DNA from: Maribacter spongiicola
GTDB lineage: Bacteria > Bacteroidota > Bacteroidia > Flavobacteriales > Flavobacteriaceae
Direction: 5' to 3'
Assembly (NCBI RefSeq): GCF_004364165.1
Contig: NZ_SOAY01000010.1
Coordinates: forward strand, 461,098 to 525,097
DNA length: 64,000 bases
Translations under genes and position numbers: made by a program
The notes under the pieces: model-generated
The model's input: the letters and a program-made list of their open reading frames with translations, nothing else
Told to the model about the DNA's origin: nothing
Databases searched by the model: none
Shown: positions 1 to 64,000 of the stretch, piece after piece
Position numbering within the stretch: the stretch's first letter is position 1
Layout: the number at the start of each line of letters is the position of its first letter

Positions 1-3000
1 CGTTTACGGTCACTGTCTGGGGAATATCCCAGTTTGCGTTGGTAAATGTTAGGGAAGTGGGTGTTGTAACGGCTTCGGCTGTGTTGTTTGAAGCGATATC
101 TATAACAACGTCACTTACAGGTTGTGCATTTAAAACAACTGTAAAACTATCTGAATTATTAGGTTCAGAAGTTGTCACAATAATTGTTGAAAGTGTAAAC
201 CCAGGTATTTCATTGTCTAGAATTTGTACTGTGGCTGTTGATGCTGTTGTACCTAATTGGTAAAAAGGTAATACACCAGTTCTAGTAACCGTTAAGATTA
301 CATCCTCAGTAAGCTCTGTAAGTTCGTCATCTTCTGGAAATATGAAAATTGACTGTGCATTGACACCCGTCAGCAATACTTGTTCTAGATTTTGATAATC
401 ATCTGTTTCTACTGCAGAACCTGTAATTGCGTATTCTATAAAGAGATCTTGATAAAAATCATTTGGCACCAAATTTCCTTGACCATCGGTCAGTTCAAAA
501 ATAAACTCGGCAGTATCAATTGTTGCTGATTCGCTTGCGATACCATCAACCACTCTTATTCTTGGTACATAATCGTCGTCAATAATTTCATATTGTAATT
601 GACTGCTAGTTCCTACAGCAGTTATATCTCCTGTAAAGTCAGTAATTCCTAGTACTAGGTTTTCATTACCTTCATAAATAGCATCATCAATGATTTCGAA
701 TGGATCATTATCATCTATGAATCCAGATAGAAAAATAGGGTTGCTAAAGCCATCATAATTTCCTAGTGGTATATCTATTGTTACTTGGCCATTAGTGCCA
801 AGAGAAAAATCTGCATTTGTGTTTGGACTTGCTATGGCATCACCGGAAATAAAGGAAACTGTTACTGTAGTATTGCTTGTTATAGTACCATTAACTAAAA
901 GCCCAACAAATTGCTGATCTGTTTGCTCACTTTCTACTCCTATTATATCATCATCTAAAAACTCTACGGTTATGGGATTACAAGAAACCTCATTATAACT
1001 TGAAGAATTATCTTTATTCCAAGTGCCTGTAGGATTAGTAACACTAATGGTTTGACCTTCTGCAAAAGCCACATCATCTACTAGAATACAGTTTAGGCCA
1101 GGATTTCCATTAAATTCAACAAATTCCAATAAATTATTGAATCCATTTTTGATATTTACGGATGTAAGAGCTCCATTGTCACTATTTATACTTGTTAAGT
1201 TCGAATTTTGAGATACATCTAGAGTAGTAATTTGAGATTCATAGGTGCTAATTGATTCTAAGGCGGATAATGATGTAACATCTATTTGGGTAAGTGGATT
1301 TATCGCAAGACTTAAATAAGTAAGGTTAGGTGTACCGTTTAAGTCAATAGTTGAAATCTGATTGTCTGCCAATTCTAAGGTGGTAATAGAGTTTTTGCCG
1401 GCCAAATCAATTTCAGAGAATAAATTACCTCTAGTTACTATAGCCAAGTCATTAATTAAGTTATTTTGTGAGATATCTATAGAGGGTACATTAGGCGCAT
1501 TAATAATAGTAAGAGTTTCTAATAGTAAATTGCCGCTAAAATTTACCTCCTGTACGATAGCGGCTTGGTTATTTATTAATGAAAAGCTGGTAATATTTGA
1601 AAAAGCTTGTAATCCTTCGAAATTAGAAACGTCAAAACCTGATAAGTCTAATAATAAGGCATCTGTTGCATCAGAAGTTAGAATACGATTATCTGCAATT
1701 TGCTCATTGTCAATATTTTGGGCAATTAGGTAAGCTTCAAAGTTATCATCAGGTATTGACGTGTAAATACACGGGCCAGCACTAACAATTTCAGCTTGTG
1801 TTGGGTTTTGGGCGTTGCCAGTTATGGTCATAGGCTCCGAACTAAGTCCAAATGCTCCACAAAAACTAGTTAGTTTAGAATTGTTAATTAAATCAGAGAC
1901 TCCATTTCCTATTTCGTTGGTAAAACCACTTAATGGTGCTAAACTTCTTATTTTTAAATTGTTGGAAATACTAAGAGTTTGTACTACAGGACTGAAATTT
2001 TGCAAACCATTCAAACTAGTCAAATTATCATTCGATTCAATGACAAAAACGTTTATAAAACCATTACCATTCAATCCTCTCAACCCTGAAAAATCTGTAA
2101 GAGCATCATTATTTTGTATTACAAAAAAATCTCTTGTACTTACTAAATTATGAAGGCCTTCAAGCGAAGCAAGGACAGGATTATTTTCGATAATTAGCCC
2201 ATCAATTTGTGTAAGATTTTGAAATGCCGAAAGGTCATTTAGATTTTGATTGTCCGCTAAAATTAAGCTTATGTCATAGTCATTATTAAATGACCCTATC
2301 TCATTTAAATTATTTAAGCCGGATAAATTGCTTAGGTTTATATTGTTACCAATGATTAGACCTCCAGAGATAGTCTGCCAGGATGTTAGTGATGTTAAAT
2401 CTACAATATCATCTCCTCCTATTGAAACCTGTCCATCAATTTCAATATAATTATATGCGCCAAATTCTTCCACTTCTTGTTGGGTAGAAAGAAAGATATC
2501 ACCACAATAATAATTGGTTCTATAGGAATACAGCTCTTGACCAATAGCGGAATTTTCATCATTTGCTGAAAAATAAAATTTGTTGTTAAATTCAATACCG
2601 GTAAGCGGATTAAAATCAGATGTTGAATTATTAACAGGTTCGCGGATAGTGTTGAAATCCCCACATTCAAAGAATTTAGAAGGAAAAAAAGAAATATTGT
2701 CGAATGTAGAGGACTGTAAAAGTTGATTATTAAAACTGCCTAATATTTTCTTTAAATCGTAAGTTGCACCATAGAGATTGTTAGAGGTAAAATCAGAATT
2801 CCATGAAGCTAACCCACCTGACCCACCACTATACATATAATCATTGAAATCATACAACCCGGCTTCTGGATTATACGCAAATGACCCTATTGTGTTATTT
2901 TCTTTATTTAAAATGTTAAAGGATTTTAGGTCATAATCCACGAAAGCAAAGTCATAATAGCAGACATAATTACTAAAACTTGTTAAACTACTTACATAAT

Positions 3001-3661
3001 AATCAGATATTAAAATATTATCAACTTCTGAGTTTATTTGAATACCATCAAAAGAATAAATGGCTAAGGTAGAGTTGGTGTCATTGCCTATAAAGTAAAT
3101 CTTTCCATCAGACCCTAATGTAAAATCTCTAGGCTCTAAATTAAGTCCTACGGGAAAACCTACAGGATTTGGAATTTGTTGAGCATTAGTGCCGTCATAT
3201 GAAATTAAATTTGCAGATCTGAAGTTGTTTACATCAGGATTATCTATTTCGCCACTAAAATATAGTTGATTTCCATATGCGAAGAGTTCTTTTCCCCAAA
3301 TCGTTGTATTTGATAACAATCCACCCGCTGGACTGCTATTTAATCCGTAAAGACTTCCAAAATCTCGGCCAAATGGATCGCCAAGAATAACGTATTCTGC
3401 CCCTTGAAAACTTTCTAGGCCATAAGCATCAACACCGGAAGTAAATTCAAGTATATTCTCTTGTTGGTCCATTCTATGTGCACCAACAAAGCCATTTTCA
3501 TTATCAGCGATAAACCAAAGAAAATCCTCAGCAACTAAAAATTCTCTAGGGTTACTGTTTGCTATTCCTGGGTTTATATCTGAAACAAAACTAACTTCAT
3601 CCTGTGCATAACCATAAAGTATGGTGACAAGAAAGAATAAAATAGATAATTTCTTTTTCAT
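1..3661 (-). CDS. Large secreted leucine-rich-repeat / Calx-beta surface protein (C-terminus outside window)
   Basis: The frame stays open from the ATG at 3661 to the window edge, giving about 1,220 codons with no stop, so the gene is cut by the window rather than broken. Residues 1-20 form a signal peptide ending in YAQ. Residues 20-380 carry repeated readout-like stretches (such as KIYFIGND and ELYSY), like the beta-propeller heads of other Bacteroidota surface proteins. About 384-600 is a receptor-L-like leucine-rich region with recurring LxGLxNL and IENNPVL units. About 633-880 is a second leucine-rich block starting IPDDNFEAYL. From about 892 there are Calx-beta-like modules, the last with the adhesin-type motif SLTFTNANWDIPQTVTV. 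A C-terminal type IX secretion sorting domain is expected beyond the edge but is not visible. Only 51 bp separate it from the DUF5723 gene upstream, suggesting one transcript. A role in adhesion or binding is inferred. Confidence 0.85.
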   Translation of the reverse strand, partial: MKKKLSILFFLVTILYGYAQDEVSFVSDINPGIANSNPREFLVAEDFLWFIADNENGFVGAHRMDQQENILEFTSGVDAYGLESFQGAEYVILGDPFGRDFGSLYGLNSSPAGGLLSNTTIWGKELFAYGNQLYFSGEIDNPDVNNFRSANLISYDGTNAQQIPNPVGFPVGLNLEPRDFTLGSDGKIYFIGNDTNSTLAIYSFDGIQINSEVDNILISDYYVSSLTSFSNYVCYYDFAFVDYDLKSFNILNKENNTIGSFAYNPEAGLYDFNDYMYSGGSGGLASWNSDFTSNNLYGATYDLKKILGSFNNQLLQSSTFDNISFFPSKFFECGDFNTIREPVNNSTSDFNPLTGIEFNNKFYFSANDENSAIGQELYSYRTNYYCGDIFLSTQQEVEEFGAYNYIEIDGQVSIGGDDIVDLTSLTSWQTISGGLIIGNNINLSNLSGLNNLNEIGSFNNDYDISLILADNQNLNDLSAFQNLTQIDGLIIENNPVLASLEGLHNLVSTRDFFVIQNNDALTDFSGLRGLNGNGFINVFVIESNDNLTSLNGLQNFSPVVQTLSISNNLKIRSLAPLSGFTNEIGNGVSDLINNSKLTSFCGAFGLSSEPMTITGNAQNPTQAEIVSAGPCIYTSIPDDNFEAYLIAQNIDNEQIADNRILTSDATDALLLDLSGFDVSNFEGLQAFSNITSFSLINNQAAIVQEVNFSGNLLLETLTIINAPNVPSIDISQNNLINDLAIVTRGNLFSEIDLAGKNSITTLELADNQISTIDLNGTPNLTYLSLAINPLTQIDVTSLSALESISTYESQITTLDVSQNSNLTSINSDNGALTSVNIKNGFNNLLEFVEFNGNPGLNCILVDDVAFAEGQTISVTNPTGTWNKDNSSSYNEVSCNPITVEFLDDDIIGVESEQTDQQFVGLLVNGTITSNTTVTVSFISGDAIASPNTNADFSLGTNGQVTIDIPLGNYDGFSNPIFLSGFIDDNDPFEIIDDAIYEGNENLVLGITDFTGDITAVGTSSQLQYEIIDDDYVPRIRVVDGIASESATIDTAEFIFELTDGQGNLVPNDFYQDLFIEYAITGSAVETDDYQNLEQVLLTGVNAQSIFIFPEDDELTELTEDVILTVTRTGVLPFYQLGTTASTATVQILDNEIPGFTLSTIIVTTSEPNNSDSFTVVLNAQPVSDVVIDIASNNTAEAVTTPTSLTFTNANWDIPQTVTVN

Positions 3662-3712
3662 ATTTAAATATTTAAACAACAGCGTTCTAAACCGTTATTT
3701 TTTATAATATCA

Positions 3713-5071
3713 TCAACGTCTTCTACCCACGTGATGGGTTACAATACGTAGCGCAGCAAAGAAGTTAATATTTTTTGGTTCTTTTAAAAATAGGTTAGAC
3801 AAAATACTGCCTGAGCCTAACATGATGGGCCCAACCCTAATACCTGTGCCAATGGCCGTGCCCCCTAAAGGGCTAAAGCTAACAGGTAAAAATGCCGCAA
3901 TATTTTTCCTTTCAAACCTTGGGGTTATAGTTAAATGGTTAATTCTATTATTATTAAACGAATCTTCCTTTTCAACCATAGTTTGGTTGTATTCAATGTT
4001 TAAATAAAGATCTCTATAGGCCTTATAATCAATATTAAATTGTAAAGAGGTGGGTAATGCTACTGTTAAATCTCCTTCTCTTGTAACACCATTACTTTCG
4101 AAGTCTTGTGATAGAATCTCATTTAGGTTTCTATTGGCAAAATTACCAACAAGAATACTTCCATTCAAATCTGTATATTCTGTTCTACCTTGATCTTTAT
4201 AAGTTATCTGGCCATAATCAAGTAGTGAAACTCCTATTCTAACCTTGTATTTACTTCTTTCCCTTTCTCCTTCATAGGCAGCCATAGAACGTGCGGCATC
4301 TGTTCTAAATTCATAGACAAAACCAACATCAAAGGCGCCATTGATACCAAAACTGTTTATATTTAATTTTGGAGGCTCACCATTTTCAAAAGTTGTTACG
4401 TAGGATAGGTTTCCTTCAAGTTCAATTTGTTCTAGTTGGGCATTATACCTGCCATTCAATTGCGTAGACTCGCTTTGGGCACTTCCACCACCTAATAAAT
4501 ATTTGATAGTAGCTCCTACTTTAAAAAAGTGATTGCCTTCATTTAATAGTACTCGAGCATATGAAAACCCTATTTCTCCCCACATATGAACAGAAGTATC
4601 TAAATTAGTTAAGGAAAAAGTGTAATCATTTTCAAAATTCTTTTGTAGCGTATTTTCAAATAATTGCCCATTGACACCATTATAATTACGGTATCTTCTA
4701 AATCTGGTGAAAAAACCAACACTATTTAAGTTATCAATAATATATAAAACAGAAGGGCCTAGATAATCTTCATTTGCTAATATTTCATTTTGATTAGCGG
4801 TATTTCTTGGTATGCCATTTTCAAAGTTGAAATCATTTAAAAAGCTTAAAACGTTTTTTTGATTGAGCGAGATATAGTCTGTACTACCGGTAAAATTTCC
4901 TGAAAATAGATTAATGTCCATTTTAATACGCGAATCTGCACTATTTGCAGGATTCGTTATTAAACCTATGGTGCCATTAAAATTATCTCCAGAAAAACCA
5001 GGAAAAGATTGTGCCCAAGTGGAGTACAACCAACATTGGGTAATTAAAAGGAAGAATAATTTTATTTTCAT
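3713..5071 (-). CDS. DUF5723 family protein (predicted outer-membrane or secreted protein)
   Basis: I recognise the DUF5723 pattern of Bacteroidota: after the signal peptide comes GFSGDNFNG, then TNPANSADSRIKMDINLFSG, and the rest is rich in alternating aromatic and polar beta-strands, as expected for an outer-membrane barrel. The family has no known biochemical role. The frame is open back to an ATG at 5110, but that start would put ten charged or aromatic residues before the signal peptide. The ATG at 5071 begins a normal signal sequence (MKIKLFFLLI, ending in TWAQ), so I prefer it; 5080 is also possible. It is clearly paralogous to the next gene to the right (5348-6685). It lies directly upstream of the giant leucine-rich surface protein with a 51-bp gap, so the two are probably made together. 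Whether it helps export or anchor that protein is speculation. Confidence 0.8.
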   Translation of the reverse strand: MKIKLFFLLITQCWLYSTWAQSFPGFSGDNFNGTIGLITNPANSADSRIKMDINLFSGNFTGSTDYISLNQKNVLSFLNDFNFENGIPRNTANQNEILANEDYLGPSVLYIIDNLNSVGFFTRFRRYRNYNGVNGQLFENTLQKNFENDYTFSLTNLDTSVHMWGEIGFSYARVLLNEGNHFFKVGATIKYLLGGGSAQSESTQLNGRYNAQLEQIELEGNLSYVTTFENGEPPKLNINSFGINGAFDVGFVYEFRTDAARSMAAYEGERERSKYKVRIGVSLLDYGQITYKDQGRTEYTDLNGSILVGNFANRNLNEILSQDFESNGVTREGDLTVALPTSLQFNIDYKAYRDLYLNIEYNQTMVEKEDSFNNNRINHLTITPRFERKNIAAFLPVSFSPLGGTAIGTGIRVGPIMLGSGSILSNLFLKEPKNINFFAALRIVTHHVGRRR

Positions 5072-5347
5072 CTTATACATTTTCCATAGCCGTTCAAAAA
5101 ATATGAACAATAGCTACTAAAGAACCGTTGGGGGAAACGTATTAGGTAGATAAGGAAGGGGCAATATAAAAAATTATAAAGTACTTAAAATTAAATAGTT
5201 GAATTTTTTAATTCATAGTGCTTTGAAATATGAAAGATATTCTAATATACCTCTTTAGTTAGCAAGATTTAGTCTTGTGACAAAAATATTAGATTAACGG
5301 TACAATTTTTCATTATACTTAATTTCATTTCATTTTGGTCTAAATAG

Positions 5348-6685
5348 TTATTCCCCCTTCAAAGCTCTTTTATGATACACAAGAATTTTTACACCAACGT
5401 AAAAGTTAGCAGCATTTGCTTTTTTTGATAAGTTAGAAAATAAGGTGCCAGAGCCTAAAAATAGAGGTCCAATACGCAAGCCAAGGCCTAGATTTGTTTT
5501 GCTCAAGCTGCTATGAGATATAGGAAGGTAGGCACCAAAAACCCTAGTTTCAAATCTTGGTGTTAAGGTGATTAAGTTTAAGCGGTTATTATTAAAGAAG
5601 TTATCCTTAGAGACCAAACCTTGGTTCAAGTCGAGATTAATATAAAATTTATTGTGAATATTGTAGTCAATATTTAAACGCATAGATGTCGGTAAGGAAA
5701 TTTTTATGTCTGCCGTAGTTGTAGTTTCGGTACTGTTATTATCAAGCTCCTCAATAAAATCATCTTCTAGGTCTCGCGCATCTAAATTGGCATTAATGGT
5801 ATAATCTGTAATGGCTGAATTTTTGTAGTTAATGCTACCTATATCTAATATTGATAGACCAATTTTTAATTTATATTGATTAAAAGCTCTTGGGTTGTTG
5901 GCATTTGAAGAAGCTAAGGTTTCATTGGTCCTATATTCATATACGAAACCTATATCGGTTCCAAAACCGGGTGACAATTCATTAAAGTAACTATCAGAAT
6001 CTTCATCATCATAACTTATAGCATATGAAAAATCACCATTTAAGGAAACCTGATCGTTGTTGTTGGTGTAGTTTCCTGATAAGGAATTTGAACTTCCTTG
6101 CAAAGCACCGCCACCAATTAGATATTTTAAGATGACACCTCCTTTAAATAGATTTTTTGAATCTTCAAATAAAACACGACCGTAAGAAAGGCCAATCTCT
6201 GCCCAAGCATGGGTGGTAAAATCTAAGTTCTCTTGTTCAAAATTAAAATCATCCACAGGAAAACCGTCGTAGATGGATTGGAACAATTCTCCATTTATAT
6301 TATTAAAATTACTGGCTAGCCGTACTCTTGTAATTAAAGCAAAGCTGCTCCTTTCATTCAAGGAAAACATAAAGGAAGGACCCAAAATATCAAGATTGGC
6401 TAAAATTTCATTGCTATTTGATGGATTTTTATCTAATTCATCAAAACCTCCATCACCTAAGATGTTACTTATATTATCTAAAGTAAGGTAGGTATAATCT
6501 GTTGCTAACAAACCACTTGCTGAAAACAAGTTAATGTCCACTTTGGTTCTAGAATCTGCTAGTGCACCTGGGTTATAAAGTACTCCATGTAGACCATTGC
6601 AATTATCTGTATTATAGCCTATATAAGATTGAGAAAATGATATGTATGCTGAAAATAGTAGTATGATTAGAATAGAATTTTTCAT
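5348..6685 (-). CDS. DUF5723 family protein, paralogue of 3713-5071
   Basis: This 445-residue protein has a cleavable signal peptide (MKNSILIILLFSAYISFSQ), the DUF5723 opening with NPGALADSRTKVDINLF, and a C-terminal stretch IGPLFLGSGTLFSNL that matches GPIMLGSGSILSNL of the neighbouring paralogue. The two genes probably arose by duplication, but 237 bp separate them and this one has its own control region. About 70 bp upstream of its ATG is a palindrome, TACCCTTTGGAGGGTA, followed at a set distance by a Bacteroidota -7 box (TAGATTTG). The same arrangement precedes the response-regulator operon to the right, so this gene is a likely target of that regulator. Predicted location is the outer membrane. 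Function is unknown. Confidence 0.82.
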   Translation of the reverse strand: MKNSILIILLFSAYISFSQSYIGYNTDNCNGLHGVLYNPGALADSRTKVDINLFSASGLLATDYTYLTLDNISNILGDGGFDELDKNPSNSNEILANLDILGPSFMFSLNERSSFALITRVRLASNFNNINGELFQSIYDGFPVDDFNFEQENLDFTTHAWAEIGLSYGRVLFEDSKNLFKGGVILKYLIGGGALQGSSNSLSGNYTNNNDQVSLNGDFSYAISYDDEDSDSYFNELSPGFGTDIGFVYEYRTNETLASSNANNPRAFNQYKLKIGLSILDIGSINYKNSAITDYTINANLDARDLEDDFIEELDNNSTETTTTADIKISLPTSMRLNIDYNIHNKFYINLDLNQGLVSKDNFFNNNRLNLITLTPRFETRVFGAYLPISHSSLSKTNLGLGLRIGPLFLGSGTLFSNLSKKANAANFYVGVKILVYHKRALKGE

Positions 6686-6725
6686 GATTAATTTAATTTT
6701 AAATTTGCTGTAAAATGCAAGAAAT

Positions 6726-6774
6726 CAAATCTATTGGTTAATCCTAGAGTAGAGTATACCCTTTGGAGGGTATA
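6726..6774 (-). promoter_or_regulatory. Predicted operator (palindrome) and -7 promoter element for the DUF5723 gene
   Basis: Perfect inverted repeat TATACCC (6755-6761) / GGGTATA (6768-6774) with a 6-base centre; it can also be read as two heptamers, TACCCTT and GAGGGTA, separated by 2 bases, the 7-2-7 layout bound by NarL-type regulators. On the minus strand TAGATTTG at 6733-6726 fits the TAnnTTTG -7 element. The palindrome centre is 31.5 bp upstream of the first base of that box. No TTG -33 element is seen, as expected for an activator-dependent promoter. The same layout recurs at 10203-10249. Confidence 0.6.
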
Positions 6775-6783
6775 TTTTATTAT

Positions 6784-6873
6784 AAAAAAAGCCCAAGCCA
6801 TATATTTATGATTCATGGGCTTATGCAAAAATGTAATTTTCTTAGTCGCTCTTTAATCTTATTTTAAAGAGCG
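6784..6873 (-). terminator. Hairpins downstream of the response-regulator operon
   Basis: Two inverted repeats: CGCTCTTTAA (6847-6856) pairs with TTAAAGAGCG (6864-6873), and AAGCCCA (6789-6795) pairs with TGGGCTT (6816-6822). On the minus strand the second is followed directly by a run of seven T. It is placed to end the leftward transcript from 10176-6965, before the operator of the next gene. Confidence 0.6.
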
Positions 6874-6964
6874 AATAAAAATTATAGTATGTATTAAAAA
6901 GATTAAGATAGAAAATAAGTGACTTATTGCGTAAATGGTTTGGTTGAACCCTATAAGCCTTTGT

Positions 6965-7588
6965 TTAAAAGTCATATTTTTTCTCTAGGGCATAGCGTAA
7001 CAATTCTCCCTTACCCTTGATACCTAATATACGAATCATATTTTTACGATGTGTGTCAACCGTATGAATGCCTATGAATAATTCTTCGCCAATTTCACGA
7101 GAAGTTTTACCTTGAGCAATGAGTGCTAAAATTTCCTTTTGGCGTTTGGTCAATACTCCTTTTTTAGATTTTTTACTTTCTTTACCCAAGCGGCTTGCAT
7201 TAATATTACTATCAAAATAAGTTTTTCCTTCGGCAACAGTCAAAATTGCTTTTAAAACCTCATTAAGTGATGTATTTTTTAAAATATAACCAGAAGCACC
7301 CGCATCTAACATTTGCATTACGGCTTCATCTTGGTCAAACATGCTAAAAGCTAATACGTTAATATGCGGATACTCCTTCTTTATAAGTCTAGTCGCTTGA
7401 ATACCATCCATTTTTGGCATGCGTATATCAGTTACAATAACGTTTGGTTCTTTTTTTTGTACAATTTTTAATAGTTCCTCACCATCATTTGCTGTACCAA
7501 CAATTTCTATTTCCTCTTCATATTTTAAAAGAAGTTCCAGCCCATCTATTAAGGACTGATGATCTTCTGCTATGGCTAATCGTATCAT
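6965..7588 (-). CDS. LuxR/NarL-family two-component response regulator
   Basis: 207 residues with the classic two-domain layout. The receiver domain (about 1-120) has the acidic pair E8/D9, phospho-acceptor D54 in VTDIRMPKMDG, S82 and K104. The GerE/LuxR helix-turn-helix (about 143-200) has LTKRQKEILALIAQGKTSREIGEELFI and the recognition helix HTVDTHRKNM. Its ATG overlaps the stop of the kinase gene by 4 bases (ATGA), so the two are translationally coupled and almost certainly cognate partners. The NarL type of DNA-binding domain predicts a 7-2-7 palindromic site, and such palindromes are found upstream of this operon and of the DUF5723 gene just downstream. It is therefore a likely autoregulator and activator of that neighbour; both roles are inference. 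Confidence 0.93.
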   Translation of the reverse strand: MIRLAIAEDHQSLIDGLELLLKYEEEIEIVGTANDGEELLKIVQKKEPNVIVTDIRMPKMDGIQATRLIKKEYPHINVLAFSMFDQDEAVMQMLDAGASGYILKNTSLNEVLKAILTVAEGKTYFDSNINASRLGKESKKSKKGVLTKRQKEILALIAQGKTSREIGEELFIGIHTVDTHRKNMIRILGIKGKGELLRYALEKKYDF

Positions 7589-9432
7589 ATGGGTATGTCA
7601 ATAATGATTGTAGAACCCTTACCTGGTTCAGATTCTATATGTAAAGTACCGTCTAAATGGGTTATTCTTTTATCAATGCTTTTAAGCCCCATGCCGTTTG
7701 ATGCGGCTATTACTATATTAGATTCAAAACCAATACCATTATCTTCAATTAATATGTTTAGTGAGTCACCATGATTGGTTAAATGGATGTTTACTTTTGT
7801 TGCTTTAGCATGTTTAATAGTATTCGTGATGAGTTCTTGTATAATTCTAAAAAGGGTCAATTGTAAACTATTCTCTAATCGGTTATCAAGACCAAAATCT
7901 TTAACTTGAATTGAAATAGCATTCGCAACAGATACTTTTTCAGCCATTTGTTCTATAGCCTTTAAAAGGCCCTGTTTTGCAATAACTCCAGAATTTTTTG
8001 CATGTGCAATCGTTCTTATCTTATGATATGCCTCATCAAGTAAATTATTGGTTTTTTCATACATGTCATCTTTGTCATCTTTGACTTTAGAATGTAATGA
8101 GTTAAAGTGCAATTTAACAGTTGCCATCAGCCCACCCAAATCATCATGTAAATCATTGGCAATACGTTGCCGTTCTTTTTCTTGACCTTCGATCATGGCG
8201 TCGATAGTACTAAGTTCTTGTTCTTTTAATAGTGTAGTAACTTTTTGCTCCTGCAACCTTTTTTGTTGTTCTGCTAATAACTGTTTGCGCTTCGTATTGC
8301 TATAAACCAAAAAAGCAATGGCCGTACCCAATATTAAAAGCACCACTAAAAAAGTTGCCCAATTTCGATTTTTTCGACTTTGGGCATCAAGTTCTAGTTT
8401 GTCTAGTTTTAGTTTATCGGTTTGGTTTTGAACGGTTAATATGGAAGACTCTAGAGTATTGTTTTTATAACCTAATTGGTATTCTATATCTATAGATTTT
8501 CTTAAATAATGATAGGCAGAGTCATTGACACCCTCTTTTTTAAAGATTAAAGAATTTAAACGACTGATGTAGAATGAATCTCTTAGCTTTCTAGCAAGTT
8601 TTTGCGAGACTTTTAAATATCTTTTGGCTTTTTCCAAGTCGTTCTTCTGGTAATTAATGGCCGCTAACTGCCAAGCATTTACAACTCTCAAATATTGTAG
8701 GTCAGAATTCTGAGCAGCTAAACTGTCTGCCTTTAAGAAAAAATCTTCTGCTTTCTCGTTATCTTCCTCAATCTTATAATACATTCCTTTTTCATAATAA
8801 TATCTAGTAAATAAATTATGAGATTTAGGAAATTTCGCAAATATTGAATCTAGTTTTTCTATGTAGTTATAGTACTGGGCATCTATATCATTTATGTCGT
8901 CATCCGCTTTTGTGAAAAATACCAGATTGTACAATATTATTAGGGCTTCATCAGTCTTGTCAGATTTTAGTTCTATAAATCGTTCTAAGTAAGATTCATA
9001 TTGTTTGCTTCCGATAAAAATTTCAGAACCAAATAAATCTAATAAAGCAATTAAGGATGCTTTTATTAAATTGGGTTTGCCAATAATTTCACTCAATTTA
9101 AGGGCATCAGAAAAATTGTTATATGCCTTTAAACTATTTCGTTTGGATGCATATGCGTTTTGATACCCTAGAATCAATAGTTTTACAAATCGAAGCTCAT
9201 TTGCATCATTTGCATCAAGTGAAACAAAATTTATACTTGTTCTATCAGATAAAATATCGGCCAAGTTTATGAGGCCGATTTTTAATTCTTCATCCTCAAA
9301 TTTAGCAGCTACTTTCTTTGCTTCTTCAAAATCTTGATATTTTGTTAAGTAAAAAAACGTTTCTAATTCTATGGTGTTTGACCAAACATTAAAAACAACA
9401 AAAAAAAGAAAGAGGCTAATTACTTTACTCAT
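7585..9432 (-). CDS. Membrane sensor histidine kinase, helical-repeat sensor plus HisKA_3 type
   Basis: 615 residues. An N-terminal signal sequence (ending VWS) is followed by a long alpha-helical, TPR-like region (about 30-330, for example a KAEDFFLKADSLAAQ unit) predicted outside the cytoplasmic membrane. A transmembrane helix lies at about 354-376, then a coiled linker rich in Q, K and E. The dimerisation and phosphotransfer helix has ERQRIANDLHDDLGG with H429 as the phosphorylated histidine, typical of NarX/DesK-type kinases that pair with LuxR regulators. The ATPase domain ends with DNGIGFE and GMGLKSIDKRI. It sits 3 bp after the unknown secreted protein and overlaps the regulator gene by 4 bp. 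The signal sensed is unknown; the helical repeats suggest a protein or peptide ligand. Confidence 0.9.
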   Translation of the reverse strand: MSKVISLFLFFVVFNVWSNTIELETFFYLTKYQDFEEAKKVAAKFEDEELKIGLINLADILSDRTSINFVSLDANDANELRFVKLLILGYQNAYASKRNSLKAYNNFSDALKLSEIIGKPNLIKASLIALLDLFGSEIFIGSKQYESYLERFIELKSDKTDEALIILYNLVFFTKADDDINDIDAQYYNYIEKLDSIFAKFPKSHNLFTRYYYEKGMYYKIEEDNEKAEDFFLKADSLAAQNSDLQYLRVVNAWQLAAINYQKNDLEKAKRYLKVSQKLARKLRDSFYISRLNSLIFKKEGVNDSAYHYLRKSIDIEYQLGYKNNTLESSILTVQNQTDKLKLDKLELDAQSRKNRNWATFLVVLLILGTAIAFLVYSNTKRKQLLAEQQKRLQEQKVTTLLKEQELSTIDAMIEGQEKERQRIANDLHDDLGGLMATVKLHFNSLHSKVKDDKDDMYEKTNNLLDEAYHKIRTIAHAKNSGVIAKQGLLKAIEQMAEKVSVANAISIQVKDFGLDNRLENSLQLTLFRIIQELITNTIKHAKATKVNIHLTNHGDSLNILIEDNGIGFESNIVIAASNGMGLKSIDKRITHLDGTLHIESEPGKGSTIIIDIPI

Positions 9433-9435
9433 TTA

Positions 9436-10176
9436 TTAGAACATGACTTTGTTAAAACTATGAAAGCATCTTTTTCCTGGTAATGTAGAAGCGATTTCAT
9501 TCATATATGTTTGTGGGTTTTCTTTTTCTTGATCATAATCTTCTTTTCTTACTATATGTCGCCCATCCTTATAGAAAAATTCAAAATCAAAAGCCTTCCT
9601 ATTATCAGGTTCACAACTTACACGACCGTCTGAATCAAAAATCACATTACCTGCACTGTCTTTTTTAGGAAACATAGGGTTTAGGTATCTTTCTGAATGT
9701 AAATAACTGCCATTTTCAAAATGAATGTTTTTCAAAGTGGTTTCATTTAATGTATATGTATTGGTATCGCTTAGGGCACGTGTATATATTTTAAAAGTAA
9801 GTCCGTTTTTCATTCTACTTTCAGCTACAACAATTGAATCAATGCCAATGAAATAGGTGGGTTTATAATTGACAATTTCAAATTCTACATTTTTAAGGGT
9901 TTTGTAATTTGATCCTAAAGAGGACTCTCCCATTTTAATAGAAGCATAGATGCCGTAATTTGTTTGATAGTTTTGACCTGCCATTAATAATTGCTTGCGA
10001 TTGTCATTAAAATCTATTGTGGAGCTATATTCTTCTAGTCCGTCCACTCTTTTTACAATCATTTTGACGGCATCATCTACAACGCCCATTTTTCTGTCTT
10101 GAGCATTTATGAAGAGTGTTGAAAATGAAAAGCAAAGGGCAATTACATAAGGGGTAATGTTTTTTAAAATGTTCAT
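9436..10176 (-). CDS. Secreted protein of unknown function, first gene of the two-component operon
   Basis: I do not recognise the family. The protein has a signal peptide ending in INAQ and then about 220 residues that look like a beta-rich periplasmic or surface domain, with no membrane span and no catalytic motif I can name. The C-terminus carries Cys residues in SCEPD and GKRCFHS. An in-frame ATG exists at 10197, but the predicted -7 box ends at 10203, so transcription would begin at about that ATG; the ATG at 10176, which starts directly before the hydrophobic signal (MNILKNITPYV), is much more likely. The stop lies only 3 bp before the kinase start, so it is co-transcribed with the kinase and regulator. 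This position suggests a role in sensing (a ligand-binding accessory protein) or being a target, but this is inference. Confidence 0.75.
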   Translation of the reverse strand: MNILKNITPYVIALCFSFSTLFINAQDRKMGVVDDAVKMIVKRVDGLEEYSSTIDFNDNRKQLLMAGQNYQTNYGIYASIKMGESSLGSNYKTLKNVEFEIVNYKPTYFIGIDSIVVAESRMKNGLTFKIYTRALSDTNTYTLNETTLKNIHFENGSYLHSERYLNPMFPKKDSAGNVIFDSDGRVSCEPDNRKAFDFEFFYKDGRHIVRKEDYDQEKENPQTYMNEIASTLPGKRCFHSFNKVMF

Positions 10177-10202
10177 TATTTTGTGTGTTTTGGTCATAAT
10201 CT

Positions 10203-10249
10203 CAAATTTCGCGTAAATTATTGCATTAAAAAATACCCTTTAACGGGTA
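10203..10249 (-). promoter_or_regulatory. Predicted operator and -7-like element of the two-component operon
   Basis: Palindrome TACCC (10234-10238) / GGGTA (10245-10249) around TTTAAC; read as heptamers TACCCTT and ACGGGTA with a 2-base centre. On the minus strand GAAATTTG at 10210-10203 is one base from the TAnnTTTG -7 consensus. The palindrome centre is 31.5 bp upstream of the box, exactly as at 6726-6774, although the DNA between operator and box is not similar. It probably mediates autoregulation by the LuxR-type regulator of this operon. Confidence 0.58.
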
Positions 10250-10580
10250 ATCTAAAAGTAAGAATAATTGAGGGAAAACTGTAAAAGTCAAGATTTTACT
10301 CAATAGAAGGTCTTACAATTTTCATATTCTTAAGCCCCAAAATATTTTAGTAGTTTTTGCTATTTTAGAAAGTAGAGGAGCGATGAATCTACCTTAAACC
10401 AACATTAAAAATCCCAATTTTAAGCCAAAACTGATAGCGGTTTTGTCAAGCTAATTATACGAAATTGGTCAATATTCACTATGGTCTTTGCTCTTAATTC
10501 ATAAGGTATCTGTAATAAGATTGAGATTATTATTTATATAAATCGATTCTCTTTTATCAATTTATAATTCAAATCACAAT
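10250..10580. other. Intergenic region without recognisable gene
   Basis: About 330 bp of AT-rich sequence between the two-component operon and the MATE remnant. Both strands have frequent stops in all frames and I see no remnant of the missing N-terminal half of the MATE gene, no hairpin with a T-run and no clear promoter. It is probably the scar of a deletion. Confidence 0.5.
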
Positions 10581-11405
10581 TTGTTTAATAATGTATTTGA
10601 CTATGGAATGGCAGGTGCTGCATGGGCAACTACAATCAGTTATTTTCTTTGTTTTAGCTATATCTTATATTTTTTTCTGTCTAAAAATTCTGAATTAAAA
10701 CTGAATGCCCAGTATTTCAGTATCGACTTTTCGATTATAAAAGAAATTAGCTCGCTAGGTATAGTGACACTATCTCGCCAAGCAGTGGTAAGTGTCATTT
10801 ATCTGTTGATGAACAATATTCTTTTTGATTTAGGAGGTGAGGCTATGGTAGCTGTTTACGCTATAATAGGCAGAATGTTGATGTTCGCTCTTTTTCCGGT
10901 ATTCGGCGTTACGCAAGGCTTCTTGCCAATTGCAGGTTTTAATTACGGTGCCCAAAAATATGATAGGGTAAAAGAGTCTATATATACCGCTATAAAATAT
11001 GCCGCAATTTTGGCGACGATCGTTTTCGCGGGACTCATGATTTTCCCTGCAGAAATAGCGGGACTCTTTTTAAGTAACAAACCAGATATGACTGCGCTAG
11101 AACTTGCTACGAATGCCTTTGTTATGCAAAATACTCCGTCAGCCATGCGCTGGGTATTTGCCGCTACACCGATTATTGCACTTCAGCTTATAGGTGCTGC
11201 TTACTTTCAGGCAATTGGTAAGGCTGTACCAGCTTTGCTATTAACATTATGTCGACAAGGCTTTTTCTTTATTCCTTTAATTTTAATACTACCTAATTAT
11301 CTTGGCGAATTAGGGGTGTGGATTTCCTTTCCCATTGCAGATGTACTTGCAACTATTGTTACTGGGTATTACTTGAGAAAAGAGATCAATAAAAATTTGG
11401 TTTAA
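10581..11405 (+). pseudogene. N-terminally truncated MATE family efflux transporter
   Basis: The 274 residues correspond to the second half of a MATE-type Na+ or H+ coupled drug/cation exporter: a GMAGAAWATTIS segment ending the first half, then SRQAVVSVIYLLMNN, FPVFGVTQGFLPIAGFNYGAQ (the conserved start of a repeat) and several hydrophobic helices. Family members are about 450 residues with twelve helices; here roughly the first 180 residues are absent. The frame upstream of the TTG at 10581 closes at a TAA at 10539-10541, and the first in-frame ATG is at 10608. A half-transporter is unlikely to work alone, so I call it a remnant left by deletion. No frameshift or stop is seen within the surviving part, which suggests recent loss. 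Confidence 0.75.
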
Positions 11406-11477
11406 TCTTTCTAAAAAAAAACAAACCTCAAAAAACATTTTCCGTAAGTAGCTTTAGAAACACTAAAGAATACTGTT

Positions 11478-11618
11478 ATGAATTTTATCTTATCACAATT
11501 AATTGCCGTTGCTATATTTCTATTAGCATGGAAACTTAAAGAATTGATAAACAATCAAAACACCTATGTAAAGCTACTTAAGGAAAATGCTGTTAAAGTA
11601 TCTAAGGTTAAATATTAA
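11478..11618 (+). CDS. Small predicted single-span membrane protein (46 aa)
   Basis: A 46-codon ORF starting ATG at 11478 encodes MNFILSQLIAVAIFLLAWKL followed by a charged, helical tail rich in K and N (ELINNQNTYVKLLKENAVK). One N-terminal transmembrane helix with a basic cytoplasmic tail is a sensible small membrane protein. It follows the MATE remnant by 72 bp on the same strand. Its TAA stop shares the bases TTAA (11615-11618) with the stop of the convergent hydrolase gene. There is no known family, and its coding status rests on composition and position only. Confidence 0.45.
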   Translation: MNFILSQLIAVAIFLLAWKLKELINNQNTYVKLLKENAVKVSKVKY

Positions 11619-12919
11619 TTAGCTGGTTGTGCATGTAATAACTCCATTCCGGTAGATGACCTTGGCTTAAAACCTGTCCAGTCTTTTTCATTTGAATTTT
11701 CTTGTACATCTAAAAATTGAGCGTTGTCTTGGTTTTTAAGATGCTTGCCTATAAATGCAGTTACAAAGTGCTGATTTATGTTGTTTATTTTACGTTGATC
11801 CCATGATGGCTCTGCATATCTATAGTATTCATCTATATGTAAACCTGGTGCTAATGCTTCTGCTGGTGGTGGGTTAGGGGCTACATTATGTCTTGCGTTT
11901 TGGTACGTTAGTATATATCTATCTGCATTTACTGCACCTTCGTATATTGCTTTAATACCTTTTTCATAGCCTGAAATATCATCTTGGCTTCCGGCAATGA
12001 AGAAAGTGGGAGTTTTTAATCCTTTTAAGCCTTCAGCATCCCAAACACCACGTTCCATCCCCCATGGGGCAAAAGCTACGATGGCCTTAATTCTAGCATC
12101 AGCTAATTTTTCATATTCTGCATTACCTGCTGTATTTACCGAAATTGCAGTACTACCACCTGTCATACCTGTAAAGAACTGCCCTAAACCTGCGCTATAT
12201 CCGGCTCCGCCAACATTTAATACTCCGTAGCCTCCCATAGAATACCCTATAATTGCGGTGTTGTTAGCATCTACTAATCCTTCGATTTTATTCTTAGAAC
12301 CTTTGGCGCCTAATTTTTCCATTTCATTGATAACAAAACGAATATCTTTTGGTCTGTTCAGAAGTGTGCTTTGAAACGCGTTGGCATCTTTAAAAGTAGA
12401 ATCTGTATGGTCGATTGCCGCAACAATGTATCCCTTAGACGCTAAATTCTCTGTTAAGTAGGTCATTAAATATCTAGAACCTACATAACCGTGAGACACA
12501 ACTACTAAAGGAAATTTCTTGCCTTTCAATGCTTCTGCACCTCTATAGGCTCTTCCTTTAAAAGTAAATGGTGTTAATGGCCTAAGTGAATCTCCTCTTG
12601 TACCCATTACTTCGTCATAAACTACCGTTTTTGCATCAGCACTTAAACTTGCAGGATACCAAACCTCAATAGTAATTGGTCTGTCGTAAGTTGGATCTTT
12701 GCCTTCTTTTGAGTTTAAAATATCAACTTGATTTGGGTTCACTAGGTTTACGGTTTGTACGCCAACTTTATATTCGCCTCTAGCACTTAATTCAGGTGCA
12801 TCGGGCATTTGGTCTCCGTATAAAAAATCTTGGGTTTGGGCATTTACAGTATTAATTGTCAATCCGTTAAAAAGAAAGGCAATTAACGATGCCGAAAATA
12901 AAAGCGTTCTAAATTTCAT
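11615..12919 (-). CDS. Secreted alpha/beta hydrolase (chlorophyllase / PAF-acetylhydrolase-like)
   Basis: 434 residues with a signal peptide ending VNAQ. The hydrolase fold is clear: VVVSHGYVGSRYLMTYL supplies the oxyanion HG region, IIGYSMGGYG is the nucleophile elbow with S227, IKAIVAFAPWGM follows, FFIAGSQDDI holds the likely acidic residue and QNARHNVAPNP the catalytic His. An upstream segment EVWYPASLSADAKTVVYDEVMG resembles the dienelactone-hydrolase and PAF-acetylhydrolase group, which cleave short esters or lipids. It is exported, probably to the periplasm. It stands alone and is convergent with the tiny membrane ORF at 11478. The true substrate cannot be told from sequence. Confidence 0.85.
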   Translation of the reverse strand: MKFRTLLFSASLIAFLFNGLTINTVNAQTQDFLYGDQMPDAPELSARGEYKVGVQTVNLVNPNQVDILNSKEGKDPTYDRPITIEVWYPASLSADAKTVVYDEVMGTRGDSLRPLTPFTFKGRAYRGAEALKGKKFPLVVVSHGYVGSRYLMTYLTENLASKGYIVAAIDHTDSTFKDANAFQSTLLNRPKDIRFVINEMEKLGAKGSKNKIEGLVDANNTAIIGYSMGGYGVLNVGGAGYSAGLGQFFTGMTGGSTAISVNTAGNAEYEKLADARIKAIVAFAPWGMERGVWDAEGLKGLKTPTFFIAGSQDDISGYEKGIKAIYEGAVNADRYILTYQNARHNVAPNPPPAEALAPGLHIDEYYRYAEPSWDQRKINNINQHFVTAFIGKHLKNQDNAQFLDVQENSNEKDWTGFKPRSSTGMELLHAQPAN

Positions 12920-13193
12920 AATTGTTAGTTTGTTGGCTTAAATATATGAATACTTTAAATAATTAGCACTTTCTGTTTAATATGTTGAATAAGTATTTTC
13001 TCTTAGGATACTGCTCTTGCTTGTTCTTTAATACATAGAATTATCGACCACTAATGAGAATTAAATATTGAAATGTATAACTGATTCTGAATTTGATAAT
13101 TATGCTTGTTTAGAAATGCTAATAAAATCTTAAAATCAACATTTACACAACAAAATGTTTAATTTTAGTGAAGACTAACATCAAACTATCAAA

Positions 13194-16100
13194 ATGAAAA
13201 AGCATCTTACCAATGCTGGCATTCTTATGCTGGTATTTTTTCTATTGCCATTAGCGTTACTTTCTCAAAGAAGAAGTAAATCTCAAAGTACAACACCAAC
13301 CTACCCAGAAGAATTATACTCTAGTTTAGAATATCGTTCCATAGGTCCTTATCGTGGTGGGCGTTCTGCTGCTGTTACTGGTGTACCCGGTGAACCTAAT
13401 TTATTTTACTTCGGCGCAGCTGGTGGCGGAGTCTGGAAAACACTAGATGGCGGACGTACTTGGGATAATATATCTGATGGATATTTCGGAGGAAGTATTG
13501 GTGCCGTGGAGGTTGCTAAAAGCGACCCGAATGTTATCTACGTTGGTGGTGGTGAAAAGACATTAAGAGGTAATGTGTCTTCTGGTTACGGAGTTTGGAA
13601 AACCGAAGATGGTGGTAAAACATGGATTTCTGCCGGATTGAAGAATAGTAGGCATGTACCAAGACTTCGCGTACATCCTACAGATTATAATACGGTTTAC
13701 GCTGCCGTACTTGGTGATATTTATAAGCCAACGAAAGACCGTGGTATTTATAAAAGTACAGACGGTGGTAAGAATTGGAAGCAGGTTTTGTTTGTAAATG
13801 AACAAGCAGGTGCTGTTGATTTAACTTTTGACCCTAACAATCCAAGAATTTTATATGCTTCTACATGGCATGCACAACGTACGCCTTACAGCTTAATTAG
13901 TGGTGGCGACGGTTCTGCACTTTGGAAGAGTATGGACAGCGGTGAAACTTGGACAGAGATTTCGAAAAATGAAGGTTTCCCTAAAGATACTTTAGGTATT
14001 ATAGGCGTAGCTGTGTCACCTAAAAACTCTGAAAAGGTTTGGGCAATCGTTGAAAATAAAGAAAAAGGTGGTTTATACCGCTCAGAAGATGGTGGTAAAA
14101 CATGGTCTGTTGTAAACGAGGAACGTAAAATTCGCCAACGTGCTTGGTATTACACTAGAGTATATGCCGATACACAAGATGAAGATATAGTTTATGTGCT
14201 GAACGTAAATTATCATAAGTCTACCGATGGCGGTAAGTCATTCAATACCTTCAACGCCCCACATGGTGATCATCATGATTTATGGATTTCGCCTGAAGAT
14301 TCGCAACGTATGATCATTGGCGATGATGGTGGTGCCCAAATTTCTTATGATGGTGGCGAAACTTGGAGTACCTACTACAATCAACCTACAGCACAATTTT
14401 ATAGAGTAACTACAGACAACTCTTTCCCGTACAGAATTTATGTAGCTCAACAAGATAATTCTACATTACGTATTGATCACAGAAGTGATGAAAATAGTAT
14501 TGGTGATGGTAATTGGGAAGAAACTGCCGGTGGTGAATCTGCTTGGATAGCCGTTGACCCTAAAGACAACGATATAGTATATGGTGGTAGTTATGACGGA
14601 TTCTTAACTAGAGTAAATCATAAAACAGGTACTGTAAGAGGTATAAATGTTTGGCCAGACAACCCAATGGGTGCTGGTGCAGAAGCAATGAAATATCGTT
14701 TTCAATGGAATTTCCCTATTCTGTTCAGTAGACATAATCCGAAGAAATTATACACTTTTTCTAACTACGTGCATGTTACCGAAAATGAAGGACAAAGCTG
14801 GGAGGTTTTAAGTGGAGATTTGACTAGAAACGACCCAACAAAATTAGGTTCTAGTGGCGGACCAATTACGCAAGATAATACGAGTGTTGAATATTACTGT
14901 ACCATTTTTACGGCAAATGAGAGTCCGTTGAAAGAGGGCATTCTTTGGGTAGGTAGTGATGACGGATTAATTCATGTTTCTAAAGATTCTGGTGCTACTT
15001 GGGATAATGTTACGCCTGCAAATATGCCAGAATGGAATATGATAAACAGTATCGAGCCTTCTAATTTTGATGAGGGTACATGTTATGTAGCCGCTACTAG
15101 ATATAAGTTAGGTGATTTTCAACCATACTTATATAAAACGACTGATTACGGTAAAACGTGGACAAAAATAACGAACGGTATTCCTTCAGAACATTTTACA
15201 AGGGTAGTTCGTGAAGATCCTAAAAAGAAAGGTTTATTATACGCAGGTACAGAAACAGGTATGTATGTTTCTTTTAACGACGGTGCTAGTTGGTCTCCTT
15301 TTCAAATGAACTTACCAATTGTACCTATTACCGATTTAACGATTAAAGATGATAATTTAATTGTAGCTACACAAGGTCGTAGTCTGTGGATTATTGATGA
15401 TTTAACGGTGCTTCATCAATTAGATGACAGTAAAAAGAACGCGAATACTGTTTTGTTCAAACCAAAAGATTCTTACCGCACAAAAGGTAGGGCTTCTAAA
15501 AAACCTTCTAAAACTTCAGGACAGAATTTAGAGAACGGTGTAATTACTCATTTTCTAATGAAAAACTATTCTGAGAAAGACACGGTTCAGTTGACGTATA
15601 CGAGCATGGCTGGCGATACATTGGCTAACTACAGTTCTGCGGCTAAGAAAAAAGATAAAAAGTTAGAGGTTAAAAAAGGCGGGAATACTTTCGTCTGGGA
15701 TACACGCGGTAAAGGGGCTGAAAAACTAGAAGGAATGATTTTCTGGTGGGCAAGTTTAGACGGTGCAAAAGCAGTACCTGGTGATTATAAAGTTCATTTA
15801 AATGTGAACGGAACAAATAGTAGCAAAACGTTCACCATTTTACCAGACCCAAGAGCAGAAAGTTCTGTAGCTGAAATGCAAGAGCAGTTCGATTTTATTA
15901 CTGATATCAATACAACCATTGAACATGCGCATCAATCTATTAAGAAGATTAGAAACGTAACTGCGCAACTGAATTCGTTTACTGAACAGTATAAAGATGA
16001 TGACAGAACCAAAGATTTGGTAGAAAAGGCAAAAGCCATGAAAGACAAACTTGGTGAAGTAGAAAAAGCATTGTACCAAACTCAGAACAGAAGTGGTCAA

Positions 16101-16337
16101 GATCCTTTGAATTTCCCTATTAAATTGACGAATAAATTGGGTCATTTAAATAGTTTGGTTTCTATAGGTGATTTCCCGCCTACGGAGCAAGATGTTGCTG
16201 TAAAGAACGAATTGACAGCTAAGATCAATAAAGAGCTTCAAATATTTGATAGCGTAATATCATCAGAGCTTCAAGAATTTAATAAAGGTTTTAATGAGTT
16301 GAATTTGAATTACTTGTTCATTGATGAAAGTAAGTAA
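13194..16337 (+). CDS. Secreted sortilin/VPS10-like BNR-repeat protein (glycosyl-hydrolase-like), copy 1
   Basis: 1,047 residues with an N-terminal signal peptide (hydrophobic stretch followed by LLSQ). It then reads RSIGPYRGGRSAAVTGVPG and runs through many BNR/Asp-box units such as [24 protein letters not shown] and TTDYGKTW, spread over about 50-730, which build one or two large beta-propellers of the sortilin (VPS10) type. Residues about 740-890 look like an Ig-like or FN3-like domain (FVWDTRGKGAEKLEGMIFWWASLDG), and the last 150 are helical. Databases often call this family glycosyl hydrolase, but I see no defined catalytic site. The next gene is a full-length paralogue, so the pair arose by tandem duplication. 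It is probably periplasmic or surface-exposed, possibly in peptide or glycan handling. Confidence 0.88.
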   Translation: MKKHLTNAGILMLVFFLLPLALLSQRRSKSQSTTPTYPEELYSSLEYRSIGPYRGGRSAAVTGVPGEPNLFYFGAAGGGVWKTLDGGRTWDNISDGYFGGSIGAVEVAKSDPNVIYVGGGEKTLRGNVSSGYGVWKTEDGGKTWISAGLKNSRHVPRLRVHPTDYNTVYAAVLGDIYKPTKDRGIYKSTDGGKNWKQVLFVNEQAGAVDLTFDPNNPRILYASTWHAQRTPYSLISGGDGSALWKSMDSGETWTEISKNEGFPKDTLGIIGVAVSPKNSEKVWAIVENKEKGGLYRSEDGGKTWSVVNEERKIRQRAWYYTRVYADTQDEDIVYVLNVNYHKSTDGGKSFNTFNAPHGDHHDLWISPEDSQRMIIGDDGGAQISYDGGETWSTYYNQPTAQFYRVTTDNSFPYRIYVAQQDNSTLRIDHRSDENSIGDGNWEETAGGESAWIAVDPKDNDIVYGGSYDGFLTRVNHKTGTVRGINVWPDNPMGAGAEAMKYRFQWNFPILFSRHNPKKLYTFSNYVHVTENEGQSWEVLSGDLTRNDPTKLGSSGGPITQDNTSVEYYCTIFTANESPLKEGILWVGSDDGLIHVSKDSGATWDNVTPANMPEWNMINSIEPSNFDEGTCYVAATRYKLGDFQPYLYKTTDYGKTWTKITNGIPSEHFTRVVREDPKKKGLLYAGTETGMYVSFNDGASWSPFQMNLPIVPITDLTIKDDNLIVATQGRSLWIIDDLTVLHQLDDSKKNANTVLFKPKDSYRTKGRASKKPSKTSGQNLENGVITHFLMKNYSEKDTVQLTYTSMAGDTLANYSSAAKKKDKKLEVKKGGNTFVWDTRGKGAEKLEGMIFWWASLDGAKAVPGDYKVHLNVNGTNSSKTFTILPDPRAESSVAEMQEQFDFITDINTTIEHAHQSIKKIRNVTAQLNSFTEQYKDDDRTKDLVEKAKAMKDKLGEVEKALYQTQNRSGQDPLNFPIKLTNKLGHLNSLVSIGDFPPTEQDVAVKNELTAKINKELQIFDSVISSELQEFNKGFNELNLNYLFIDESK

Positions 16338-16385
16338 AGTGCAATACAGTTATTTTGAGTGAATTTTTGAAATATGAAAAAATTA

Positions 16386-16432
16386 GTATCGAGAATCCTT
16401 TTGTGTTCCAAATAGTTCTCGATACAATTTTT
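16386..16432 (+). terminator. Hairpin with T-run between the two BNR-repeat genes
   Basis: GTATCGAGAA (16386-16395) pairs perfectly with TTCTCGATAC (16416-16425) around a 20-base loop and is followed by AATTTTT. It fits a factor-independent terminator or partial terminator after the first sortilin-like gene, so the second copy may have its own promoter. Confidence 0.55.
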
Positions 16433-16506
16433 CTTTACGTTTTACTCCAAGAAAAACCACTCGAACTGACCATTTAAACACCAAAACAACAACCAAACAA
16501 ACTATA

Positions 16507-19500
16507 ATGAAAAAACAACTACTCTTTTTTATGGCGGTACTGGCAACCACCATAACTTTTGCGCAGACAGCGAACGATTATTTTGAACCTTTAAAATTTA
16601 GAAATATTGGTCCGTTTAGAGGTGGGCGTTCTGTAACTGCTACGGGGGTTATCGGTGACCCTATGACCTACTATATGGGTACAACCGGTGGCGGAGTTTG
16701 GAAAACAGAATCTGCAGGGCAACGCTGGGAGAATATTTCTGATGGCTTTTTTGAATTAGGATCGGTTGGTGCTGTTTCGGTATCGGCATCGAATCCGAAT
16801 ATTGTTTATGTGGGTATGGGCGAACATGCGCCACGTGGGGTTATGACATCTTACGGAGACGGAGTATATAAATCTACAGATGCTGGTAAAACATGGAAGA
16901 AAATGGGACTTGAAAAAACCCAACATATTTCACGAATTATCATCCATCCTACAAATCCTGATATTGTCTATGTTGCGGCACAAGGGGCTCTTTTTGAAGG
17001 GAATGCTGAACGCGGAATCTACAAATCGGTAGATGGTGGTAAGACTTGGAAAAACACACTGTTTGTAAACAATCTTACCGGAGCTTCTGAACTTTCTATG
17101 GATGCTAGCTATCCTGAAATAATGTATGCTGCCATGTGGGAACATCAACGTAAACCGAATATGGTAGTCAGTGGGGGTGAAGGTAGTGGACTATATAAGT
17201 CTACCGATGCCGGAGAAACTTGGAAAAAGATACATAAAGGACTACCTGAAGAAAAAGGGAAAATGGCCATAGCTGTTAGTGCTTCGAATTCCAACAAAGT
17301 CTATGCTTTGATAGAAAGTGATTCCGATGCCGATAAAGGTGGCTTATTCGTTTCTAACGATGCAGGCGGATCTTGGACAATGGTTAGTGGAGATAACCGA
17401 TTAGTGCAACGTGCGTGGTATTATATTGAGGTTTTCGTAGATCCTAATGATGAGGATACCGTTTATGTTTTAAGTGCACCAGCACTACGTTCTGAAGATG
17501 GCGGTAAAACATGGGAAAATGTTGAGGTTGCCCATGGCGATACGCACGATTTATGGATTAACCCTGCAAATTCTAAAAACATGATTTTGGCAGATGATGG
17601 TGGCGCATCTGTTTCTTTTGATTATGGTAATACATGGTCAACACAAAGTAACATGCCTACTGCACAATTTTACCGTATTAGTGTAGATAATCTGTTTCCT
17701 TATAATATTTATGGAGGTCAGCAAGATAATAGGTCAGTTAAAATCGCTAGCCTTTCTGCAGGTAGCGGTAGTATTACCTCTAGGGACTGGACAGATTCTG
17801 CTGGTGGCGAAAGTGCCTTTTTAGCCTTTGATCCCGATAACCCAAGGTATGTAATGGGAGGTCAATATTTGGGTACGGTTGAGGTAATGGATATGGAGTC
17901 TAAGGCAGCAACTCAGATTATGCAGGCGCCAATTCAATATTTAGGTCGCCAGGCTAGAGATATGAGGTATTTGTTTAACTGGAATGCACCAATTATTGCT
18001 TCTACACATGAATTGGGCACCTTTTATCACGGAGCGCAATATGTATTTAGAACTCGTGATATGGGTCTTACTTGGGATAAAATATCTGATGATCTTACCC
18101 GAGATATCGATGCAAAACAAGGCAATGGTGGTGGACCATATACGAACGAAGCTGTGGGTGCTGAAAACTACGGTACACTGGCTTATATTTTAGAATCTCC
18201 GCATGAAAAAGGATATATCTGGACCGGTAGTGATGACGGATTGGTACACTTGACCAAAAACGGAGGCGAAACTTGGGAAAATGTAACCCCTAAAGGATTA
18301 AAAGAATGCTTGATTAATGCCATAGAAGTTTCTCCGCATGACCCTGCAACGGCTTACATTGCTACAACAAGATATAAGTTCAATGACTACACGCCTGGTT
18401 TTTACAAAACAACCGACTACGGTAAAACTTGGACGGCTATAAACTCCGGTATTCCATATGGTGCTTTTACGCGTGTAGTGCGTGAAGATAAATTTAAGAA
18501 AGACCTATTATATGCAGGAACGGAAAAAGGAATCTATGCATCTTGGAACGGTGGTAAATCTTGGGAGCCTTTTCAATTGAATTTACCGAAAACACCTATT
18601 ACAGATTTAAAAATGCATAAAGGCGATATGGTGGTTGCTACTTCTGGTCGTTCTTTTTGGATTCTTGATGATGTGGTTGCTCTTGGGCAGTATCAGCCTT
18701 CTAAAACGGGACTCCAAATTCTAAAACCAAAAGATGCTTATAATGGTTCATGGGGTAGCCCACTGAGTGGTAATTCTGATAAATTTACCGGTAGCGATAC
18801 TTTTGAGGGTATTAACCCTGCTAACGGGGTGGTGTTATATTATGAGCTCCCAAAATTAGCAGATAGTACGGCTATAACTTTAGAAGTTTCTGATGCTAAA
18901 GGAAAGGTGATCAGAACCATTAGTTCAGAAAAAGACCCCACATACAAACCACATAATGGTGGTAGTGCGCCACCAGCACCAGTGTTGAGTAAGAAGACAG
19001 GGTTGAACCGCTTTGTATGGGATTTGAAAAATGCGATAATGCCAGGTATACCGGGTGTTTATATTGAAGCAGGTTTCAGCGGACATAAAGTATCTCCTGG
19101 TACATATACTTTTAAATTAAATGTTGATGGGCAAACAGTTTCTACTACAGGTACAATTAATGAAGTGCCTACCTATGAAACAAAACCTGGTCAGTACGAA
19201 GAATATGATGCTTTTATGACGACTGCAGAAGCAGAGTTAACCGAAATGCACAATATGATCAATCAATTATATACCGCTCAAAACGATTTAACCGAAGTGT
19301 TGAAAAAGGTGACCGATCCTAACGTGAAAGCTGCTGGTGGGAAGTTACTTGCAGATATGAAAGCGTGGGATGGTGATATGGTACAGCGTAAGTCTCAAGC
19401 GTATGATGATGTAGAGAATTTTCCGAATAAGTTTTCTGCCGAGTACATATTTATGATTAATCAGACGAATAGTGGTATTCCAAGATTGAACAAGGCTAGC

Positions 19501-19632
19501 AAAGATCGTAAGGCTGAATTAGACGCGCAATGGACCGGTTTAAAAGCCAAAGGAAAGCAATTTATCAACACTGCTATACCTGCTTATAATAAAACGTTAT
19601 GGGAAGCGGGAGTTGGTGCGATAAGATTATAA
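16507..19632 (+). CDS. Secreted sortilin/VPS10-like BNR-repeat protein (glycosyl-hydrolase-like), copy 2
   Basis: 1,041 residues, paralogous over its whole length to 13194-16337. Signal peptide ends TFAQ. The start of the mature part, [18 protein letters not shown], matches the first copy, followed by Asp-box repeats ([32 protein letters not shown]) over about 50-710. Both proteins share the segment [11 protein letters not shown] / [11 protein letters not shown] and a C-terminal Ig-like region with [16 protein letters not shown], then a helical tail. Long identical motifs with clearly different surfaces suggest old duplication and separate substrates. It is probably exported. There is no catalytic motif I can assign; the 'glycosyl hydrolase' name used for relatives is not supported by the sequence itself. 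Confidence 0.88.
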
Positions 19633-19654
19633 GAAAAGTTCTGTCCGCTTTTGC

Positions 19655-19662
19655 TAACTTTG
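19655..19662 (+). promoter_or_regulatory. Candidate -7 promoter element upstream of hemJ
   Basis: TAACTTTG matches the Bacteroidota TAnnTTTG -7 element exactly. I see no convincing TTG about 17-23 bp before it. If used, the transcript would have a leader of about 145 bases containing the short tandem repeat at 19722-19800. Confidence 0.35.
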
Positions 19663-19721
19663 GGCTAAGTTTAAGATTAGAGTTTAGAAAATAGAAAATA
19701 GAACTGAGAGTTTAGTTTTGT

Positions 19722-19800
19722 GCTTGAATTTGAGCTTGAATTTGAGCTTGAACTTGAGTTTGTCTCTTGAACTTGAATTTTGCACTTAAACTTGAGTTTG
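19722..19800 (+). repeat. Imperfect 12-bp tandem repeat in the hemJ leader
   Basis: The unit GCTTGAATTTGA occurs twice perfectly (19722-19733, 19734-19745), then as GCTTGAACTTGA (19746-19757). Degenerate CTTGA-containing copies continue to 19800. It lies between the second BNR gene and hemJ, ending 13 bp before the hemJ ATG, and carries no reading frame of interest. Copy number may vary by replication slippage. Confidence 0.75.
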
Positions 19801-19813
19801 TTTTTATAAGCCT

Positions 19814-20365
19814 ATGACAGAATATTACAATTATATAAAATCCCTGCATCTCATCTTCGTAATAACGTGGTTTGCAGGGCTTTTTTATATTCCTAGATTA
19901 TTCATTTACCATATAGAAGCGAACCAAAAATCATCACCTGATAAAGAAATTCTTTCTAAGCAATTGAAATTGATGACCAAACGGTTGTGGTATATTATCA
20001 CTTGGCCATCGGCTGTATTGGCAGTGTTATTTGCCATTTGGTTGCTTGTTATTTACCCTGGTTGGCTTACCCAACCGTGGATGCATATAAAACTAGGTTT
20101 CGTATTGTTACTGATTTTGTATCACCTTAAAAATCATCAAATATTCAAGAAGTTTCAAAAAGATGATATTCAATACACCTCTAAATTCATGCGTATATGG
20201 AATGAAGGTGCTACGCTGATTCTATTTGCTATTGTGTTTTTAGTGATTTTGAAAAGCTCCTTTAATTGGATTTTCGGAGTGGTAGGTATTATAGTTTTAG
20301 GTATACTTTTAATGCTGGGGATAAAACTATATAAGAGAATTCGAAATAAAAATCCGGAAGCATAA
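19814..20365 (+). CDS. hemJ: Protoporphyrinogen IX oxidase HemJ (CopD-like membrane protein)
   Basis: 183 residues, all-helical membrane protein of the HemJ/UPF0093 family, which oxidises protoporphyrinogen IX to protoporphyrin IX in haem synthesis. Diagnostic features are YIKSLHLIFVITWFAGLFYIPRLFIYH at the N-terminus with the invariant His (H12), the WYIITWPSAVLAV second helix, and WMHIKLGFVLLLILYH with the conserved Lys and His. It is somewhat longer than the usual 140-150 residues because of an extra C-terminal hydrophobic helix (FNWIFGVVGIIVLGILLMLGIKL) and a basic tail. The gene stands alone, convergent with the propeller sensor kinase. The leader carries a short tandem repeat that could affect expression. 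Confidence 0.88.
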   Translation: MTEYYNYIKSLHLIFVITWFAGLFYIPRLFIYHIEANQKSSPDKEILSKQLKLMTKRLWYIITWPSAVLAVLFAIWLLVIYPGWLTQPWMHIKLGFVLLLILYHLKNHQIFKKFQKDDIQYTSKFMRIWNEGATLILFAIVFLVILKSSFNWIFGVVGIIVLGILLMLGIKLYKRIRNKNPEA

Positions 20366-20404
20366 CTACTTGAAAATTAAGGTATGATTCTAATTTTTTG
20401 GAAT

Positions 20405-23400
20405 TTAGGAAATAAGTGATTTTCTAGCATTTTGTGCTGCAATTTTAGCCTTTGGAAGAATTAGTTTAAAAGTAGCTCCTTTGCCTTCTCCTTCTGATTC
20501 TGCGATAATGGTACCGCCATGTGAAATCGCTATTTGTTTTACCATATAGAGCCCCAAACCTGTACCTTTTACATTATCGTGAAAACGTTCGAAAGGTGTA
20601 AAAAGCTTTTTTAGAGCTCCCTCATGCATACCTGACCCATTATCGATAACCATAAAGCTGTTCGTGTCACCATTATCTTCGTATGTGACTATTATTTTGG
20701 GGCTTTCTTGGTCGCCCATATACTTAATGGCATTATCTAAGAAATTACCAAAAACTTGAATTATTCTATTACGGTCTCCAAAAATATCGGGCATATTTTC
20801 AGTAATCGTAAGCTCTATATTGAGCTGTTTCAATTTGCCTTTAATTAAATTTCTTGATAGATCTAATAGTTCGTTGGTTTTTAGTAACTCATTTTTGTTG
20901 TCTATTTTGCCTAGTCTGGCAATTTCTGTAATATCAGAAATTAATTCGTTCATATTGTTGCAAGAAACATCGATAAGGCTCAAGTATTCGGCTAGACCTG
21001 GATGGTCTTCTAAAGGTACTTCTAAAGGTATAAGACTGGCAAGACCTCTAATGTTACCTAACGGACTTTTTAAATCATGAGAAACGGCATATGTAAATCG
21101 TTGAATTTCCTCGTTTTTAGATGCCAAGTTGTCTGCTGCTTCTATTAGTTTGTTTTTCTGAAATTGTAATTCTTTGGTACGTTCATCGACTTTTAACTCT
21201 AATCTTCGTTGATTTTTTCGAATATTTAGTAATTTAATATGTTGCGCGATATAGAATAATATTAAAACAAGCGCAATCATTAATGTTTTGAACCACCAAG
21301 TTTGCCAATAAGGTGGGGTTACCGTAATATAGAGATCTATTTCGTTGTCGACCCATACACCATCGGAATTGGTTGATTTCATTCGTAAAATATATTCCCC
21401 AGGATTTAAGTTTGTGTATGTTGCAGTTGGATTGTTTCCAACATAATTCCAGTCTTTTTCAAATCCTTCAAGATAAAAAGCATAATTAACGCTTTCTGGA
21501 TGTCTAAAAGTCAGGGCCTTAAAGTCTATATTAATTACAGATTGGTCATAGTTAAATGTTAGAGAGTCTACTTGACTAATATCTTTTTTTAATATACCAA
21601 AATCATCATTCGGTAAAACTGGTTGATTGAAAAGTTTCAATCCAGAGACAAATAGGGTAAGTGTGTCTTTTCGTTTTTCAACATCACTTGCAGTAAAAAC
21701 ATTAAAACCGTTAATGCCACCAAATATATATTCGCCTTTTTTAGTGGTTATTGTTGAACTTGCAATAAATTCTTTTGACTGAAGGCCATCGCCTACATCA
21801 TAATTAATTGTTTCTCCGGTATTGGTGTTATATCTTATAATACCTTCTTCGGTGCTTAACCATAAATGGGTGTTTTGATCATCTATAATACCTTTAATGG
21901 CGTCGTTTTTTAAACCATCAGCCTTGGCAATTACTAAAAATGAATTGGTTTCTGGGTTATATTTGTTAAGTCCGCCTTGGGTACCTACCCAAATAGTATC
22001 TTCATCATCTTGAATGATGGCATTGATGAAATTATTGCTTAAAGAATTTTTGGTATGATAATGAACAGCTGACCATTCACCATTATTTTTTGTTAATTTA
22101 AATAAACCAGTGTTCAATGTTCCTACCCATATATTGCCCTGGTTATCTTCAAAAATTTGGTATATAGAGTTTATTATACTGCCATCAACTTCTGAATTGA
22201 GTATTATATTTTGGTGAGTTTTTGTTTTGGGATCATACACTTGAACTCCTGAAAAGTAATTAACTATCCAAATTCTTTCTTTTTTATCCTTTAAAAGATC
22301 AATAATTATATTTGATTTTAAAAATGAATTCTCAGAAGTAAGAACACTGGTTTTTTTAGTTTTTGTGTTGAGAATGGCTATACCATTTGTCCATGTGCCC
22401 GCCCATAATTCATCATCTTTGGTCTGTAATATGGATAGAACCACATTACTTGCAAATGTTTTGTTAGTTAGTGAATAGTTTTCAAATGTATCTGAAGAAC
22501 GGTCCCAGTAATCAATTCCTCCGCCATCTGTGCCAATCCAAAGGTTGCCGTTCTCATCTTCGCTAAAGCAATTAACTAATTTGTTACTAAGCGATTTAGG
22601 GTTGAAAGGGTCAGAATTTATGTGTTTAAATTTAAAATATTGTTTATCATAAATATTTAGTCCGCTTTTATAGGGGGCTATCCACATTGTACCATCTCGT
22701 GTACATAACAATGCCCATATAGAATTTCCAGAAATGGAATTAGGTTTGGTAACACTGTACTCAATATGTCTTATAAAATCTAGATTTTCATCGTAAATAT
22801 ATAAACCGTTATTTTCGGTGCCTATCCACAATTCGTTATCTAACGTTTTTTCTAAAGAACGTATCCCAAAACCTGGACTAACATCTTTTTCTTTGGTAAT
22901 ACTAATTGAATTTTTTTCAATGGCCAATTTGAATAGCGAGCCCTTGCCTGATCCTACTAAAAAAGAATTTTCTGATGAATTTATACTAGTAACCATCTCT
23001 TCTGTTTGTAATACTTCACTAATAATATCCATTTCATAATTTAGTAGTAGGGTATTATAAGTGAATACTGCAAGAATGCGGTTGTCATCTAAAACATCAA
23101 CTTTAACAACTTTGTTAAGTCGTGGGTTTTCAACTTTAATATTTTCATTAGGTGGAGAAAAATGTTTTACTTTTCCGGTTTCTATTTCGTAACTATAAAG
23201 ACCACTAGATTCCGATCCTAACCAAAGTATGCCATTTCTTTTTGCTATAGTCTCAAATACTTCATTTTTGATAGTTTCACCTTCATTGATTAACGGGTAA
23301 GGAGTTATAATATTTAAACTACGATCATAAAGACTAATTCCTTCATTTGTGCCAATAATAATATTTTGACCATCTTCATATAATGCCACAATATATTCAT

Positions 23401-23656
23401 GGTTGAGCCCAGTTTTACCATCAAGACTTTTGGTGTAGATTTCAAAATCTTTTCCATCATATCTGTTAAGTCCATTTCTGGTGCCTATCCAAATAAAACC
23501 AAAACTATCCTCTAAGAAAACGGTAGCACTACTTTGAGACATACCGTCTTGAATATGCTGAAATGTAAGCGATTCTGCGTATTGAGAATGAAGCGTTATA
23601 GGGGTGCAAAGGGCAATGAATATCGTGAATAACGTTAAAAGTGACTTATATAGCAT
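20405..23656 (-). CDS. Periplasmic-propeller (Reg_prop / Y_Y_Y) sensor histidine kinase
   Basis: A very large sensor kinase. The frame opens at an ATG at 23731, but the ATG at 23656 starts a normal signal peptide (MLYKSLLTLFTIFIALCT, ending LHSQ), so I use it. The mature protein has about fourteen Reg_prop units (WIGTRNGLNRYD, LWIGTDGGGIDYWDR, IWVGTQGGLNKYN) forming a double propeller, then a Y_Y_Y domain (YAFYLEGFEKDWNYVG to NPGEYILRMKSTNSDG), one membrane helix, a coiled coil, HisKA with FTYAVSHDLKSPLGN (H885 when numbered from the upstream ATG) and an ATPase domain with DNGSGMHEG and GTGLGLYMVKQI. Unlike hybrid polysaccharide-utilisation regulators it ends here: no receiver and no AraC domain. 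No response regulator is adjacent, so it is an orphan kinase. The ligand is unknown. Confidence 0.9.
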   Translation of the reverse strand: MLYKSLLTLFTIFIALCTPITLHSQYAESLTFQHIQDGMSQSSATVFLEDSFGFIWIGTRNGLNRYDGKDFEIYTKSLDGKTGLNHEYIVALYEDGQNIIIGTNEGISLYDRSLNIITPYPLINEGETIKNEVFETIAKRNGILWLGSESSGLYSYEIETGKVKHFSPPNENIKVENPRLNKVVKVDVLDDNRILAVFTYNTLLLNYEMDIISEVLQTEEMVTSINSSENSFLVGSGKGSLFKLAIEKNSISITKEKDVSPGFGIRSLEKTLDNELWIGTENNGLYIYDENLDFIRHIEYSVTKPNSISGNSIWALLCTRDGTMWIAPYKSGLNIYDKQYFKFKHINSDPFNPKSLSNKLVNCFSEDENGNLWIGTDGGGIDYWDRSSDTFENYSLTNKTFASNVVLSILQTKDDELWAGTWTNGIAILNTKTKKTSVLTSENSFLKSNIIIDLLKDKKERIWIVNYFSGVQVYDPKTKTHQNIILNSEVDGSIINSIYQIFEDNQGNIWVGTLNTGLFKLTKNNGEWSAVHYHTKNSLSNNFINAIIQDDEDTIWVGTQGGLNKYNPETNSFLVIAKADGLKNDAIKGIIDDQNTHLWLSTEEGIIRYNTNTGETINYDVGDGLQSKEFIASSTITTKKGEYIFGGINGFNVFTASDVEKRKDTLTLFVSGLKLFNQPVLPNDDFGILKKDISQVDSLTFNYDQSVINIDFKALTFRHPESVNYAFYLEGFEKDWNYVGNNPTATYTNLNPGEYILRMKSTNSDGVWVDNEIDLYITVTPPYWQTWWFKTLMIALVLILFYIAQHIKLLNIRKNQRRLELKVDERTKELQFQKNKLIEAADNLASKNEEIQRFTYAVSHDLKSPLGNIRGLASLIPLEVPLEDHPGLAEYLSLIDVSCNNMNELISDITEIARLGKIDNKNELLKTNELLDLSRNLIKGKLKQLNIELTITENMPDIFGDRNRIIQVFGNFLDNAIKYMGDQESPKIIVTYEDNGDTNSFMVIDNGSGMHEGALKKLFTPFERFHDNVKGTGLGLYMVKQIAISHGGTIIAESEGEGKGATFKLILPKAKIAAQNARKSLIS

Positions 23657-23851
23657 GCCTGAATTTGATATAATAAATAAATTACAACATAGTATTAACG
23701 TAAATAAATGTAAGAAATTACTTCCAAACATTATTTTTTTGAGAAACTAGTTTAAGGTATAAAATAGTTTCTAACCTTTAGTTTGGACTTGATTATTAAA
23801 ATTGAAGCTTTTGGTTCGATATTTGTTAACTTTAAACGAAATAATTGAATC

Positions 23852-25306
23852 TTGCTAACAAGAGTATCTTTACGGTCACGTATTTTCCTTTCCATGATAT
23901 TTTTGGTGCTTATTGCATCGGTTTTGATTGCGGGTGTTACGGTATATCAGTATCGTGAGCAGTCTAAAGATTACCATGAGAATAGAATGGAGCGTAAAGA
24001 AGAGCAAATACGCCAAAGTATAGACCTTGCCATTCAGAAAACGACCTATCCGGTTACTACCGAAAATCTAGACCTTATTTTTAAAAATGAAATTTATGAG
24101 ATTGCCGTAGTGCAAAACATGAATTTTAATATCTACAGCTTAGATGGGGAACTTATAAAAAGTTCGCGTCCAAAATTTGCCAATGATTCTATCTCAATGT
24201 GTTTAGATGCAGAAGTTTTGAATAATTTGGAGATTAGCCCAAATAAGCATTATATACGCGAAAACGCTTTGGCAGGAGATAAATATAAAGCATCTTTCTC
24301 TTATATCGCAGATCAAAAATTTAAGCCTATTGGTATTCTTAATCTACCTTATTTTGAAGATAATTCATTCAACGACTATGAGTTAAAGGAATTTCTAATA
24401 CGCCTATCGGGTGTATACTTGTTGATGTTACTTATGGCAATCTCATTTGCTTTTTTTATTTCAAAATATATTACCCGATCATTAGAAACAATTTCTACGA
24501 TGATGGGTCGAACCAATTTAAATAAACAGAACAAGAAGATTTATATAGACAACCCTGGGGAAGAGATAGAAAAGTTAATTGCAGCCTACAATGGTATGAT
24601 CGATGAACTTGGACAAAGTGCTGCAAAATTGGCGCGTAGCGAACGTGAACAGGCATGGCGCGAAATGGCAAAACAGGTGGCGCATGAAATTAAAAACCCG
24701 CTAACACCTATGCGATTAACGGTACAAAGTTTTGAACGCAAATTTGACCCTAACGACCCTCACATTCATGAAAAATTAAAGGAATATTCCAATACCTTAA
24801 TTCAGCAAATAGATACCATGAGTAGTATAGCCTCTGCTTTTTCAAATTTTGCTGAAATGCCGGCGCAACAGAACGAAACTTTAAATGTGGTCAAAATTGT
24901 AAAATTGGCGATAGATATTTTCAATGAAGATTATATACATTTTATAGCCGATGAAGAGGAAATAATTGCGAAATTAGACCGTACGCAGTTAATACGTGTT
25001 GTAACCAATTTGGTAAAAAATGCCATACAAGCTGTACCAGATGTTGAATCGCCTAGAGTTTTGGTCAGTGTAGCATCTGAAGGTGATATGGTTAAAATAT
25101 CAGTGGCAGATAATGGTTACGGCATTGAAAAGGATAATGAAGAAAAAATATTTGAACCTAAATTTACTACGAAAACGAGTGGTATGGGATTAGGATTAGG
25201 AATGGTAAAAAATATTGTGGAAACTTATAAGGGGTCTATCAATTTCACTTCTCATTTAGGTAAGGGTACGGTATTCTGTGTAAAGTTTCCGAGAGAGAAT
25301 ACATAA
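23852..25306 (+). CDS. NtrY-like membrane sensor histidine kinase (TTG start)
   Basis: 484 residues. An N-terminal membrane helix (SRIFLSMIFLVLIASVLIAG), a periplasmic sensor region of about 150 residues, a second helix near 190-210, then a HAMP-like linker, HisKA with AKQVAHEIKNPLTPMRL (H278 phosphorylated; this NPLTPM form is typical of NtrY) and an ATPase domain with NLVKNAIQAV, DNGYGI and GMGLGLGMVKNIVE. The only start upstream of the first helix is a TTG at 23852, since an in-frame TGA lies at 23846; the first ATG (residue 15) would cut the signal anchor. It is divergent from the propeller kinase and followed 18 bp later by enoyl-CoA hydratase, probably in one transcript. No NtrX-type regulator is adjacent. 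Confidence 0.88.
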   Translation: MLTRVSLRSRIFLSMIFLVLIASVLIAGVTVYQYREQSKDYHENRMERKEEQIRQSIDLAIQKTTYPVTTENLDLIFKNEIYEIAVVQNMNFNIYSLDGELIKSSRPKFANDSISMCLDAEVLNNLEISPNKHYIRENALAGDKYKASFSYIADQKFKPIGILNLPYFEDNSFNDYELKEFLIRLSGVYLLMLLMAISFAFFISKYITRSLETISTMMGRTNLNKQNKKIYIDNPGEEIEKLIAAYNGMIDELGQSAAKLARSEREQAWREMAKQVAHEIKNPLTPMRLTVQSFERKFDPNDPHIHEKLKEYSNTLIQQIDTMSSIASAFSNFAEMPAQQNETLNVVKIVKLAIDIFNEDYIHFIADEEEIIAKLDRTQLIRVVTNLVKNAIQAVPDVESPRVLVSVASEGDMVKISVADNGYGIEKDNEEKIFEPKFTTKTSGMGLGLGMVKNIVETYKGSINFTSHLGKGTVFCVKFPRENT

Positions 25307-25324
25307 ATCAACAAATCAACAAAT

Positions 25325-26107
25325 ATGTCATACAATACAATTCTTATAGATAGAGAAGAGACAACGGCAATCGTGACGATTAATCGTCCGAATAAATTAA
25401 ATGCTTTAAATAAAGAAACCATTGGTGAATTACATGAGGTTTTTAAAGATTTACAAAAAGATAAAAGTGTTAAAGCTATCATTTTAACTGGTAGCGGAGA
25501 AAAGGCATTCGTAGCTGGTGCAGATATTTCTGAGTTTTCTGATTTTAGTGAAAAAGAAGGAAAGAAATTAGCCGCAAAAGGTCAAAAACAATTATTCGAT
25601 TTTGTAGAGAAATTAGATACTCCCGTTATTGCTGCAGTAAATGGTTTCGCTCTTGGCGGCGGATTAGAATTGGCAATGGCATGCCACTTTAGAGTAGCAA
25701 GTGATAATGCTAAAATGGGACTGCCAGAAGTTTCTTTAGGTGTTATACCCGGTTATGGTGGTACACAACGTTTGCCGCAGTTAGTTGGTAAAGGACGAGC
25801 TATGGAAATGATTATGACCGCAGGTATGATTACCGCAGAACAAGCACATGCTTACGGTTTGGTAAACCATGTAACTACCCAAGAAGAATTATTGCCTTTA
25901 TGCCATAAAATTATATCTAGAATAACCAATAACTCATCTGTAGCCATTGCTCATGCAATAAAAGCAGTAAATGCTGGTTTTAAGAATACTGTAAATGGTT
26001 ATGAGCAGGAAATTGAAGCCTTTGGTGCTTGCTTCGGTACAGATGATTTTGCCGAAGGTACTACTGCATTTTTAGAAAAAAGAAAGGCAAATTTTCCGGG
26101 TTCATGA
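25325..26107 (+). CDS. Enoyl-CoA hydratase / crotonase family protein
   Basis: 260 residues of the crotonase superfamily, which hydrates trans-2-enoyl-CoA to 3-hydroxyacyl-CoA in fatty acid or butyrate-type metabolism. The CoA-binding and oxyanion motif AFVAGADISEF is present, and both catalytic glutamates are in place: E115 in GFALGGGLELAMAC and E135 in LPEVSLGVIPGYGGTQRL, with the 20-residue spacing seen in true hydratases (Glu144/Glu164 of the rat enzyme). The full family length is kept and no signal sequence is seen, so it acts in the cytoplasm. It lies between the NtrY-like kinase and an unknown secreted protein with small gaps, so co-transcription is likely but a functional link is not evident. 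Confidence 0.9.
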   Translation: MSYNTILIDREETTAIVTINRPNKLNALNKETIGELHEVFKDLQKDKSVKAIILTGSGEKAFVAGADISEFSDFSEKEGKKLAAKGQKQLFDFVEKLDTPVIAAVNGFALGGGLELAMACHFRVASDNAKMGLPEVSLGVIPGYGGTQRLPQLVGKGRAMEMIMTAGMITAEQAHAYGLVNHVTTQEELLPLCHKIISRITNNSSVAIAHAIKAVNAGFKNTVNGYEQEIEAFGACFGTDDFAEGTTAFLEKRKANFPGS

Positions 26108-26124
26108 CATAAACCAAATTGGTT

Positions 26125-27678
26125 ATGTTTAAACGTAGCGCATTCTTATTCTTGTTCCTCATCAATGTAGTTAGTTCTTTTGCGCAAGAAGAACTTGTAT
26201 CATATACTATTGGCGAAAAATTTCACGATAAATATAGATACTCTAATATGCTTGCCATCGCAGATGATGGTAGCGATGGTACTGTTGTGGTACGTGCCTA
26301 TTACACAGGTATTATACTAAGACCAAAAGGATATTTTATTGAACATTATAATAAAGATTTAGAGTTGGTATCTGAATATAATTATAAGTTGAAAGATGCC
26401 AACTTTATAGATGCTTACGTGCGTAACGGTCAAGTGTATTTGTTGTTTTTAGAGTATAGCTATAGAAATAAGAGTTACCAGTATGAGGTGCATAGAAGTC
26501 CGTTTTCACAATTTCAGTTTACAAAAGAAACAATTCTTTCTATAGCATCTGACCCTGTAGAGCAACCTTTAGATCGAAATTTCTATAATAGAAACTTTTC
26601 ATCTGGCTTTACTACCTCAATTTTATTCAATGATGATAAATCGGCTTTTGCCATAACTACGCATTATAAGAAAAGAAAGGTTGATCAGCATACAATTCAT
26701 GTATTCAATGCCAACTTAAATAAGTTGATGGAACATGATTTTTCTGATGAGGTAGAAGAAAAAAATTATGCATTTGAAAATATAGCCTTCTCGAAAGATT
26801 TGCAGAATGTTTATTTGGTGGGTAAGGCATACTTTAAAAAGAAACGTTTTAATGCTACTGAGCGTAAGTTTCAATATGAAATGGTTCGAATTTCTAACAG
26901 CAGTAGAAGTGTTCAGTCTTTTTACACGCCAGGTAAATTTCCGGAATCTTTGAAACCAATTTTTAGAGATAACGAATTGCTTTGTATCGGTTTTTATGCG
27001 GATAGAAAGGATAATCGTTATAACGGAATTTCTTATTTCAACTTAGACCCGAAAACTTTAGAGATGAAGACTGAAAAATTCAATCCGTTTTCTGAGCAAT
27101 TTATGATGGATAAGTTTGGGCGTGAAGATGATAAGGCGATAAAAGATTTAGTGTTTAAAGGAATGGATATCACCAAAGAGGGGAACATTCTATTTAATGC
27201 AGAAGAATATTTTACGAGTAACAGCGTACAATCTAACTCTAGCGGTGGGCGTGTTATGGTTACTAGATATCACCATAATGATATTATTAGTGCAAAGTTA
27301 AACGCCACCGGAGATGTTGTTTGGGCTCGTAATATAAATAAAACAGAGGTTACACAAGGCGATGGTGCTTATGCATCTTATAGCTCATATACCAAAAACA
27401 ATACTACATACTTTTTTATAAGCACGTCTTCTGAAAACCCGCAGCAACTGAGCGATGATCGTATTATGTTCAAGCAGGGCTTAAGTAGAAACCGAAATGT
27501 ATTCTTAATTCGTTTGGATGAAAACGGTCATATGAAGTACAACAAGGTAATTGATGATACCGAAGTTCGTTTACCTTTAATGGTATCTGTACCATACATT
27601 AATCACCAGAAAGATGAATTGAGATTCTATGCTAAAAGAGGTACAAAAAAGCAATTGGTTCAAGTGGGTGTTAAATAA
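26125..27678 (+). CDS. Secreted protein of unknown function
   Basis: I cannot place this 517-residue protein in a named family. The ATG at 26125 begins a clean signal peptide (MFKRSAFLFLFLINVVSSFAQ); an in-frame TTG two codons earlier is less likely. The mature part is beta-rich with repeated aromatic pairs and blade-like units (for example YLLFLEYSYRNKSYQYEVHR, NKLMEHDF, VVWARNINKTEV), suggesting a beta-propeller in the periplasm or outer membrane. No Cys-based or catalytic motif is visible. It starts 17 bp after the enoyl-CoA hydratase stop. Similar uncharacterised proteins are common in Flavobacteriaceae, which is as far as recognition goes. Confidence 0.75.
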   Translation: MFKRSAFLFLFLINVVSSFAQEELVSYTIGEKFHDKYRYSNMLAIADDGSDGTVVVRAYYTGIILRPKGYFIEHYNKDLELVSEYNYKLKDANFIDAYVRNGQVYLLFLEYSYRNKSYQYEVHRSPFSQFQFTKETILSIASDPVEQPLDRNFYNRNFSSGFTTSILFNDDKSAFAITTHYKKRKVDQHTIHVFNANLNKLMEHDFSDEVEEKNYAFENIAFSKDLQNVYLVGKAYFKKKRFNATERKFQYEMVRISNSSRSVQSFYTPGKFPESLKPIFRDNELLCIGFYADRKDNRYNGISYFNLDPKTLEMKTEKFNPFSEQFMMDKFGREDDKAIKDLVFKGMDITKEGNILFNAEEYFTSNSVQSNSSGGRVMVTRYHHNDIISAKLNATGDVVWARNINKTEVTQGDGAYASYSSYTKNNTTYFFISTSSENPQQLSDDRIMFKQGLSRNRNVFLIRLDENGHMKYNKVIDDTEVRLPLMVSVPYINHQKDELRFYAKRGTKKQLVQVGVK

Positions 27679-27725
27679 AATTATATTTAGGATTATTTCC
27701 ATAATTTTGGATTAAATCCTATTTA

Positions 27726-28799
27726 ATGAATTCTAATTCTTCAGTGAAAGGAAGAGGTGCCCAAAAAAATACCAGCAATAAATTTTCTGCATATAGTTAC
27801 GAAACAAGAGACGATTTTCTCGAATTCTGCCGTGTAGAAGGCGAAGTTGCCGATAGAAATAAGACCCAATACCTTCCAATTTTTCCAAAAACGATAGTCA
27901 ATAAAGTTACTAGTCCAGATGTGGGTATGAGTTATTCTATGAACATGTACCAAGGTTGTGAGCATGGTTGTATTTATTGCTATGCCAGAAATGCACACGA
28001 GTTTTGGGGATATAGTGCCGGATTAGATTTTGAACGAAAAATTCTGGTAAAGCATGATGCTCCAAAACTGTTAGAAGCTAAATTAAGAAGTAAAAGCTGG
28101 AAGGCTAGTACCGTAGTCATGTCGGGCAACACAGATTGCTATCAACCTGCAGAGAAAGAATTTCAGATTACCCGTAAGTGTTTAGAAATCTTCTTAAAAT
28201 ATAGGCACCCGGTGGGTATCATAACTAAAAACGCTTTGATTTTGCGTGATTTAGATATTCTAAAAGAACTGAATGAATATGGCTTAATCGGTGTCAACAT
28301 TTCTGTCACTTCATTATCTGAAGAAACAAGAAGAATATTAGAGCCTAGAACTACAACCATTAAAAAAAGACTGGAAGCTATACGTGTTTTGTCTGAAAAT
28401 GGAATTCCTGTAAATGCAATGCTAGCGCCAATTATACCAGGTATTAATAGTCACGAGATTTTGAATTTGGCAAAGGCGGTGTCAGAGCATGGTGCTTTAT
28501 CTATGGCATTTACCGTGGTAAGATTAAACGGAGCAACTGGTGAAATATTTACAGATTGGATTCGTAAAACATTGCCCGACAAAGCAGAGAAGGTATTACA
28601 TCAAATTCAAGAATGCCATGGTGGTAGATTAAATGATAGTAGGTTCGGTTTAAGAAGTAGGGGTGATGGTATTATAGCTACCCAAATTCATGATATGGTA
28701 CGTTTGGCAAAGCGTAAATATTTTGAAGGCAAAACATTCCCAAAACTTAATACTACGCTGCATGAATCTTATAAAGATGGGCAGTTGAAATTATTATAA
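27726..28799 (+). CDS. PA0069-family radical SAM protein
   Basis: 357 residues. The radical SAM cysteine motif CxxxCxxC is C78, C82 and C85 in MYQGCEHGCIYCYARN, followed by HEFWGYSAGLDFERKILVK, a hallmark of the PA0069/Rv2578c group that is related to the spore photoproduct lyase type of radical SAM proteins. Later motifs SGNTDCYQPAEKE, GIITKNALILRDLDIL and PGINSHEI also fit. The family binds a 4Fe-4S cluster and S-adenosylmethionine in the cytoplasm; its substrate is not established, and DNA repair has been suggested from its relation to lyases. It stands 47 bp after the unknown secreted protein and is convergent with the NTF2-like gene. Confidence 0.92.
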   Translation: MNSNSSVKGRGAQKNTSNKFSAYSYETRDDFLEFCRVEGEVADRNKTQYLPIFPKTIVNKVTSPDVGMSYSMNMYQGCEHGCIYCYARNAHEFWGYSAGLDFERKILVKHDAPKLLEAKLRSKSWKASTVVMSGNTDCYQPAEKEFQITRKCLEIFLKYRHPVGIITKNALILRDLDILKELNEYGLIGVNISVTSLSEETRRILEPRTTTIKKRLEAIRVLSENGIPVNAMLAPIIPGINSHEILNLAKAVSEHGALSMAFTVVRLNGATGEIFTDWIRKTLPDKAEKVLHQIQECHGGRLNDSRFGLRSRGDGIIATQIHDMVRLAKRKYFEGKTFPKLNTTLHESYKDGQLKLL

Positions 28800-28801
28800 G
28801 C

Positions 28802-29236
28802 TTAATCCATATTACGCGGGTGTATGGATTGCCCTACGAGTTTCCAGCTGCCATCAATTTTTTCTAGAATCCGCATTTCGTAAGTATAATTGGTAACTCC
28901 GTCAGTATTGGTAGATTCCTCATCGTGAGTAACCCAAGCGTGGTTGTCACTTATATTCATCTTATAATTCGAATTTTTAGATGTTCCGCCTTTACCAACC
29001 ATATATTCAGGAGGATTGATCATCATTGTCGGTGGTACATCAATACTATTTCCATTTGCCATGGAAACAAAAATTCTACTATAGGGTTGAATTGACCAGC
29101 AAGAAGCGTGTGCTTCAACATCGCCTGAACGCCATGTGGAAGATTCTTTTTCTAAAAGTGAAATAATTGCCTCCTCATCGGTTTGCGAATAGCTATAAGT
29201 CATGGAGAAAAGTAGGAGTAGAAAAGCGTATTTCAT
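28802..29236 (-). CDS. Secreted SnoaL/DUF4440-like (NTF2 fold) protein
   Basis: 144 residues. The signal peptide (MKYAFLLLLFSMTYSYSQ) is followed by EEAIISLLEKESSTWRSGDVEAHASCW, the opening helix of the NTF2-like cone fold shared by SnoaL-like and DUF4440 proteins, and the domain ends with strands YTYEMRILEKIDGSWKLVGQSIH, the typical last two strands. These folds bind small hydrophobic ligands or act as simple isomerases or hydratases, and no catalytic residue can be named here. The gene stands alone, 2 bp from the convergent radical SAM gene. Confidence 0.8.
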   Translation of the reverse strand: MKYAFLLLLFSMTYSYSQTDEEAIISLLEKESSTWRSGDVEAHASCWSIQPYSRIFVSMANGNSIDVPPTMMINPPEYMVGKGGTSKNSNYKMNISDNHAWVTHDEESTNTDGVTNYTYEMRILEKIDGSWKLVGQSIHPRNMD

Positions 29237-29516
29237 TAGAAATTAATTTATGTTATTTAAATATAGGTTAAATATGGCTATTTCTTAATTTATCGATGTA
29301 ACTATATGAAAACGAGATAAATATTGTAAATAAGTCAAAAATTTAAGGTTTTAGGATATTAGATGATTTTTAAAAATCGTGCAATAGTTACAGGTAAAAA
29401 TTTTCTTTAAAAAGTTTTGTTAAAATAAAATCCAAAAGATACTTCTAAGCGTAGATAGGGAGAAGAAATAAACAAGAACATTATTTCTGAAAACCAAGAA
29501 CACTACCAAAAACGAA

Positions 29517-30917
29517 ATGAAAACATTAAAAAACAATACAGAGAAAACAGAGAAGAAGTCTTTCTTCTCCAGAATCAAACATTTAATAGATAATGCCAAT
29601 GCGTGGGGCATTTTTATAATGGGTAGCACTTTTGTGCTCATGTTTGGTTCAGCTTATTTAGCATACATCTTGCAAAATGATTTTACGCAACTACATTTAG
29701 AGAGAAGAAGTACCATGATCGGATTAATTTTTATGATTGTAGCCGCTGCTTTTTTCGTTTTTAAATTGACTTTTTTCATTTATACTTTTATAAGGTTTTT
29801 AAAGTACAAGGCAATACCATCGGTTTCTGATGAAGAATTGCCAACAGTTACGGTAATTGTACCAGCATATAATGAAGGCAAACAAGTATGGGCAACATTG
29901 AAAAGTTTAGCCGATAGTGATTATCCAGAGCACAAAATTCAATTATTGGCTATCGATGATGGTAGTAAAGATGATACTTGGAACTGGATGAAAGAAGCTA
30001 AGAAAGAATTAGGTGATAGAGTTTCTATTTGCCAGCAACCTAAGAACATGGGTAAACGTCACGCATTGTACAGAGGTTTTAATGAAGGTACTGGTGAGAT
30101 ATTTGTTACTGTTGATAGTGATTCTATTGTAGATAAAGACACTTTAAGAAATTTAGTTAGCCCTTTCATCGTTGATGAAAACTGTGGCGCTGTTGCAGGT
30201 AATATTCGTGTATTGAATAACGACAAGATTCTACCTAAAATGTTAGACGTAAGTTTCGCATTAAGTTTTGAGTTCGTTCGTTCTTCTGAAAGTACTTTAA
30301 ATTCAGTTTTATGTACTCCTGGTGCTTTAGCAGCCTACAGAGCTACTGCAGTATTCGGTTGTTTAGACCAGTGGATCAATCAAACCTTTATGGGTCAAGC
30401 TTCAGATATTGGTGAAGATAGAGCTATGACGAATATGATTTTAAAGCAAGGTTTTCACGTATTGTTTCAAAGAAATGCATTTGCCTATACTAATGTTCCT
30501 GAAAAATATAAAGGACTTTATAAAATGTTCATTAGATGGGGTAGAAGTAATGTGCGTGAGAACATTCAAATGTCTAAGTATGTATTTACTAACTTTAGAA
30601 AAGGACCAAAAGCTGGTACAAGATTATTGTTCTTTAGCCAATTTTCAAGAATCGTATTATGCTACCCATTTGTATTGTTCATGTTGGTATTTGTAGTAAC
30701 ACACCCATTATTATTCTTAAGTTCTACTTTTGTAAGTATATTGGTTTTATCAACTTTTCCTGTAATATTCTATGCAAAAAGATATTCTTTTTCAGAATCT
30801 ATATGGGCATATGCTTACAGCGTACTTTTTACGTTCGGTCTTTTTTGGATTACGCCATATGCAATTGTAACGGCAAGTAGAAGCGGTTGGTTAACAAGAG
30901 AGTTGCCACAGAAATAG
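29517..30917 (+). CDS. Processive family 2 glycosyltransferase, membrane-bound (polysaccharide synthase-like)
   Basis: 466 residues. Two N-terminal membrane helices (about 30-50 and 67-93) precede a GT-A domain with VPAYNEG (115-121), AIDDGS (D147/D148), the DxD equivalent TVDSDS (D200, D202) and GEDRAM with catalytic-base D301, and three or four C-terminal helices. This layout belongs to the hyaluronan / chitin / poly-N-acetylglucosamine synthase group that polymerises and extrudes a chain across the inner membrane. The usual QxxRW motif is read here as KMFIRWGRS: R340-W341 are kept but the Gln position is Met337. The gene is monocistronic with a strong terminator. No export or modification partner genes are adjacent, so the polymer is unknown. 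Confidence 0.87.
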   Translation: MKTLKNNTEKTEKKSFFSRIKHLIDNANAWGIFIMGSTFVLMFGSAYLAYILQNDFTQLHLERRSTMIGLIFMIVAAAFFVFKLTFFIYTFIRFLKYKAIPSVSDEELPTVTVIVPAYNEGKQVWATLKSLADSDYPEHKIQLLAIDDGSKDDTWNWMKEAKKELGDRVSICQQPKNMGKRHALYRGFNEGTGEIFVTVDSDSIVDKDTLRNLVSPFIVDENCGAVAGNIRVLNNDKILPKMLDVSFALSFEFVRSSESTLNSVLCTPGALAAYRATAVFGCLDQWINQTFMGQASDIGEDRAMTNMILKQGFHVLFQRNAFAYTNVPEKYKGLYKMFIRWGRSNVRENIQMSKYVFTNFRKGPKAGTRLLFFSQFSRIVLCYPFVLFMLVFVVTHPLLFLSSTFVSILVLSTFPVIFYAKRYSFSESIWAYAYSVLFTFGLFWITPYAIVTASRSGWLTRELPQK

Positions 30918-30937
30918 TAGTAAAATATATAAAATGC

Positions 30938-30972
30938 AAAAAGGGTCTCCGTGTAAATGGAGACCCTTTTTT
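30938..30972 (+). terminator. Strong factor-independent terminator
   Basis: AAAAAGGGTCTCC (30938-30950) and GGAGACCCTTTTTT (30959-30972) form a perfect stem around an 8-base loop, with T-runs in both directions. It ends the glycosyltransferase transcript and may also serve the convergent HD-hydrolase gene. Confidence 0.9.
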
Positions 30973-31005
30973 AATGGTGTGATGTTGTTGTATAGATCTG
31001 TAAGC

Positions 31006-31686
31006 TTAACTTAAATTTTTTAAAGGATTCCATTCTTGATAAAATTGTTCTAGAAAATCAATCATATATTGGTGTCTTTCTTCAGCCAATCGCTTGCCCG
31101 TTTCTGTGTTCATTTTATCTTTAAGTAGTAGGAGTTTTTCATAGAAATGATTTAAAGAAGGTGCTTCAGATTTTTTGTATTCTTCTTTACTCATTTCTAA
31201 ATTTGGCGGGATACTTGGGTCATAAAGAGCGCGATTTTTGAATCCGCCATAATTGAATGCGCGTGCAATACCAATAGCGCCTATGGCATCTAAACGGTCG
31301 GCATCTTGAACCACTTTCAGCTCTTTTGAAGTAAAGAGTTTCTTCTTCATCTTACCATCGGTTAAACTGGCTTTAAACGAGCTGTATTTGATGATGTTGG
31401 TAACATGGTTGATGGTTCTTTTTGGTACAGCAAGACTTAACAAAAAATTTTCTGCCATTTTCGGGCCCAAGGCTTCATCACCATTATTAAATTTAGCATC
31501 TGCAATATCATGAAGTAGCGCACCAAGACTAACGACTAGCAAGTTTACATCATCTTCATCTTTTGCAATTAACATGCTATTATTAAATACACGTTGAATA
31601 TGAAACCAATCGTGCCCACCTTCGGCATTTTTTAAAGTTTCTTTGACAAAGGTGATGGTTTCTTCTACAATTTCTGAATTGGTCAT
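31006..31686 (-). CDS. HD-domain phosphohydrolase
   Basis: 226 residues with the metal-binding HD signature: HDWFHIQRVFNNS supplies the first His, LGALLHDIADAKF the HD pair, and VVQDADRLDAIGAIGIARAF the final Asp. It resembles the YedJ group of predicted metal-dependent phosphohydrolases with broad or unknown nucleotide substrates; cytoplasmic, no signal. The start overlaps the stop of the acyltransferase gene by 4 bases, so the two are translated together, yet no biochemical link is obvious. Confidence 0.88.
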   Translation of the reverse strand: MTNSEIVEETITFVKETLKNAEGGHDWFHIQRVFNNSMLIAKDEDDVNLLVVSLGALLHDIADAKFNNGDEALGPKMAENFLLSLAVPKRTINHVTNIIKYSSFKASLTDGKMKKKLFTSKELKVVQDADRLDAIGAIGIARAFNYGGFKNRALYDPSIPPNLEMSKEEYKKSEAPSLNHFYEKLLLLKDKMNTETGKRLAEERHQYMIDFLEQFYQEWNPLKNLS

Positions 31687-32420
31687 TTAAAGGAATTTAT
31701 CCCGCTAACTACGGATGCTTCTATTTGTTGGATCAGTTCATCTAAGTTGCCTTCGTTCTCTAGAGGTTGTTGCACCTCTAGTCGAACCTTGGCACCTAAT
31801 CCCATCGGAAATTGCCCAAAGCGAACTAATTTCCATGAATTATTGATACTAATAGGAACAATCAATGCAGACGGAGCCTTTTTAAGTAGCATCTTAAGTC
31901 CCATTGGTTTAAATGGCTTTGGGTGTCCATCTCTACTTCTGGTCCCTTCCGGAAAAATTACGGCACTTCTTTTATGTTCTTCTATATAGGTGCCCAGTTT
32001 TCCTATTTCCATTATTGCCGATTTACCATCGTTTCTGTCAATTAAAACAGAGCCACCATGAACGAGGTTAAATGATACACTAGGTATGCCTTTTCCTAAT
32101 TCTTTCTTGCTAACAAATTTTGGGTGGTATTTACGCATATACCAAATAAGTGGTGGTATATCGTACATACTTTGATGATTGGTTACAATAATCAATGGTC
32201 TGTCTGTTGGTAAGTCAAAGTTATTTGTAAAGCGGTAAGTTGTACCTAAAATATTGGTGCTACGCATTAAACAAAAGTTCAATTTGCTAACAGACGGTTT
32301 TAATCCGCTGTATCCAAATATCTTAAATCCGATCCATTGAATGGGGTGAAAAATAAGGAGGCATAGCCCAAATGCGACGAAAAAAAAGGGGGTTATAATG
32401 TAAGAAAGCAACTTCTGCAT
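31683..32420 (-). CDS. 1-acyl-sn-glycerol-3-phosphate acyltransferase (PlsC family)
   Basis: The acyltransferase motifs of the PlsC family are present: NHQSMYDIP (the HX4D catalytic motif), a KKELGKGIPSV segment, FPEGTRSRDG (acceptor phosphate binding) and VPISINN. It transfers an acyl chain to lysophosphatidate or a related acceptor at the inner membrane; an N-terminal hydrophobic helix anchors it. I choose the ATG at 32420 (MQKLLSYIITPFF). An in-frame ATG at 32444 lies inside the terminator hairpin of the upstream gene and cannot be the normal start. It overlaps the HD-hydrolase gene by 4 bp. Confidence 0.9.
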   Translation of the reverse strand: MQKLLSYIITPFFFVAFGLCLLIFHPIQWIGFKIFGYSGLKPSVSKLNFCLMRSTNILGTTYRFTNNFDLPTDRPLIIVTNHQSMYDIPPLIWYMRKYHPKFVSKKELGKGIPSVSFNLVHGGSVLIDRNDGKSAIMEIGKLGTYIEEHKRSAVIFPEGTRSRDGHPKPFKPMGLKMLLKKAPSALIVPISINNSWKLVRFGQFPMGLGAKVRLEVQQPLENEGNLDELIQQIEASVVSGINSFK

Positions 32421-32430
32421 ATACAAAAAT

Positions 32431-32459
32431 AAAAAACCGCTCAATTAGAGCGGTTTTTT
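32431..32459 (-). terminator. Terminator after the bacilliredoxin gene
   Basis: AAAAAACCGCTC (32431-32442) pairs perfectly with GAGCGGTTTTTT (32448-32459) around a 5-base loop, with T-runs on both strands. It ends the leftward transcript of 32501-32911 and decides the downstream start of the acyltransferase. Confidence 0.9.
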
Positions 32460-32500
32460 AATCCTATTATTTTGTAAGAAAATAGCTTAAGCTATAAAAT

Positions 32501-32911
32501 CTAGCAAAACTCGTTGTAAGCCTGTGCTAAATTCTGAGCAATCATTTCAGCTGGTCTACCTTCAATATGGTGACGTTCAATCATATGAACTAACTCGCCA
32601 TTTTTGAATAAAGCCATAGAAGGAGAAGATGGAGGGAAAGGAATCATAAGGTTTCTTGCCGCGTCAACTGCTTCTTTATCCACACCAGCAAATACAGTTA
32701 CTGCAAAGTCTGGTTTTTTATCGTTCTGCAAGCTCATTTTAGCAGCAGGTCTTGCGTTTGCCGCTGCACAACCACAAACAGAATTAACAACTACTAAAGT
32801 TGTTCCTTCTTTATTGATGGCATTTGCTACTGCATCTGCTGTATATAATTCTTCAAATCCGGCAGAAGCCAGATCATCTCTCATTGGTTTTACTAATTCC
32901 GCAGGGTACAT
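32501..32911 (-). CDS. BrxA/BrxB family bacilliredoxin
   Basis: 136 residues of the DUF1094/YphP-YqiW family. The diagnostic active-site motif is CGC (C46-G47-C48) in VVVNSVCGCAAANARPA. Relatives in Bacillus remove bacillithiol from S-bacillithiolated proteins; many Bacteroidota carry this protein and are reported to make bacillithiol, so protein-thiol repair in the cytoplasm is the likely role. The conserved IPFPPSSPSMALFKNGELVHMIERHHIEG block and the short C-terminal helix are complete. It is a single-gene unit with its own -7 box and terminator, divergent from the TerB-DnaJ gene. Confidence 0.92.
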   Translation of the reverse strand: MYPAELVKPMRDDLASAGFEELYTADAVANAINKEGTTLVVVNSVCGCAAANARPAAKMSLQNDKKPDFAVTVFAGVDKEAVDAARNLMIPFPPSSPSMALFKNGELVHMIERHHIEGRPAEMIAQNLAQAYNEFC

Positions 32912-32938
32912 ATTCTTATTATTTTAATTAAACTATTA

Positions 32939-33022
32939 CAAAGATAATCAATTAGTCGCAGCAGTGCTTCAGACCTTAACTTTTCATTGGCCTAACTTTC
33001 TAATGGTAATATTTTATCTTTG
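32939..33022. promoter_or_regulatory. Divergent -7 promoter elements (bacilliredoxin and TerB-DnaJ genes)
   Basis: TATCTTTG occurs on the minus strand (32946-32939, 28 bp before the bacilliredoxin ATG) and on the plus strand (33015-33022, 20 bp before the ATG at 33042). Both match TAnnTTTG. TTG -33 elements at the usual distance are not obvious; one TTG at 32987 is 25 bases upstream of the rightward box, rather far. Confidence 0.45.
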
Positions 33023-33041
33023 GCAAAATTGAGAATACGAA

Positions 33042-33782
33042 ATGATTAAATGGTTAGGGGCTGTAGTCGGCTTTTTTTTAAGAGGTTTATCTGGAGCAGT
33101 TTTAGGCTTCTTTGCCGGTAGTGTTATAGACAGCTTTTTTGGGTCTAGTAAAGGCAGCGCGCGTAGTGTGTTCGAAGATTATACACGACCAAATGTAACG
33201 GCGGCAGATTTTGAGCTGAACTTACTATCGTTATGTTCACTTGTTATTAAGGCAGACGGGCAAGTGAGCCAGTCAGAAATGGATTATGTACGTCAGTATT
33301 TTGTTAGCACTTATGGTAAAGACAAGGCGAATGCTATTTTTAGAAGTTTCAATGAAATAAATAAGAAAGGACAAATATCTGCACAAAACGTTTGTACGTT
33401 TTTAGCTCAACGCACCCGTTATGAAGTCCGTCTGCAGTTATTGCACTTTTTATTCGGTATTGCTCAGGCAGATGGTAGTATCAGTAATCCCGAAATTCAA
33501 AAAATTCGTGAAATTGCTGGTTACCTTCGAGTTTCGCTAAATGAATTTGAAAGTATAAAAGCCATGTTCGTGAAATCGGCGAACAATTCTTATAAAATTT
33601 TAGATATTGAGAAGTCGGCAACCGATGCTGAGGTAAAGAAAGCGTATAGAGAAATGGCTAAAAAGTATCATCCGGACAGGGTGAATACCAAAGATGAAGC
33701 CATTAAAAAAGGTGCTGAAGAAAAGTTTAAGCAGGTACAAGCCGCTTATGAGACTATTCAGAAAGAACGCGGATTGAATTAG
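33042..33782 (+). CDS. TerB- and DnaJ-domain co-chaperone (DjlA-like)
   Basis: 246 residues. An N-terminal glycine-rich membrane segment (GAVVGFFLRGLSGAVLGFFAGSVID) is followed by a TerB-like all-helical domain (about 60-165, with VIKADGQVSQSEMDYVRQYF and AQADGSISNPEI, the two acidic metal-binding repeats) and a C-terminal J-domain (about 182-246) with the invariant HPD in KKYHPDRVN. This is the DjlA layout: a membrane-anchored co-chaperone that stimulates DnaK. It is followed 25 bp later by the HupE-like gene and shares a divergent promoter region with bacilliredoxin. Confidence 0.9.
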   Translation: MIKWLGAVVGFFLRGLSGAVLGFFAGSVIDSFFGSSKGSARSVFEDYTRPNVTAADFELNLLSLCSLVIKADGQVSQSEMDYVRQYFVSTYGKDKANAIFRSFNEINKKGQISAQNVCTFLAQRTRYEVRLQLLHFLFGIAQADGSISNPEIQKIREIAGYLRVSLNEFESIKAMFVKSANNSYKILDIEKSATDAEVKKAYREMAKKYHPDRVNTKDEAIKKGAEEKFKQVQAAYETIQKERGLN

Positions 33783-33807
33783 AGGGGAATAATTTAGATG
33801 TATTAGC

Positions 33808-34392
33808 ATGCAAGAATTTTGGTTTTATATAGAATTGGGTCTACATCATGTTTTAGACATAAATGCGTATGATCATATATTATTTTTAACTGCACTGGCG
33901 CTTCCTTTTACATTTAAAAGCTGGAAGAATGTGTTGCTTTTAGCAACCGTTTTTACCTTTACTCATTGCTTGGCATTGGTGTTCTCTGTGTATGAAATTA
34001 TGTTGATAGAAGCTAGTTGGATCGAGTTTTTGATACCTGTTACCATAGTAAGTACCGCGCTATTTAATTTAGTCGATAGTAATGATCAAAATGAAGATAA
34101 TACAATATGGTTTCATGTAATGGCCACTGCTATTTTTGGGCTAGTACACGGGTTCGGCTTCTCCAATTATTTTAAAATGATGATTATGGGAGAGGAAGAT
34201 AAATTAGCACCTTTATTAGGGTTCGCTGGCGGTATCGAATTGTCTCAGGTAGTTATTGTTTTATTAGTATTGATTTTGGCTTATGTAGTTCAAAACATTT
34301 TAAAAGTCAAGCAAAGCTTATTTATTACGGTCGGTAGCATTATCATAATACTGATTACGCTACCGTTGTTATATGAAACATTTCCTTTTTAG
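33808..34392 (+). CDS. HupE/UreJ family membrane protein
   Basis: 194 residues with about six transmembrane helices. The His/Asp-rich helix GLHHVLDINAYDHILFL, then FTFTHCLALVFSV and GLVHGFGFSNYF, are the conserved metal-binding positions of HupE/UreJ (PF13795-like), a family tied to nickel or cobalt uptake for hydrogenase and urease. No hydrogenase or urease is visible here, and in Bacteroidota this protein is usually found alone, so its substrate is uncertain. It is probably co-transcribed with the TerB-DnaJ gene upstream. Confidence 0.85.
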   Translation: MQEFWFYIELGLHHVLDINAYDHILFLTALALPFTFKSWKNVLLLATVFTFTHCLALVFSVYEIMLIEASWIEFLIPVTIVSTALFNLVDSNDQNEDNTIWFHVMATAIFGLVHGFGFSNYFKMMIMGEEDKLAPLLGFAGGIELSQVVIVLLVLILAYVVQNILKVKQSLFITVGSIIIILITLPLLYETFPF

Positions 34393-34403
34393 ATTGTTAA
34401 AGT

Positions 34404-34453
34404 TTACCCTAAGATATAGTTGGTATTAATCAAAGCAGGTACCTTAGGGTTAA
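34404..34453. repeat. Inverted repeat between the HupE-like and dCMP deaminase genes
   Basis: ACCCTAAG (34406-34413) and CTTAGGGT (34443-34450) form an 8-bp perfect inverted repeat with a 29-base loop and further near-matches outside (TT/TAA). It could be a weak terminator of the HupE-like gene, an attenuator or an operator for the deaminase-protease operon whose first ATG is at 34478. There is no T-run, so plain termination is less likely. Confidence 0.4.
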
Positions 34454-34477
34454 GTGCCTATATAAAGCGTACTGTAA

Positions 34478-34915
34478 ATGAAGAAAGAAAAACAATTAAA
34501 GTATGATAGGGCCTATTTAAGAATGGCTAAAGAATGGGGTAAGCTTTCATCATGTAAGCGTAAACAAGTAGGTGCTATCATCGTAAAAGATAGAATGATT
34601 ATTTCTGACGGATACAATGGCACACCAACGGGATTCGAAAATTATTGTGAAGATGAAGAAGGATACACGAAATGGTATGTTTTACATGCCGAGGCCAATG
34701 CTATTTTAAAAGTAGCGGGTTCTACCCAATCTTGCCAAGGAGCTACTTTATACATTACGTTATCGCCTTGTAGAGAATGTAGTAAGTTAATTCATCAGTC
34801 TGGCATTAAACGTGTAGTGTACCAAGTAGGATACAAAGATGATTCGGGATTACAATTTTTAGCAAAGGCGGGGGTTGAATTACAACATATGCCAGAAATA
34901 AATGTTACTATCTAA
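34478..34915 (+). CDS. dCMP / cytidine-type deaminase
   Basis: 145 residues with a complete zinc deaminase site: H70-A-E72 in VLHAEANAIL and C98/C101 in LSPCRECSKLI. The early segment KLSSCKRKQVGAIIVKDRMIISDGYNGTPTGF is typical of dCMP deaminases (ComEB-like), which convert dCMP to dUMP for thymidylate synthesis. Cytoplasmic. The gene is followed by the S41 protease after 11 bp, so the two are co-transcribed; this pairing appears to be simple gene neighbourhood without an evident functional link. Confidence 0.92.
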   Translation: MKKEKQLKYDRAYLRMAKEWGKLSSCKRKQVGAIIVKDRMIISDGYNGTPTGFENYCEDEEGYTKWYVLHAEANAILKVAGSTQSCQGATLYITLSPCRECSKLIHQSGIKRVVYQVGYKDDSGLQFLAKAGVELQHMPEINVTI

Positions 34916-34926
34916 CGTTTACACTA

Positions 34927-36555
34927 ATGATGAATAAAAAATACAGTGCTCTATTTCCTTTAATTATCGCTATTGCGCTTGCATTAGGGTTTTTTATAGG
35001 CGGAAAACTGAATTTTAATGACTCTCCAGAACGTTTATTTTCTACGAATTCTAAAAAAGATAAACTCAATAGACTTATAGATTACATCGATTATGAATAT
35101 GTTGATGATGTAAACACAGATAGTATTGTTGATGTTACCGTTAATAGCATTCTAGAAAAACTCGATCCGCATTCCGTATATATTTCTGAAAAAGAAATGT
35201 CTGGGGTAACCGAAAATATGAAGGGCGATTTTGTGGGTATAGGTATTAACTTTTATGCCTATCAAGATACTATTGCCGTTATAAAAACGGTCAAAGACGG
35301 TCCTAGTTTCCTTAAAGGAATTTTACCTGGTGATCGTATTCTAATGGCTGATAACGATACGCTTTACGGTAAAGATTTCCCCAGCGAGGTTATCGTAGAG
35401 AAACTAAAAGGCCAAGAGGGAACATCTGTAGACCTTACTGTTTTTAGAAAGTCTGAAAATCGCACATTCAAGGTTAAGGTAAAGCGCGGTATTGTTCCTT
35501 TAAAAAGTGTTGATGCTTATTATATGCTTACCAAAGATATTGGGTATATAAAAGTAAACCGCTTTGCAGAGTCTACCTATAAAGAGTTTAAAGATGCCTT
35601 GGTGAATTTACAGAAACGCGGCGCTAAGAAATTGGTGCTCGATTTAAGGGATAACCCCGGTGGCTATTTAGGTATGGCCGAAGAAATGGCAGATGAATTT
35701 CTTGAAGATGGCAAGCTTATCTTATTTACCAAGAACAAAAAAGGAAAAATTAATAAGAGCTTTGCGACCGATGATGGTAGTTTTGAAGATAAACCAATTT
35801 ATGTGCTCATCAATGAAAGGTCTGCCTCTGCTAGTGAAATTGTAGCGGGTGCTTTGCAAGATAATGATGTAGGAACCATTGTTGGTAGACGTTCGTTCGG
35901 TAAAGGTCTAGTACAACGAGAAATGGCTTTAGGCGATGGTTCGGCAGTTAGACTTACGGTTTCTAGATATTACACACCAACTGGTAGAAGTATTCAAAAA
36001 ACGTATGCTAACGGCACCAAAGATTACTACCAACGTTTTACAGATAGATTTCATAGTGGAGAAATGATTTCTGTTGATAGCATTAAAGTAGCAGATTCAT
36101 TGAAGTTTACCACTCCGAAAGGAAAAGTGGTATATGGCGGTGGCGGTATTATACCAGATGTATTTGTACCGATCGGAAGTAATGAGGAGGAAGCTGTAGA
36201 AAGTATGGATAATTTAGGGTTTTTATCCTTTTTCGTATTTGAACATTTAGACGAGGATAGAGAAAGATATACTCAATACACTCAAGAAGAATTTGTAAAC
36301 GATTTTAAGGTAGATGATATTCTTTTTGAAAGGTTTGTACAATACTCTGTAGATAGAAATCTAAGAATGAATTTCTACGATTATGAGCAAAGCATAAAGA
36401 GATATCTAAAAGCGAACATTGCCGAACAGTTGTTCAATACAAATATTCACGCAAAAATAAAGGCAGATGATGATTTAATGCTTCAAAAAGTATTGGAATT
36501 GGATGGTGCTGGAATTCAGCAACAGGTATCTAGCAAAATTAAAGCCAATAATTAA
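34927..36555 (+). CDS. S41 family carboxyl-terminal processing protease
   Basis: 542 residues. A single N-terminal membrane anchor (YSALFPLIIAIALALGFFIGG) places the rest in the periplasm. Then a helical cap, a PDZ domain (about 95-175, with GIGINFYAYQDTIAVIKTV and GILPGDRIL), and the S41 protease core with KLVLDLRDNPGGYLG. The catalytic dyad is S301 in RSASASEI and K326 in RSFGKGLVQ, 25 residues apart as in CtpB and Prc-type enzymes. It trims or degrades periplasmic proteins from their C-terminal end. The C-terminal 120 residues are helical and charged. The 3' end overlaps the stop of the small membrane gene at 36552 on the other strand. Confidence 0.92.
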   Translation: MMNKKYSALFPLIIAIALALGFFIGGKLNFNDSPERLFSTNSKKDKLNRLIDYIDYEYVDDVNTDSIVDVTVNSILEKLDPHSVYISEKEMSGVTENMKGDFVGIGINFYAYQDTIAVIKTVKDGPSFLKGILPGDRILMADNDTLYGKDFPSEVIVEKLKGQEGTSVDLTVFRKSENRTFKVKVKRGIVPLKSVDAYYMLTKDIGYIKVNRFAESTYKEFKDALVNLQKRGAKKLVLDLRDNPGGYLGMAEEMADEFLEDGKLILFTKNKKGKINKSFATDDGSFEDKPIYVLINERSASASEIVAGALQDNDVGTIVGRRSFGKGLVQREMALGDGSAVRLTVSRYYTPTGRSIQKTYANGTKDYYQRFTDRFHSGEMISVDSIKVADSLKFTTPKGKVVYGGGGIIPDVFVPIGSNEEEAVESMDNLGFLSFFVFEHLDEDRERYTQYTQEEFVNDFKVDDILFERFVQYSVDRNLRMNFYDYEQSIKRYLKANIAEQLFNTNIHAKIKADDDLMLQKVLELDGAGIQQQVSSKIKANN

Positions 36556-36755
36556 TCATTTTTCATCTTATCTTGAATCTTCTTGCTGGTAACGAATACC
36601 AATAGAAGTACAATAGCGCATAAAGAAGCCATTATACCAATCAATGCGATAGTGCTATTTTTCTCAAAAGGGTCGGCAAAATTCACCAGTGTTACATTAT
36701 AGGCTATAAGTGCTATTGCAACTATTATAAATATTATGGATAATGTCTTGCTCAT
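36552..36755 (-). CDS. Small two-helix membrane protein of unknown function
   Basis: 67 residues with two clear transmembrane helices (LSIIFIIVAIALIAYNVTLV and STIALIGIMASLCAIVLLLVFV) separated by a short loop containing FADPFEKN, and a basic tail. Such proteins are widespread in Flavobacteriaceae without a name. Its stop overlaps that of the protease on the opposite strand by 3 bp. It follows the MarC gene by 35 bp in the same direction, so the two may be co-transcribed. Confidence 0.7.
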   Translation of the reverse strand: MSKTLSIIFIIVAIALIAYNVTLVNFADPFEKNSTIALIGIMASLCAIVLLLVFVTSKKIQDKMKND

Positions 36756-36790
36756 AAACTTTTTTTATAAAAATACAACCTTCTAGTGGT

Positions 36791-37369
36791 CTAAAAAAGC
36801 TGATTAATGTTAGCTGCGAATAATTTAACAGCGATTGCCATAAGAATAACACCGAATACTTTTCTAATTACGTTTACTCCGTTTTTACCTAACATCTTTT
36901 CAATTTTTACAGATGATTTTAGAACTATAAAAACGAAGATGATGTTAATGATGATAGCCACAATAATATTTTCCACAAAATATTCTGCTCTTAACGACAG
37001 TAAAGATGTAAGTGTACCAGCACCTGCAATTAACGGGAAGGCAATAGGTACAATAGAAGCACTTTCCGGCTCATCATCTTTGTATAATTGAATACCTAAA
37101 ATCATTTCAATAGCTAAAAAGAATATGATGAATGCACCGGCAACAGCAAATGAATTTACATCGATGCCTATTAGGTTTAAGATTTCTTCTCCAAGAAATA
37201 AAAACGCTACCATAATAACGGCTGCGACAACAGATGCCTTTTCAGATTGAATGTGACCTACTTTTTTTCTAAGCCCAATGATAATAGGAATACTTCCCAA
37301 AATATCAATAACGGCAAATAGTACCATACTAGCGGTAGCGATCTCTCTTAAATCAAAATGAAACTCCAT
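36791..37369 (-). CDS. MarC family integral membrane protein
   Basis: 192 residues, six predicted helices. The signature VLFAVIDILGSIPIIIGL near the N-terminus, FLGEEILNLIGIDVNSFAVAGAFIIFFLAIEMILG and PIAFPLIAGAGTLTSLL are typical of MarC/UPF0056 proteins. These were once linked to multiple antibiotic resistance, but that link was not upheld and the transported substrate is unknown. A -7 box TAAATTTG lies at 37392-37385 on the minus strand, 16 bp before the ATG. Confidence 0.9.
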   Translation of the reverse strand: MEFHFDLREIATASMVLFAVIDILGSIPIIIGLRKKVGHIQSEKASVVAAVIMVAFLFLGEEILNLIGIDVNSFAVAGAFIIFFLAIEMILGIQLYKDDEPESASIVPIAFPLIAGAGTLTSLLSLRAEYFVENIIVAIIINIIFVFIVLKSSVKIEKMLGKNGVNVIRKVFGVILMAIAVKLFAANINQLF

Positions 37370-37384
37370 CCTTCAAATTTTTTG

Positions 37385-37392
37385 CAAATTTA
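37385..37392 (-). promoter_or_regulatory. Candidate -7 element of the MarC gene
   Basis: TAAATTTG on the minus strand matches TAnnTTTG, 16 bp before the MarC ATG. No clear TTG is found at -33. Confidence 0.35.
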
Positions 37393-37484
37393 CGTTTATA
37401 AATATGCACTTAGATGTTTATTCTTAAAATATTCTAAGTCCAATGCCTTTTAAAAAATGTATCTTGCGCCCTTTAAATTAGGTC

Positions 37485-38054
37485 ATGTTTCAATTAGGGA
37501 AAACCATAGTATCTGAAGAAATAATCGAGAGAGATTTTGTTTGCAACCTTAGCGCTTGTAAAGGTGGCTGTTGTGTTGATGGTGAGGCGGGTGCACCTGT
37601 CGAAGATGCTGAAACCGAAATCATGGTGGATATTTACGCCAAAGTAAGACCATTTTTGAGACCAGAAGGTATTGCCGTTATTGAAAAAGAAGGTGCTTTT
37701 GTTAAGGGTGAAGACGGTGAATGGGAAACACCGCTAGTAAATGGCAGCGAGTGTGCTTATGTCATTTTTGATGATAAAAAGATTGCCAAATGCGGTATTG
37801 AAGAGGCTTACAACCATGGTAAAATTAAGTGGAAAAAACCCGTGTCTTGTCATTTATACCCTATTCGAGTGCGAGAATATACCGAACTAACTGCAGTTAA
37901 TTATCATAAGTGGCAAATATGTGATCCTGCATGTGCTTTAGGTGAAGAATTAAAGGTGCCTGTTTACAAATTTGTAAAAGAAGCCTTAATTAGAAAATTC
38001 GGTGAACCTTGGTATAGTGAATTAGAAGAGGTCGCAAAAGATCATCTCAAATAG
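37485..38054 (+). CDS. DUF3109 family protein
   Basis: 189 residues, recognisable as DUF3109 by its cysteine-rich pattern: FVCNLSACKGGCCVDGEAGAPV at the N-terminus, then GSECAYVIFDDKKIAKCGIEEAYN, KPVSCHLYPIRV and WQICDPACALGEEL. The spaced Cys and HLYPIR suggest a metal or Fe-S site, similar to the YkgJ zinc/iron-chelating family. It is cytoplasmic with no signal peptide. Function is unestablished. Its 3' end overlaps by 8 bp with the convergent LytS-type kinase gene. Confidence 0.9.
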   Translation: MFQLGKTIVSEEIIERDFVCNLSACKGGCCVDGEAGAPVEDAETEIMVDIYAKVRPFLRPEGIAVIEKEGAFVKGEDGEWETPLVNGSECAYVIFDDKKIAKCGIEEAYNHGKIKWKKPVSCHLYPIRVREYTELTAVNYHKWQICDPACALGEELKVPVYKFVKEALIRKFGEPWYSELEEVAKDHLK

Positions 38055-39984
38055 TCGGGATATATATAACGATCTGCGTACCTATAGCGTTAGTATCGTC
38101 ATCAAATTTATCAATGATGTCTACATGAAAAAAGTTTTCATAATCACGAGAAAAATTTGCTAATCGCTCTTTGGTAATATCAATACCTACTGACTTTCTC
38201 TTAAGAAATTTACCGTCCTTTATTTTTTCTGCGGCATCTCGACCCACACCATTGTCGGTAATGATTATTTCAATAAAGCCACTTTTACCTTTTTTTACGA
38301 CTAAGTCAATATTTTTTGCTCCATCTTTAGATGATAACCCATGCCACAGGGCATTTTCTAAAAATGGTTGAAGAATTAATGAAGGGATTTTTATATTATG
38401 AGTATCGATTTCATCTTTTATTTCAATAACGAAATTGATTTCATTTGAAAATCTAATATTTTCAATGTTCATATAGAGTGCTACTGTTTCTAATTCTTCT
38501 GCTAATGAGATTTCTCGTTGCGATGATGCTTCTAAAATTTTTCTAACCAACTTAGAGAACTTGTTTAGGTAGTGTACAGCATTCTTTTTCTCATTATTAA
38601 TGATATATAATTTTATCGAATTTAATGAATTGAACAAAAAATGAGGATTCATTTGACTGCGCAACATACTCTGCTCTAATGTCAACAGTTTTTTCTCGGC
38701 ATTTAATTGATTTTGTCTATATAGAATATACAAAATGCCCACAAGTAAGATTAAGAAGATACCAATGATAAGAAGCATGGTTCTGTTATTCTTTAACTTT
38801 AACCTTACAGATTCATTTTCTTCAGCTAATCGCTCTAGCTGATTAGCTCTTATCTGAGATTCGTAACGCAAAATCATGTCATTTACATAACGTAGATTTA
38901 GAGAGTTGGTAATGCGTTCTTCGTATTTTCTAGATTCTTTAAAATAAAGCATACCTTTCTGGTAGTCATCTCGTTTTATCCAAAGTTCAGATAAGAATTT
39001 GTTAGCTTCCGCTATTTCTGAATTGAATTCATTTGATGTTGCCAGGTCCAAACCAGACTCTAAATTTGTTTCTGCTGCATCATAATCTCCTAAGCGTATT
39101 AATGCCCATCCTAAATTTATATAGATAGTGGTTATAATTTTTTGATCACTAAGAGAAATAGCTTTTAGTAGATTATTCTCTAAAATTGTGATTGCCTCTT
39201 GGACCTTTCCCATGTGAACATAGACATGTGCTATACTATAATTACATATGATTTTTCCTCGATTAGAATCAATTATTTCATTGTAAACAAGTGCTTTTCT
39301 AAAATTTTTTAAAGCGGGTTCAAGCTTTCCCTGAAACTCATAACATTCGCCTAAATTTTGATGGCTAATGGCAAGCCCTTGTTTATCTTCCGATTCTTTT
39401 TGAAGAGTCATTGATCTTTCATATTTCTCAATGGCCAAATCGTACTGTTCTAGCATTTGGTATATTCCGCCGATACTATTTAACGAAATGGTGATGCTTT
39501 TTTTTAATTCGATATTAGGTTCAGTAATAGTTTCGGCTAATTCTAATGCTTCTTGGCTGTAATCTAATGCCGATTTTATGGCATCTGTACGTCTGTAAAC
39601 CGTGCTTAACATATTTAAAGCATAGATTCTTAATTCAATATTATCAGCTTCAGTAGATCTTTCTAGTGCTTTTTGATATAGTTCAAGGGCTTTCGGATAA
39701 ATAGCTAACTCTCTATATATATTACCTAATTTAATTAATGCGTAGGTTTCGCCAGGAAGATACTTTTTAGTTGTGCTTATTTGTTCTATGTAGCGCAAAG
39801 CAGTGCTGTCATTACTAAATGGAGCTAATATCGTTTGTATCTGTTGATAGTCTTTCGGAGTTTTTGAAAGCAGGCTATCTACTATTCCTTTTAAATTTTC
39901 GGGTATATCTTGAGAGTAACTATGGTGTGATAGCACTAAAAAGTACAAGAATAATAATAGAAATTTGAACTTTAATATATACAC
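38047..39984 (-). CDS. TPR-containing LytS-type sensor histidine kinase
   Basis: 645 residues. A signal sequence (ending SYSQ) is followed by several tetratricopeptide repeats (about 80-370: GNIYRELAIYPKALELYQKAL, GGIYQMLEQYDLAIEKYERSM, NLGECYEFQGKLEPALKNFRKAL, NLGWALIRLGDYDAAETNLESGL), a transmembrane helix at about 400-423, a coiled linker and the LytS-type kinase domain. H448 in LRSQMNPHFLFNSLNSIKL is the expected phosphorylated residue; LQPFLENALWHGL is the N-box and TDNGVGRDA the G-box. It is transcribed after the LytTR regulator with a 53-bp gap, giving a cognate pair. The periplasmic TPR part should sense a protein or peptide. Confidence 0.92.
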   Translation of the reverse strand: MYILKFKFLLLFLYFLVLSHHSYSQDIPENLKGIVDSLLSKTPKDYQQIQTILAPFSNDSTALRYIEQISTTKKYLPGETYALIKLGNIYRELAIYPKALELYQKALERSTEADNIELRIYALNMLSTVYRRTDAIKSALDYSQEALELAETITEPNIELKKSITISLNSIGGIYQMLEQYDLAIEKYERSMTLQKESEDKQGLAISHQNLGECYEFQGKLEPALKNFRKALVYNEIIDSNRGKIICNYSIAHVYVHMGKVQEAITILENNLLKAISLSDQKIITTIYINLGWALIRLGDYDAAETNLESGLDLATSNEFNSEIAEANKFLSELWIKRDDYQKGMLYFKESRKYEERITNSLNLRYVNDMILRYESQIRANQLERLAEENESVRLKLKNNRTMLLIIGIFLILLVGILYILYRQNQLNAEKKLLTLEQSMLRSQMNPHFLFNSLNSIKLYIINNEKKNAVHYLNKFSKLVRKILEASSQREISLAEELETVALYMNIENIRFSNEINFVIEIKDEIDTHNIKIPSLILQPFLENALWHGLSSKDGAKNIDLVVKKGKSGFIEIIITDNGVGRDAAEKIKDGKFLKRKSVGIDITKERLANFSRDYENFFHVDIIDKFDDDTNAIGTQIVIYIPTI

Positions 39985-40037
39985 TATAATTTTTAAAAGT
40001 AAGCTTAAGATTTATACGCCATAGGTCTTTGAAAGGA

Positions 40038-40772
40038 CTAAAGCATGTCTAAGAAATCAGATTTCTTTTGTCTAGATACTGGTATTTTATGATTGGATTT
40101 TAATACCACATAACCATCTGTTTTCAAGAATTCTTTTATTTTATTGAGATTGATAATGTACGAATTATGAATTCTAAAAAAAGAATCTGCCGGGAGTAAT
40201 TCGTTGACTTCCTTTAATTTTTTGGTAAGTACTATTTTTTGACCGTCGGTTAAAAATATGGTACTGTAATTACCATCAGATTCGGCATATAAAATTTCAT
40301 CACTTTCTAAAAATAACAATTTACCATCGGTATTAAGCGTAATACGTTTATGTGTTGACTTAGAGTTATAATTTAATAGCGCCTTTTCTAATTTTTCGAC
40401 TGAAAAATTTTTGCTATTGAATTTTTTGATTTTTACAATTGTTTCTTCTAAATCGTCTGTATCAATTGGTTTTAAAAGATAATCTAGCGCTTGGCTTTTG
40501 ATTGCTTTTAAGGCATATTGATTATAGGCAGTAGTAATTACAACAGGAAAATTCTTGTTGGTGAGCTTTCTAATGAACTGAAAACCATCCATAGTAGGCA
40601 TTTCGATATCTAAAAAAAGACAATCAGGAGTATTTTTGTCTAAATATGAAAGTGCTTCGTTTGGGTTGGTAAACGATGCTATTACATTTATTTCATCGCT
40701 GAAATTTGTAAGCTCCCAGGTTAAGCTTTGTAGTGCTTTAATTTCATCATCAACGATAACAGCTTGTAGCAT
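40038..40772 (-). CDS. LytTR-family response regulator
   Basis: 244 residues. The receiver (1-120) has D8/D9 in IVDDE, phospho-acceptor D55 in CLFLDIEMPTMDGFQF, T84-type switch in VVITTAYNQYALKAIKSQALDYLLKPID and the conserved Lys. A linker then leads to the LytTR DNA-binding domain (about 138-244) with RITLNTDGKLLFLESDEILYAESDGNYSTIF and FFRIHNSYIINLNKIKEF. LytTR proteins bind pairs of short direct repeats, and two CGGGTAT repeats lie just upstream of this gene. Partner of the LytS-type kinase that follows. Confidence 0.93.
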   Translation of the reverse strand: MLQAVIVDDEIKALQSLTWELTNFSDEINVIASFTNPNEALSYLDKNTPDCLFLDIEMPTMDGFQFIRKLTNKNFPVVITTAYNQYALKAIKSQALDYLLKPIDTDDLEETIVKIKKFNSKNFSVEKLEKALLNYNSKSTHKRITLNTDGKLLFLESDEILYAESDGNYSTIFLTDGQKIVLTKKLKEVNELLPADSFFRIHNSYIINLNKIKEFLKTDGYVVLKSNHKIPVSRQKKSDFLDML

Positions 40773-41079
40773 AAAAGATCGGGTATCAAGTTAGAAAGTT
40801 ATGAAAATTTACGGGTATGTGGGGCTTTCCACTACTATTTTGTGTCAATGGATCTAATTTTAGTGTAATCGGTATATAAAGAGTTAAAGGTGTGTTAGCT
40901 TTTCGAACCATCACTTTTAGAAGGAAAAAGATTACAAAATTCATTCTCCTTCAATCTTGTGAGAATTTCGTTTTCCGATTATACATAAAAAGATACAGGT
41001 TATACAATATAGACCTATGCTTTTTCAGCTTAAAATTATCTTTAGCAAAGAACTTCAATATGTTATAAATAAAATTAAC
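40773..41079. other. Intergenic region with two CGGGTAT direct repeats
   Basis: About 300 bp between the LytTR regulator and the small secreted ORF. CGGGTAT occurs at 40780-40786 and 40812-40818 (centres 32 bp apart, three helical turns), close to the regulator start; this is a possible LytTR autoregulation site but the spacing is larger than the usual about 21 bp. The rest is AT-rich with nothing recognisable except a possible distant start codon at 41017 for the next ORF. Confidence 0.3.
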
Positions 41080-41220
41080 ATGAAAAAGTGCGGTATAATG
41101 TTAGCATTATTTATAGTGGCTTTATTGGTCGCTTCGCAGTTTATGAAAGATGAAGCCGTTTTAAATGAAAATATGACGGTAGCGATAGAGGTTCAGAATC
41201 AAAATATTGATAGACCATGA
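41080..41220 (+). CDS. Small predicted membrane or secreted protein (46 aa)
   Basis: ATG at 41080 begins MKKCGIMLALFIVALLVASQF, a hydrophobic signal or anchor, followed by 25 mostly acidic residues (MKDEAVLNENMTVAIEVQNQ). The frame is open back to 41017, but that would add 21 residues before the basic-hydrophobic start, so I prefer 41080. It precedes the unknown protein at 41242 by 21 bp on the same strand and probably shares a transcript with it. No family is recognised; confidence rests on signal-like composition and context. Confidence 0.45.
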   Translation: MKKCGIMLALFIVALLVASQFMKDEAVLNENMTVAIEVQNQNIDRP

Positions 41221-41241
41221 CTCTAACTAATTCTTACAACT

Positions 41242-41799
41242 ATGTTTAAGATATTTCAGGTTATAGGCAAATCATTGAAAATGTTTTGTTTTGGGATTGT
41301 ACCTTTTTTTTTACTTGCTGGTGGGTCTAAAGGTGATTTAGATACATTAAAAGTTGAAAATGGCACTTATAGTTTTACCATTAATGGTCAGTTAAGTTTG
41401 CAATTAGAAGGTTTGGCAACCTTTGAAAATAGTATTGAGGAAGATAAATTCGGTAATTCGATGAACAAATTATTATTGAATTTTACTTCTGGTGATCATG
41501 TGAAGATGCAAAATTTAGAATTTATTATAGCTTCTAAAATAAAAAAGCATCACGGTGTGCCGGTAGGTGTACATAAAATAAAAAATTTAGACCGTTTACT
41601 GAATAAGTTTAGCGGAGTGTATGGTTTTGCAGATTTAGGTAGTATTAGCGAATTACCTTTCTTTATAAAATCTGGTGATATAATTATCACTGAATATTAT
41701 TCCGACCATGTCGATGGTAGGTTAGAAGTGCAATTAGAAAATGCAAACGGAGAATCTTTGAATGTCAAAGGTTTTTTTAATGCGGATATAAAAGTTTAA
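41242..41799 (+). CDS. Secreted protein of unknown function next to the LytTR system
   Basis: 185 residues. The N-terminus has basic and hydrophobic residues (MFKIFQVIGKSLKMFCFGIVPFFLLAGG) that could be a signal peptide or anchor, followed by a beta-rich domain: TLKVENGTYSFTINGQLSLQLEGLATFE, NKLLLNFTSGDHVKMQN, then GDIIITEYYSDHVDGRLEVQLENANGESLNVKGFFNADIKV, which looks like strands of a small sandwich or barrel. I do not recognise a family. Its position immediately beside a LytS/LytTR pair and after a short leader ORF suggests it may be a target of that system; this is only contextual. Confidence 0.6.
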   Translation: MFKIFQVIGKSLKMFCFGIVPFFLLAGGSKGDLDTLKVENGTYSFTINGQLSLQLEGLATFENSIEEDKFGNSMNKLLLNFTSGDHVKMQNLEFIIASKIKKHHGVPVGVHKIKNLDRLLNKFSGVYGFADLGSISELPFFIKSGDIIITEYYSDHVDGRLEVQLENANGESLNVKGFFNADIKV

Positions 41800-42278
41800 A
41801 ATTTAGTACGGTTCTTTATAGGATAGTGTATGTTATCTTATATCTAATGTTTGAGCGCCAAAATAGTATAACTACGATTCGTCGTAGAATTACATTCTAA
41901 GAAAAGGTTTCGGGGGAACTACCTTTATTAGACTTGGTGGGCATTTTTCATAATAGAAGCATTAGTGGGGCCGTACATTTTTTATTTTAATTAATAATTT
42001 AATTGCCAATTTTTTATCTTCAGTGGCAATTTCGAAAAGCATAATAATGTTTTTGTACTCTCTAACTTAAACTCTGTATCAATAATTTTTTTTCTAATAC
42101 TTTAGATGTGGTATTTTAATTACTTGGAATATGGTCTTATAAAATAACTTTCGCCTCATTAGGTCTTGGGCTAAAATTTCCTCAAGAAATAAAAAAAATG
42201 ATGTCGCGAGCTAAGTAATGACTAGCAGATAAAGATTCTTAATATGACTTTTTTCAAATATTATTTAATATAGAGAAT
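41800..42278. other. Long intergenic region, no gene seen; one UUCG hairpin
   Basis: About 480 bp of AT-rich DNA with stops in all frames and no tRNA-like fold. The only distinct element is CTACGA-TTCG-TCGTAG at 41872-41887, a perfect 6-bp stem with a TTCG tetraloop, about 73 bp after the upstream stop and without a T-run. It may be a transcript-end stabiliser or part of a small RNA; nothing else supports a gene. Confidence 0.45.
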
Positions 42279-42307
42279 AAAAAAGACCCCGAATAGGGAT
42301 CTTTTTT
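42279..42307 (-). terminator. Terminator downstream of the 29-residue ORF
   Basis: AAAAAAGA plus CCC pairs with GGG plus TCTTTTTT around GAATA, with one mismatched pair in the stem, and T-runs both ways. It lies 36 bp downstream of the leftward mini-ORF at 42343-42432 and about 480 bp from the nearest rightward gene end, so it most likely ends a short leftward transcript. Confidence 0.7.
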
Positions 42308-42342
42308 ATATGCGGCTAAGCCTAGGTTAAGTAAGGGGATTC

Positions 42343-42432
42343 TTATTTATCTTTATTGATATATGGCTTCAATACAGTCGTAAATAACAACGCTGCAGCA
42401 TATATCATTAGTAAGGTGATGTAATTTTCCAT
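42343..42432 (-). CDS. Tiny membrane protein (29 aa)
   Basis: ATG at 42432, TAA at 42343-42345; the product reads MENYITLLMIYAAALLFTTV followed by a charged end (LKPYINKDK). It is a single membrane span with an N-out/C-in charge layout, the size of known bacterial membrane mini-proteins. Its opening (M-x-x-Y, then Y-A and LL at matching places) resembles that of the neighbouring ORF 42483-42683, and a terminator follows 36 bp downstream on the same strand. These two facts are what make it more than a chance ORF. Confidence 0.5.
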   Translation of the reverse strand: MENYITLLMIYAAALLFTTVLKPYINKDK

Positions 42433-42482
42433 AGCTTAAGTATTGGAGTGTAAGTTATATACGTAGCAAAATCCTTTTTGGA

Positions 42483-42683
42483 TTATGGAAATTTTATGGT
42501 ATCGTTAAAAATACTGTGATACGTTAGTTTCATAGTATTTTTAATGTTAAACCATTTATAACTTAGTTTCATTTGAAATAATTCAAATGAATTGGACTTT
42601 ACCTTTTTATAGATATAAAAAGCTAATTTTGAGGCCAGAAGCAAGCCGGCATAGACGAGTAATGTTTGTAGGTATTGGGACAT
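42483..42683 (-). CDS. Small membrane protein (66 aa), related to the 29-aa neighbour
   Basis: The N-terminus MSQYLQTLLVYAGLLLASKL is a single transmembrane helix; the remaining residues are basic and aromatic (YIYKKVKSNSFELFQMKLSYKWFN). An in-frame ATG two codons earlier (42689) is equally possible. It lies 50 bp upstream of the tiny ORF at 42343-42432 in the same direction, and the two share a similar span (Y-x3-L/T-LL-x-Y-A). Function unknown; co-transcription up to the terminator at 42279 is likely. Confidence 0.5.
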   Translation of the reverse strand: MSQYLQTLLVYAGLLLASKLAFYIYKKVKSNSFELFQMKLSYKWFNIKNTMKLTYHSIFNDTIKFP

Positions 42684-42722
42684 ATACAAAAGAACGAATA
42701 AGTAAGTAAATTCTTACATATT

Positions 42723-42771
42723 AAAATGTATTTCATCGAAAAAGTGATAACTATTCGATGAAATACATTTT
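42723..42771 (-). terminator. Strong terminator after the TIM-barrel isomerase gene
   Basis: An 18-bp perfect stem, AAAATGTATTTCATCGAA (42723-42740) with its complement at 42754-42771, around a 13-base loop, with T-rich flanks on both strands. It lies 37 bp beyond the stop of 42808-43728. Confidence 0.85.
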
Positions 42772-42807
42772 TTGTGCTTTTGTTATGTGTGTAAACTATA
42801 GATTCTA

Positions 42808-43728
42808 TTAAAGAAAACCATCTACTTTTTGGTAGGCTTCAATTACTGCAAGCTCACCTTCTTCACCATTTCTAGAATTACCATGCTCCATACCGAGTAT
42901 TCCAGTATAACCTTGCTCATGTATCCATTTAAATACGTTATAGTAATTTATTTCACCAGTAGTTGGTTCCTTTCGGCCTGGGTTATCGCCAATTTGTATA
43001 TATGCAATCTCTGGCCAAGAAGCTTCCATATTCGGGATCAGATTCCCCTCTTGAATTTGTTGGTGATAGATATCAAATAAAATTTTACATGAAGGTGAAT
43101 TAACCGCTCTGCAAATTTCAAAGGCTTGAGGCGAATCGGTCAAAAATAACCCTGGGTGATTTCTGAAATTCAATGGCTCTAAAACCATGGTAATATTATG
43201 TGGTTCTAATAGGGCAGATGCTTGTCTAAGGCTTTCTACAACATTGGCAGTTTGGTAGCCCATTTTTAATTTAAGGTCTAAATGACCTGGTACTACGGTC
43301 ATCCATTTTGCATTTACGCGTTTGGCTACTTCAATGGAGTTTTTTATATCATTTAAAAACTCTTCTCTTTTAGATAAATCTCCAGAGGCTAGGTTCGGTG
43401 TTGTCCAATGAATTTCATGGGCAACAAAAACACCCATTTCAATACCCCGTTTTATCATTGTTGCCGCCATTTTTTCTTGCTGTTCTACTGGGCGTTTACG
43501 CATCTCGTTATCCTCAAAAGCGGTAAATCCTTGATCAGCCATATAGTTTAATTGGTCTATGGGGTCGTCACCAGCAAGGTTTTTGAACATACCCAAGTGC
43601 GGAGCATACTTTAAATTGTATGAATGTGTGGTAGAATTTGTTAGCGTATTGGCGAATGTTACGTTACTCGCTACAGAAAGTGCGCCAGTACTTAAGGCTG
43701 TTTTTTGAATAAAACTTCTTCTTTTCAT
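42808..43728 (-). CDS. Tat-exported hydroxypyruvate-isomerase-like TIM-barrel protein
   Basis: 306 residues. MKRRSFIQKTALSTGALSVA is a twin-arginine style signal, so the folded protein is probably exported. The rest is an AP_endonuc_2/xylose-isomerase-like TIM barrel of the hydroxypyruvate isomerase type: HEIHW, VLEPLNFRNHPG (metal Glu), ILFDIYHQQIQEGN (Asp and His), YIQIGDNPGRKEPTTGEINYYNVF (a strong Hyi-family signature) and ILGMEHGN (Glu). The family isomerises or epimerises small sugars, and relatives in keto-glycoside pathways act on oxidised sugars. It is downstream of the GMC dehydrogenase/subunit 3 pair but separated by a hairpin terminator. The substrate is inferred only. Confidence 0.85.
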   Translation of the reverse strand: MKRRSFIQKTALSTGALSVASNVTFANTLTNSTTHSYNLKYAPHLGMFKNLAGDDPIDQLNYMADQGFTAFEDNEMRKRPVEQQEKMAATMIKRGIEMGVFVAHEIHWTTPNLASGDLSKREEFLNDIKNSIEVAKRVNAKWMTVVPGHLDLKLKMGYQTANVVESLRQASALLEPHNITMVLEPLNFRNHPGLFLTDSPQAFEICRAVNSPSCKILFDIYHQQIQEGNLIPNMEASWPEIAYIQIGDNPGRKEPTTGEINYYNVFKWIHEQGYTGILGMEHGNSRNGEEGELAVIEAYQKVDGFL

Positions 43729-43738
43729 ATGTAGTGTT

Positions 43739-43787
43739 TTTAAATAAAAATAGCCAAGAGCGATACATTATCTTGCCCTTGGCTATT
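43739..43787 (-). terminator. Hairpin with T-run after the subunit 3 gene
   Basis: AATAGCCAAG (43749-43758) pairs with CTTGGCTATT (43778-43787), 19-base loop; on the minus strand it is followed by TTTTTATTT. It lies between the subunit 3 gene and the TIM-barrel gene and may end or attenuate the dehydrogenase transcript. Confidence 0.7.
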
Positions 43788-43806
43788 AGATTAAACTGTT
43801 ATTAGG

Positions 43807-44454
43807 TTATAAGGACCATGCCTTACCACCTGAAAGCTCTTGTAGATCTCCACATGGTACATATTCGCCAGGTACAGGCAAGTAAGCTAAAACTTCTTCA
43901 CCAACATATTCAGAAGCTTTATAGCCCCAAATAGTCATGCCTCTTAAATTGTTTGCAAAAGCAAATCTAGAGACCTCATCATCTAACTGTGCAGTGCCGC
44001 CTTCAGCAATAGCTTCTGTGTAGCTATTTATAGATTTAGACATTTCTGTTTGCTGCTCTTTGGTATATTTCAAAGAACTTGCTAAAACTGGTTCTAAATC
44101 TTCTGCGGTTAAATCTTCAGCTTTATCTTTGCCAGAATCAGCTAAGGCTTTATTTATAAATTTGTTCATAGACATTTTAAGGAAATCTTGTTGTTCCGTT
44201 TCCATTACGTCTTTGGCAAATTTGTCAATAAAAATATCAACTTGTACTTCGGTGGCAGAAGGTGTATCGGTTTTAGGCAAAATAATATCTACCAATTTAG
44301 AAAGTACCGACCCTTCGTTTTGAGATAAAAATTCAGGAGTCCAAGTAATTGCTGGTTCACTTTTACAACTTTGTACTATTGATAATAAAGTTGGGGTGGC
44401 CACCATATATCCAAGTGACATACCCATATTTTTTAATACGCGTCTTCTATCCAT
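43807..44454 (-). CDS. Gluconate 2-dehydrogenase subunit 3 family protein (Tat substrate)
   Basis: 215 residues. A twin-arginine leader (MDRRRVLKNMGMSLGYMVA) is followed by the subunit 3 domain with EGSVLSKLVDIILPKTDTPSATEVQVDIFIDKF, the conserved opening of this family. In known gluconate, sorbitol and glucoside 3-dehydrogenases this small subunit carries the Tat signal and takes the signal-less flavoprotein across the membrane with it. Here the gene starts inside the stop of the GMC flavoprotein gene (TAATG, 1-bp overlap), so equal expression and complex formation are expected. No cytochrome c subunit gene is found nearby. Confidence 0.9.
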   Translation of the reverse strand: MDRRRVLKNMGMSLGYMVATPTLLSIVQSCKSEPAITWTPEFLSQNEGSVLSKLVDIILPKTDTPSATEVQVDIFIDKFAKDVMETEQQDFLKMSMNKFINKALADSGKDKAEDLTAEDLEPVLASSLKYTKEQQTEMSKSINSYTEAIAEGGTAQLDDEVSRFAFANNLRGMTIWGYKASEYVGEEVLAYLPVPGEYVPCGDLQELSGGKAWSL

Positions 44455-46163
44455 TATATGTTTCCTTTTTTAAGTTCATTAACCGCGTGATTTGCAGCTC
44501 TGGCCGTAAAGGCCATATAAGTTAGTGATGGGTTTACACAACTAGCAGAGGTCATAAACGATCCATCTGTTACATATACATTTCGTACATCGTGCAATTG
44601 GTTATTTCCGTTCAAAACAGAGGTTTTTCTATCTCTTCCCATACGGGCCGTACCCATTTCATGTATACCTAAACCCAATGCACTTTCTTCATCATAACCT
44701 TTTACATCTCTAAGTCCGGCTTTTTCTAACATATCAACAGCCGATTCTAAAATGTCTTTACGCATTTTAAGTTCGTTTTCTTGAAGCTCGGCATCAAAAG
44801 TAACCGTTGGTAGACCCCAATCATCTAATTTATCGTAGTCTAATGTAAATCTGTTGTTTTCGTATGGTAATACTTCACCGAAGCCCATCATGCCAAACGT
44901 CCATCCGCCTGGTTTAATAACAGCATTTTTTAATTCTTTACCGTGAGATAGTTCTGCAATGGATTCTTCCCAGTTACCTCTAGAGGCACCACCTTGGTAT
45001 CCAAATCCTCTCTTATATTCTCTATCAGTATCTCCACCTAAGTTTCTAAATCTAGGGATATAGATTCCATTAGGCTTTCTTCCTTTATAGTACTTATCAT
45101 CGAATCCATCAAATTTACCAGAAGCACCAACTTTTAATTGATGATCCATTATGTTTCGGCCTAATTGGTCAGATTCATTACCCATACCATTGGGGAACGT
45201 TTCAGATTTTGATTGCATTAAAATTGAAGTAGATGCAATTGCAGAAGCACATAAAAATATAACCTTCGCCTTAAATTCAAAGTTTTCTTTAGTATTAGCA
45301 TCAATTACCTTTACACCTGTAGCTTTCTTTGTCTTAGGGTCATACATAACCTCATGTACGATCGAATCTGGTCTTAGGGTCATATTACCTGTCGCCTCCG
45401 CTGCTGGTAATGTAGATGATAAACTACTGAAGTAAGCTCCAAAAGGACAACCTCTAATGCATCTGTTTCTAAATTGACATTTACTTCTGCCATCAAATTG
45501 TTTTGTTCCTGTAAGGTGTGCTACTCTACCAGCAGTAACTACTCGCCCATCAAAATTCTCAGCTACTTTTTCTCTAAAAACTTGTTCTACACAATTTAGA
45601 TCCATCATTGGTAAAAATTGACCATCTGGCAATTGATCCAAACCTAGGTTTTCACCACTTACTCCAATAAATGTTTCTACTTTATCGTACCAAGGTGCTA
45701 TATCCTTATAACGAACAGGCCAATCTACGGCAATACCTTCTTTTTTGTTTGCTTCAAAATCAATATCGCTTAAACGGTAACTTTGACGCCCCCATTGCAA
45801 AGAGCGACCACCTAGATGATATCCTCGCATCCAATCGAATCTCTTTGTTTCGTTATATGGGTGTTTTAGGTCGTTTACAAACCACATATTACTTGCTTGG
45901 TTTGTAGTGTAACCTGTTCTATGCTGCTTTGGTTGTTGCGCTATAATTTCTTTTGTCGGTTCACCCGCATTCGGGAAATCCCATGGGTCCATATTAGCAG
46001 TCTCATAGTCATCAATGTGTTTGACCATTCTACCACGTTCTAAAACTAGGGTTTTAAGGCCTGCCTCACATAATTCTTTTGCGGCCCAACCACCACTTAT
46101 TCCAGTACCTACGACAATTGCGTCATACGACTCTTGTTCTTCGTTATAATAAAATTTGCTCAT
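44454..46163 (-). CDS. GMC-family FAD-dependent sugar/glycoside dehydrogenase
   Basis: 569 residues, no signal peptide. The FAD Rossmann motif is AIVVGTGISGGWAAKEL, GYHLGGRSLQWGRQSYR is the flavin-contact region, and the C-terminal active site has H in GIHEMGTARMG and N in CVNPSLTYMAF. C229, C235 and C239 form a C-x5-C-x3-C cluster (KCQFRNRCIRGCPFG) like the Fe-S-binding cysteines of FAD-dependent glucose/gluconate dehydrogenases. Its partner is the Tat-exported subunit 3 encoded next. Together they resemble glucoside 3-dehydrogenase, which oxidises a sugar C3-OH in the periplasm and passes electrons to a cytochrome. It shares most of its length with 50919-52622. The substrate is inferred from the neighbouring DUF1080 and TIM-barrel genes. 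Confidence 0.88.
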   Translation of the reverse strand: MSKFYYNEEQESYDAIVVGTGISGGWAAKELCEAGLKTLVLERGRMVKHIDDYETANMDPWDFPNAGEPTKEIIAQQPKQHRTGYTTNQASNMWFVNDLKHPYNETKRFDWMRGYHLGGRSLQWGRQSYRLSDIDFEANKKEGIAVDWPVRYKDIAPWYDKVETFIGVSGENLGLDQLPDGQFLPMMDLNCVEQVFREKVAENFDGRVVTAGRVAHLTGTKQFDGRSKCQFRNRCIRGCPFGAYFSSLSSTLPAAEATGNMTLRPDSIVHEVMYDPKTKKATGVKVIDANTKENFEFKAKVIFLCASAIASTSILMQSKSETFPNGMGNESDQLGRNIMDHQLKVGASGKFDGFDDKYYKGRKPNGIYIPRFRNLGGDTDREYKRGFGYQGGASRGNWEESIAELSHGKELKNAVIKPGGWTFGMMGFGEVLPYENNRFTLDYDKLDDWGLPTVTFDAELQENELKMRKDILESAVDMLEKAGLRDVKGYDEESALGLGIHEMGTARMGRDRKTSVLNGNNQLHDVRNVYVTDGSFMTSASCVNPSLTYMAFTARAANHAVNELKKGNI

Positions 46164-46335
46164 AAAAGTTGTTTAATCTCTAAATTTATTAAATATAAAA
46201 TTAATTCTATACATTTAAAGTCCATTATTCTTGCGAAATTCGCTATTACTAACATTATGCTAGAATAATGAATCAATTCATAATTTTAACGTCAACAGTT
46301 AGGGTTATATTTCAAACAACAGCAAACCACCAAAA

Positions 46336-47328
46336 ATGAAAAGAAAAAGTTTTATTCGAATTGCTTCTATTGTGGGCATTGGAATCTCGTTATTAGGAAC
46401 TTACGCGTGTAAGGAAGCTAAAAAAGAAAAAGTGGAAAATTCTGAAGTCGTAGCAAAAGACAGTAATGTTGCTCCATTTTTTAAATTATCTCTAGCACAA
46501 TGGTCAATGCATAAAATGATCAGAGAAGATGGCGTTGATCCATATTCTTTTGCTAAAAAAGCTAAAAACTGGGGATTTACAGGACTAGAATATGTAAGTC
46601 AGCTGTATAATCCTGAATTAGAAGAAGCAGGTTACTCTGAAGAGGCTATGTCAAATTTCGTAGCAAAATCTAATGCCGAAGCTGAAAAATACGGAATGAA
46701 GAATGTTTTGATCATGATCGATGGTCAAGGAAATTTAGCGGTTAATGATGAAACCGAAAGAAACGAAACTGTAGAGAAGCATAAAAAATGGGTAGATGCC
46801 GCTGCAGCTATGGGTTGTCATGCCATTAGAGTGAACCTTAACGGGAGTAACGTGCCTGAAGAATGGATCAAGAATTCTGTTGACGGACTTACCAAATTAG
46901 CGACTTACGCGAAAACTAAGAATATTAATGTTTTAGTTGAAAATCATGGTGGATTATCGTCTAATGGAGAGTTACACGCTCAGGTGATGAAAACCGTAAA
47001 TATGGATAACTGTGGGAGCTTGCCTGATTTTGGTAATTTCTGTATGGAACGTAAGCCAGAGAGTTGGGATTGTTTAAAGGAGTATGATAAATACAAGGGT
47101 GTTAAAGAATTAATGCCATATGCTAAGGCTGTAAGTGCAAAATCTAACAATTTTGATGCTGACGGATATGATACAGGTATTGATTACGTTCAAATGCTGA
47201 AAATTGTGAAAGATGCTGGATATACCGGATTTATCGGTGTGGAATATGAAGGCTCTGAAATTAGTGAAGAGGCAGGTATAATTGCTACTAGAGATCTTTT
47301 GTTGAAAGCAGCACAAGAAATAGAATAA
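46336..47328 (+). CDS. Predicted lipoprotein, sugar phosphate isomerase/epimerase-like TIM barrel
   Basis: 330 residues. The N-terminus MKRKSFIRIASIVGIGISLLG ends in a lipobox-like TYAC, so C25 is the likely lipidated residue. The mature part is an AP_endonuc_2-type TIM barrel starting LSLAQWSMHKMIREDGVDP, with VLVENHGGLSSNG (Glu), CGSLPDFGNFC (Asp), AVSAKSNNFD and FIGVEYEGSE (Glu) as candidate metal ligands. Many proteins in this group take oxidised or keto-sugars as substrate. It is the first gene of a rightward unit with DinB and a nucleoside-permease-family transporter, divergent from the GMC dehydrogenase, within the same metabolic locus. Confidence 0.85.
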   Translation: MKRKSFIRIASIVGIGISLLGTYACKEAKKEKVENSEVVAKDSNVAPFFKLSLAQWSMHKMIREDGVDPYSFAKKAKNWGFTGLEYVSQLYNPELEEAGYSEEAMSNFVAKSNAEAEKYGMKNVLIMIDGQGNLAVNDETERNETVEKHKKWVDAAAAMGCHAIRVNLNGSNVPEEWIKNSVDGLTKLATYAKTKNINVLVENHGGLSSNGELHAQVMKTVNMDNCGSLPDFGNFCMERKPESWDCLKEYDKYKGVKELMPYAKAVSAKSNNFDADGYDTGIDYVQMLKIVKDAGYTGFIGVEYEGSEISEEAGIIATRDLLLKAAQEIE

Positions 47329-47343
47329 TCAAGAGTATGATTT

Positions 47344-47787
47344 ATGGAGACTTTTTTTAATGAAATATTCGATTATAATTTTCACTGTAATAAAAAGCTG
47401 ATAGAACAGTGTTTGGCGCTAGATGCAGTACCACCAGAAACCATGCGTTTATTCAGTCATATATTAAATGCGCATCATCTTTGGAACGCTAGAATTTTAA
47501 ATAAACCTAGTGATTACGAGGTTTGGCAAGAACATGATGTTAAAAAATGGGCAGATATTCATTATGAAAATCAACGTAATTCGTTCGAGATAGTCACTAA
47601 TGCAGATAATTTTGATAGGCGTATTGACTATGAGAATACCGAAGGGCGATTGTTTACCAATACCTTGCAAGATATTCTGTTTCATATCATCAATCATTCA
47701 ACAAATCATAGAGGGCAAATTGCTGTAGATTTTAGAAATAATGATGAAACACCTATAAGTTCAGATTATGTGTATTACAAAAGATAG
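47344..47787 (+). CDS. DinB family protein
   Basis: 147 residues with the four-helix DinB/YfiT fold. Three His in HILNAHHLWNARIL and HIINHSTNHRGQI are placed as the family's metal-binding triad. DinB proteins are often bacillithiol S-transferases or damage-response proteins of uncertain role. The next gene's ATG follows its stop directly with no gap, so translation is coupled. Its presence in a sugar-metabolism operon may be coincidental. Confidence 0.87.
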   Translation: METFFNEIFDYNFHCNKKLIEQCLALDAVPPETMRLFSHILNAHHLWNARILNKPSDYEVWQEHDVKKWADIHYENQRNSFEIVTNADNFDRRIDYENTEGRLFTNTLQDILFHIINHSTNHRGQIAVDFRNNDETPISSDYVYYKR

Positions 47788-49017
47788 ATGAAAAATAAAG
47801 TCAGAGCCCAGCTTTGCTTTATGATGTTTTTAGAATTTTTTATTTGGGGTGCGTGGTTCGTGACACTAGGTACATTTTTAGGAAACAATTTAAAAGCAAC
47901 AGACGGTGAAATAGCCTTGGCATTTTCAACACAATCATGGGGAGCTATTATTGCTCCCTTTGTTATCGGTATAATAGCGGACAGATACTTTAATGCAGAA
48001 AGAATTTTAGGGATTTTGCATCTTTTTGGTGCGGTACTTATGTATTTCATGTACCAAAGTGCTGCTTTCGATGATTTTTATATGTTGGTTTTGGTTTATA
48101 TGATTTTATATATGCCCACTTTGGCTTTGGTAAACTCGGTATCCTTTAATCAGATGAAGAACCCAGCGAAAGAGTTTTCAATGGTTAGGGTATTTGGAAC
48201 TGCAGGATGGATTATTGCGGGACTCTCAATCAGCTATGTTTTTAGCTGGGACCAAGGGGAAAATATTGGGCAAGGTCTATTGAAAAATACTTTTTTAATG
48301 ACTGCGATAGCCTCCTTGATTTTAGGTTTTTTTAGCTTTACGTTACCTAAAACACCACCAAAAGCCGCTAGTTCAGAAAAACTAGGATTGAAAAATATTT
48401 TAGGCTTAGATTCCTTGAGTTTATTTAAGGATAAGAATTTTTTAATATTCTTTATCTCTTCGGTTTTAATATGTATTCCGCTGGCATTTTACTATCAGAA
48501 TGCAAATCCGTTTCTTGTTGAAATCGGGATGGATAATCCAACAGGCAAAATGACATTAGGACAAATTTCTGAGATTGCCTTTATGTTATTACTGCCTTAT
48601 TTCTTTACCAAATTCGGCTTTAAGAAAACTATTCTTGTTGCTATGGCGGCTTGGGTCGTGCGCTATTTATTATTTGCATTTGGTGATGTCAACGAACTTG
48701 GGTTTATGCTCATCATCGGTATAGCACTGCATGGTATATGTTATGATTTTTTCTTTGTCTCTGGGCAAATATATACTGACAGTAAAGCGGGTGAAAAGTT
48801 CAAAAGCTCGGCACAAGGTCTTATAACACTGGCAACCTATGGTGTGGGTATGTTAATTGGGTTTTGGGTCGCAGGTAAAATATCTGCCGCATATCTTTTA
48901 GAAGACGGTAAACATTTGTGGGAAACCATTTGGATGTATCCGGCTGGTTTTGCACTGGCTGTATTTATTTTGTTCGCCATTTTATTTAAAACAGAGAAAA
49001 TAGAATATCAGTCTTAG
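47788..49017 (+). CDS. MFS transporter, nucleoside permease (NupG) family
   Basis: 409 residues, about twelve helices. MKNKVRAQLCFMMFLEFFIWGAWFVTLGTFLG at the N-terminus and GIIADRYFNAERILGILHLFGA are typical of the nucleoside:H+ symporter branch of the major facilitator superfamily. In Bacteroidota, members of this branch often lie beside oxidoreductases and TIM-barrel isomerases and could carry glycosides or their breakdown products rather than nucleosides. Here it closes a three-gene unit within the proposed keto-glycoside locus. The substrate is unproven; the inner membrane location is clear. Confidence 0.88.
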   Translation: MKNKVRAQLCFMMFLEFFIWGAWFVTLGTFLGNNLKATDGEIALAFSTQSWGAIIAPFVIGIIADRYFNAERILGILHLFGAVLMYFMYQSAAFDDFYMLVLVYMILYMPTLALVNSVSFNQMKNPAKEFSMVRVFGTAGWIIAGLSISYVFSWDQGENIGQGLLKNTFLMTAIASLILGFFSFTLPKTPPKAASSEKLGLKNILGLDSLSLFKDKNFLIFFISSVLICIPLAFYYQNANPFLVEIGMDNPTGKMTLGQISEIAFMLLLPYFFTKFGFKKTILVAMAAWVVRYLLFAFGDVNELGFMLIIGIALHGICYDFFFVSGQIYTDSKAGEKFKSSAQGLITLATYGVGMLIGFWVAGKISAAYLLEDGKHLWETIWMYPAGFALAVFILFAILFKTEKIEYQS

Positions 49018-49182
49018 ATAAATTCTTTAATTTAAACGCCTGAAAATTGTGACTCGTAAAATGCTTTAGCTGTTCTTTAAAAGATAAATAGGGAGATTTT
49101 TTCAAAAATTAAAACAAATATAAATCCGAAGGGATTTTAAACAATACTATTTTCAAAAACAAACAACAAAAACAACAACAAG

Positions 49183-50322
49183 ATGCCAAAGAAAATACGA
49201 TTAGGAATATTAGGTGGAGGTGGAGATTCTTTAATAGGAGTGTTGCACAGAGTAGCATCATTTATTAATGATAATTATGAAATAACAGGTGCTGTTTTTA
49301 ATCCTGATTATGATGCTAACATAGAATTCGCCAAAGAAATAGATGTTCCGTTAAATAGAATATATAAAGATTTTGATACTTTAATTGAAGAGGAATTAAA
49401 GTTGCCAGAAGATGAGCGTATTCAAGTATGTTCTATTCTTACCCCAAACTTTTTGCACTACCCAATGGCAAAGAAGTTATTGGATAATGGTTTTAGCGTT
49501 ATCTGTGAAAAGCCGATGACTACTACTTTAGAGGAAGCGAAAGATTTACAGAAAGCTCATGAGAAAGCAGGTACTGTTTTCGCTTTAACCCACACCTATA
49601 CAGGTTACCCAATGGTACGCCAAATGCGTGAAATGATCAAAGCTGGTGCTTTAGGTAAAATTCATAAGGTAGATGCAGTCTATTACCAAGGGTGGATTAA
49701 TACGATTATTCATGACAAGGAAAAGAGATCTTCTGTTTGGAGATTAGATCCTAAAAAAGCTGGTATTAGTTCTTGTATGGGCGATATTGGTGTTCATGCC
49801 TTTAATATGGTTGAATATACTACGGGACTTAAAGTGAACGAATTACTTTGCGACTTCAACTACCTTTATGAAGATAACCAGATGGATGTTGATGGTACCG
49901 TGCTAATACGTATGGGTGACCATGTAAAAGGTGTTATTAGAGGTAGTCAAGTAGCTACGGGTGAAGAAAACGGATTAGCCATTTCTATTTATGGCGAAAA
50001 AGGTGCTTTTCGTTGGGAGCAAGAACGCCCCAACTTCTTATACAAATTAAGCGATACTGAACCAACACAAATTTACAAGCCAGGTCATGCCTATAATTCT
50101 GAATTGTCTTTAGATGGTACAAAACTTCCAGCTGGTCACCCAGAAGGGATATTTGATTCTATGGCGAACATCTATAAAGGTGTTGCAAGAGCAATTAGAG
50201 GTGAAAAATACAATGACGGCGAATTCCCAACTATGGCAGACGGTGTTCGTGGTATGAACTTTATTGAAGCAACCGTAGATTCGCATAAAAGCGGAAATAT
50301 TTGGGTAGCTTTAGAGAACTAA
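49183..50322 (+). CDS. Gfo/Idh/MocA family NAD(P)-dependent oxidoreductase
   Basis: 379 residues without signal peptide. The Rossmann motif is GILGGGGDSLIGVLHRVA, and the catalytic EKP motif is in GFSVICEKPMTTTLEEAKD. The C-terminal alpha/beta domain has the usual GDIGVHAFNMVEYTTGLKV with the conserved Asp and His. The family interconverts hydroxyl and keto groups on sugars or inositols with NAD(P); in keto-glycoside routes such enzymes either make or reduce the 3-keto sugar in the cytoplasm. It is a single-gene unit ended by a strong terminator, between the transporter unit and the ASCH gene. Confidence 0.92.
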   Translation: MPKKIRLGILGGGGDSLIGVLHRVASFINDNYEITGAVFNPDYDANIEFAKEIDVPLNRIYKDFDTLIEEELKLPEDERIQVCSILTPNFLHYPMAKKLLDNGFSVICEKPMTTTLEEAKDLQKAHEKAGTVFALTHTYTGYPMVRQMREMIKAGALGKIHKVDAVYYQGWINTIIHDKEKRSSVWRLDPKKAGISSCMGDIGVHAFNMVEYTTGLKVNELLCDFNYLYEDNQMDVDGTVLIRMGDHVKGVIRGSQVATGEENGLAISIYGEKGAFRWEQERPNFLYKLSDTEPTQIYKPGHAYNSELSLDGTKLPAGHPEGIFDSMANIYKGVARAIRGEKYNDGEFPTMADGVRGMNFIEATVDSHKSGNIWVALEN

Positions 50323-50340
50323 AAAGTAATTATTAGGTAT

Positions 50341-50369
50341 AAAAAGAGCCGCAATTTGCGGCTCTTTTT
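50341..50369 (+). terminator. Bidirectional terminator
   Basis: AAAAAGAGCCGC (50341-50352) and GCGGCTCTTTTT (50358-50369) form a perfect stem around a 5-base loop with T-runs in both directions, ending the Gfo/Idh/MocA gene and the convergent ASCH gene. Confidence 0.9.
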
Positions 50370-50392
50370 GTTTTATAAATTTTAAGTGATAA

Positions 50393-50854
50393 TTAAGAAT
50401 TTACCACTTTAAAATGTTGGCATACAACAATCATACTTTCTCTTGGTTCTCTTTTGAATTTTTGTAATTCTCTGGTAAAAAAGTCCCAATGATATTTTTT
50501 CCAGCTGTCCAATGATTTGTCTCCATTTGCCTCTAATTGAGCATAGGTAGAATCAATACTAAAATACGGTTTAAGAGAAACGGCGGTTGTAGCTACTATA
50601 CATTGTGCTTCACCACTCCAATTTGTGACTACTATATAATCTCCTATTTTTGGTAAAGCTTCATTTCGGTTTTGTAAACCTAGTAAAGAATGTGAAATTG
50701 CCTTTTTCGCTCCACTCTGTATTAATCTGGCGTTTTCGTTGGCATCTTGTTCATTGTCGCCAAAATACATTGTTTTAGGTGCCTCGTGAAAGACATCTTC
50801 GAGGTGATTTTTTAAATAGTCACCCCACATATTTCTGGCTGAAGCATTTTCCAT
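50393..50854 (-). CDS. ASCH domain protein
   Basis: 153 residues. The pattern MWGDYLKNH, GAKKAISHSL, LPKIGDYIVVTNWSGEAQCIVATTAVSLKPYFSID, and W-K-K-YHWDFF fits the ASCH fold (PUA-like beta barrel), whose members bind RNA or nucleotides; some have been shown to be RNases or acetylcytidine amidohydrolases. It is cytoplasmic. It stands alone and is convergent with the Gfo/Idh/MocA gene. It is probably unrelated to the sugar genes around it. Confidence 0.85.
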   Translation of the reverse strand: MENASARNMWGDYLKNHLEDVFHEAPKTMYFGDNEQDANENARLIQSGAKKAISHSLLGLQNRNEALPKIGDYIVVTNWSGEAQCIVATTAVSLKPYFSIDSTYAQLEANGDKSLDSWKKYHWDFFTRELQKFKREPRESMIVVCQHFKVVNS

Positions 50855-50918
50855 AAGTAGTTATTTTCTTTAAGCTATAGGATTTAATAAACGTTATAAT
50901 CCCTAATTAATTTTAACG

Positions 50919-52622
50919 TTATGCGAATTTTCCTGCTTTTAATTGTTCAGCTGCATGGTTTGCAGCTCTTGCCGTAAAAGCCATATAGGTTAATGATGGA
51001 TTTACACAGCTAGATGATGACATAAAAGCACCATCGGTCACGTAAACATTCGGCACCAAATGTACTTGATTATTTTTATTTATAATCGAAGTCTTTGCAC
51101 TGTGCCCCATTCTTGCGCCACCCATTTCATGAATGCCTAAGCCTGGTCCGCTAGGTTCATCATAAGAAGAAACATCTTTAAAACCAGCTTTTTCGAACAT
51201 CGTTACAATTTCCTTTTTAATGTCTTCGCGCATTTTATACTCGTTCTCTTTAAACTCAACGTCAAAAGCCAATTGTGGTAATCCCCATTTGTCTTTTTCA
51301 GTAGGGCTTAGGGTAACTCGGTTATCGTCATAAGGTAAGAATTCACCAAATCCTGTTACACCTATTGTCCAATTTCCTGGTTTTAGTACAGATTCTTTTA
51401 GCTCTTTTCCATAACCTAACTCGCCAATTTCTTTAGACCAATCTCCTCTACTTGCAGTACCTTGGTAACCGAAACCACGTAAATAACCTTCGCGCTTTGT
51501 ATTCTCGTTCAGGTTTACAAAGCGAGGTATGTAAAATCCGTTCGCACGTCTTCCTTTATAATACTTATCTAAGTACCCATCAACTTTAGCAGTTGCTCCA
51601 AGTTTGTAATGGTGGTCCATAATACCCCTTCCTAAAGCATCAGAATCATTTCCTAATCCGTTAGGGAAGCGTTCAGATTTAGATTGTAGCAAGATGCCAA
51701 CCGATGCCATTGCCGATGCACATAGAAAAATTACCTTTGCCTTAAATTCTATTTTCTCATTGGTTTCAGCATCAATAATACGTACGCCTGTTGCTTTTTT
51801 TGTAATATCATCATAGATGATTTCATGCACTATAGAGTTTGGTCTCAAGGTCATATTTCCGGTACGTTCTGCTGCTGGTAATGTAGATGAGTTACTACTG
51901 AAATAACCGCCAAACGGGCATCCGCGCCAGCACCGGTCTCTATTTTGGCATGTGCCACGACCTTCAAAAGTTGCATTAGGGTCTGTAATGTGTGCTGCTC
52001 TACCGATGGTAACTAAACGTCCGTCGTCAAACTTATCGGCAGTTGTTTTCTTAAAATCCTCTTCAACACAATTCAATTTCATGGCTGGTTGAAATATGCC
52101 ATCGGGCAATACATCTAAGCCTAATGCCTCGCCACTTACTCCAATATATTCCTCGACTTTATCATACCAAGGCGAAATATCTTTATAACGAACAGGCCAG
52201 TCTACACCAATACCTTCTTTTTTATTTGCTTCAAAATCAATATCGCTCCATCGGTAACTTTGACGCCCCCAAGTAAGTGATCTGCCACCAACTTGATAGC
52301 CACGAATCCAGTCAAAACGTTTTGTTTCAACATACGGGTGATCAAGATCGTTTACGAAAAAGTGCTTTGAGTCTTCTGTCGGAGCCCAATTTACGCGTTT
52401 TTGTATGTGATATTTTTTCTCATCTTCCTTAGATAATTTACCTTTTAGAGGATAATCCCATGGGTCATCGTTCATGGTAGGGTAATCTTCAATATGTTTT
52501 ACCATAGGACCACGTTCTAAAACAAGAGTTTTTAAGCCGTTCTCTGTTAATTCCTTAGCTGCCCAGCCGCCACTTATTCCTGTTCCGACAACAATTGCGT
52601 CGAATATTTCATCTTGATTCAT
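50919..52622 (-). CDS. GMC-family FAD-dependent dehydrogenase, paralogue without adjacent subunit 3
   Basis: 567 residues, similar throughout to 44454-46163: AIVVGTGISGGWAAKEL, GYQVGGRSLTWGRQSYRWSD, the cysteine cluster C225, C231 and C235 in TCQNRDRCWRGCPFG, H in GIHEMGGARMG and N in CVNPSLTYMAF. It also lacks a signal peptide. Unlike the first copy, there is no subunit 3 gene on either side, so it either shares the single subunit 3 made at 43807-44454 or works in the cytoplasm. It is divergent from the TIM-barrel/DUF1080 operon and likely feeds the same pathway with a different glycoside. Confidence 0.87.
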   Translation of the reverse strand: MNQDEIFDAIVVGTGISGGWAAKELTENGLKTLVLERGPMVKHIEDYPTMNDDPWDYPLKGKLSKEDEKKYHIQKRVNWAPTEDSKHFFVNDLDHPYVETKRFDWIRGYQVGGRSLTWGRQSYRWSDIDFEANKKEGIGVDWPVRYKDISPWYDKVEEYIGVSGEALGLDVLPDGIFQPAMKLNCVEEDFKKTTADKFDDGRLVTIGRAAHITDPNATFEGRGTCQNRDRCWRGCPFGGYFSSNSSTLPAAERTGNMTLRPNSIVHEIIYDDITKKATGVRIIDAETNEKIEFKAKVIFLCASAMASVGILLQSKSERFPNGLGNDSDALGRGIMDHHYKLGATAKVDGYLDKYYKGRRANGFYIPRFVNLNENTKREGYLRGFGYQGTASRGDWSKEIGELGYGKELKESVLKPGNWTIGVTGFGEFLPYDDNRVTLSPTEKDKWGLPQLAFDVEFKENEYKMREDIKKEIVTMFEKAGFKDVSSYDEPSGPGLGIHEMGGARMGHSAKTSIINKNNQVHLVPNVYVTDGAFMSSSSCVNPSLTYMAFTARAANHAAEQLKAGKFA

Positions 52623-52783
52623 GCTTGAAATTTTATCTTTTTCTGATGGTAATCCCTATATTTATAGCAAATCTCCAAAGTATTGAGAAGAACCTGATAC
52701 AATTCTTAAATATAAGATTTTTTGAGAGATGTGACATCTCAAATGCAACAACAAATTCAAACAACAACAGATAGTATATTTTT

Positions 52784-53836
52784 ATGAAAACAATCAAAGG
52801 ACCAGCCGTATTTTTGGCACAGTTTGTAGACAGTAAAGCTCCATTTAATTCCTTGGACGGAATGTGTAAATGGGCTGCTGATTTAGGATATAAAGGAATT
52901 CAAATTCCGACGTGGGAAACTTTTTTAATCGATTTAGACAAAGCAGCTGAAAGTCAGACCTACTGCGATGAGCTGAAAGCCAAAGTAAACTCTTACGGTT
53001 TAGAGATCACAGAACTTTCTACACACTTACAAGGGCAATTAGTTGCTGTTAATCCTGCATATGACTTAATGTTCGATTCTTTTGCTCCAAAAAATGTTCA
53101 TGGCAATCCAAAAGCTAGAACAGAATGGGCAATAGAAACCGTAAAAAAAGCAGCAACTGCAAGTAGAAGGCTTGGGTTAAAAGCTCATGCTACTTTTTCT
53201 GGATCATTATTATGGCATACCATGCACCCTTGGCCACAAAGACCAGCTGGTTTAGTGGAAATGGGTTTTGAAGAATTGGCGAAAAGATGGACTCCGATTT
53301 TAAATCATTTTGATAAAGAAGGTGTTGATGTGTGCTATGAGATTCACCCAGGTGAAGATTTACATGATGGTGATACTTTTGAGCGTTTTTTAGAAGCAAC
53401 CGGCAACCATAAAAGAGTAAATATTCTTTATGACCCAAGCCATTTTGTACTGCAACAGTTAGATTATATCACGTACATAGACCATTATCATGAGTTTATA
53501 AAATCTTTTCACGTGAAAGATTCTGAATTTAACCCTACAGGTAAAAAAGGTGCTTTTGGTGGTTATAACGATTGGGGCAATAGGGCTGGTAGATATCGTT
53601 CATTAGGTGACGGACAAATAGATTTCAAAACCATATTTTCTAAATTGACACAATATGGTTGTGATGTTTGGGCGGTTATGGAATGGGAATGTTGTATTAA
53701 GAGTCCGGAGCAAGGTGCTCGTGAAGGAGCTAAATTCATTTCTGATCATATTATCGAAGCGACAGAAAAGACTTTTGATGATTTTGCAGGTGCTGAAATC
53801 GATAAAGAAATGTTGAAGAAAATGTTGGGACTTTAA
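52784..53836 (+). CDS. Sugar phosphate isomerase/epimerase-like TIM-barrel protein (cytoplasmic)
   Basis: 350 residues, no signal peptide. TIM-barrel signature MCKWAADLGYKGIQIPTW, then metal-binding positions in VCYEIHPGEDLHDG (Glu), VNILYDPSHFVLQQLD (Asp and His), FIKSFHVKDSEF (His, Asp) and WAVMEWECCIKSPE (Glu). The family acts on sugars and keto-sugars, often opening or epimerising them with a divalent metal. It is the first gene of a three-gene unit followed at 6 bp by two DUF1080 lipoproteins. It is the third TIM-barrel of this kind in the locus, and the only one without an export signal. Confidence 0.88.
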   Translation: MKTIKGPAVFLAQFVDSKAPFNSLDGMCKWAADLGYKGIQIPTWETFLIDLDKAAESQTYCDELKAKVNSYGLEITELSTHLQGQLVAVNPAYDLMFDSFAPKNVHGNPKARTEWAIETVKKAATASRRLGLKAHATFSGSLLWHTMHPWPQRPAGLVEMGFEELAKRWTPILNHFDKEGVDVCYEIHPGEDLHDGDTFERFLEATGNHKRVNILYDPSHFVLQQLDYITYIDHYHEFIKSFHVKDSEFNPTGKKGAFGGYNDWGNRAGRYRSLGDGQIDFKTIFSKLTQYGCDVWAVMEWECCIKSPEQGAREGAKFISDHIIEATEKTFDDFAGAEIDKEMLKKMLGL

Positions 53837-53842
53837 AATTAG

Positions 53843-54586
53843 ATGATGAAGAAATATATAGTAAGTTTAGCATGTATATTAGCATTCGTTGCATGTAAGC
53901 AAGAGAAAAAAGAGACCACCGAAACAGCCGTTGTCGAAGAAGTTGCCGTAGTAGAAAATGATTGGGAAGTATTGTTTGACGGTACTTCTTTAGATCAATG
54001 GAAAGAATTCAAAACCGACGGAGTAAGTGATGCTTGGAAAATAGATGGGGATGCATTGGTTTACACACCACCTGCTGAAGGTGAAGAGAATCAAAACCAT
54101 GACCTTGTAACAAGACAGGAGTATACCAATTTTGTGTTAAGCTTAGATTGGAAAATATCTGAGGCTGGCAATAGTGGTGTCTTTTGGGGAGTTAGTGAGG
54201 ATGAGAAATTTGGAACAGGCTATCAAACTGGTCCGGAGATTCAAATTTTAGATAATGATAAACATCCAGATGCAAAGGCAGGAACTACACACCAAGCGGG
54301 TGCTTTGTATGATATGGTTTCACCGGCTAAAGATGTTACGAACCCAGTTGGGGAGTGGAACACAATGGTAATTACAGTAGATCACAATGCGCATGTAGGT
54401 AGTGTTACCTTAAATGGCACTGTAATGGTAACTTTCCCTGTAGCAAATGAAGAATGGGATGCTATGGTAGCAAGATCTAAATTTGCAGGTTGGGATGGAT
54501 TCGGAAAATATACAACCGGAAAAATCGGACTACAAGATCACCATAATGTAGTAGCTTTTAGAAACATAAAAATCAAACAACTTTAA
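53843..54586 (+). CDS. DUF1080 (3-keto-disaccharide hydrolase family) lipoprotein, copy 1
   Basis: 247 residues. MMKKYIVSLACILAFVAC is a lipoprotein signal (Cys18-19, depending on which of the two Met is used), followed by an acidic linker and the DUF1080 jelly-roll: WEVLFDGTSLDQWKEF, FVLSLDWKISEAGNSGVFWGV, GPEIQILDNDKHPDAK, TTHQAGALYDM and GKIGLQDHHNVVAFRNIKIKQL. Enzymes of this family cleave 3-keto-glycosides by a non-hydrolase-like route or hydrolyse them. The protein is probably anchored in the periplasm or on the outer membrane. It is placed directly after a TIM-barrel gene and before a second DUF1080 gene, within a GMC-dehydrogenase locus. Confidence 0.9.
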   Translation: MMKKYIVSLACILAFVACKQEKKETTETAVVEEVAVVENDWEVLFDGTSLDQWKEFKTDGVSDAWKIDGDALVYTPPAEGEENQNHDLVTRQEYTNFVLSLDWKISEAGNSGVFWGVSEDEKFGTGYQTGPEIQILDNDKHPDAKAGTTHQAGALYDMVSPAKDVTNPVGEWNTMVITVDHNAHVGSVTLNGTVMVTFPVANEEWDAMVARSKFAGWDGFGKYTTGKIGLQDHHNVVAFRNIKIKQL

Positions 54587-54598
54587 TAGCATTTACGT

Positions 54599-55423
54599 AT
54601 GAAAAATAGATATTCATTACTATTGGTAGTTGCTTCTTTAGGAGTAATTTCTTGTCAAGAAAAAGTAACTGTAGCTACTGAGGGAGAGTTAGAAGCTGTT
54701 AAGGATAGTGTAATCGTTCATGAGGAATACATGGGCGAAGAACCAACTACGCCCGAAGAAACTGAGTTTTATGAGCCTAAAGTTGCCTTTGTTAAACCTG
54801 CTACCGCTAGTAATGCACCAAGTGATGCTGTGGTACTTTTTAATGGTACTAGCTTAGAGAATTGGATCAGTACAAATGATAGTACAGCTGCCAAATGGCA
54901 TTTGAACAAAGATGGGAGTATGACGGTAAATGATAAAACCGGTAATATACAGACCAAGCAAAATTTTGGAGACGTTCAGTTGCATATAGAATGGAAATCT
55001 CCTTTACCAGTGCAGAGAGATAATCAGAATAGAGCAAATAGCGGTGTATTTCTAAATGGAATTTATGAAGTACAAATTCTGGATCAAAATGATAATCCTA
55101 CCTATGTTAATGGGCAAGTGGGCTCTATTTATAAGCAACATGTACCCTTAGCAATGGCTTCTGTGCCAACAGGCGAGTGGAATACGTATGATATTATTTA
55201 TCATGCACCAGAATTTAATGTTGATGGCGGCAAGATAAAATCAGGCGATATTACCGTAATTCATAATGGCATCTTAGTACAAGATCATGTGGAGTTAAAA
55301 GGTACGACACCTTATGTTGGTTGGCCTAAAAACCCGGCTCATGGTAAAGGACCGTTAATGTTACAAGATCACGGCGATGATAGCCGTGTTAGTTTTAGAA
55401 ATATTTGGGTTAGAGAACTTTAA
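54599..55423 (+). CDS. DUF1080 (3-keto-disaccharide hydrolase family) lipoprotein, copy 2
   Basis: 274 residues. Lipoprotein signal MKNRYSLLLVVASLGVISC with Cys19, then a long acidic linker (about 20-75) and the same DUF1080 fold: VLFNGTSLENWISTND, QLHIEWKSPLPVQRDNQNRANSGVFLNG, YEVQILDQNDNPTY, GSIYKQHVPLAMAS and GPLMLQDHGDDSRVSFRNIWVREL. It is moderately different from copy 1, so the two may act on different keto-glycosides or in sequence. Last gene of the unit, followed by a terminator at 55444. Confidence 0.9.
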   Translation: MKNRYSLLLVVASLGVISCQEKVTVATEGELEAVKDSVIVHEEYMGEEPTTPEETEFYEPKVAFVKPATASNAPSDAVVLFNGTSLENWISTNDSTAAKWHLNKDGSMTVNDKTGNIQTKQNFGDVQLHIEWKSPLPVQRDNQNRANSGVFLNGIYEVQILDQNDNPTYVNGQVGSIYKQHVPLAMASVPTGEWNTYDIIYHAPEFNVDGGKIKSGDITVIHNGILVQDHVELKGTTPYVGWPKNPAHGKGPLMLQDHGDDSRVSFRNIWVREL

Positions 55424-55443
55424 TATTTTATCAATTAGAATTT

Positions 55444-55477
55444 AAGGAGTAAACAAGATATTTTTTGTTTGCTCCTT
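55444..55477 (+). terminator. Terminator after the DUF1080 operon
   Basis: AAGGAGTAAACAA (55444-55456) pairs with TTGTTTGCTCCTT (55465-55477) with one mismatch, then a short T-run and AT-rich DNA. It lies 20 bp after the stop of the second DUF1080 gene. Confidence 0.75.
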
Positions 55478-55507
55478 TATTAATTACGTAAGGTGAGATG
55501 ATTAACC

Positions 55508-55534
55508 TTGAAATTTTCATTTACCTTACCTTTG
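55508..55534 (+). promoter_or_regulatory. Candidate promoter of the YicC-gmk-nadD operon
   Basis: TTG at 55508-55510 and TACCTTTG at 55527-55534 match the Bacteroidota -33/-7 elements, with 16 bases between them (slightly short). The ATG follows 20 bp after the -7 box. Confidence 0.45.
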
Positions 55535-55554
55535 CCTTAATCTAAAATGTATTT

Positions 55555-56412
55555 ATGATTCAATCAATGACCGGCTTTGGAAAGCATGTAGTTCAATTAC
55601 CTAATAAAAAAATTACGGTAGAAATAAAATCCCTTAATAGTAAGAGCATTGATTTAAATGCACGTATGCCATCAAGTTATCGTGAAAAGGAATTAGAATT
55701 AAGAAAGTTGGTGGCTAATTCATTGTTGAGAGGTAAGGTAGATTTTAACCTATACGTTGAGCTTACAGGCGATACAACTTCTACTCAAGTAAACGAAGTT
55801 GCTGTAAAACAATACATGAGCCAATTAAAAAGTATTGCAGATGGCGATGATTTAAGGTTGCTAGAAATGGCATTGCGTTTTCCTGATGCGATGAAAACCG
55901 ATAAGGAAGATATTGATGAATCTGAATATGAGGCTATCAAAGAAGCACTGCAAGGTGCTTTGGTAGAAATTAATGAGTTTAGATCAGAAGAAGGTAGTGT
56001 ATTAGAAAAAGATTTTTTGGACAGAATATCTTCTTTGAAAAAATTATTAGAAGAGGTTTTAAGTATTGATCCCGATAGGCAAGCTACCATTCGCGAACGT
56101 CTAGAAAAAGCAGTACAAGATTTAAAGGCAGATGTTGATGCTAACAGATTTGAGCAAGAACTTATATACTATTTAGAGAAGTATGACATTACCGAAGAAA
56201 AGGTTCGCTTGGCAAATCATTTAGATTATTTCAGTAAAACATTAATGTCAGACGATAGTAATGGAAAAAAATTAGGCTTTATATCTCAAGAAATTGGTCG
56301 TGAAATAAATACGATCGGCTCTAAAGCTAACTTTGCGCCAATGCAACAAATTGTAGTGCAAATGAAAGATGAGTTAGAAAAGATTAAAGAACAAATGTTA
56401 AACGTACTATAG
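55555..56412 (+). CDS. YicC/YloC family endoribonuclease
   Basis: 285 residues. The opening MIQSMTGFGKHVVQLPNKKITVEIKSLNSKSIDLNARMPSSYREKE is the family signature (Met-Thr-Gly-Phe-Gly, then SLNSK). The C-terminal half has HLDYFSKTLMSDDSNGKKLGFISQEIGREINTIGSKANFAPMQQIVVQMKDELEKI, the conserved metal/RNA-binding block. Members cut single-stranded RNA in the cytoplasm. The gene runs straight into gmk (the stop and the gmk start are adjacent), the common YicC-gmk arrangement in Bacteroidota. Confidence 0.93.
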   Translation: MIQSMTGFGKHVVQLPNKKITVEIKSLNSKSIDLNARMPSSYREKELELRKLVANSLLRGKVDFNLYVELTGDTTSTQVNEVAVKQYMSQLKSIADGDDLRLLEMALRFPDAMKTDKEDIDESEYEAIKEALQGALVEINEFRSEEGSVLEKDFLDRISSLKKLLEEVLSIDPDRQATIRERLEKAVQDLKADVDANRFEQELIYYLEKYDITEEKVRLANHLDYFSKTLMSDDSNGKKLGFISQEIGREINTIGSKANFAPMQQIVVQMKDELEKIKEQMLNVL

Positions 56413-56994
56413 ATGAAAGGTGGAAAACTAATCATTTTTTCTGCACCCTCAGGTAGTGGAAAAACAACCATTGTACGCCATTTATTGGCACAACCAGAAT
56501 TAAATCTAGCTTTTTCTGTTTCTGCAACTTCGCGCCCTAGAAGAGGTAAAGAAAAGAATAAAGAGCACTATTATTTCATGTCGGTATCCGAGTTTAAGAA
56601 TCATATTAAAAATGATGATTTTTTAGAGTGGGAAGAAGTTTATAGAGATAACTTTTACGGCACTTTAAAAAGTGAGGTAGAACGACTTTGGGCTGAAGGT
56701 AAGAACGTTATTTTTGATATTGATGTTGTTGGAGGTTTAAGAATTAAAAAGAAGTTTCCTGATCAGACCTTAGCTGTTTTTGTAAAACCACCAAGTGTTG
56801 ACGAGCTTAAGATCAGACTTAAAAAACGAAGCACCGAAAACGAAGACAAAATAAACATGCGTATTGCTAAAGCATCTGTAGAATTGGCAACAGCACCACA
56901 ATTTGATAAGATTATTAAGAATTATGACCTTGATGTTGCTTTACAAGAAGCAGTAGATCTGGTCGCCGATTTCGTTTCAGATGATAAGGAATAA
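56413..56994 (+). CDS. gmk: Guanylate kinase
   Basis: 193 residues, GMP + ATP to GDP + ADP. The P-loop is SAPSGSGKTTI (residues 9-19), followed by SVSATSRPRRGKEKNKEHYYFMS, the GMP-binding segment, and EWEEVYRDNFYGTLKSEVE. The lid and C-terminal helices are complete and of usual length. The second gene of the YicC-gmk-nadD operon, it has no gap to YicC and 6 bp to nadD. Confidence 0.95.
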   Translation: MKGGKLIIFSAPSGSGKTTIVRHLLAQPELNLAFSVSATSRPRRGKEKNKEHYYFMSVSEFKNHIKNDDFLEWEEVYRDNFYGTLKSEVERLWAEGKNVIFDIDVVGGLRIKKKFPDQTLAVFVKPPSVDELKIRLKKRSTENEDKINMRIAKASVELATAPQFDKIIKNYDLDVALQEAVDLVADFVSDDKE

Positions 56995-57000
56995 GTACGT

Positions 57001-57585
57001 ATGAAAAAGGTAGGATTATACTTTGGCACCTTTAACCCTATTCATATCGGTCATTTGGTTATCGCGAACCATATGGTAGAGTTTTCAGACTTAGATGAGG
57101 TTTGGTTTGTAGTAACACCTCAAAGTCCGTTTAAGACCAAGAAAACGCTTCTAGACAATCACCAAAGGTTCGAAATGGTATACGAGGCTACTAAAGACTA
57201 TCAGAAGTTGAAGCCAAGTAATATCGAGTTCAAACTTCCACAACCAAATTATACCATAAACACCTTGGTACATTTAGGCGAAAAATATCCTGACGGATAT
57301 GATTTTTCTTTGATAATGGGCGAGGATAATTTGAAAGGACTTCATAAGTGGAAGAACTATGAAGCTATCTTGGATCTTCATCATCTATACGTTTATCCAA
57401 GAATATCTGAAGGTGTTATTGAGCACCAATTCAAGGTTCATGAAAAGATTCATCGTGTAAATGCACCCATTATGGAAATCTCCTCTACTTTTATTAGAAG
57501 AGAGCATAAGAAGGGTAAAAACATTAAACCTTTATTGCCACCAGAAGTGTGGAAATATATGGACGAAATGAATTTTTACCGCTAA
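57001..57585 (+). CDS. nadD: Nicotinate-nucleotide adenylyltransferase
   Basis: 194 residues. The nucleotidyltransferase motif GTFNPIHIGHLVIANH gives the HxGH site, and ISSTFIRREHKKGKNIKPLLP the second ATP-binding signature; PQSPFKTKKTLLDNHQRFEMV and SLIMGEDNLKGLHKWKNYEAIL fit NadD. It makes deamido-NAD from nicotinate mononucleotide and ATP. It is the last gene of the operon; its stop overlaps that of the DUF6503 gene on the other strand by 4 bp. Confidence 0.94.
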   Translation: MKKVGLYFGTFNPIHIGHLVIANHMVEFSDLDEVWFVVTPQSPFKTKKTLLDNHQRFEMVYEATKDYQKLKPSNIEFKLPQPNYTINTLVHLGEKYPDGYDFSLIMGEDNLKGLHKWKNYEAILDLHHLYVYPRISEGVIEHQFKVHEKIHRVNAPIMEISSTFIRREHKKGKNIKPLLPPEVWKYMDEMNFYR

Positions 57586-58301
57586 TCTAAAACGCTGGCT
57601 TTACGTAAAACATCGGTAGCAAGAAATACATCACCTTTGTTATAATACCACTTACGTATTTTAGGTATTTTAATTCCGTTTACGGTTATCATCTCAGAAA
57701 GTAGAATGTATTCTCCGTCGTTTTTGCTTTCGTCATGAAAAAACTGATAGACTTCCATCGCATAGGTCTTAGGGTCGAAATAGAAATACCAAGTATCATT
57801 ACCTACTTCTTTCTCGTAAGTAGCCTTTAATACTAAATACTCTTTTCCTTTAAAGGTTTTTTTAATCACCTTATTAGCTATCAATGTGCCTGGGTCTTTT
57901 AACTTCATTGGTAGACCATATAGATACGTGTAGTAGTTCTTCATCATCTTAGCACGATCACAACTAATATTCATGCTGTCTTTTATCTTTGGAAAAATGG
58001 AGGTACTACCATTTAATTTTAAGGTACATTCGCCATTATCTAACTCTGACTCTACCGTATAATTATCCTTTTTTACAGTAGTCTTGAAATAGTTGTTCGG
58101 TAATTTCATTTCAACAACCGTACTACGCGGACTCCCTTTAGGGTTTTCCATTTCAATAAGCATTTTGCCTTTGAAGGTAGACCAATTGTTTTGTGGGTCA
58201 TGAAATGTTATTGCTCTCTCTAATAATTGGTTACCGGTTATTTCTTGGGCGTTAATGAAAAACCCTGTCAGTAAATAAACGGCTATCAAAAGATATTTCA
58301 T
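57582..58301 (-). CDS. DUF6503 family secreted protein (LolA-like)
   Basis: 239 residues with a signal peptide (ending INAQ). The opening ITGNQLLERAITFHDPQNNWSTFKGKMLIEMENPKGSPRSTVVEMKLP and the strands YLVLKATYEKEVGNDTWYFYFDPKTYAMEVYQFFHDESKNDGEYILLSEM identify a DUF6503-type protein with a lipoprotein-carrier (LolA-like) half-barrel. Function is unproven; a periplasmic binding role is plausible. It is convergent with nadD and lies downstream of the PiT transporter with a 31-bp gap in the same direction, so it may be co-transcribed with it. Confidence 0.8.
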   Translation of the reverse strand: MKYLLIAVYLLTGFFINAQEITGNQLLERAITFHDPQNNWSTFKGKMLIEMENPKGSPRSTVVEMKLPNNYFKTTVKKDNYTVESELDNGECTLKLNGSTSIFPKIKDSMNISCDRAKMMKNYYTYLYGLPMKLKDPGTLIANKVIKKTFKGKEYLVLKATYEKEVGNDTWYFYFDPKTYAMEVYQFFHDESKNDGEYILLSEMITVNGIKIPKIRKWYYNKGDVFLATDVLRKASVLD

Positions 58302-58332
58302 AAGTATACTTTTAATTGAATTGAAAAATCCC

Positions 58333-60603
58333 TTAATCTAATTTTGCAGGCGCAATATCTGCATCATGTTCTTTGTAATAAAGCTCTAATAGATCCATGG
58401 TTGCGGTCATTAAATCTTTGGTTTCAAGTAAAATCGAAAAATATAATGTCGTGTTTTTCGGACTTGATTCTTCTGATCTTGTACGCTCTACTTGTAGACT
58501 GATTTTTTGCGATACCAAATCGTATAGTTCTTGCTTATTATTTAGAATATTACCAATTTTTTCAAAAGATCTTTCTTCGAAAGCGTGGTATGTATTGTCT
58601 AAAATCTCAGCTAGTTTTATGTCTATTTGCTTAAGCTCTTTAATTTGGTTATACTTTAATTTCTTGTGATTATTGTTGACATGTTTATGGCTTACTTTAC
58701 CAATATATTCCAACGATTGTGAAATGTCTGTTAAGTGCCCCATAGCATTTATATAGAAATTACTGGCGCCAATATGTGCCTCTTCTAAATTCTTGATAAA
58801 GTAAAAAGTATGGTTTCTAAGATCATCGATTTCATTTGCCAATTTAGCGCCTTGTTTCTTGTTCTTATGAAGCGAGTTTAGATCCTGTTTTGCGAGTCCG
58901 TTAATAGAATTAGAATATATTTTACTTGCTCTTTTTACAACGTTCGCAATGTTCTTGGCGCTTTCTTCGATAACACCTTGTATAGAACTACTCTCTGCTC
59001 GTTCTAATATTTCTTCTTCTTTGGTTTCCTTTAATTTCTTGGTATGTGAAAGATAGTTTTTGCCAATAAGAACGAAAGCAAAAATCAACAATGCGGCAAT
59101 TGCCCAAATACCACCAAGGTGAATAATATATGCTATAATTGCTGCTGCTACGAATGCTACGATTGCGGTAAAGAACCATCCGCCGATAACATTAAGTACA
59201 CCTGCAACTCTATATACGGCACTTTCTGATCCCCAAGCTCGATCTGCTAAAGATGTTCCCATGGCAACCATAAAAGTTACATAAGTGGTGGATAGTGGCA
59301 GTTTTAACGAGGTAGCAAGAGATATCAATACACTAGCTACCATTAAATTTACCGAAGCTCTAATAAGGTCGAAAGCAGGTTGATCTTTTGCTTTTGCCTT
59401 TTGAGCGTATGAAGTTGGTTTAACGAATTGAGTGTCTATTCTGTTTTGCAATGATATAGGTATTAATCCGTTTAAACTTTCTGATGCTTTTATAGAGAAC
59501 TTTACGATTTGCCTCGATAAATAGTTAGGCTCAAAACGCTCATCGCCTTCATCTTGTCTAGAAAGGTCAACGCTTGTTTTTACTACATTTTTAGCTTTAG
59601 ATGAAAACCATAAGGTAACAACCATAACAATACCTGAGGCTAATAATAGATAGGTTGGTGTTTGTACGGCAACTGCTAAGCCCTTCATGTTATATTGGGT
59701 GGCTAGTTGACCAGAGTTTGACCAACTTATGAATGACTCGTATGCTGCCAATGGTACTCCAATAAAGTTTACTAGATCATTACCGGCAAAGGCCATGGCC
59801 AAAGCAAAGGTTCCTAAAATAATAATGATGGTATATATATTCCATTTTAAGAAAGTCGTTGCTAACCACGATAAGGCAAACCATACTATAAAGTTACCTA
59901 ATATGAATATTTCAGGATTATTACCAATCAATACTGATAATTCAGGACTGATAATAGAAGTACCTTTTAAACCTTTTATAAGGATGAAATAAATAATAGC
60001 CGTAATCGCCATGCCACCAAAAATAGCCCCTAGCCATTTTGGTTTGTTTTCAAACTTAAACGATAATAGAATACGCGTAAAGAATTGGACGACAGCACCA
60101 ATAGTAAATGCAATGACGACGGATAAGAGTATACCTATTATAATTTCAGTAGCCTTATCGGTATTGATATAATTTGAAAGTTGGGTGAAATTACCACCAC
60201 CTGCGTAAATTTTAACTAATGATATGGCCACTGCAGCGCCTAATAGTTCAAAAACAATAGAAACAGTGGTTGAGGTTGGCATACCTAAAGTATTGAAAAA
60301 GTCAAGCAATAGAATGTCTGTAATCATAACTGCCATGAAAACAATCATAATCTCAGCAAAAACAAATTCAGACGGATTAAAAATTCCTTTTCTTGCTACC
60401 TCCATCATTCCGCTTGAAGAAACGGCTCCAAAGGCGATACCTACACTAGCAACAAGCATTATTGTTTTAAAAGAAATCGCTTTTGAACCTATTGCAGAAT
60501 TTAAAAAGTTTACGGCATCATTACTGACACCAACGATTAAATCTGTTACGGCTAAAACCGCTAATGCAATAATCATGAATAAATAAATGTTCTCGCCCAT
60601 CAA
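58333..60603 (-). CDS. PiT-family inorganic phosphate transporter with PhoU-like C-terminal tail
   Basis: 756 residues (the second of two adjacent Met at 60600 is an equal start). The membrane part (about 1-520) has the duplicated PiT elements: DLIVGVSNDAVNFLNSAIGSKAIS in place of the usual GANDVANS motif, GMPTSTTVSIVFELLGAAVA and KLPLSTTYVTFMVAMGTSLADRAW. It moves phosphate with H+ or Na+ across the inner membrane. The C-terminal 200 residues (about 545-745) are all-helical and look like a PhoU-type domain (KNIANVVKRASKIYSNSINGLAKQDL, EIDDLRNHTFYFIKNLEE, HLTDISQSLEYIGKVSHKHVNN), presumably controlling transport. Normal PiT proteins are about 400-500 residues and have PhoU as a separate gene. 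Confidence 0.9.
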   Translation of the reverse strand: MMGENIYLFMIIALAVLAVTDLIVGVSNDAVNFLNSAIGSKAISFKTIMLVASVGIAFGAVSSSGMMEVARKGIFNPSEFVFAEIMIVFMAVMITDILLLDFFNTLGMPTSTTVSIVFELLGAAVAISLVKIYAGGGNFTQLSNYINTDKATEIIIGILLSVVIAFTIGAVVQFFTRILLSFKFENKPKWLGAIFGGMAITAIIYFILIKGLKGTSIISPELSVLIGNNPEIFILGNFIVWFALSWLATTFLKWNIYTIIIILGTFALAMAFAGNDLVNFIGVPLAAYESFISWSNSGQLATQYNMKGLAVAVQTPTYLLLASGIVMVVTLWFSSKAKNVVKTSVDLSRQDEGDERFEPNYLSRQIVKFSIKASESLNGLIPISLQNRIDTQFVKPTSYAQKAKAKDQPAFDLIRASVNLMVASVLISLATSLKLPLSTTYVTFMVAMGTSLADRAWGSESAVYRVAGVLNVIGGWFFTAIVAFVAAAIIAYIIHLGGIWAIAALLIFAFVLIGKNYLSHTKKLKETKEEEILERAESSSIQGVIEESAKNIANVVKRASKIYSNSINGLAKQDLNSLHKNKKQGAKLANEIDDLRNHTFYFIKNLEEAHIGASNFYINAMGHLTDISQSLEYIGKVSHKHVNNNHKKLKYNQIKELKQIDIKLAEILDNTYHAFEERSFEKIGNILNNKQELYDLVSQKISLQVERTRSEESSPKNTTLYFSILLETKDLMTATMDLLELYYKEHDADIAPAKLD

Positions 60604-60832
60604 AAATTTAAATAAGGAACAAAAATGATATTATAAATTATCATTAACGTTAAAATAAGGTTATGAAGTTAAATCGTAAATTTTGCAATGATGATTAATA
60701 GTTACAAAGAAACCAAGATTAGTTGATGAAAATACTACTTTCTTTTTGAAAAAGGTTTTTTAGCGCAATTCAATTGGGCTTTTTTAAGTGATTAAAGAAA
60801 TGCAACCACTTCGATAGCAAAATTTCTGAGGA

Positions 60833-61231
60833 TTACCTTGTTTTGTTTGCCGCTAATTCTAATGAACTTAGAACATCTTTTGTTGTTGAACTTACTTTAG
60901 CCGCAGAAGGCATTGGAAGGCTTTTAGCATATAAGGTTTCTAGAATTTCAGCTTGCTCGCCTTCTTTAACTGTTATTTCTATATGTATTGGGTCGTAGCC
61001 TACAAATTGCACGAGTACATCATGCGTGCCAGGTGTAATATCGGTAAACTCAAAATTACCTCTAAAGTTTGTTTGTGTAGAAATATCTGCATTATCAATA
61101 GATACAGAAGCCATTAATAATGGTTCATTGAAAAATTCACCATCTAAAATTTTACCTTTAATAGCACTGGTCTCTTGTGAGAAAGACAAAGAGCAAATCA
61201 TTAAAGCGAATAGAATAAATATTTTCTTCAT
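60833..61231 (-). CDS. Small secreted protein with carboxypeptidase-regulatory-like domain
   Basis: The ATG at 61231 starts a clear signal peptide (MKKIFILFALMICSLSFSQ); an ATG at 61267 is in frame but would add 12 residues. The mature part of about 110 residues is one CarboxypepD_reg-like beta-sandwich: IKGKILDGEFFNEPLLMASVSI, QTNFRGNFEFTDITPGTHDVLVQFVGYDPIHI. This domain usually sits at the N-terminus of SusC/TonB-dependent receptors; here it ends without a plug or barrel, and no receptor gene follows. It may be a stand-alone surface protein or a remnant. Confidence 0.8.
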   Translation of the reverse strand: MKKIFILFALMICSLSFSQETSAIKGKILDGEFFNEPLLMASVSIDNADISTQTNFRGNFEFTDITPGTHDVLVQFVGYDPIHIEITVKEGEQAEILETLYAKSLPMPSAAKVSSTTKDVLSSLELAANKTR

Positions 61232-61409
61232 ACCTAATTTAAATACTGATACAAAGAAAATGACCAAAGGTTAAGTTAAGGTTACCTAAGGATTATGAAT
61301 ATATGTTTTTAAGGTTAAGGTTCTGAGATAAAATAGTTTACCAGAAATGATACTTTAGGTAATGAAATAAGCAAATGCTGTATCTTGCAGGCTGTAAAAA
61401 CGGACTAAC

Positions 61410-62753
61410 ATGAATTGGGAGCAATTACTTTCTTTACGTAGACAAGGCGATAAAAATAAACGATTACGAAATGAACAAGATGAGACCCGTTTAGGGTTCG
61501 ATGTTGATTATGACCGTATCATATTTTCGTCCGCCTTTAGAAGTTTGCAAGATAAGACTCAGGTAATACCGTTGTCAAAGACCGATTTTGTTCATACCAG
61601 ATTAACGCATAGTCTTGAAGTGTCTGTTGTTGGTAGAAGTTTAGGTAGATTGGCAGGAAAGAAAATCATCGAAAAACACCCTTACTTAAAAGAGGTTCAT
61701 GGCTATCAATTCAATGATTTCGGAGGTATCGTTGCTGCTGCTGCATTGGCTCATGATATTGGTAACCCTCCATTTGGACACAGTGGTGAGAAAGCGATTG
61801 GTGAATATTTTAAAACCGGTAACGGACTGCAGTTAAAAAATCAGCTTTCGGCAGTTGAATACCAAGATATTATCGATTTTGAGGGTAATGCCAACGGATT
61901 TAAATTAATGACGCAAGATAGGGCAGGGGTCTTTGGCGGACTCCGTCTTAGCTATGCCACATTGGGTGCTTTTATGAAATACCCTAAAGAATCGTTACCT
62001 AAAAAACCTAGTAACCATATCTGTGATAAAAAATTCGGATTTTTTCAAAGTGAAAAACATATTTTTGACGAAGTAGCTCAAGATTTAGGTTTACCTATTA
62101 GAAGTAATGACGGTACCATTTCATACGGTAGGCATCCGCTGACGTTTTTAGTAGAAGCTGCAGATGATATTTGCTATACCATTATTGATTTTGAAGACGG
62201 AATTAACTTAGGTCTAATTTCTGAAGATTATGCCTTAGAATACCTTATAAAACTGGTTAAGGATACCATAAATACCAAGAAGTATAATTCTTTGGAGTAT
62301 ATGGAAGACAGGCTTAGTTACCTTCGTGCCTTAGCCATAAACACGCTCATACAAGATGCTGTTTCTATATTCATTGAGAATGAAGAGCTGATTTTAAATG
62401 GCAATTTTGAGGTCTCTTTATTAGATAAAAGCGGATTCAAAGCCCAGATCGAAGATATTATAAGCCTTAGCGTTCAAAAAATTTATCAGTCGCAAGAAGT
62501 GGTAGAAAAAGAGATTGCCGGGTATACTATTATATCTGACATTTTAGATGTATATATTGCTGCCTTAATTGGTAAAATGAATAATAATGCATCTAACTAT
62601 CACAAGTTGATTTTGAGAACTTTACCTGGTTTTTATCAGCAAACCAATATATCGCTTTACGAAATAGTTTTAAACACCTGTTGCTATGTTGCGAGTCTCT
62701 CTGATAGCGCAGCAGTACATATTCACAATAAAATTAAAGGAAAACAACTTTAG
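61410..62753 (+). CDS. dgt: Deoxyguanosinetriphosphate triphosphohydrolase (dGTPase)
   Basis: 447 residues. It splits dGTP into deoxyguanosine and triphosphate. The HD signature is complete: FVHTRLTHSLEVSVVGRSLG gives the first His, AAALAHDIGNPPFGHSGEKAIGEYF the HD pair, and LVEAADDICYTIIDFEDGINLG the last Asp. FRSLQDKTQVIPL near the N-terminus is typical. Cytoplasmic. The end overlaps the DUF3078 gene on the other strand by 4 bp. Confidence 0.93.
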   Translation: MNWEQLLSLRRQGDKNKRLRNEQDETRLGFDVDYDRIIFSSAFRSLQDKTQVIPLSKTDFVHTRLTHSLEVSVVGRSLGRLAGKKIIEKHPYLKEVHGYQFNDFGGIVAAAALAHDIGNPPFGHSGEKAIGEYFKTGNGLQLKNQLSAVEYQDIIDFEGNANGFKLMTQDRAGVFGGLRLSYATLGAFMKYPKESLPKKPSNHICDKKFGFFQSEKHIFDEVAQDLGLPIRSNDGTISYGRHPLTFLVEAADDICYTIIDFEDGINLGLISEDYALEYLIKLVKDTINTKKYNSLEYMEDRLSYLRALAINTLIQDAVSIFIENEELILNGNFEVSLLDKSGFKAQIEDIISLSVQKIYQSQEVVEKEIAGYTIISDILDVYIAALIGKMNNNASNYHKLILRTLPGFYQQTNISLYEIVLNTCCYVASLSDSAAVHIHNKIKGKQL

Positions 62754-63877
62754 AAGCCGTACAAGATACCAACACCTAATACTTGCTTAAATTGAATTTT
62801 TGGTACGCCTGGGTTTACTATAGTTCCATTATCGTTTTTGACTACGTCAAAAAGAATATCATCATCATAAATCATTTGTGTGCCTAGGCTTGTGCTAATG
62901 AACTTATTTACTTTCATGTTTAGGGTCAGTTCCCAGTCCACATCAATATTACCAAAGCTTTTAATGTAATCGGTATAGAGATTTAGCCTGTTGTTTAATT
63001 CAATATTATCGGCGATGTTAATATTAAAATTATTGGTAATTAATATTCCAATTTCTAACAAATGATTTTCTCCGGGTGTTATAATGTTTCCATCGGCATC
63101 TAAAATGGCTTCTTGTACACCAAAGGAGCCATTGTCAGCTAAATCTTGGTCTAATACAAATGTCGATTTTTGAGTTAATGGTGATAAGTAAAGATTAAAC
63201 TTTTCATCTTTGGTTATATAAGAGGTACCTGCACCAAAAAGTAGATAGCCAGGTGCCATAAAACGAGATATAGGTGTGTCTCTATCCGGGTATTTATAAC
63301 CATTTGAGAATTGGGTGTTAAAGTTTAGTTGAACGGAATAGAACCAGCGGCTGGTGTTGTCTTTTTTAAAGCCCAAATTAGAACTTAAACGTATTACATC
63401 TTCCGTCTTTCTAAGTTTGCGACCTTCTTGGGCATTTAATCCGTAGCGTAATTCAAGATTATTTTCCCATTGAAAATTGCTGAATTTATATTTTCTTGCA
63501 AATTTTAAAAATCCTAATCCACTAACGGCATTATCACCACCCGCATTCCAATTGACAAAGGCAACTTCGCTAATATTGATACCGAAGCTATTTTCATTTT
63601 CCCAAAACGATGGTATTCTAAATCTATTAAACCCTTTTTGCAAGGTTTTAGTTTTTTTGAAGTCTATATTGGGTATTTGAAGATTTACATCTTTTCTAGG
63701 AGAATAAATTTTATCTACCGTTCTGCGAATTACAATGGTATCTATGGCAACACTGTCTACGGTAACACTATCTACTATTATTGGTGCAGGTATGGTATCT
63801 TGACCGTAAGTTACTAAAGTCACCAAAAAGAGTAACGAACATAAACTCTTAACGATTTTTGAAGCTATTCTATTCAT
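62750..63877 (-). CDS. DUF3078 domain outer-membrane protein
   Basis: 375 residues with a signal peptide and then DUF3078: SFGINISEVAFVNWNAGGDNAVSGL is the family signature, followed by many amphipathic strands (KFSNFQWENNLELRYGLN, RWFYSVQLNFNTQFSNGY, NRLNLYTDYIKSFGNIDVDWELTLNMKVN) that suggest an outer-membrane barrel with C-terminal F. Function is unknown. Its ATG overlaps the dxs stop (ATGA), so it is translated with dxs. Confidence 0.88.
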   Translation of the reverse strand: MNRIASKIVKSLCSLLFLVTLVTYGQDTIPAPIIVDSVTVDSVAIDTIVIRRTVDKIYSPRKDVNLQIPNIDFKKTKTLQKGFNRFRIPSFWENENSFGINISEVAFVNWNAGGDNAVSGLGFLKFARKYKFSNFQWENNLELRYGLNAQEGRKLRKTEDVIRLSSNLGFKKDNTSRWFYSVQLNFNTQFSNGYKYPDRDTPISRFMAPGYLLFGAGTSYITKDEKFNLYLSPLTQKSTFVLDQDLADNGSFGVQEAILDADGNIITPGENHLLEIGILITNNFNINIADNIELNNRLNLYTDYIKSFGNIDVDWELTLNMKVNKFISTSLGTQMIYDDDILFDVVKNDNGTIVNPGVPKIQFKQVLGVGILYGF

Positions 63878-64000
63878 AAAAATTGTTGTACATATTTTTT
63901 AACGGATGTTTTATCTATCCCTGCTTTTATATACAGTTTCTCGGTAACACCATGGGTTATAAACGCATCTGGAATGCCAAATATCTTAATTATTTTATGG
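63874..64000 (-). CDS. dxs: 1-deoxy-D-xylulose-5-phosphate synthase, 3' end
   Basis: Only the last 41 codons are inside the window. On the minus strand they read IKIFGIPDAFITHGVTEKLY followed by a KAGID segment, the C-terminal signature of DXS, ending at TGA 63876-63874. The stop overlaps the ATG of the DUF3078 gene. DXS joins pyruvate and glyceraldehyde 3-phosphate in the first step of the MEP isoprenoid pathway. The rest of the gene lies beyond the right edge. Confidence 0.85.
   Translation of the reverse strand, partial: HKIIKIFGIPDAFITHGVTEKLYIKAGIDKTSVKKYVQQFL

Follow-up and report, generated by a model that had tools for sequence, protein, structure and literature searches.

The window analyzed here is a 64,000-nucleotide stretch of DNA from Maribacter spongiicola (contig NZ_SOAY01000010.1, assembly GCF_004364165.1), and the gene cluster under study extends from position 42808 to position 55423. 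The cluster genes were assigned by Pfam, all with scores above the gathering cut-offs, and are as follows.

42808..43728, minus strand: TIM1, Tat-type xylose-isomerase-like TIM barrel, hydroxypyruvate-isomerase-like; PF01261 (AP_endonuc_2), 119 bits
43807..44454, minus strand: gluconate 2-dehydrogenase subunit 3 family protein (Gluconate_2-dh3) with a Tat-type N-terminus; PF13618, 95.9 bits
44454..46163, minus strand: GMC1, FAD GMC oxidoreductase; PF05199/PF00732 (GMC_oxred_C/_N)
46336..47328, plus strand: TIM2, lipoprotein TIM barrel, CGD-like (CGD, C-glycoside deglycosidase); AP_endonuc_2; 4ovx, 260 bits
47344..47787, plus strand: DinB-family protein; PF05163, 45.9 bits
47788..49017, plus strand: nucleoside:H+ symporter-family (NupG-like) permease; PF03825 (Nuc_H_symport), 379 bits
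49183..50322, plus strand: cytoplasmic Gfo/Idh/MocA oxidoreductase; PF22725/PF01408 (GFO_IDH_MocA)
50393..50854, minus strand: ASCH-domain protein; PF04266, 58.4 bits
50919..52622, minus strand: GMC2, second GMC oxidoreductase; GMC_oxred_N and _C
52784..53836, plus strand: HYD, cytoplasmic TIM barrel, 350 residues; AP_endonuc_2; PDB 8ro4, 547.5 bits
53843..54586, plus strand: D1080a, DUF1080 lipoprotein; PF06439 (3keto-disac_hyd), 160.3 bits against a cut-off of 26.8
54599..55423, plus strand: D1080b, second DUF1080 protein; PF06439, 142.1 bits against a cut-off of 26.8

Every gene class that a previous sequence-only reading had named is present as an open reading frame between these positions. 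The cluster contains, in addition, two genes absent from that reading, namely the DinB-family gene, which starts 15 bases after TIM2, and the ASCH gene, which sits between the Gfo and GMC2 genes. The export signals proposed earlier for TIM1, subunit 3, and TIM2 are conserved in orthologues: TIM1 carries an RRxh motif in 40/41, subunit 3 an RRxxL(K/R) motif in 55/59, and the lipoprotein Cys 25 of TIM2 is invariant in 58 alignment rows. The description of both DUF1080 proteins as lipoproteins holds well for D1080a, 74 of 75 orthologues having a cysteine between residues 11 and 55. This feature is less constant in D1080b (52 of 65), several orthologues of which have a signal peptide without a lipoprotein cysteine.

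The cluster had also been described as devoid of SusC/D and glycoside hydrolase genes. Indeed, SusC, SusD, GH65, and cytochrome c probes from Hymenobacter gave no match in the window (tblastn, E ≤ 1e-3), and a single SusC-like match was observed across 80 related loci. For glycoside hydrolases the statement covers the Pfam assignments of the cluster genes and the GH65 probe.

Conservation of the cluster and related kits

In the 80 closest named loci the cluster occupies one chromosomal place, beside yicC-gmk. Gene counts were taken over the 68 fully covered flavobacterial loci at this place, which are related and not independent of one another. The HYD, Gfo, and ASCH genes are found in all 68, GMC and DUF1080 genes in 67 each, TIM2 in 64, and the DinB gene in 63. 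The permease was not found in nine loci and subunit 3 not in 11, some of these genes perhaps lying beyond the locus edge; these gaps speak against the route proposed below. GMC genes number two in 37 loci, one in 27, three in three, and none in one. The window's order of the non-GMC genes and the strands of all genes are kept in 67 of the 68, the sole exception (L014) being a locus with doubled matches. The conserved arrangement thus exceeds chance. Note that GMC, subunit 3, and both DUF1080 genes are all missing from one locus (L050), a joint loss that is expected if these genes act together. The same locus keeps HYD, Gfo, NupG, TIM1, and TIM2, which also counts against the route. Of the 299 Flavobacteriaceae genomes sampled, 166 contained a HYD match; that of Maribacter spongiicola has one.

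Overlapping gene sets of this type in other bacteria are referred to here as kits; their recurrence, like the cohesion of the flavobacterial loci, supports the route. A plasmid kit of Hymenobacter comprises GMC, subunit 3, NupG, Gfo, HYD, cytochrome c, three more TIM barrels, and DUF1080, and further kits occur in Xanthomonas sacchari, Palleronia, Paracoccus, Ketogulonicigenium, Pseudoalteromonas, Halomonas, and Catenovulum. Those of Halomonas, Paracoccus, Xanthomonas, Palleronia, and Ketogulonicigenium include a relative of the characterized O-glycoside eliminase AtOGE (55-63% identical to PDB 8bvk). No AtOGE relative was found in the window or in the 80 related loci L004-L083, and the Xanthomonas protein used as a probe likewise had no window match (tblastn, E ≤ 1e-3 in both searches). 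Two further observations count against the route: three Rhizobium records contain HYD and Gfo with no annotated GMC gene nearby, and a Pontibacter relative of TIM2 has no annotated kit gene around it.

The DUF1080 proteins and TIM1

D1080a aligns with 4jqt at 152 bits and D1080b with 4qhz at 250 bits, the latter representing the subtype common to the kits of other phyla. D1080b is 48-52% identical to the DUF1080 proteins of Catenovulum, Paracoccus, Hymenobacter, Xanthomonas, Palleronia, and Halomonas. The 14 near-invariant polar or aromatic columns of an 11-row family alignment are kept in both proteins. D1080a is proposed to be a 3-keto-glycoside lyase or hydrolase. Counting against a role for this family in the route, the available text of Price et al. 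(2022; PMC9007349) describes ten Pedobacter DUF1080 genes, none with a lactose phenotype.

In TIM1, residues Arg 3, Arg 4, Glu 184, and Asp 219 are invariant in 47 rows that include Proteobacteria. The AF2 model (pLDDT 84.5) lies closest to 3ngf (Z 30.0) and 1k77 (Z 29.4), and matches the 3-keto-D-glucoside 4-epimerase YcjR (6wn6) with a Z score of 27.1. TIM1 is probably a periplasmic keto-sugar epimerase or isomerase. Against the hydroxypyruvate isomerase model it scores 133.9 bits, short of the NCBIfam cut-off of 353.45.

TIM2

The CGDs are soluble heteromers not known to carry a lipoprotein anchor. Of the nine profile matches of TIM2 that follow 4ovx, its nearest solved relative, eight are CGD TIM-barrel chains (best E value 1.2e-12). 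The active-site pattern of these enzymes recurs in TIM2 as E-x-H, D, x-K, and E-x-E: the Mn ligands Glu, Asp, Lys, and Glu correspond to Glu 202, Asp 231, Lys 269, and Glu 303, the base His to His 204, and Glu 307 to Glu 305. The remaining Mn ligand, His 269, is replaced by Ser 267, however. All seven TIM2 residues, the serine included, are found in 70/70 close rows and in the 20 best loci of the phylum; only distant Bacteroidota relatives, near 25% identity, have the histidine, and these carry the full His-x-K pattern. Because both the sequence profile and the active-site motif relate TIM2 to the TIM-barrel subunits of CGDs, it is a candidate periplasmic 3-keto-glycoside β-eliminase, an assignment that goes beyond "isomerase-like".

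It is quite possible, if on balance doubtful, that TIM2 instead isomerizes or epimerizes free keto-sugars, with cleavage carried out by the DUF1080 proteins alone. The serine at the third metal-ligand position argues for this, given that in the available text of Mori et al. (2021; PMC8563793) C-C cleavage by two CGDs fell dramatically once the equivalent His 269 was replaced by Ala. In the same direction, a Croceicoccus probe for the CGD β subunit (PF19906) gave no match beyond its own locus when compared with L001-L101 and the window (E ≤ 1e-2). The AF2 model of TIM2 has a pLDDT of 89, and in structural comparison the Z scores of epimerases and other isomerases come to within about 2 of those of the CGDs, the isomerase Art22 scoring above the latter. 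Set against these points are the predominance of CGD chains among the profile matches, the retention of the E-x-H and E-x-E motifs and of the rare x-K ligand, the full His-x-K pattern of the distant relatives, and the empty AtOGE slot in flavobacteria.

As a candidate eliminase, TIM2 looks like an undescribed variant among the possible cleaving enzymes of the cluster. With rather less than even confidence, we suggest that it represents a family, not described so far, of periplasmic 3-keto-glycoside β-eliminases of Bacteroidota (and, by 4ovx, Planctomycetota) that are anchored in the membrane and consist of a single subunit. This family would be a descendant or sister of the CGD TIM barrel with a Glu/Asp/Ser/Lys/Glu site, would occupy the slot that belongs to AtOGE in proteobacterial kits, and would give Flavobacteriaceae a constantly available route for small glycosides that is independent of PULs. 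If TIM2 is an eliminase, it serves as a natural experiment on the metal ligands required for 3-keto-glycoside elimination, since it is without the histidine that is important in the known enzymes.

The GMC oxidoreductases and subunit 3

GMC1 is 56-57% and GMC2 52-54% identical to the GMC proteins of Ketogulonicigenium, Palleronia, Xanthomonas, Paracoccus, and Hymenobacter. Four of the latter are encoded beside AtOGE relatives, and to these four the two window proteins show 52-57% identity; likeness to the Agrobacterium tumefaciens type was thus measured on the GMC proteins of these AtOGE-bearing clusters. GMC2 is a paralogue of GMC1 (68% identity) without a subunit 3 gene of its own and forms its own clade (local support 1.0). 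In the GMC1 alignment, which includes FDH, Cys 229, Cys 235, Cys 239, and Asn 544 are present in 132/132 rows and His 501 in 131/132. We take the three cysteines to be those of an iron-sulfur cluster, and His 501 and Asn 544 to be the catalytic pair. The features of FAD-GMC sugar dehydrogenase large subunits of the FDH/GDH type, namely three cluster cysteines, a histidine, and an asparagine, are thereby present.

On the basis of its operon company, GMC1 is proposed to be the catalytic subunit of a glycoside 3-dehydrogenase. The subunit 3 protein, whose reading frame overlaps that of GMC1 by one base, is proposed to be the partner or escort of the flavoprotein. The third component of LacABC-type dehydrogenases is a cytochrome c. 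Speaking against the route, no gene for a c-type cytochrome lies in the cluster, and across the genome the cytochrome of the Hymenobacter kit finds at best a weak counterpart (36%, about 100 residues aligned).

The two GMC proteins might alternatively be aldose or alcohol dehydrogenases acting at C1, C2, or C5 of free sugars and feeding the respiratory chain, with the TIM barrels, DUF1080 proteins, and HYD serving other substrates. The nearest solved relatives of GMC1 are the large subunits of fructose and FAD-glucose dehydrogenases, so that C3 regiochemistry cannot be read from the sequence, and GMC number varies from zero to three per locus. Nevertheless, several phyla have GMC genes adjoining those for DUF1080, subunit 3, HYD, or relatives of AtOGE, and GMC and DUF1080 genes are retained together in 67 of the 68 flavobacterial loci; this alternative is accordingly considered unlikely.

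The permease, Gfo protein, and HYD

The permease is 68% identical to its Halomonas kit counterpart (343 of 409 residues aligned), 56% to that of Hymenobacter, and 53% to that of Xanthomonas. It is proposed to import the cleavage product. Its membership in the nucleoside:H+ symporter family might suggest a nucleoside as the natural substrate, and yet its score against the nucleoside permease model (TIGR00889) is 366.6 bits, below the cut-off of 446.1, and in several of the kits found outside the flavobacteria a sugar ABC importer takes its place, which makes a nucleoside very improbable.

HYD is a close homologue of the 2-hydroxy-3-keto-glucal hydratase of PDB 8ro4, with residues 1-350 aligning to residues 1-349, and is 59-67% identical to seven kit HYD proteins. 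The 8ro4 match is the strongest anchor of the route proposed below. The Gfo/Idh/MocA protein aligns with 3v5n at 295 bits and is 28-41% identical to eight kit Gfo proteins. It is proposed to be a 3-keto-hexose reductase. Its modest likeness to the kit proteins and its scores far below the NCBIfam cut-offs for the glycoside/disaccharide 3-dehydrogenases BT_2158 and BT_2159 (32 and 19.5 versus 750 and 650 bits) count against the route. Least credible is a cluster for myo-inositol or another cyclitol, built from IolE-like TIM barrels, an IolG-like dehydrogenase, and a GMC polyol dehydrogenase: the NCBIfam similarities to IolE (61.7 bits) and IolG (49.5 bits) are far below the cut-offs of 290 and 355, HYD is much closer to 8ro4 than to the IolE 3cny (547 versus 41 bits), the Pfam assignments include no other inositol gene, and a cyclitol role leaves DUF1080 unexplained.

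Proposed route

Taken together, the cluster probably encodes a non-hydrolytic route for glycosidic bond cleavage in which the sugar is oxidized first. It fits a pathway type already known, namely C3 oxidation, β-elimination, hydration, and reduction. The observations consist of family membership, export motifs, conserved residues of catalytic type, and conserved gene association; the reactions, their order, and the substrate we infer.

In the first step, GMC1 and the Tat-type subunit 3 would oxidize a glycosyl unit at its C3 hydroxyl in the periplasm. GMC2 may also act as an oxidant, perhaps sharing subunit 3, and electrons would pass from FAD via the predicted three-cysteine iron-sulfur site to the respiratory chain. 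The resulting 3-keto-glycoside would then undergo β-elimination outside the cytoplasm, catalyzed by the DUF1080 proteins, TIM2, or both, to yield the leaving group and 2-hydroxy-3-keto-glucal, or 3-keto-hexose after hydration. TIM1 probably epimerizes or isomerizes the keto-sugar in the same compartment. Following import by the NupG-like permease, HYD would convert the glycal to 3-keto-hexose in the cytoplasm, and the Gfo/Idh/MocA protein would reduce it to an ordinary hexose.

The sequence-only reading had arrived at a similar outline, with exported oxidation and cleavage, import, and a cytoplasmic finish, and the genes fit it. The kinship of HYD to a hydratase, however, implies β-elimination followed by hydration and reduction rather than plain hydrolysis. 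Likewise, its label "isomerase-like" for the TIM barrels says too little of the CGD-like TIM2, a candidate eliminase. For marine Bacteroidota, the use of carbohydrates is commonly deduced from SusC/D polysaccharide utilization loci and glycoside hydrolases. Given that the present route is devoid of both and that HYD is so frequent in Flavobacteriaceae, counts of such loci and of CAZymes would miss it.

Comparison with known systems

In the Bacteroides BT2157-BT2159-type system, DUF1080 cleavage reportedly follows C3 oxidation by a Gfo/Idh/MocA protein. The cluster described here would share the cleavage after C3 oxidation, whereas its putative oxidant is a GMC flavoprotein. Loci resembling the Bacteroides type occur elsewhere in the Maribacter spongiicola genome. 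As in the Caulobacter LacABC and DUF1080 lactose locus and its counterparts in other bacteria, in the available text of Price et al. (2022; PMC9007349), DUF1080 is encoded near a GMC dehydrogenase; unlike that locus, the window cluster has a fixed place beside yicC-gmk and no cytochrome gene was found in it.

TIM2 has the same fold as the TIM-barrel subunit of the CGDs DgpB-C and CarB-C and agrees with it at the E-x-H, D, x-K, and E-x-E positions, as presented in the available text of Mori et al. (2021; PMC8563793). It differs in the exchange of the metal His for Ser, in the lack of a detectable β subunit, and in being a lipoprotein. The same text gives 4ovx as the higher-scoring of two Dali relatives of PuCGD α and names Actinobacteria, Proteobacteria, and Firmicutes as CGD phyla; the host of TIM2 belongs to the Bacteroidota.

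A further close parallel is the GlycDH-AtOGE-AtHYD-Gfo operon of A. tumefaciens, for which, in the available text of Bitter et al. (2023; PMC10628242), AtOGE was characterized and a sequence of oxidation, elimination, hydration (preliminary), and reduction was proposed. The two have in common a GMC flavoprotein with a Tat partner, a hydratase-type TIM barrel, and a Gfo/Idh/MocA protein. The cluster of the window differs from the operon in having no AtOGE relative and in encoding, besides the common components, a second GMC oxidoreductase, a Tat-type TIM barrel, the CGD-like lipoprotein, a NupG-like permease, and a pair of DUF1080 proteins.

Organization and Conservation of the Gene Cluster

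The genome under study, that of a Maribacter-like member of the Flavobacteriaceae, is contained in 18 contigs totaling 4.46 Mb. Its cluster of interest, located at 42808-55423, holds twelve genes separated by intergenic gaps of -1 to 172 bases. A minus-strand unit comes first, followed by a plus-strand stretch, a minus-strand pair, and a terminal plus-strand unit.

42808-43728, minus strand, TIM1, a TIM-barrel protein
43807-44454, minus strand, subunit 3
44454-46163, minus strand, GMC1, a GMC dehydrogenase
46336-47328, plus strand, TIM2, a lipoprotein TIM barrel
47344-47787, plus strand, DinB
47788-49017, plus strand, NupG-like permease
49183-50322, plus strand, Gfo, a Gfo/Idh/MocA oxidoreductase
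50393-50854, minus strand, ASCH
50919-52622, minus strand, GMC2, a GMC dehydrogenase
52784-53836, plus strand, HYD, a 2-hydroxy-3-keto-glucal hydratase homologue
53843-54586, plus strand, D1080a, a DUF1080 protein
54599-55423, plus strand, D1080b, a DUF1080 protein

The sequence-only reading had placed ten of these genes (all but DinB and ASCH) in their families and proposed that a glycoside is oxidized at C3 and then cleaved as the keto-glycoside. The family assignments were borne out by Pfam scores above the gathering score; the observation is real, and the interpretation is largely right.

A tblastn search with sixteen window proteins showed that 80 named loci are arranged like the window, down to DinB, ASCH, and the flanking yicC-gmk genes. 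These were the best HYD matches, with identities of 90-98%, and are thus related to one another; the nearest by the HYD gene are from Maribacter caenipelagi (98%) and M. sedimenticola (97%). Presence was counted from hits of at least 50% coverage, and only where HYD was flanked by no less than 9.5 kb on its upstream side and 4.5 kb on its downstream side, which removed 12 of the 80 loci. The resulting counts rest on related sequences rather than on independent events: HYD, Gfo, and ASCH occur in all 68 loci, any GMC and any DUF1080 gene in 67 each, D1080a in 65, TIM2 in 64, DinB in 63, NupG in 59, subunit 3 in 57, D1080b in 56, and TIM1 in 39, with TIM1 and subunit 3 lying close to the end of the sequence covered. 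The GMC1/GMC2 and D1080a/D1080b labels follow the best bit score, and swaps are possible in single loci. Two GMC genes are found in 37 loci, one in 27, three in 3, and none in 1. In 67 of these 68 loci, all genes have the strands seen in the window, and the non-GMC genes follow its order. A SusC-like match was observed once among the 80 related loci. More broadly, 166 of 299 Flavobacteriaceae genomes, representing 125 of 203 genera, have a HYD match at E ≤ 0.001, at least one of which is weak (2.4e-5).

DinB (63/68 loci) and ASCH (68/68) are retained about as regularly as the enzyme genes. Both GMC genes, subunit 3, D1080a, and D1080b are jointly missing from the Maribacter arenosus locus, which still carries TIM1, TIM2, DinB, NupG, Gfo, ASCH, and HYD. 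At the Maribacter litopenaei locus, several genes give split or doubled matches, perhaps from assembly frameshifts.

The Hydratase Homologue and the A. tumefaciens Operon

HYD, a cytoplasmic TIM barrel, matches PDB entry 8ro4, titled 2-hydroxy-3-keto-glucal hydratase, from end to end with 547.5 bits. The next solved relatives, 2zds (160 bits) and IolE 3cny (41 bits), are much weaker. An activity of this type would make sense downstream of the β-elimination of a 3-keto-glycoside. Bitter et al. 2023 (PMC10628242) describe an A. tumefaciens operon encoding a GMC glycoside dehydrogenase, the O-glycoside eliminase AtOGE, a Gfo oxidoreductase, and AtHYD, a putative hydratase; the operon is proposed to act by oxidation, elimination, hydration, and reduction. 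We infer that 8ro4 is the hydratase of this operon or a close relative. Entry 8bvk was taken to be AtOGE from its length and because His132 and His134 occupy the positions in its chain that PMC10628242 gives for them. Searches of plasmids revealed neither a near-identical AtHYD (the best was 84%) nor an AtOGE operon with its GMC.

Similar Gene Sets in Other Bacteria

Overlapping gene sets, hereafter referred to as kits, with relatives of HYD, GMC, or AtOGE, lie on plasmid records from Pseudoalteromonas, Croceicoccus, Catenovulum, Ketogulonicigenium, and Hymenobacter. Further such plasmid records come from Halomonas sp. PA16-9 (read from ORFs), Paracoccus, Palleronia, and Xanthomonas sacchari. 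The gene content differs between every pair of kits. DUF1080 was not seen in the Ketogulonicigenium kit, nor was HYD in those of Paracoccus and Halomonas within the stretch fetched, and ABC importers are present in the Palleronia, Paracoccus, and Ketogulonicigenium kits. Arguing against a fixed kit are three Rhizobium records with HYD and Gfo lacking an annotated GMC nearby, and a Pontibacter TIM2 relative with no annotated kit genes around it.

In pairwise comparisons, GMC1 and GMC2 are 56-60% and 52-60% identical, respectively, to the Catenovulum, Palleronia, Ketogulonicigenium, Hymenobacter, Xanthomonas, and Paracoccus GMC proteins, 47-48% to that of Croceicoccus, and 31-33% to that of Pseudoalteromonas. 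Corresponding values are 59-67% for HYD (seven kit proteins), 53-68% for the NupG-like permease (three), 48-52% for D1080b (six, with 27% to the Pseudoalteromonas protein), 28-41% for Gfo (eight), and 23-47% for TIM1 and 23-27% for subunit 3 (seven each).

Relatives of AtOGE (8bvk) at 55-63% are encoded in Halomonas, Paracoccus, Xanthomonas, Palleronia, and Ketogulonicigenium; there is a partial gene match in Rhizobium rhododendri, and five other loci contain relatives at 23-34%. No homologue was found in the window or in the 80 related loci. The flavobacterial cluster thus looks like this same kit, but with nothing in the AtOGE position.

Two features of individual kits should be noted. The GMC reading frame at 3061-4754 of the Halomonas sp. 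PA16-9 plasmid, an unannotated record, is interrupted, either by a broken gene or by a sequencing error. In Croceicoccus marinus, the stretch that contains GMC, subunit 3, HYD, and Gfo also encodes, at 4978-6392, a TIM-barrel/β-subunit pair (PF19906) of a C-glycoside deglycosidase (CGD).

The Lipoprotein TIM Barrel

The closest solved relative of TIM2 is 4ovx, an uncharacterized protein from Planctomyces limnophilus. Besides 4ovx, a profile built from 58 TIM2 orthologues matched nine PDB sequences at E 1.2e-12 to 1.4e-5: the isomerase Art22 and eight TIM-barrel chains of CGD complexes. Most of the PDB matches are centered on the last third of TIM2. The likeness of 4OVX to the CGDs is already in print: it is listed as a Dali relative of the PuCGD α-subunit with a Z of 27.4 (Mori et al. 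2021, PMC8563793).

According to the same source, the CGD metal ligands are Glu147, Asp179, His269, Lys271, and Glu305, with His149 as the base and Glu307 also named, and alanine mutants of the ligands show dramatically reduced activity. The TIM2 pattern E202-x-H204, D231, S267-x-K269, E303-x-E305 is invariant in 70 of 70 rows and recurs in the 20 best loci of the phylum (42-100% identity, that of the window included). TIM2 thus has Ser 267 where the CGDs have a histidine metal ligand, whereas the other listed positions are kept. The TIM barrel that adjoins a true CGD β-subunit in Croceicoccus (PF19906, 131.9 bits) is 24% identical to TIM2 and reads V-H-G-K where TIM2 reads V-S-A-K. A search for a CGD β-subunit in the window and the other loci found none.

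TIM2 matches occur in 59 of 247 Bacteroidota genomes. Among 13 weaker matches in the phylum, position 267 is Ser in eight, His in two, Gln in one, and unalignable in two. The eight Ser-bearing proteins are 27-39% identical to TIM2; Lys 269 or the last Glu pair is changed in two, and the last Glu falls in a gap in three. His-x-K is found in two of the weaker relatives (L130 and L133, 25% and 27% identity), distant Bacteroidota proteins in which the CGD ligand pattern is complete. Given these His-bearing proteins, the Bacteroidota also hold the full CGD ligand set, and the serine marks the branch of TIM2 itself. The available text of PMC8563793 names three other phyla only, not Bacteroidota. A GMC gene adjoins TIM2 in 11 of 19 phylum loci (that of the window excluded; ∼1.5 kb on each side).

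The AF2 model of TIM2 has a mean pLDDT of 89. Its closest structure is 4ovx (Z 41.0, rmsd 1.4, 269 aligned), followed by 49 other listed structures at Z 29.1-24.2; of these, Art22 scores 29.1, and the CGDs score 26.4-24.8, interspersed with isomerases of comparable Z. As judged from this model, the CGDs are not separable from the isomerases, and the fold leaves the function undecided. AtOGE was not among the structure matches listed, which excludes nothing. TIM2 can be regarded with moderate confidence as a candidate eliminase.

The Dehydrogenases, DUF1080 Proteins, and TIM1

The FAD-binding region stands directly at the N-terminus of both GMC1 and GMC2, and their export would proceed via the Tat-type subunit 3, the RRxxL(K/R) motif of which is present in 55 of 59 orthologues. 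For the TIM1, TIM2, and GMC orthologue sets, tblastn hits below 60% query coverage or 45% identity were excluded. In 132 aligned GMC rows (541-599 residues, identical rows removed), the three cysteines that correspond to those in fructose dehydrogenase are invariant, as is the asparagine, and the histidine is present in 131. A c-type cytochrome partner gave one weak match in the whole genome.

A FastTree phylogeny of selected rows, rooted on FDH, places GMC1, GMC2, a third GMC of this genome, and the Catenovulum protein in one group, adjoined by a clade of the Hymenobacter and AtOGE-associated GMC proteins (support 0.999). GMC1 (0.912) and GMC2 (1.0) form separate clades, with two rows labeled GMC1 falling in the GMC2 clade. 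The Pseudoalteromonas GMC clusters with a different paralogue.

An 11-row alignment with 4qhz, 4jqt, and 3hbk among its members, from which the Halomonas DUF1080 protein was omitted, has 14 near-invariant columns of polar or aromatic residues, and D1080a and D1080b retain all of them. TIM1, which is of the Tat type, belongs to the hydroxypyruvate isomerase group; its Glu 184 and Asp 219 are invariant in 47 rows (one orthologue was dropped by length). Structural neighbors of TIM1 are 3ngf, 1k77, and the 3-keto-D-glucoside 4-epimerase YcjR (Z 27.1). In light of its group and its nearness to YcjR, it is reasonable to guess that TIM1 is a keto-sugar epimerase.

Related Loci in the Same Genome

The third GMC gene (contig C1, 1528905-1530596; 9903-11603 of fetched locus L095) encodes a 63% paralogue. 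No match to subunit 3 lies close to it, and its neighbors resemble, by eye, genes of uronate/rhamnose catabolism. A fourth (contig C5, 53242-55540; 8234-11515 of L096), at 35%, is accompanied by subunit 3 and by a TIM barrel that looks exported and has a distant, 24% likeness to AtOGE. At 1389-1391 kb (L089) and 1588-1590 kb (L090) of contig C1, a two-domain DUF1080 protein is paired with a Tat-type Gfo/Idh/MocA protein. That of L089 is BT_2158-like at 153 bits, below the cut-off, and the neighbors of L090 are sulfatase-like by eye. These two loci apparently represent the alternative type of 3-keto-glycoside system, driven by Gfo.

Comparison with Known Systems

Readings of the cluster as an inositol or a nucleoside locus were set low after tests against curated cut-offs, and its Gfo protein fell below the cut-offs of the Bacteroides models for the BT_2158/BT_2159 type. 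The cluster represents a variation on an established pathway, and Bacteroidota clusters of this kind have already been published (Price et al. 2022, PMC9007349). In a limited look at the open-licence literature, we found no mention of the TIM2 lipoprotein family or its Ser variant and no paper joining several of the cluster's gene families. Three features are new: the cluster keeps one chromosomal position across many Flavobacteriaceae, it lacks AtOGE, and its CGD-like lipoprotein carries a changed metal site.
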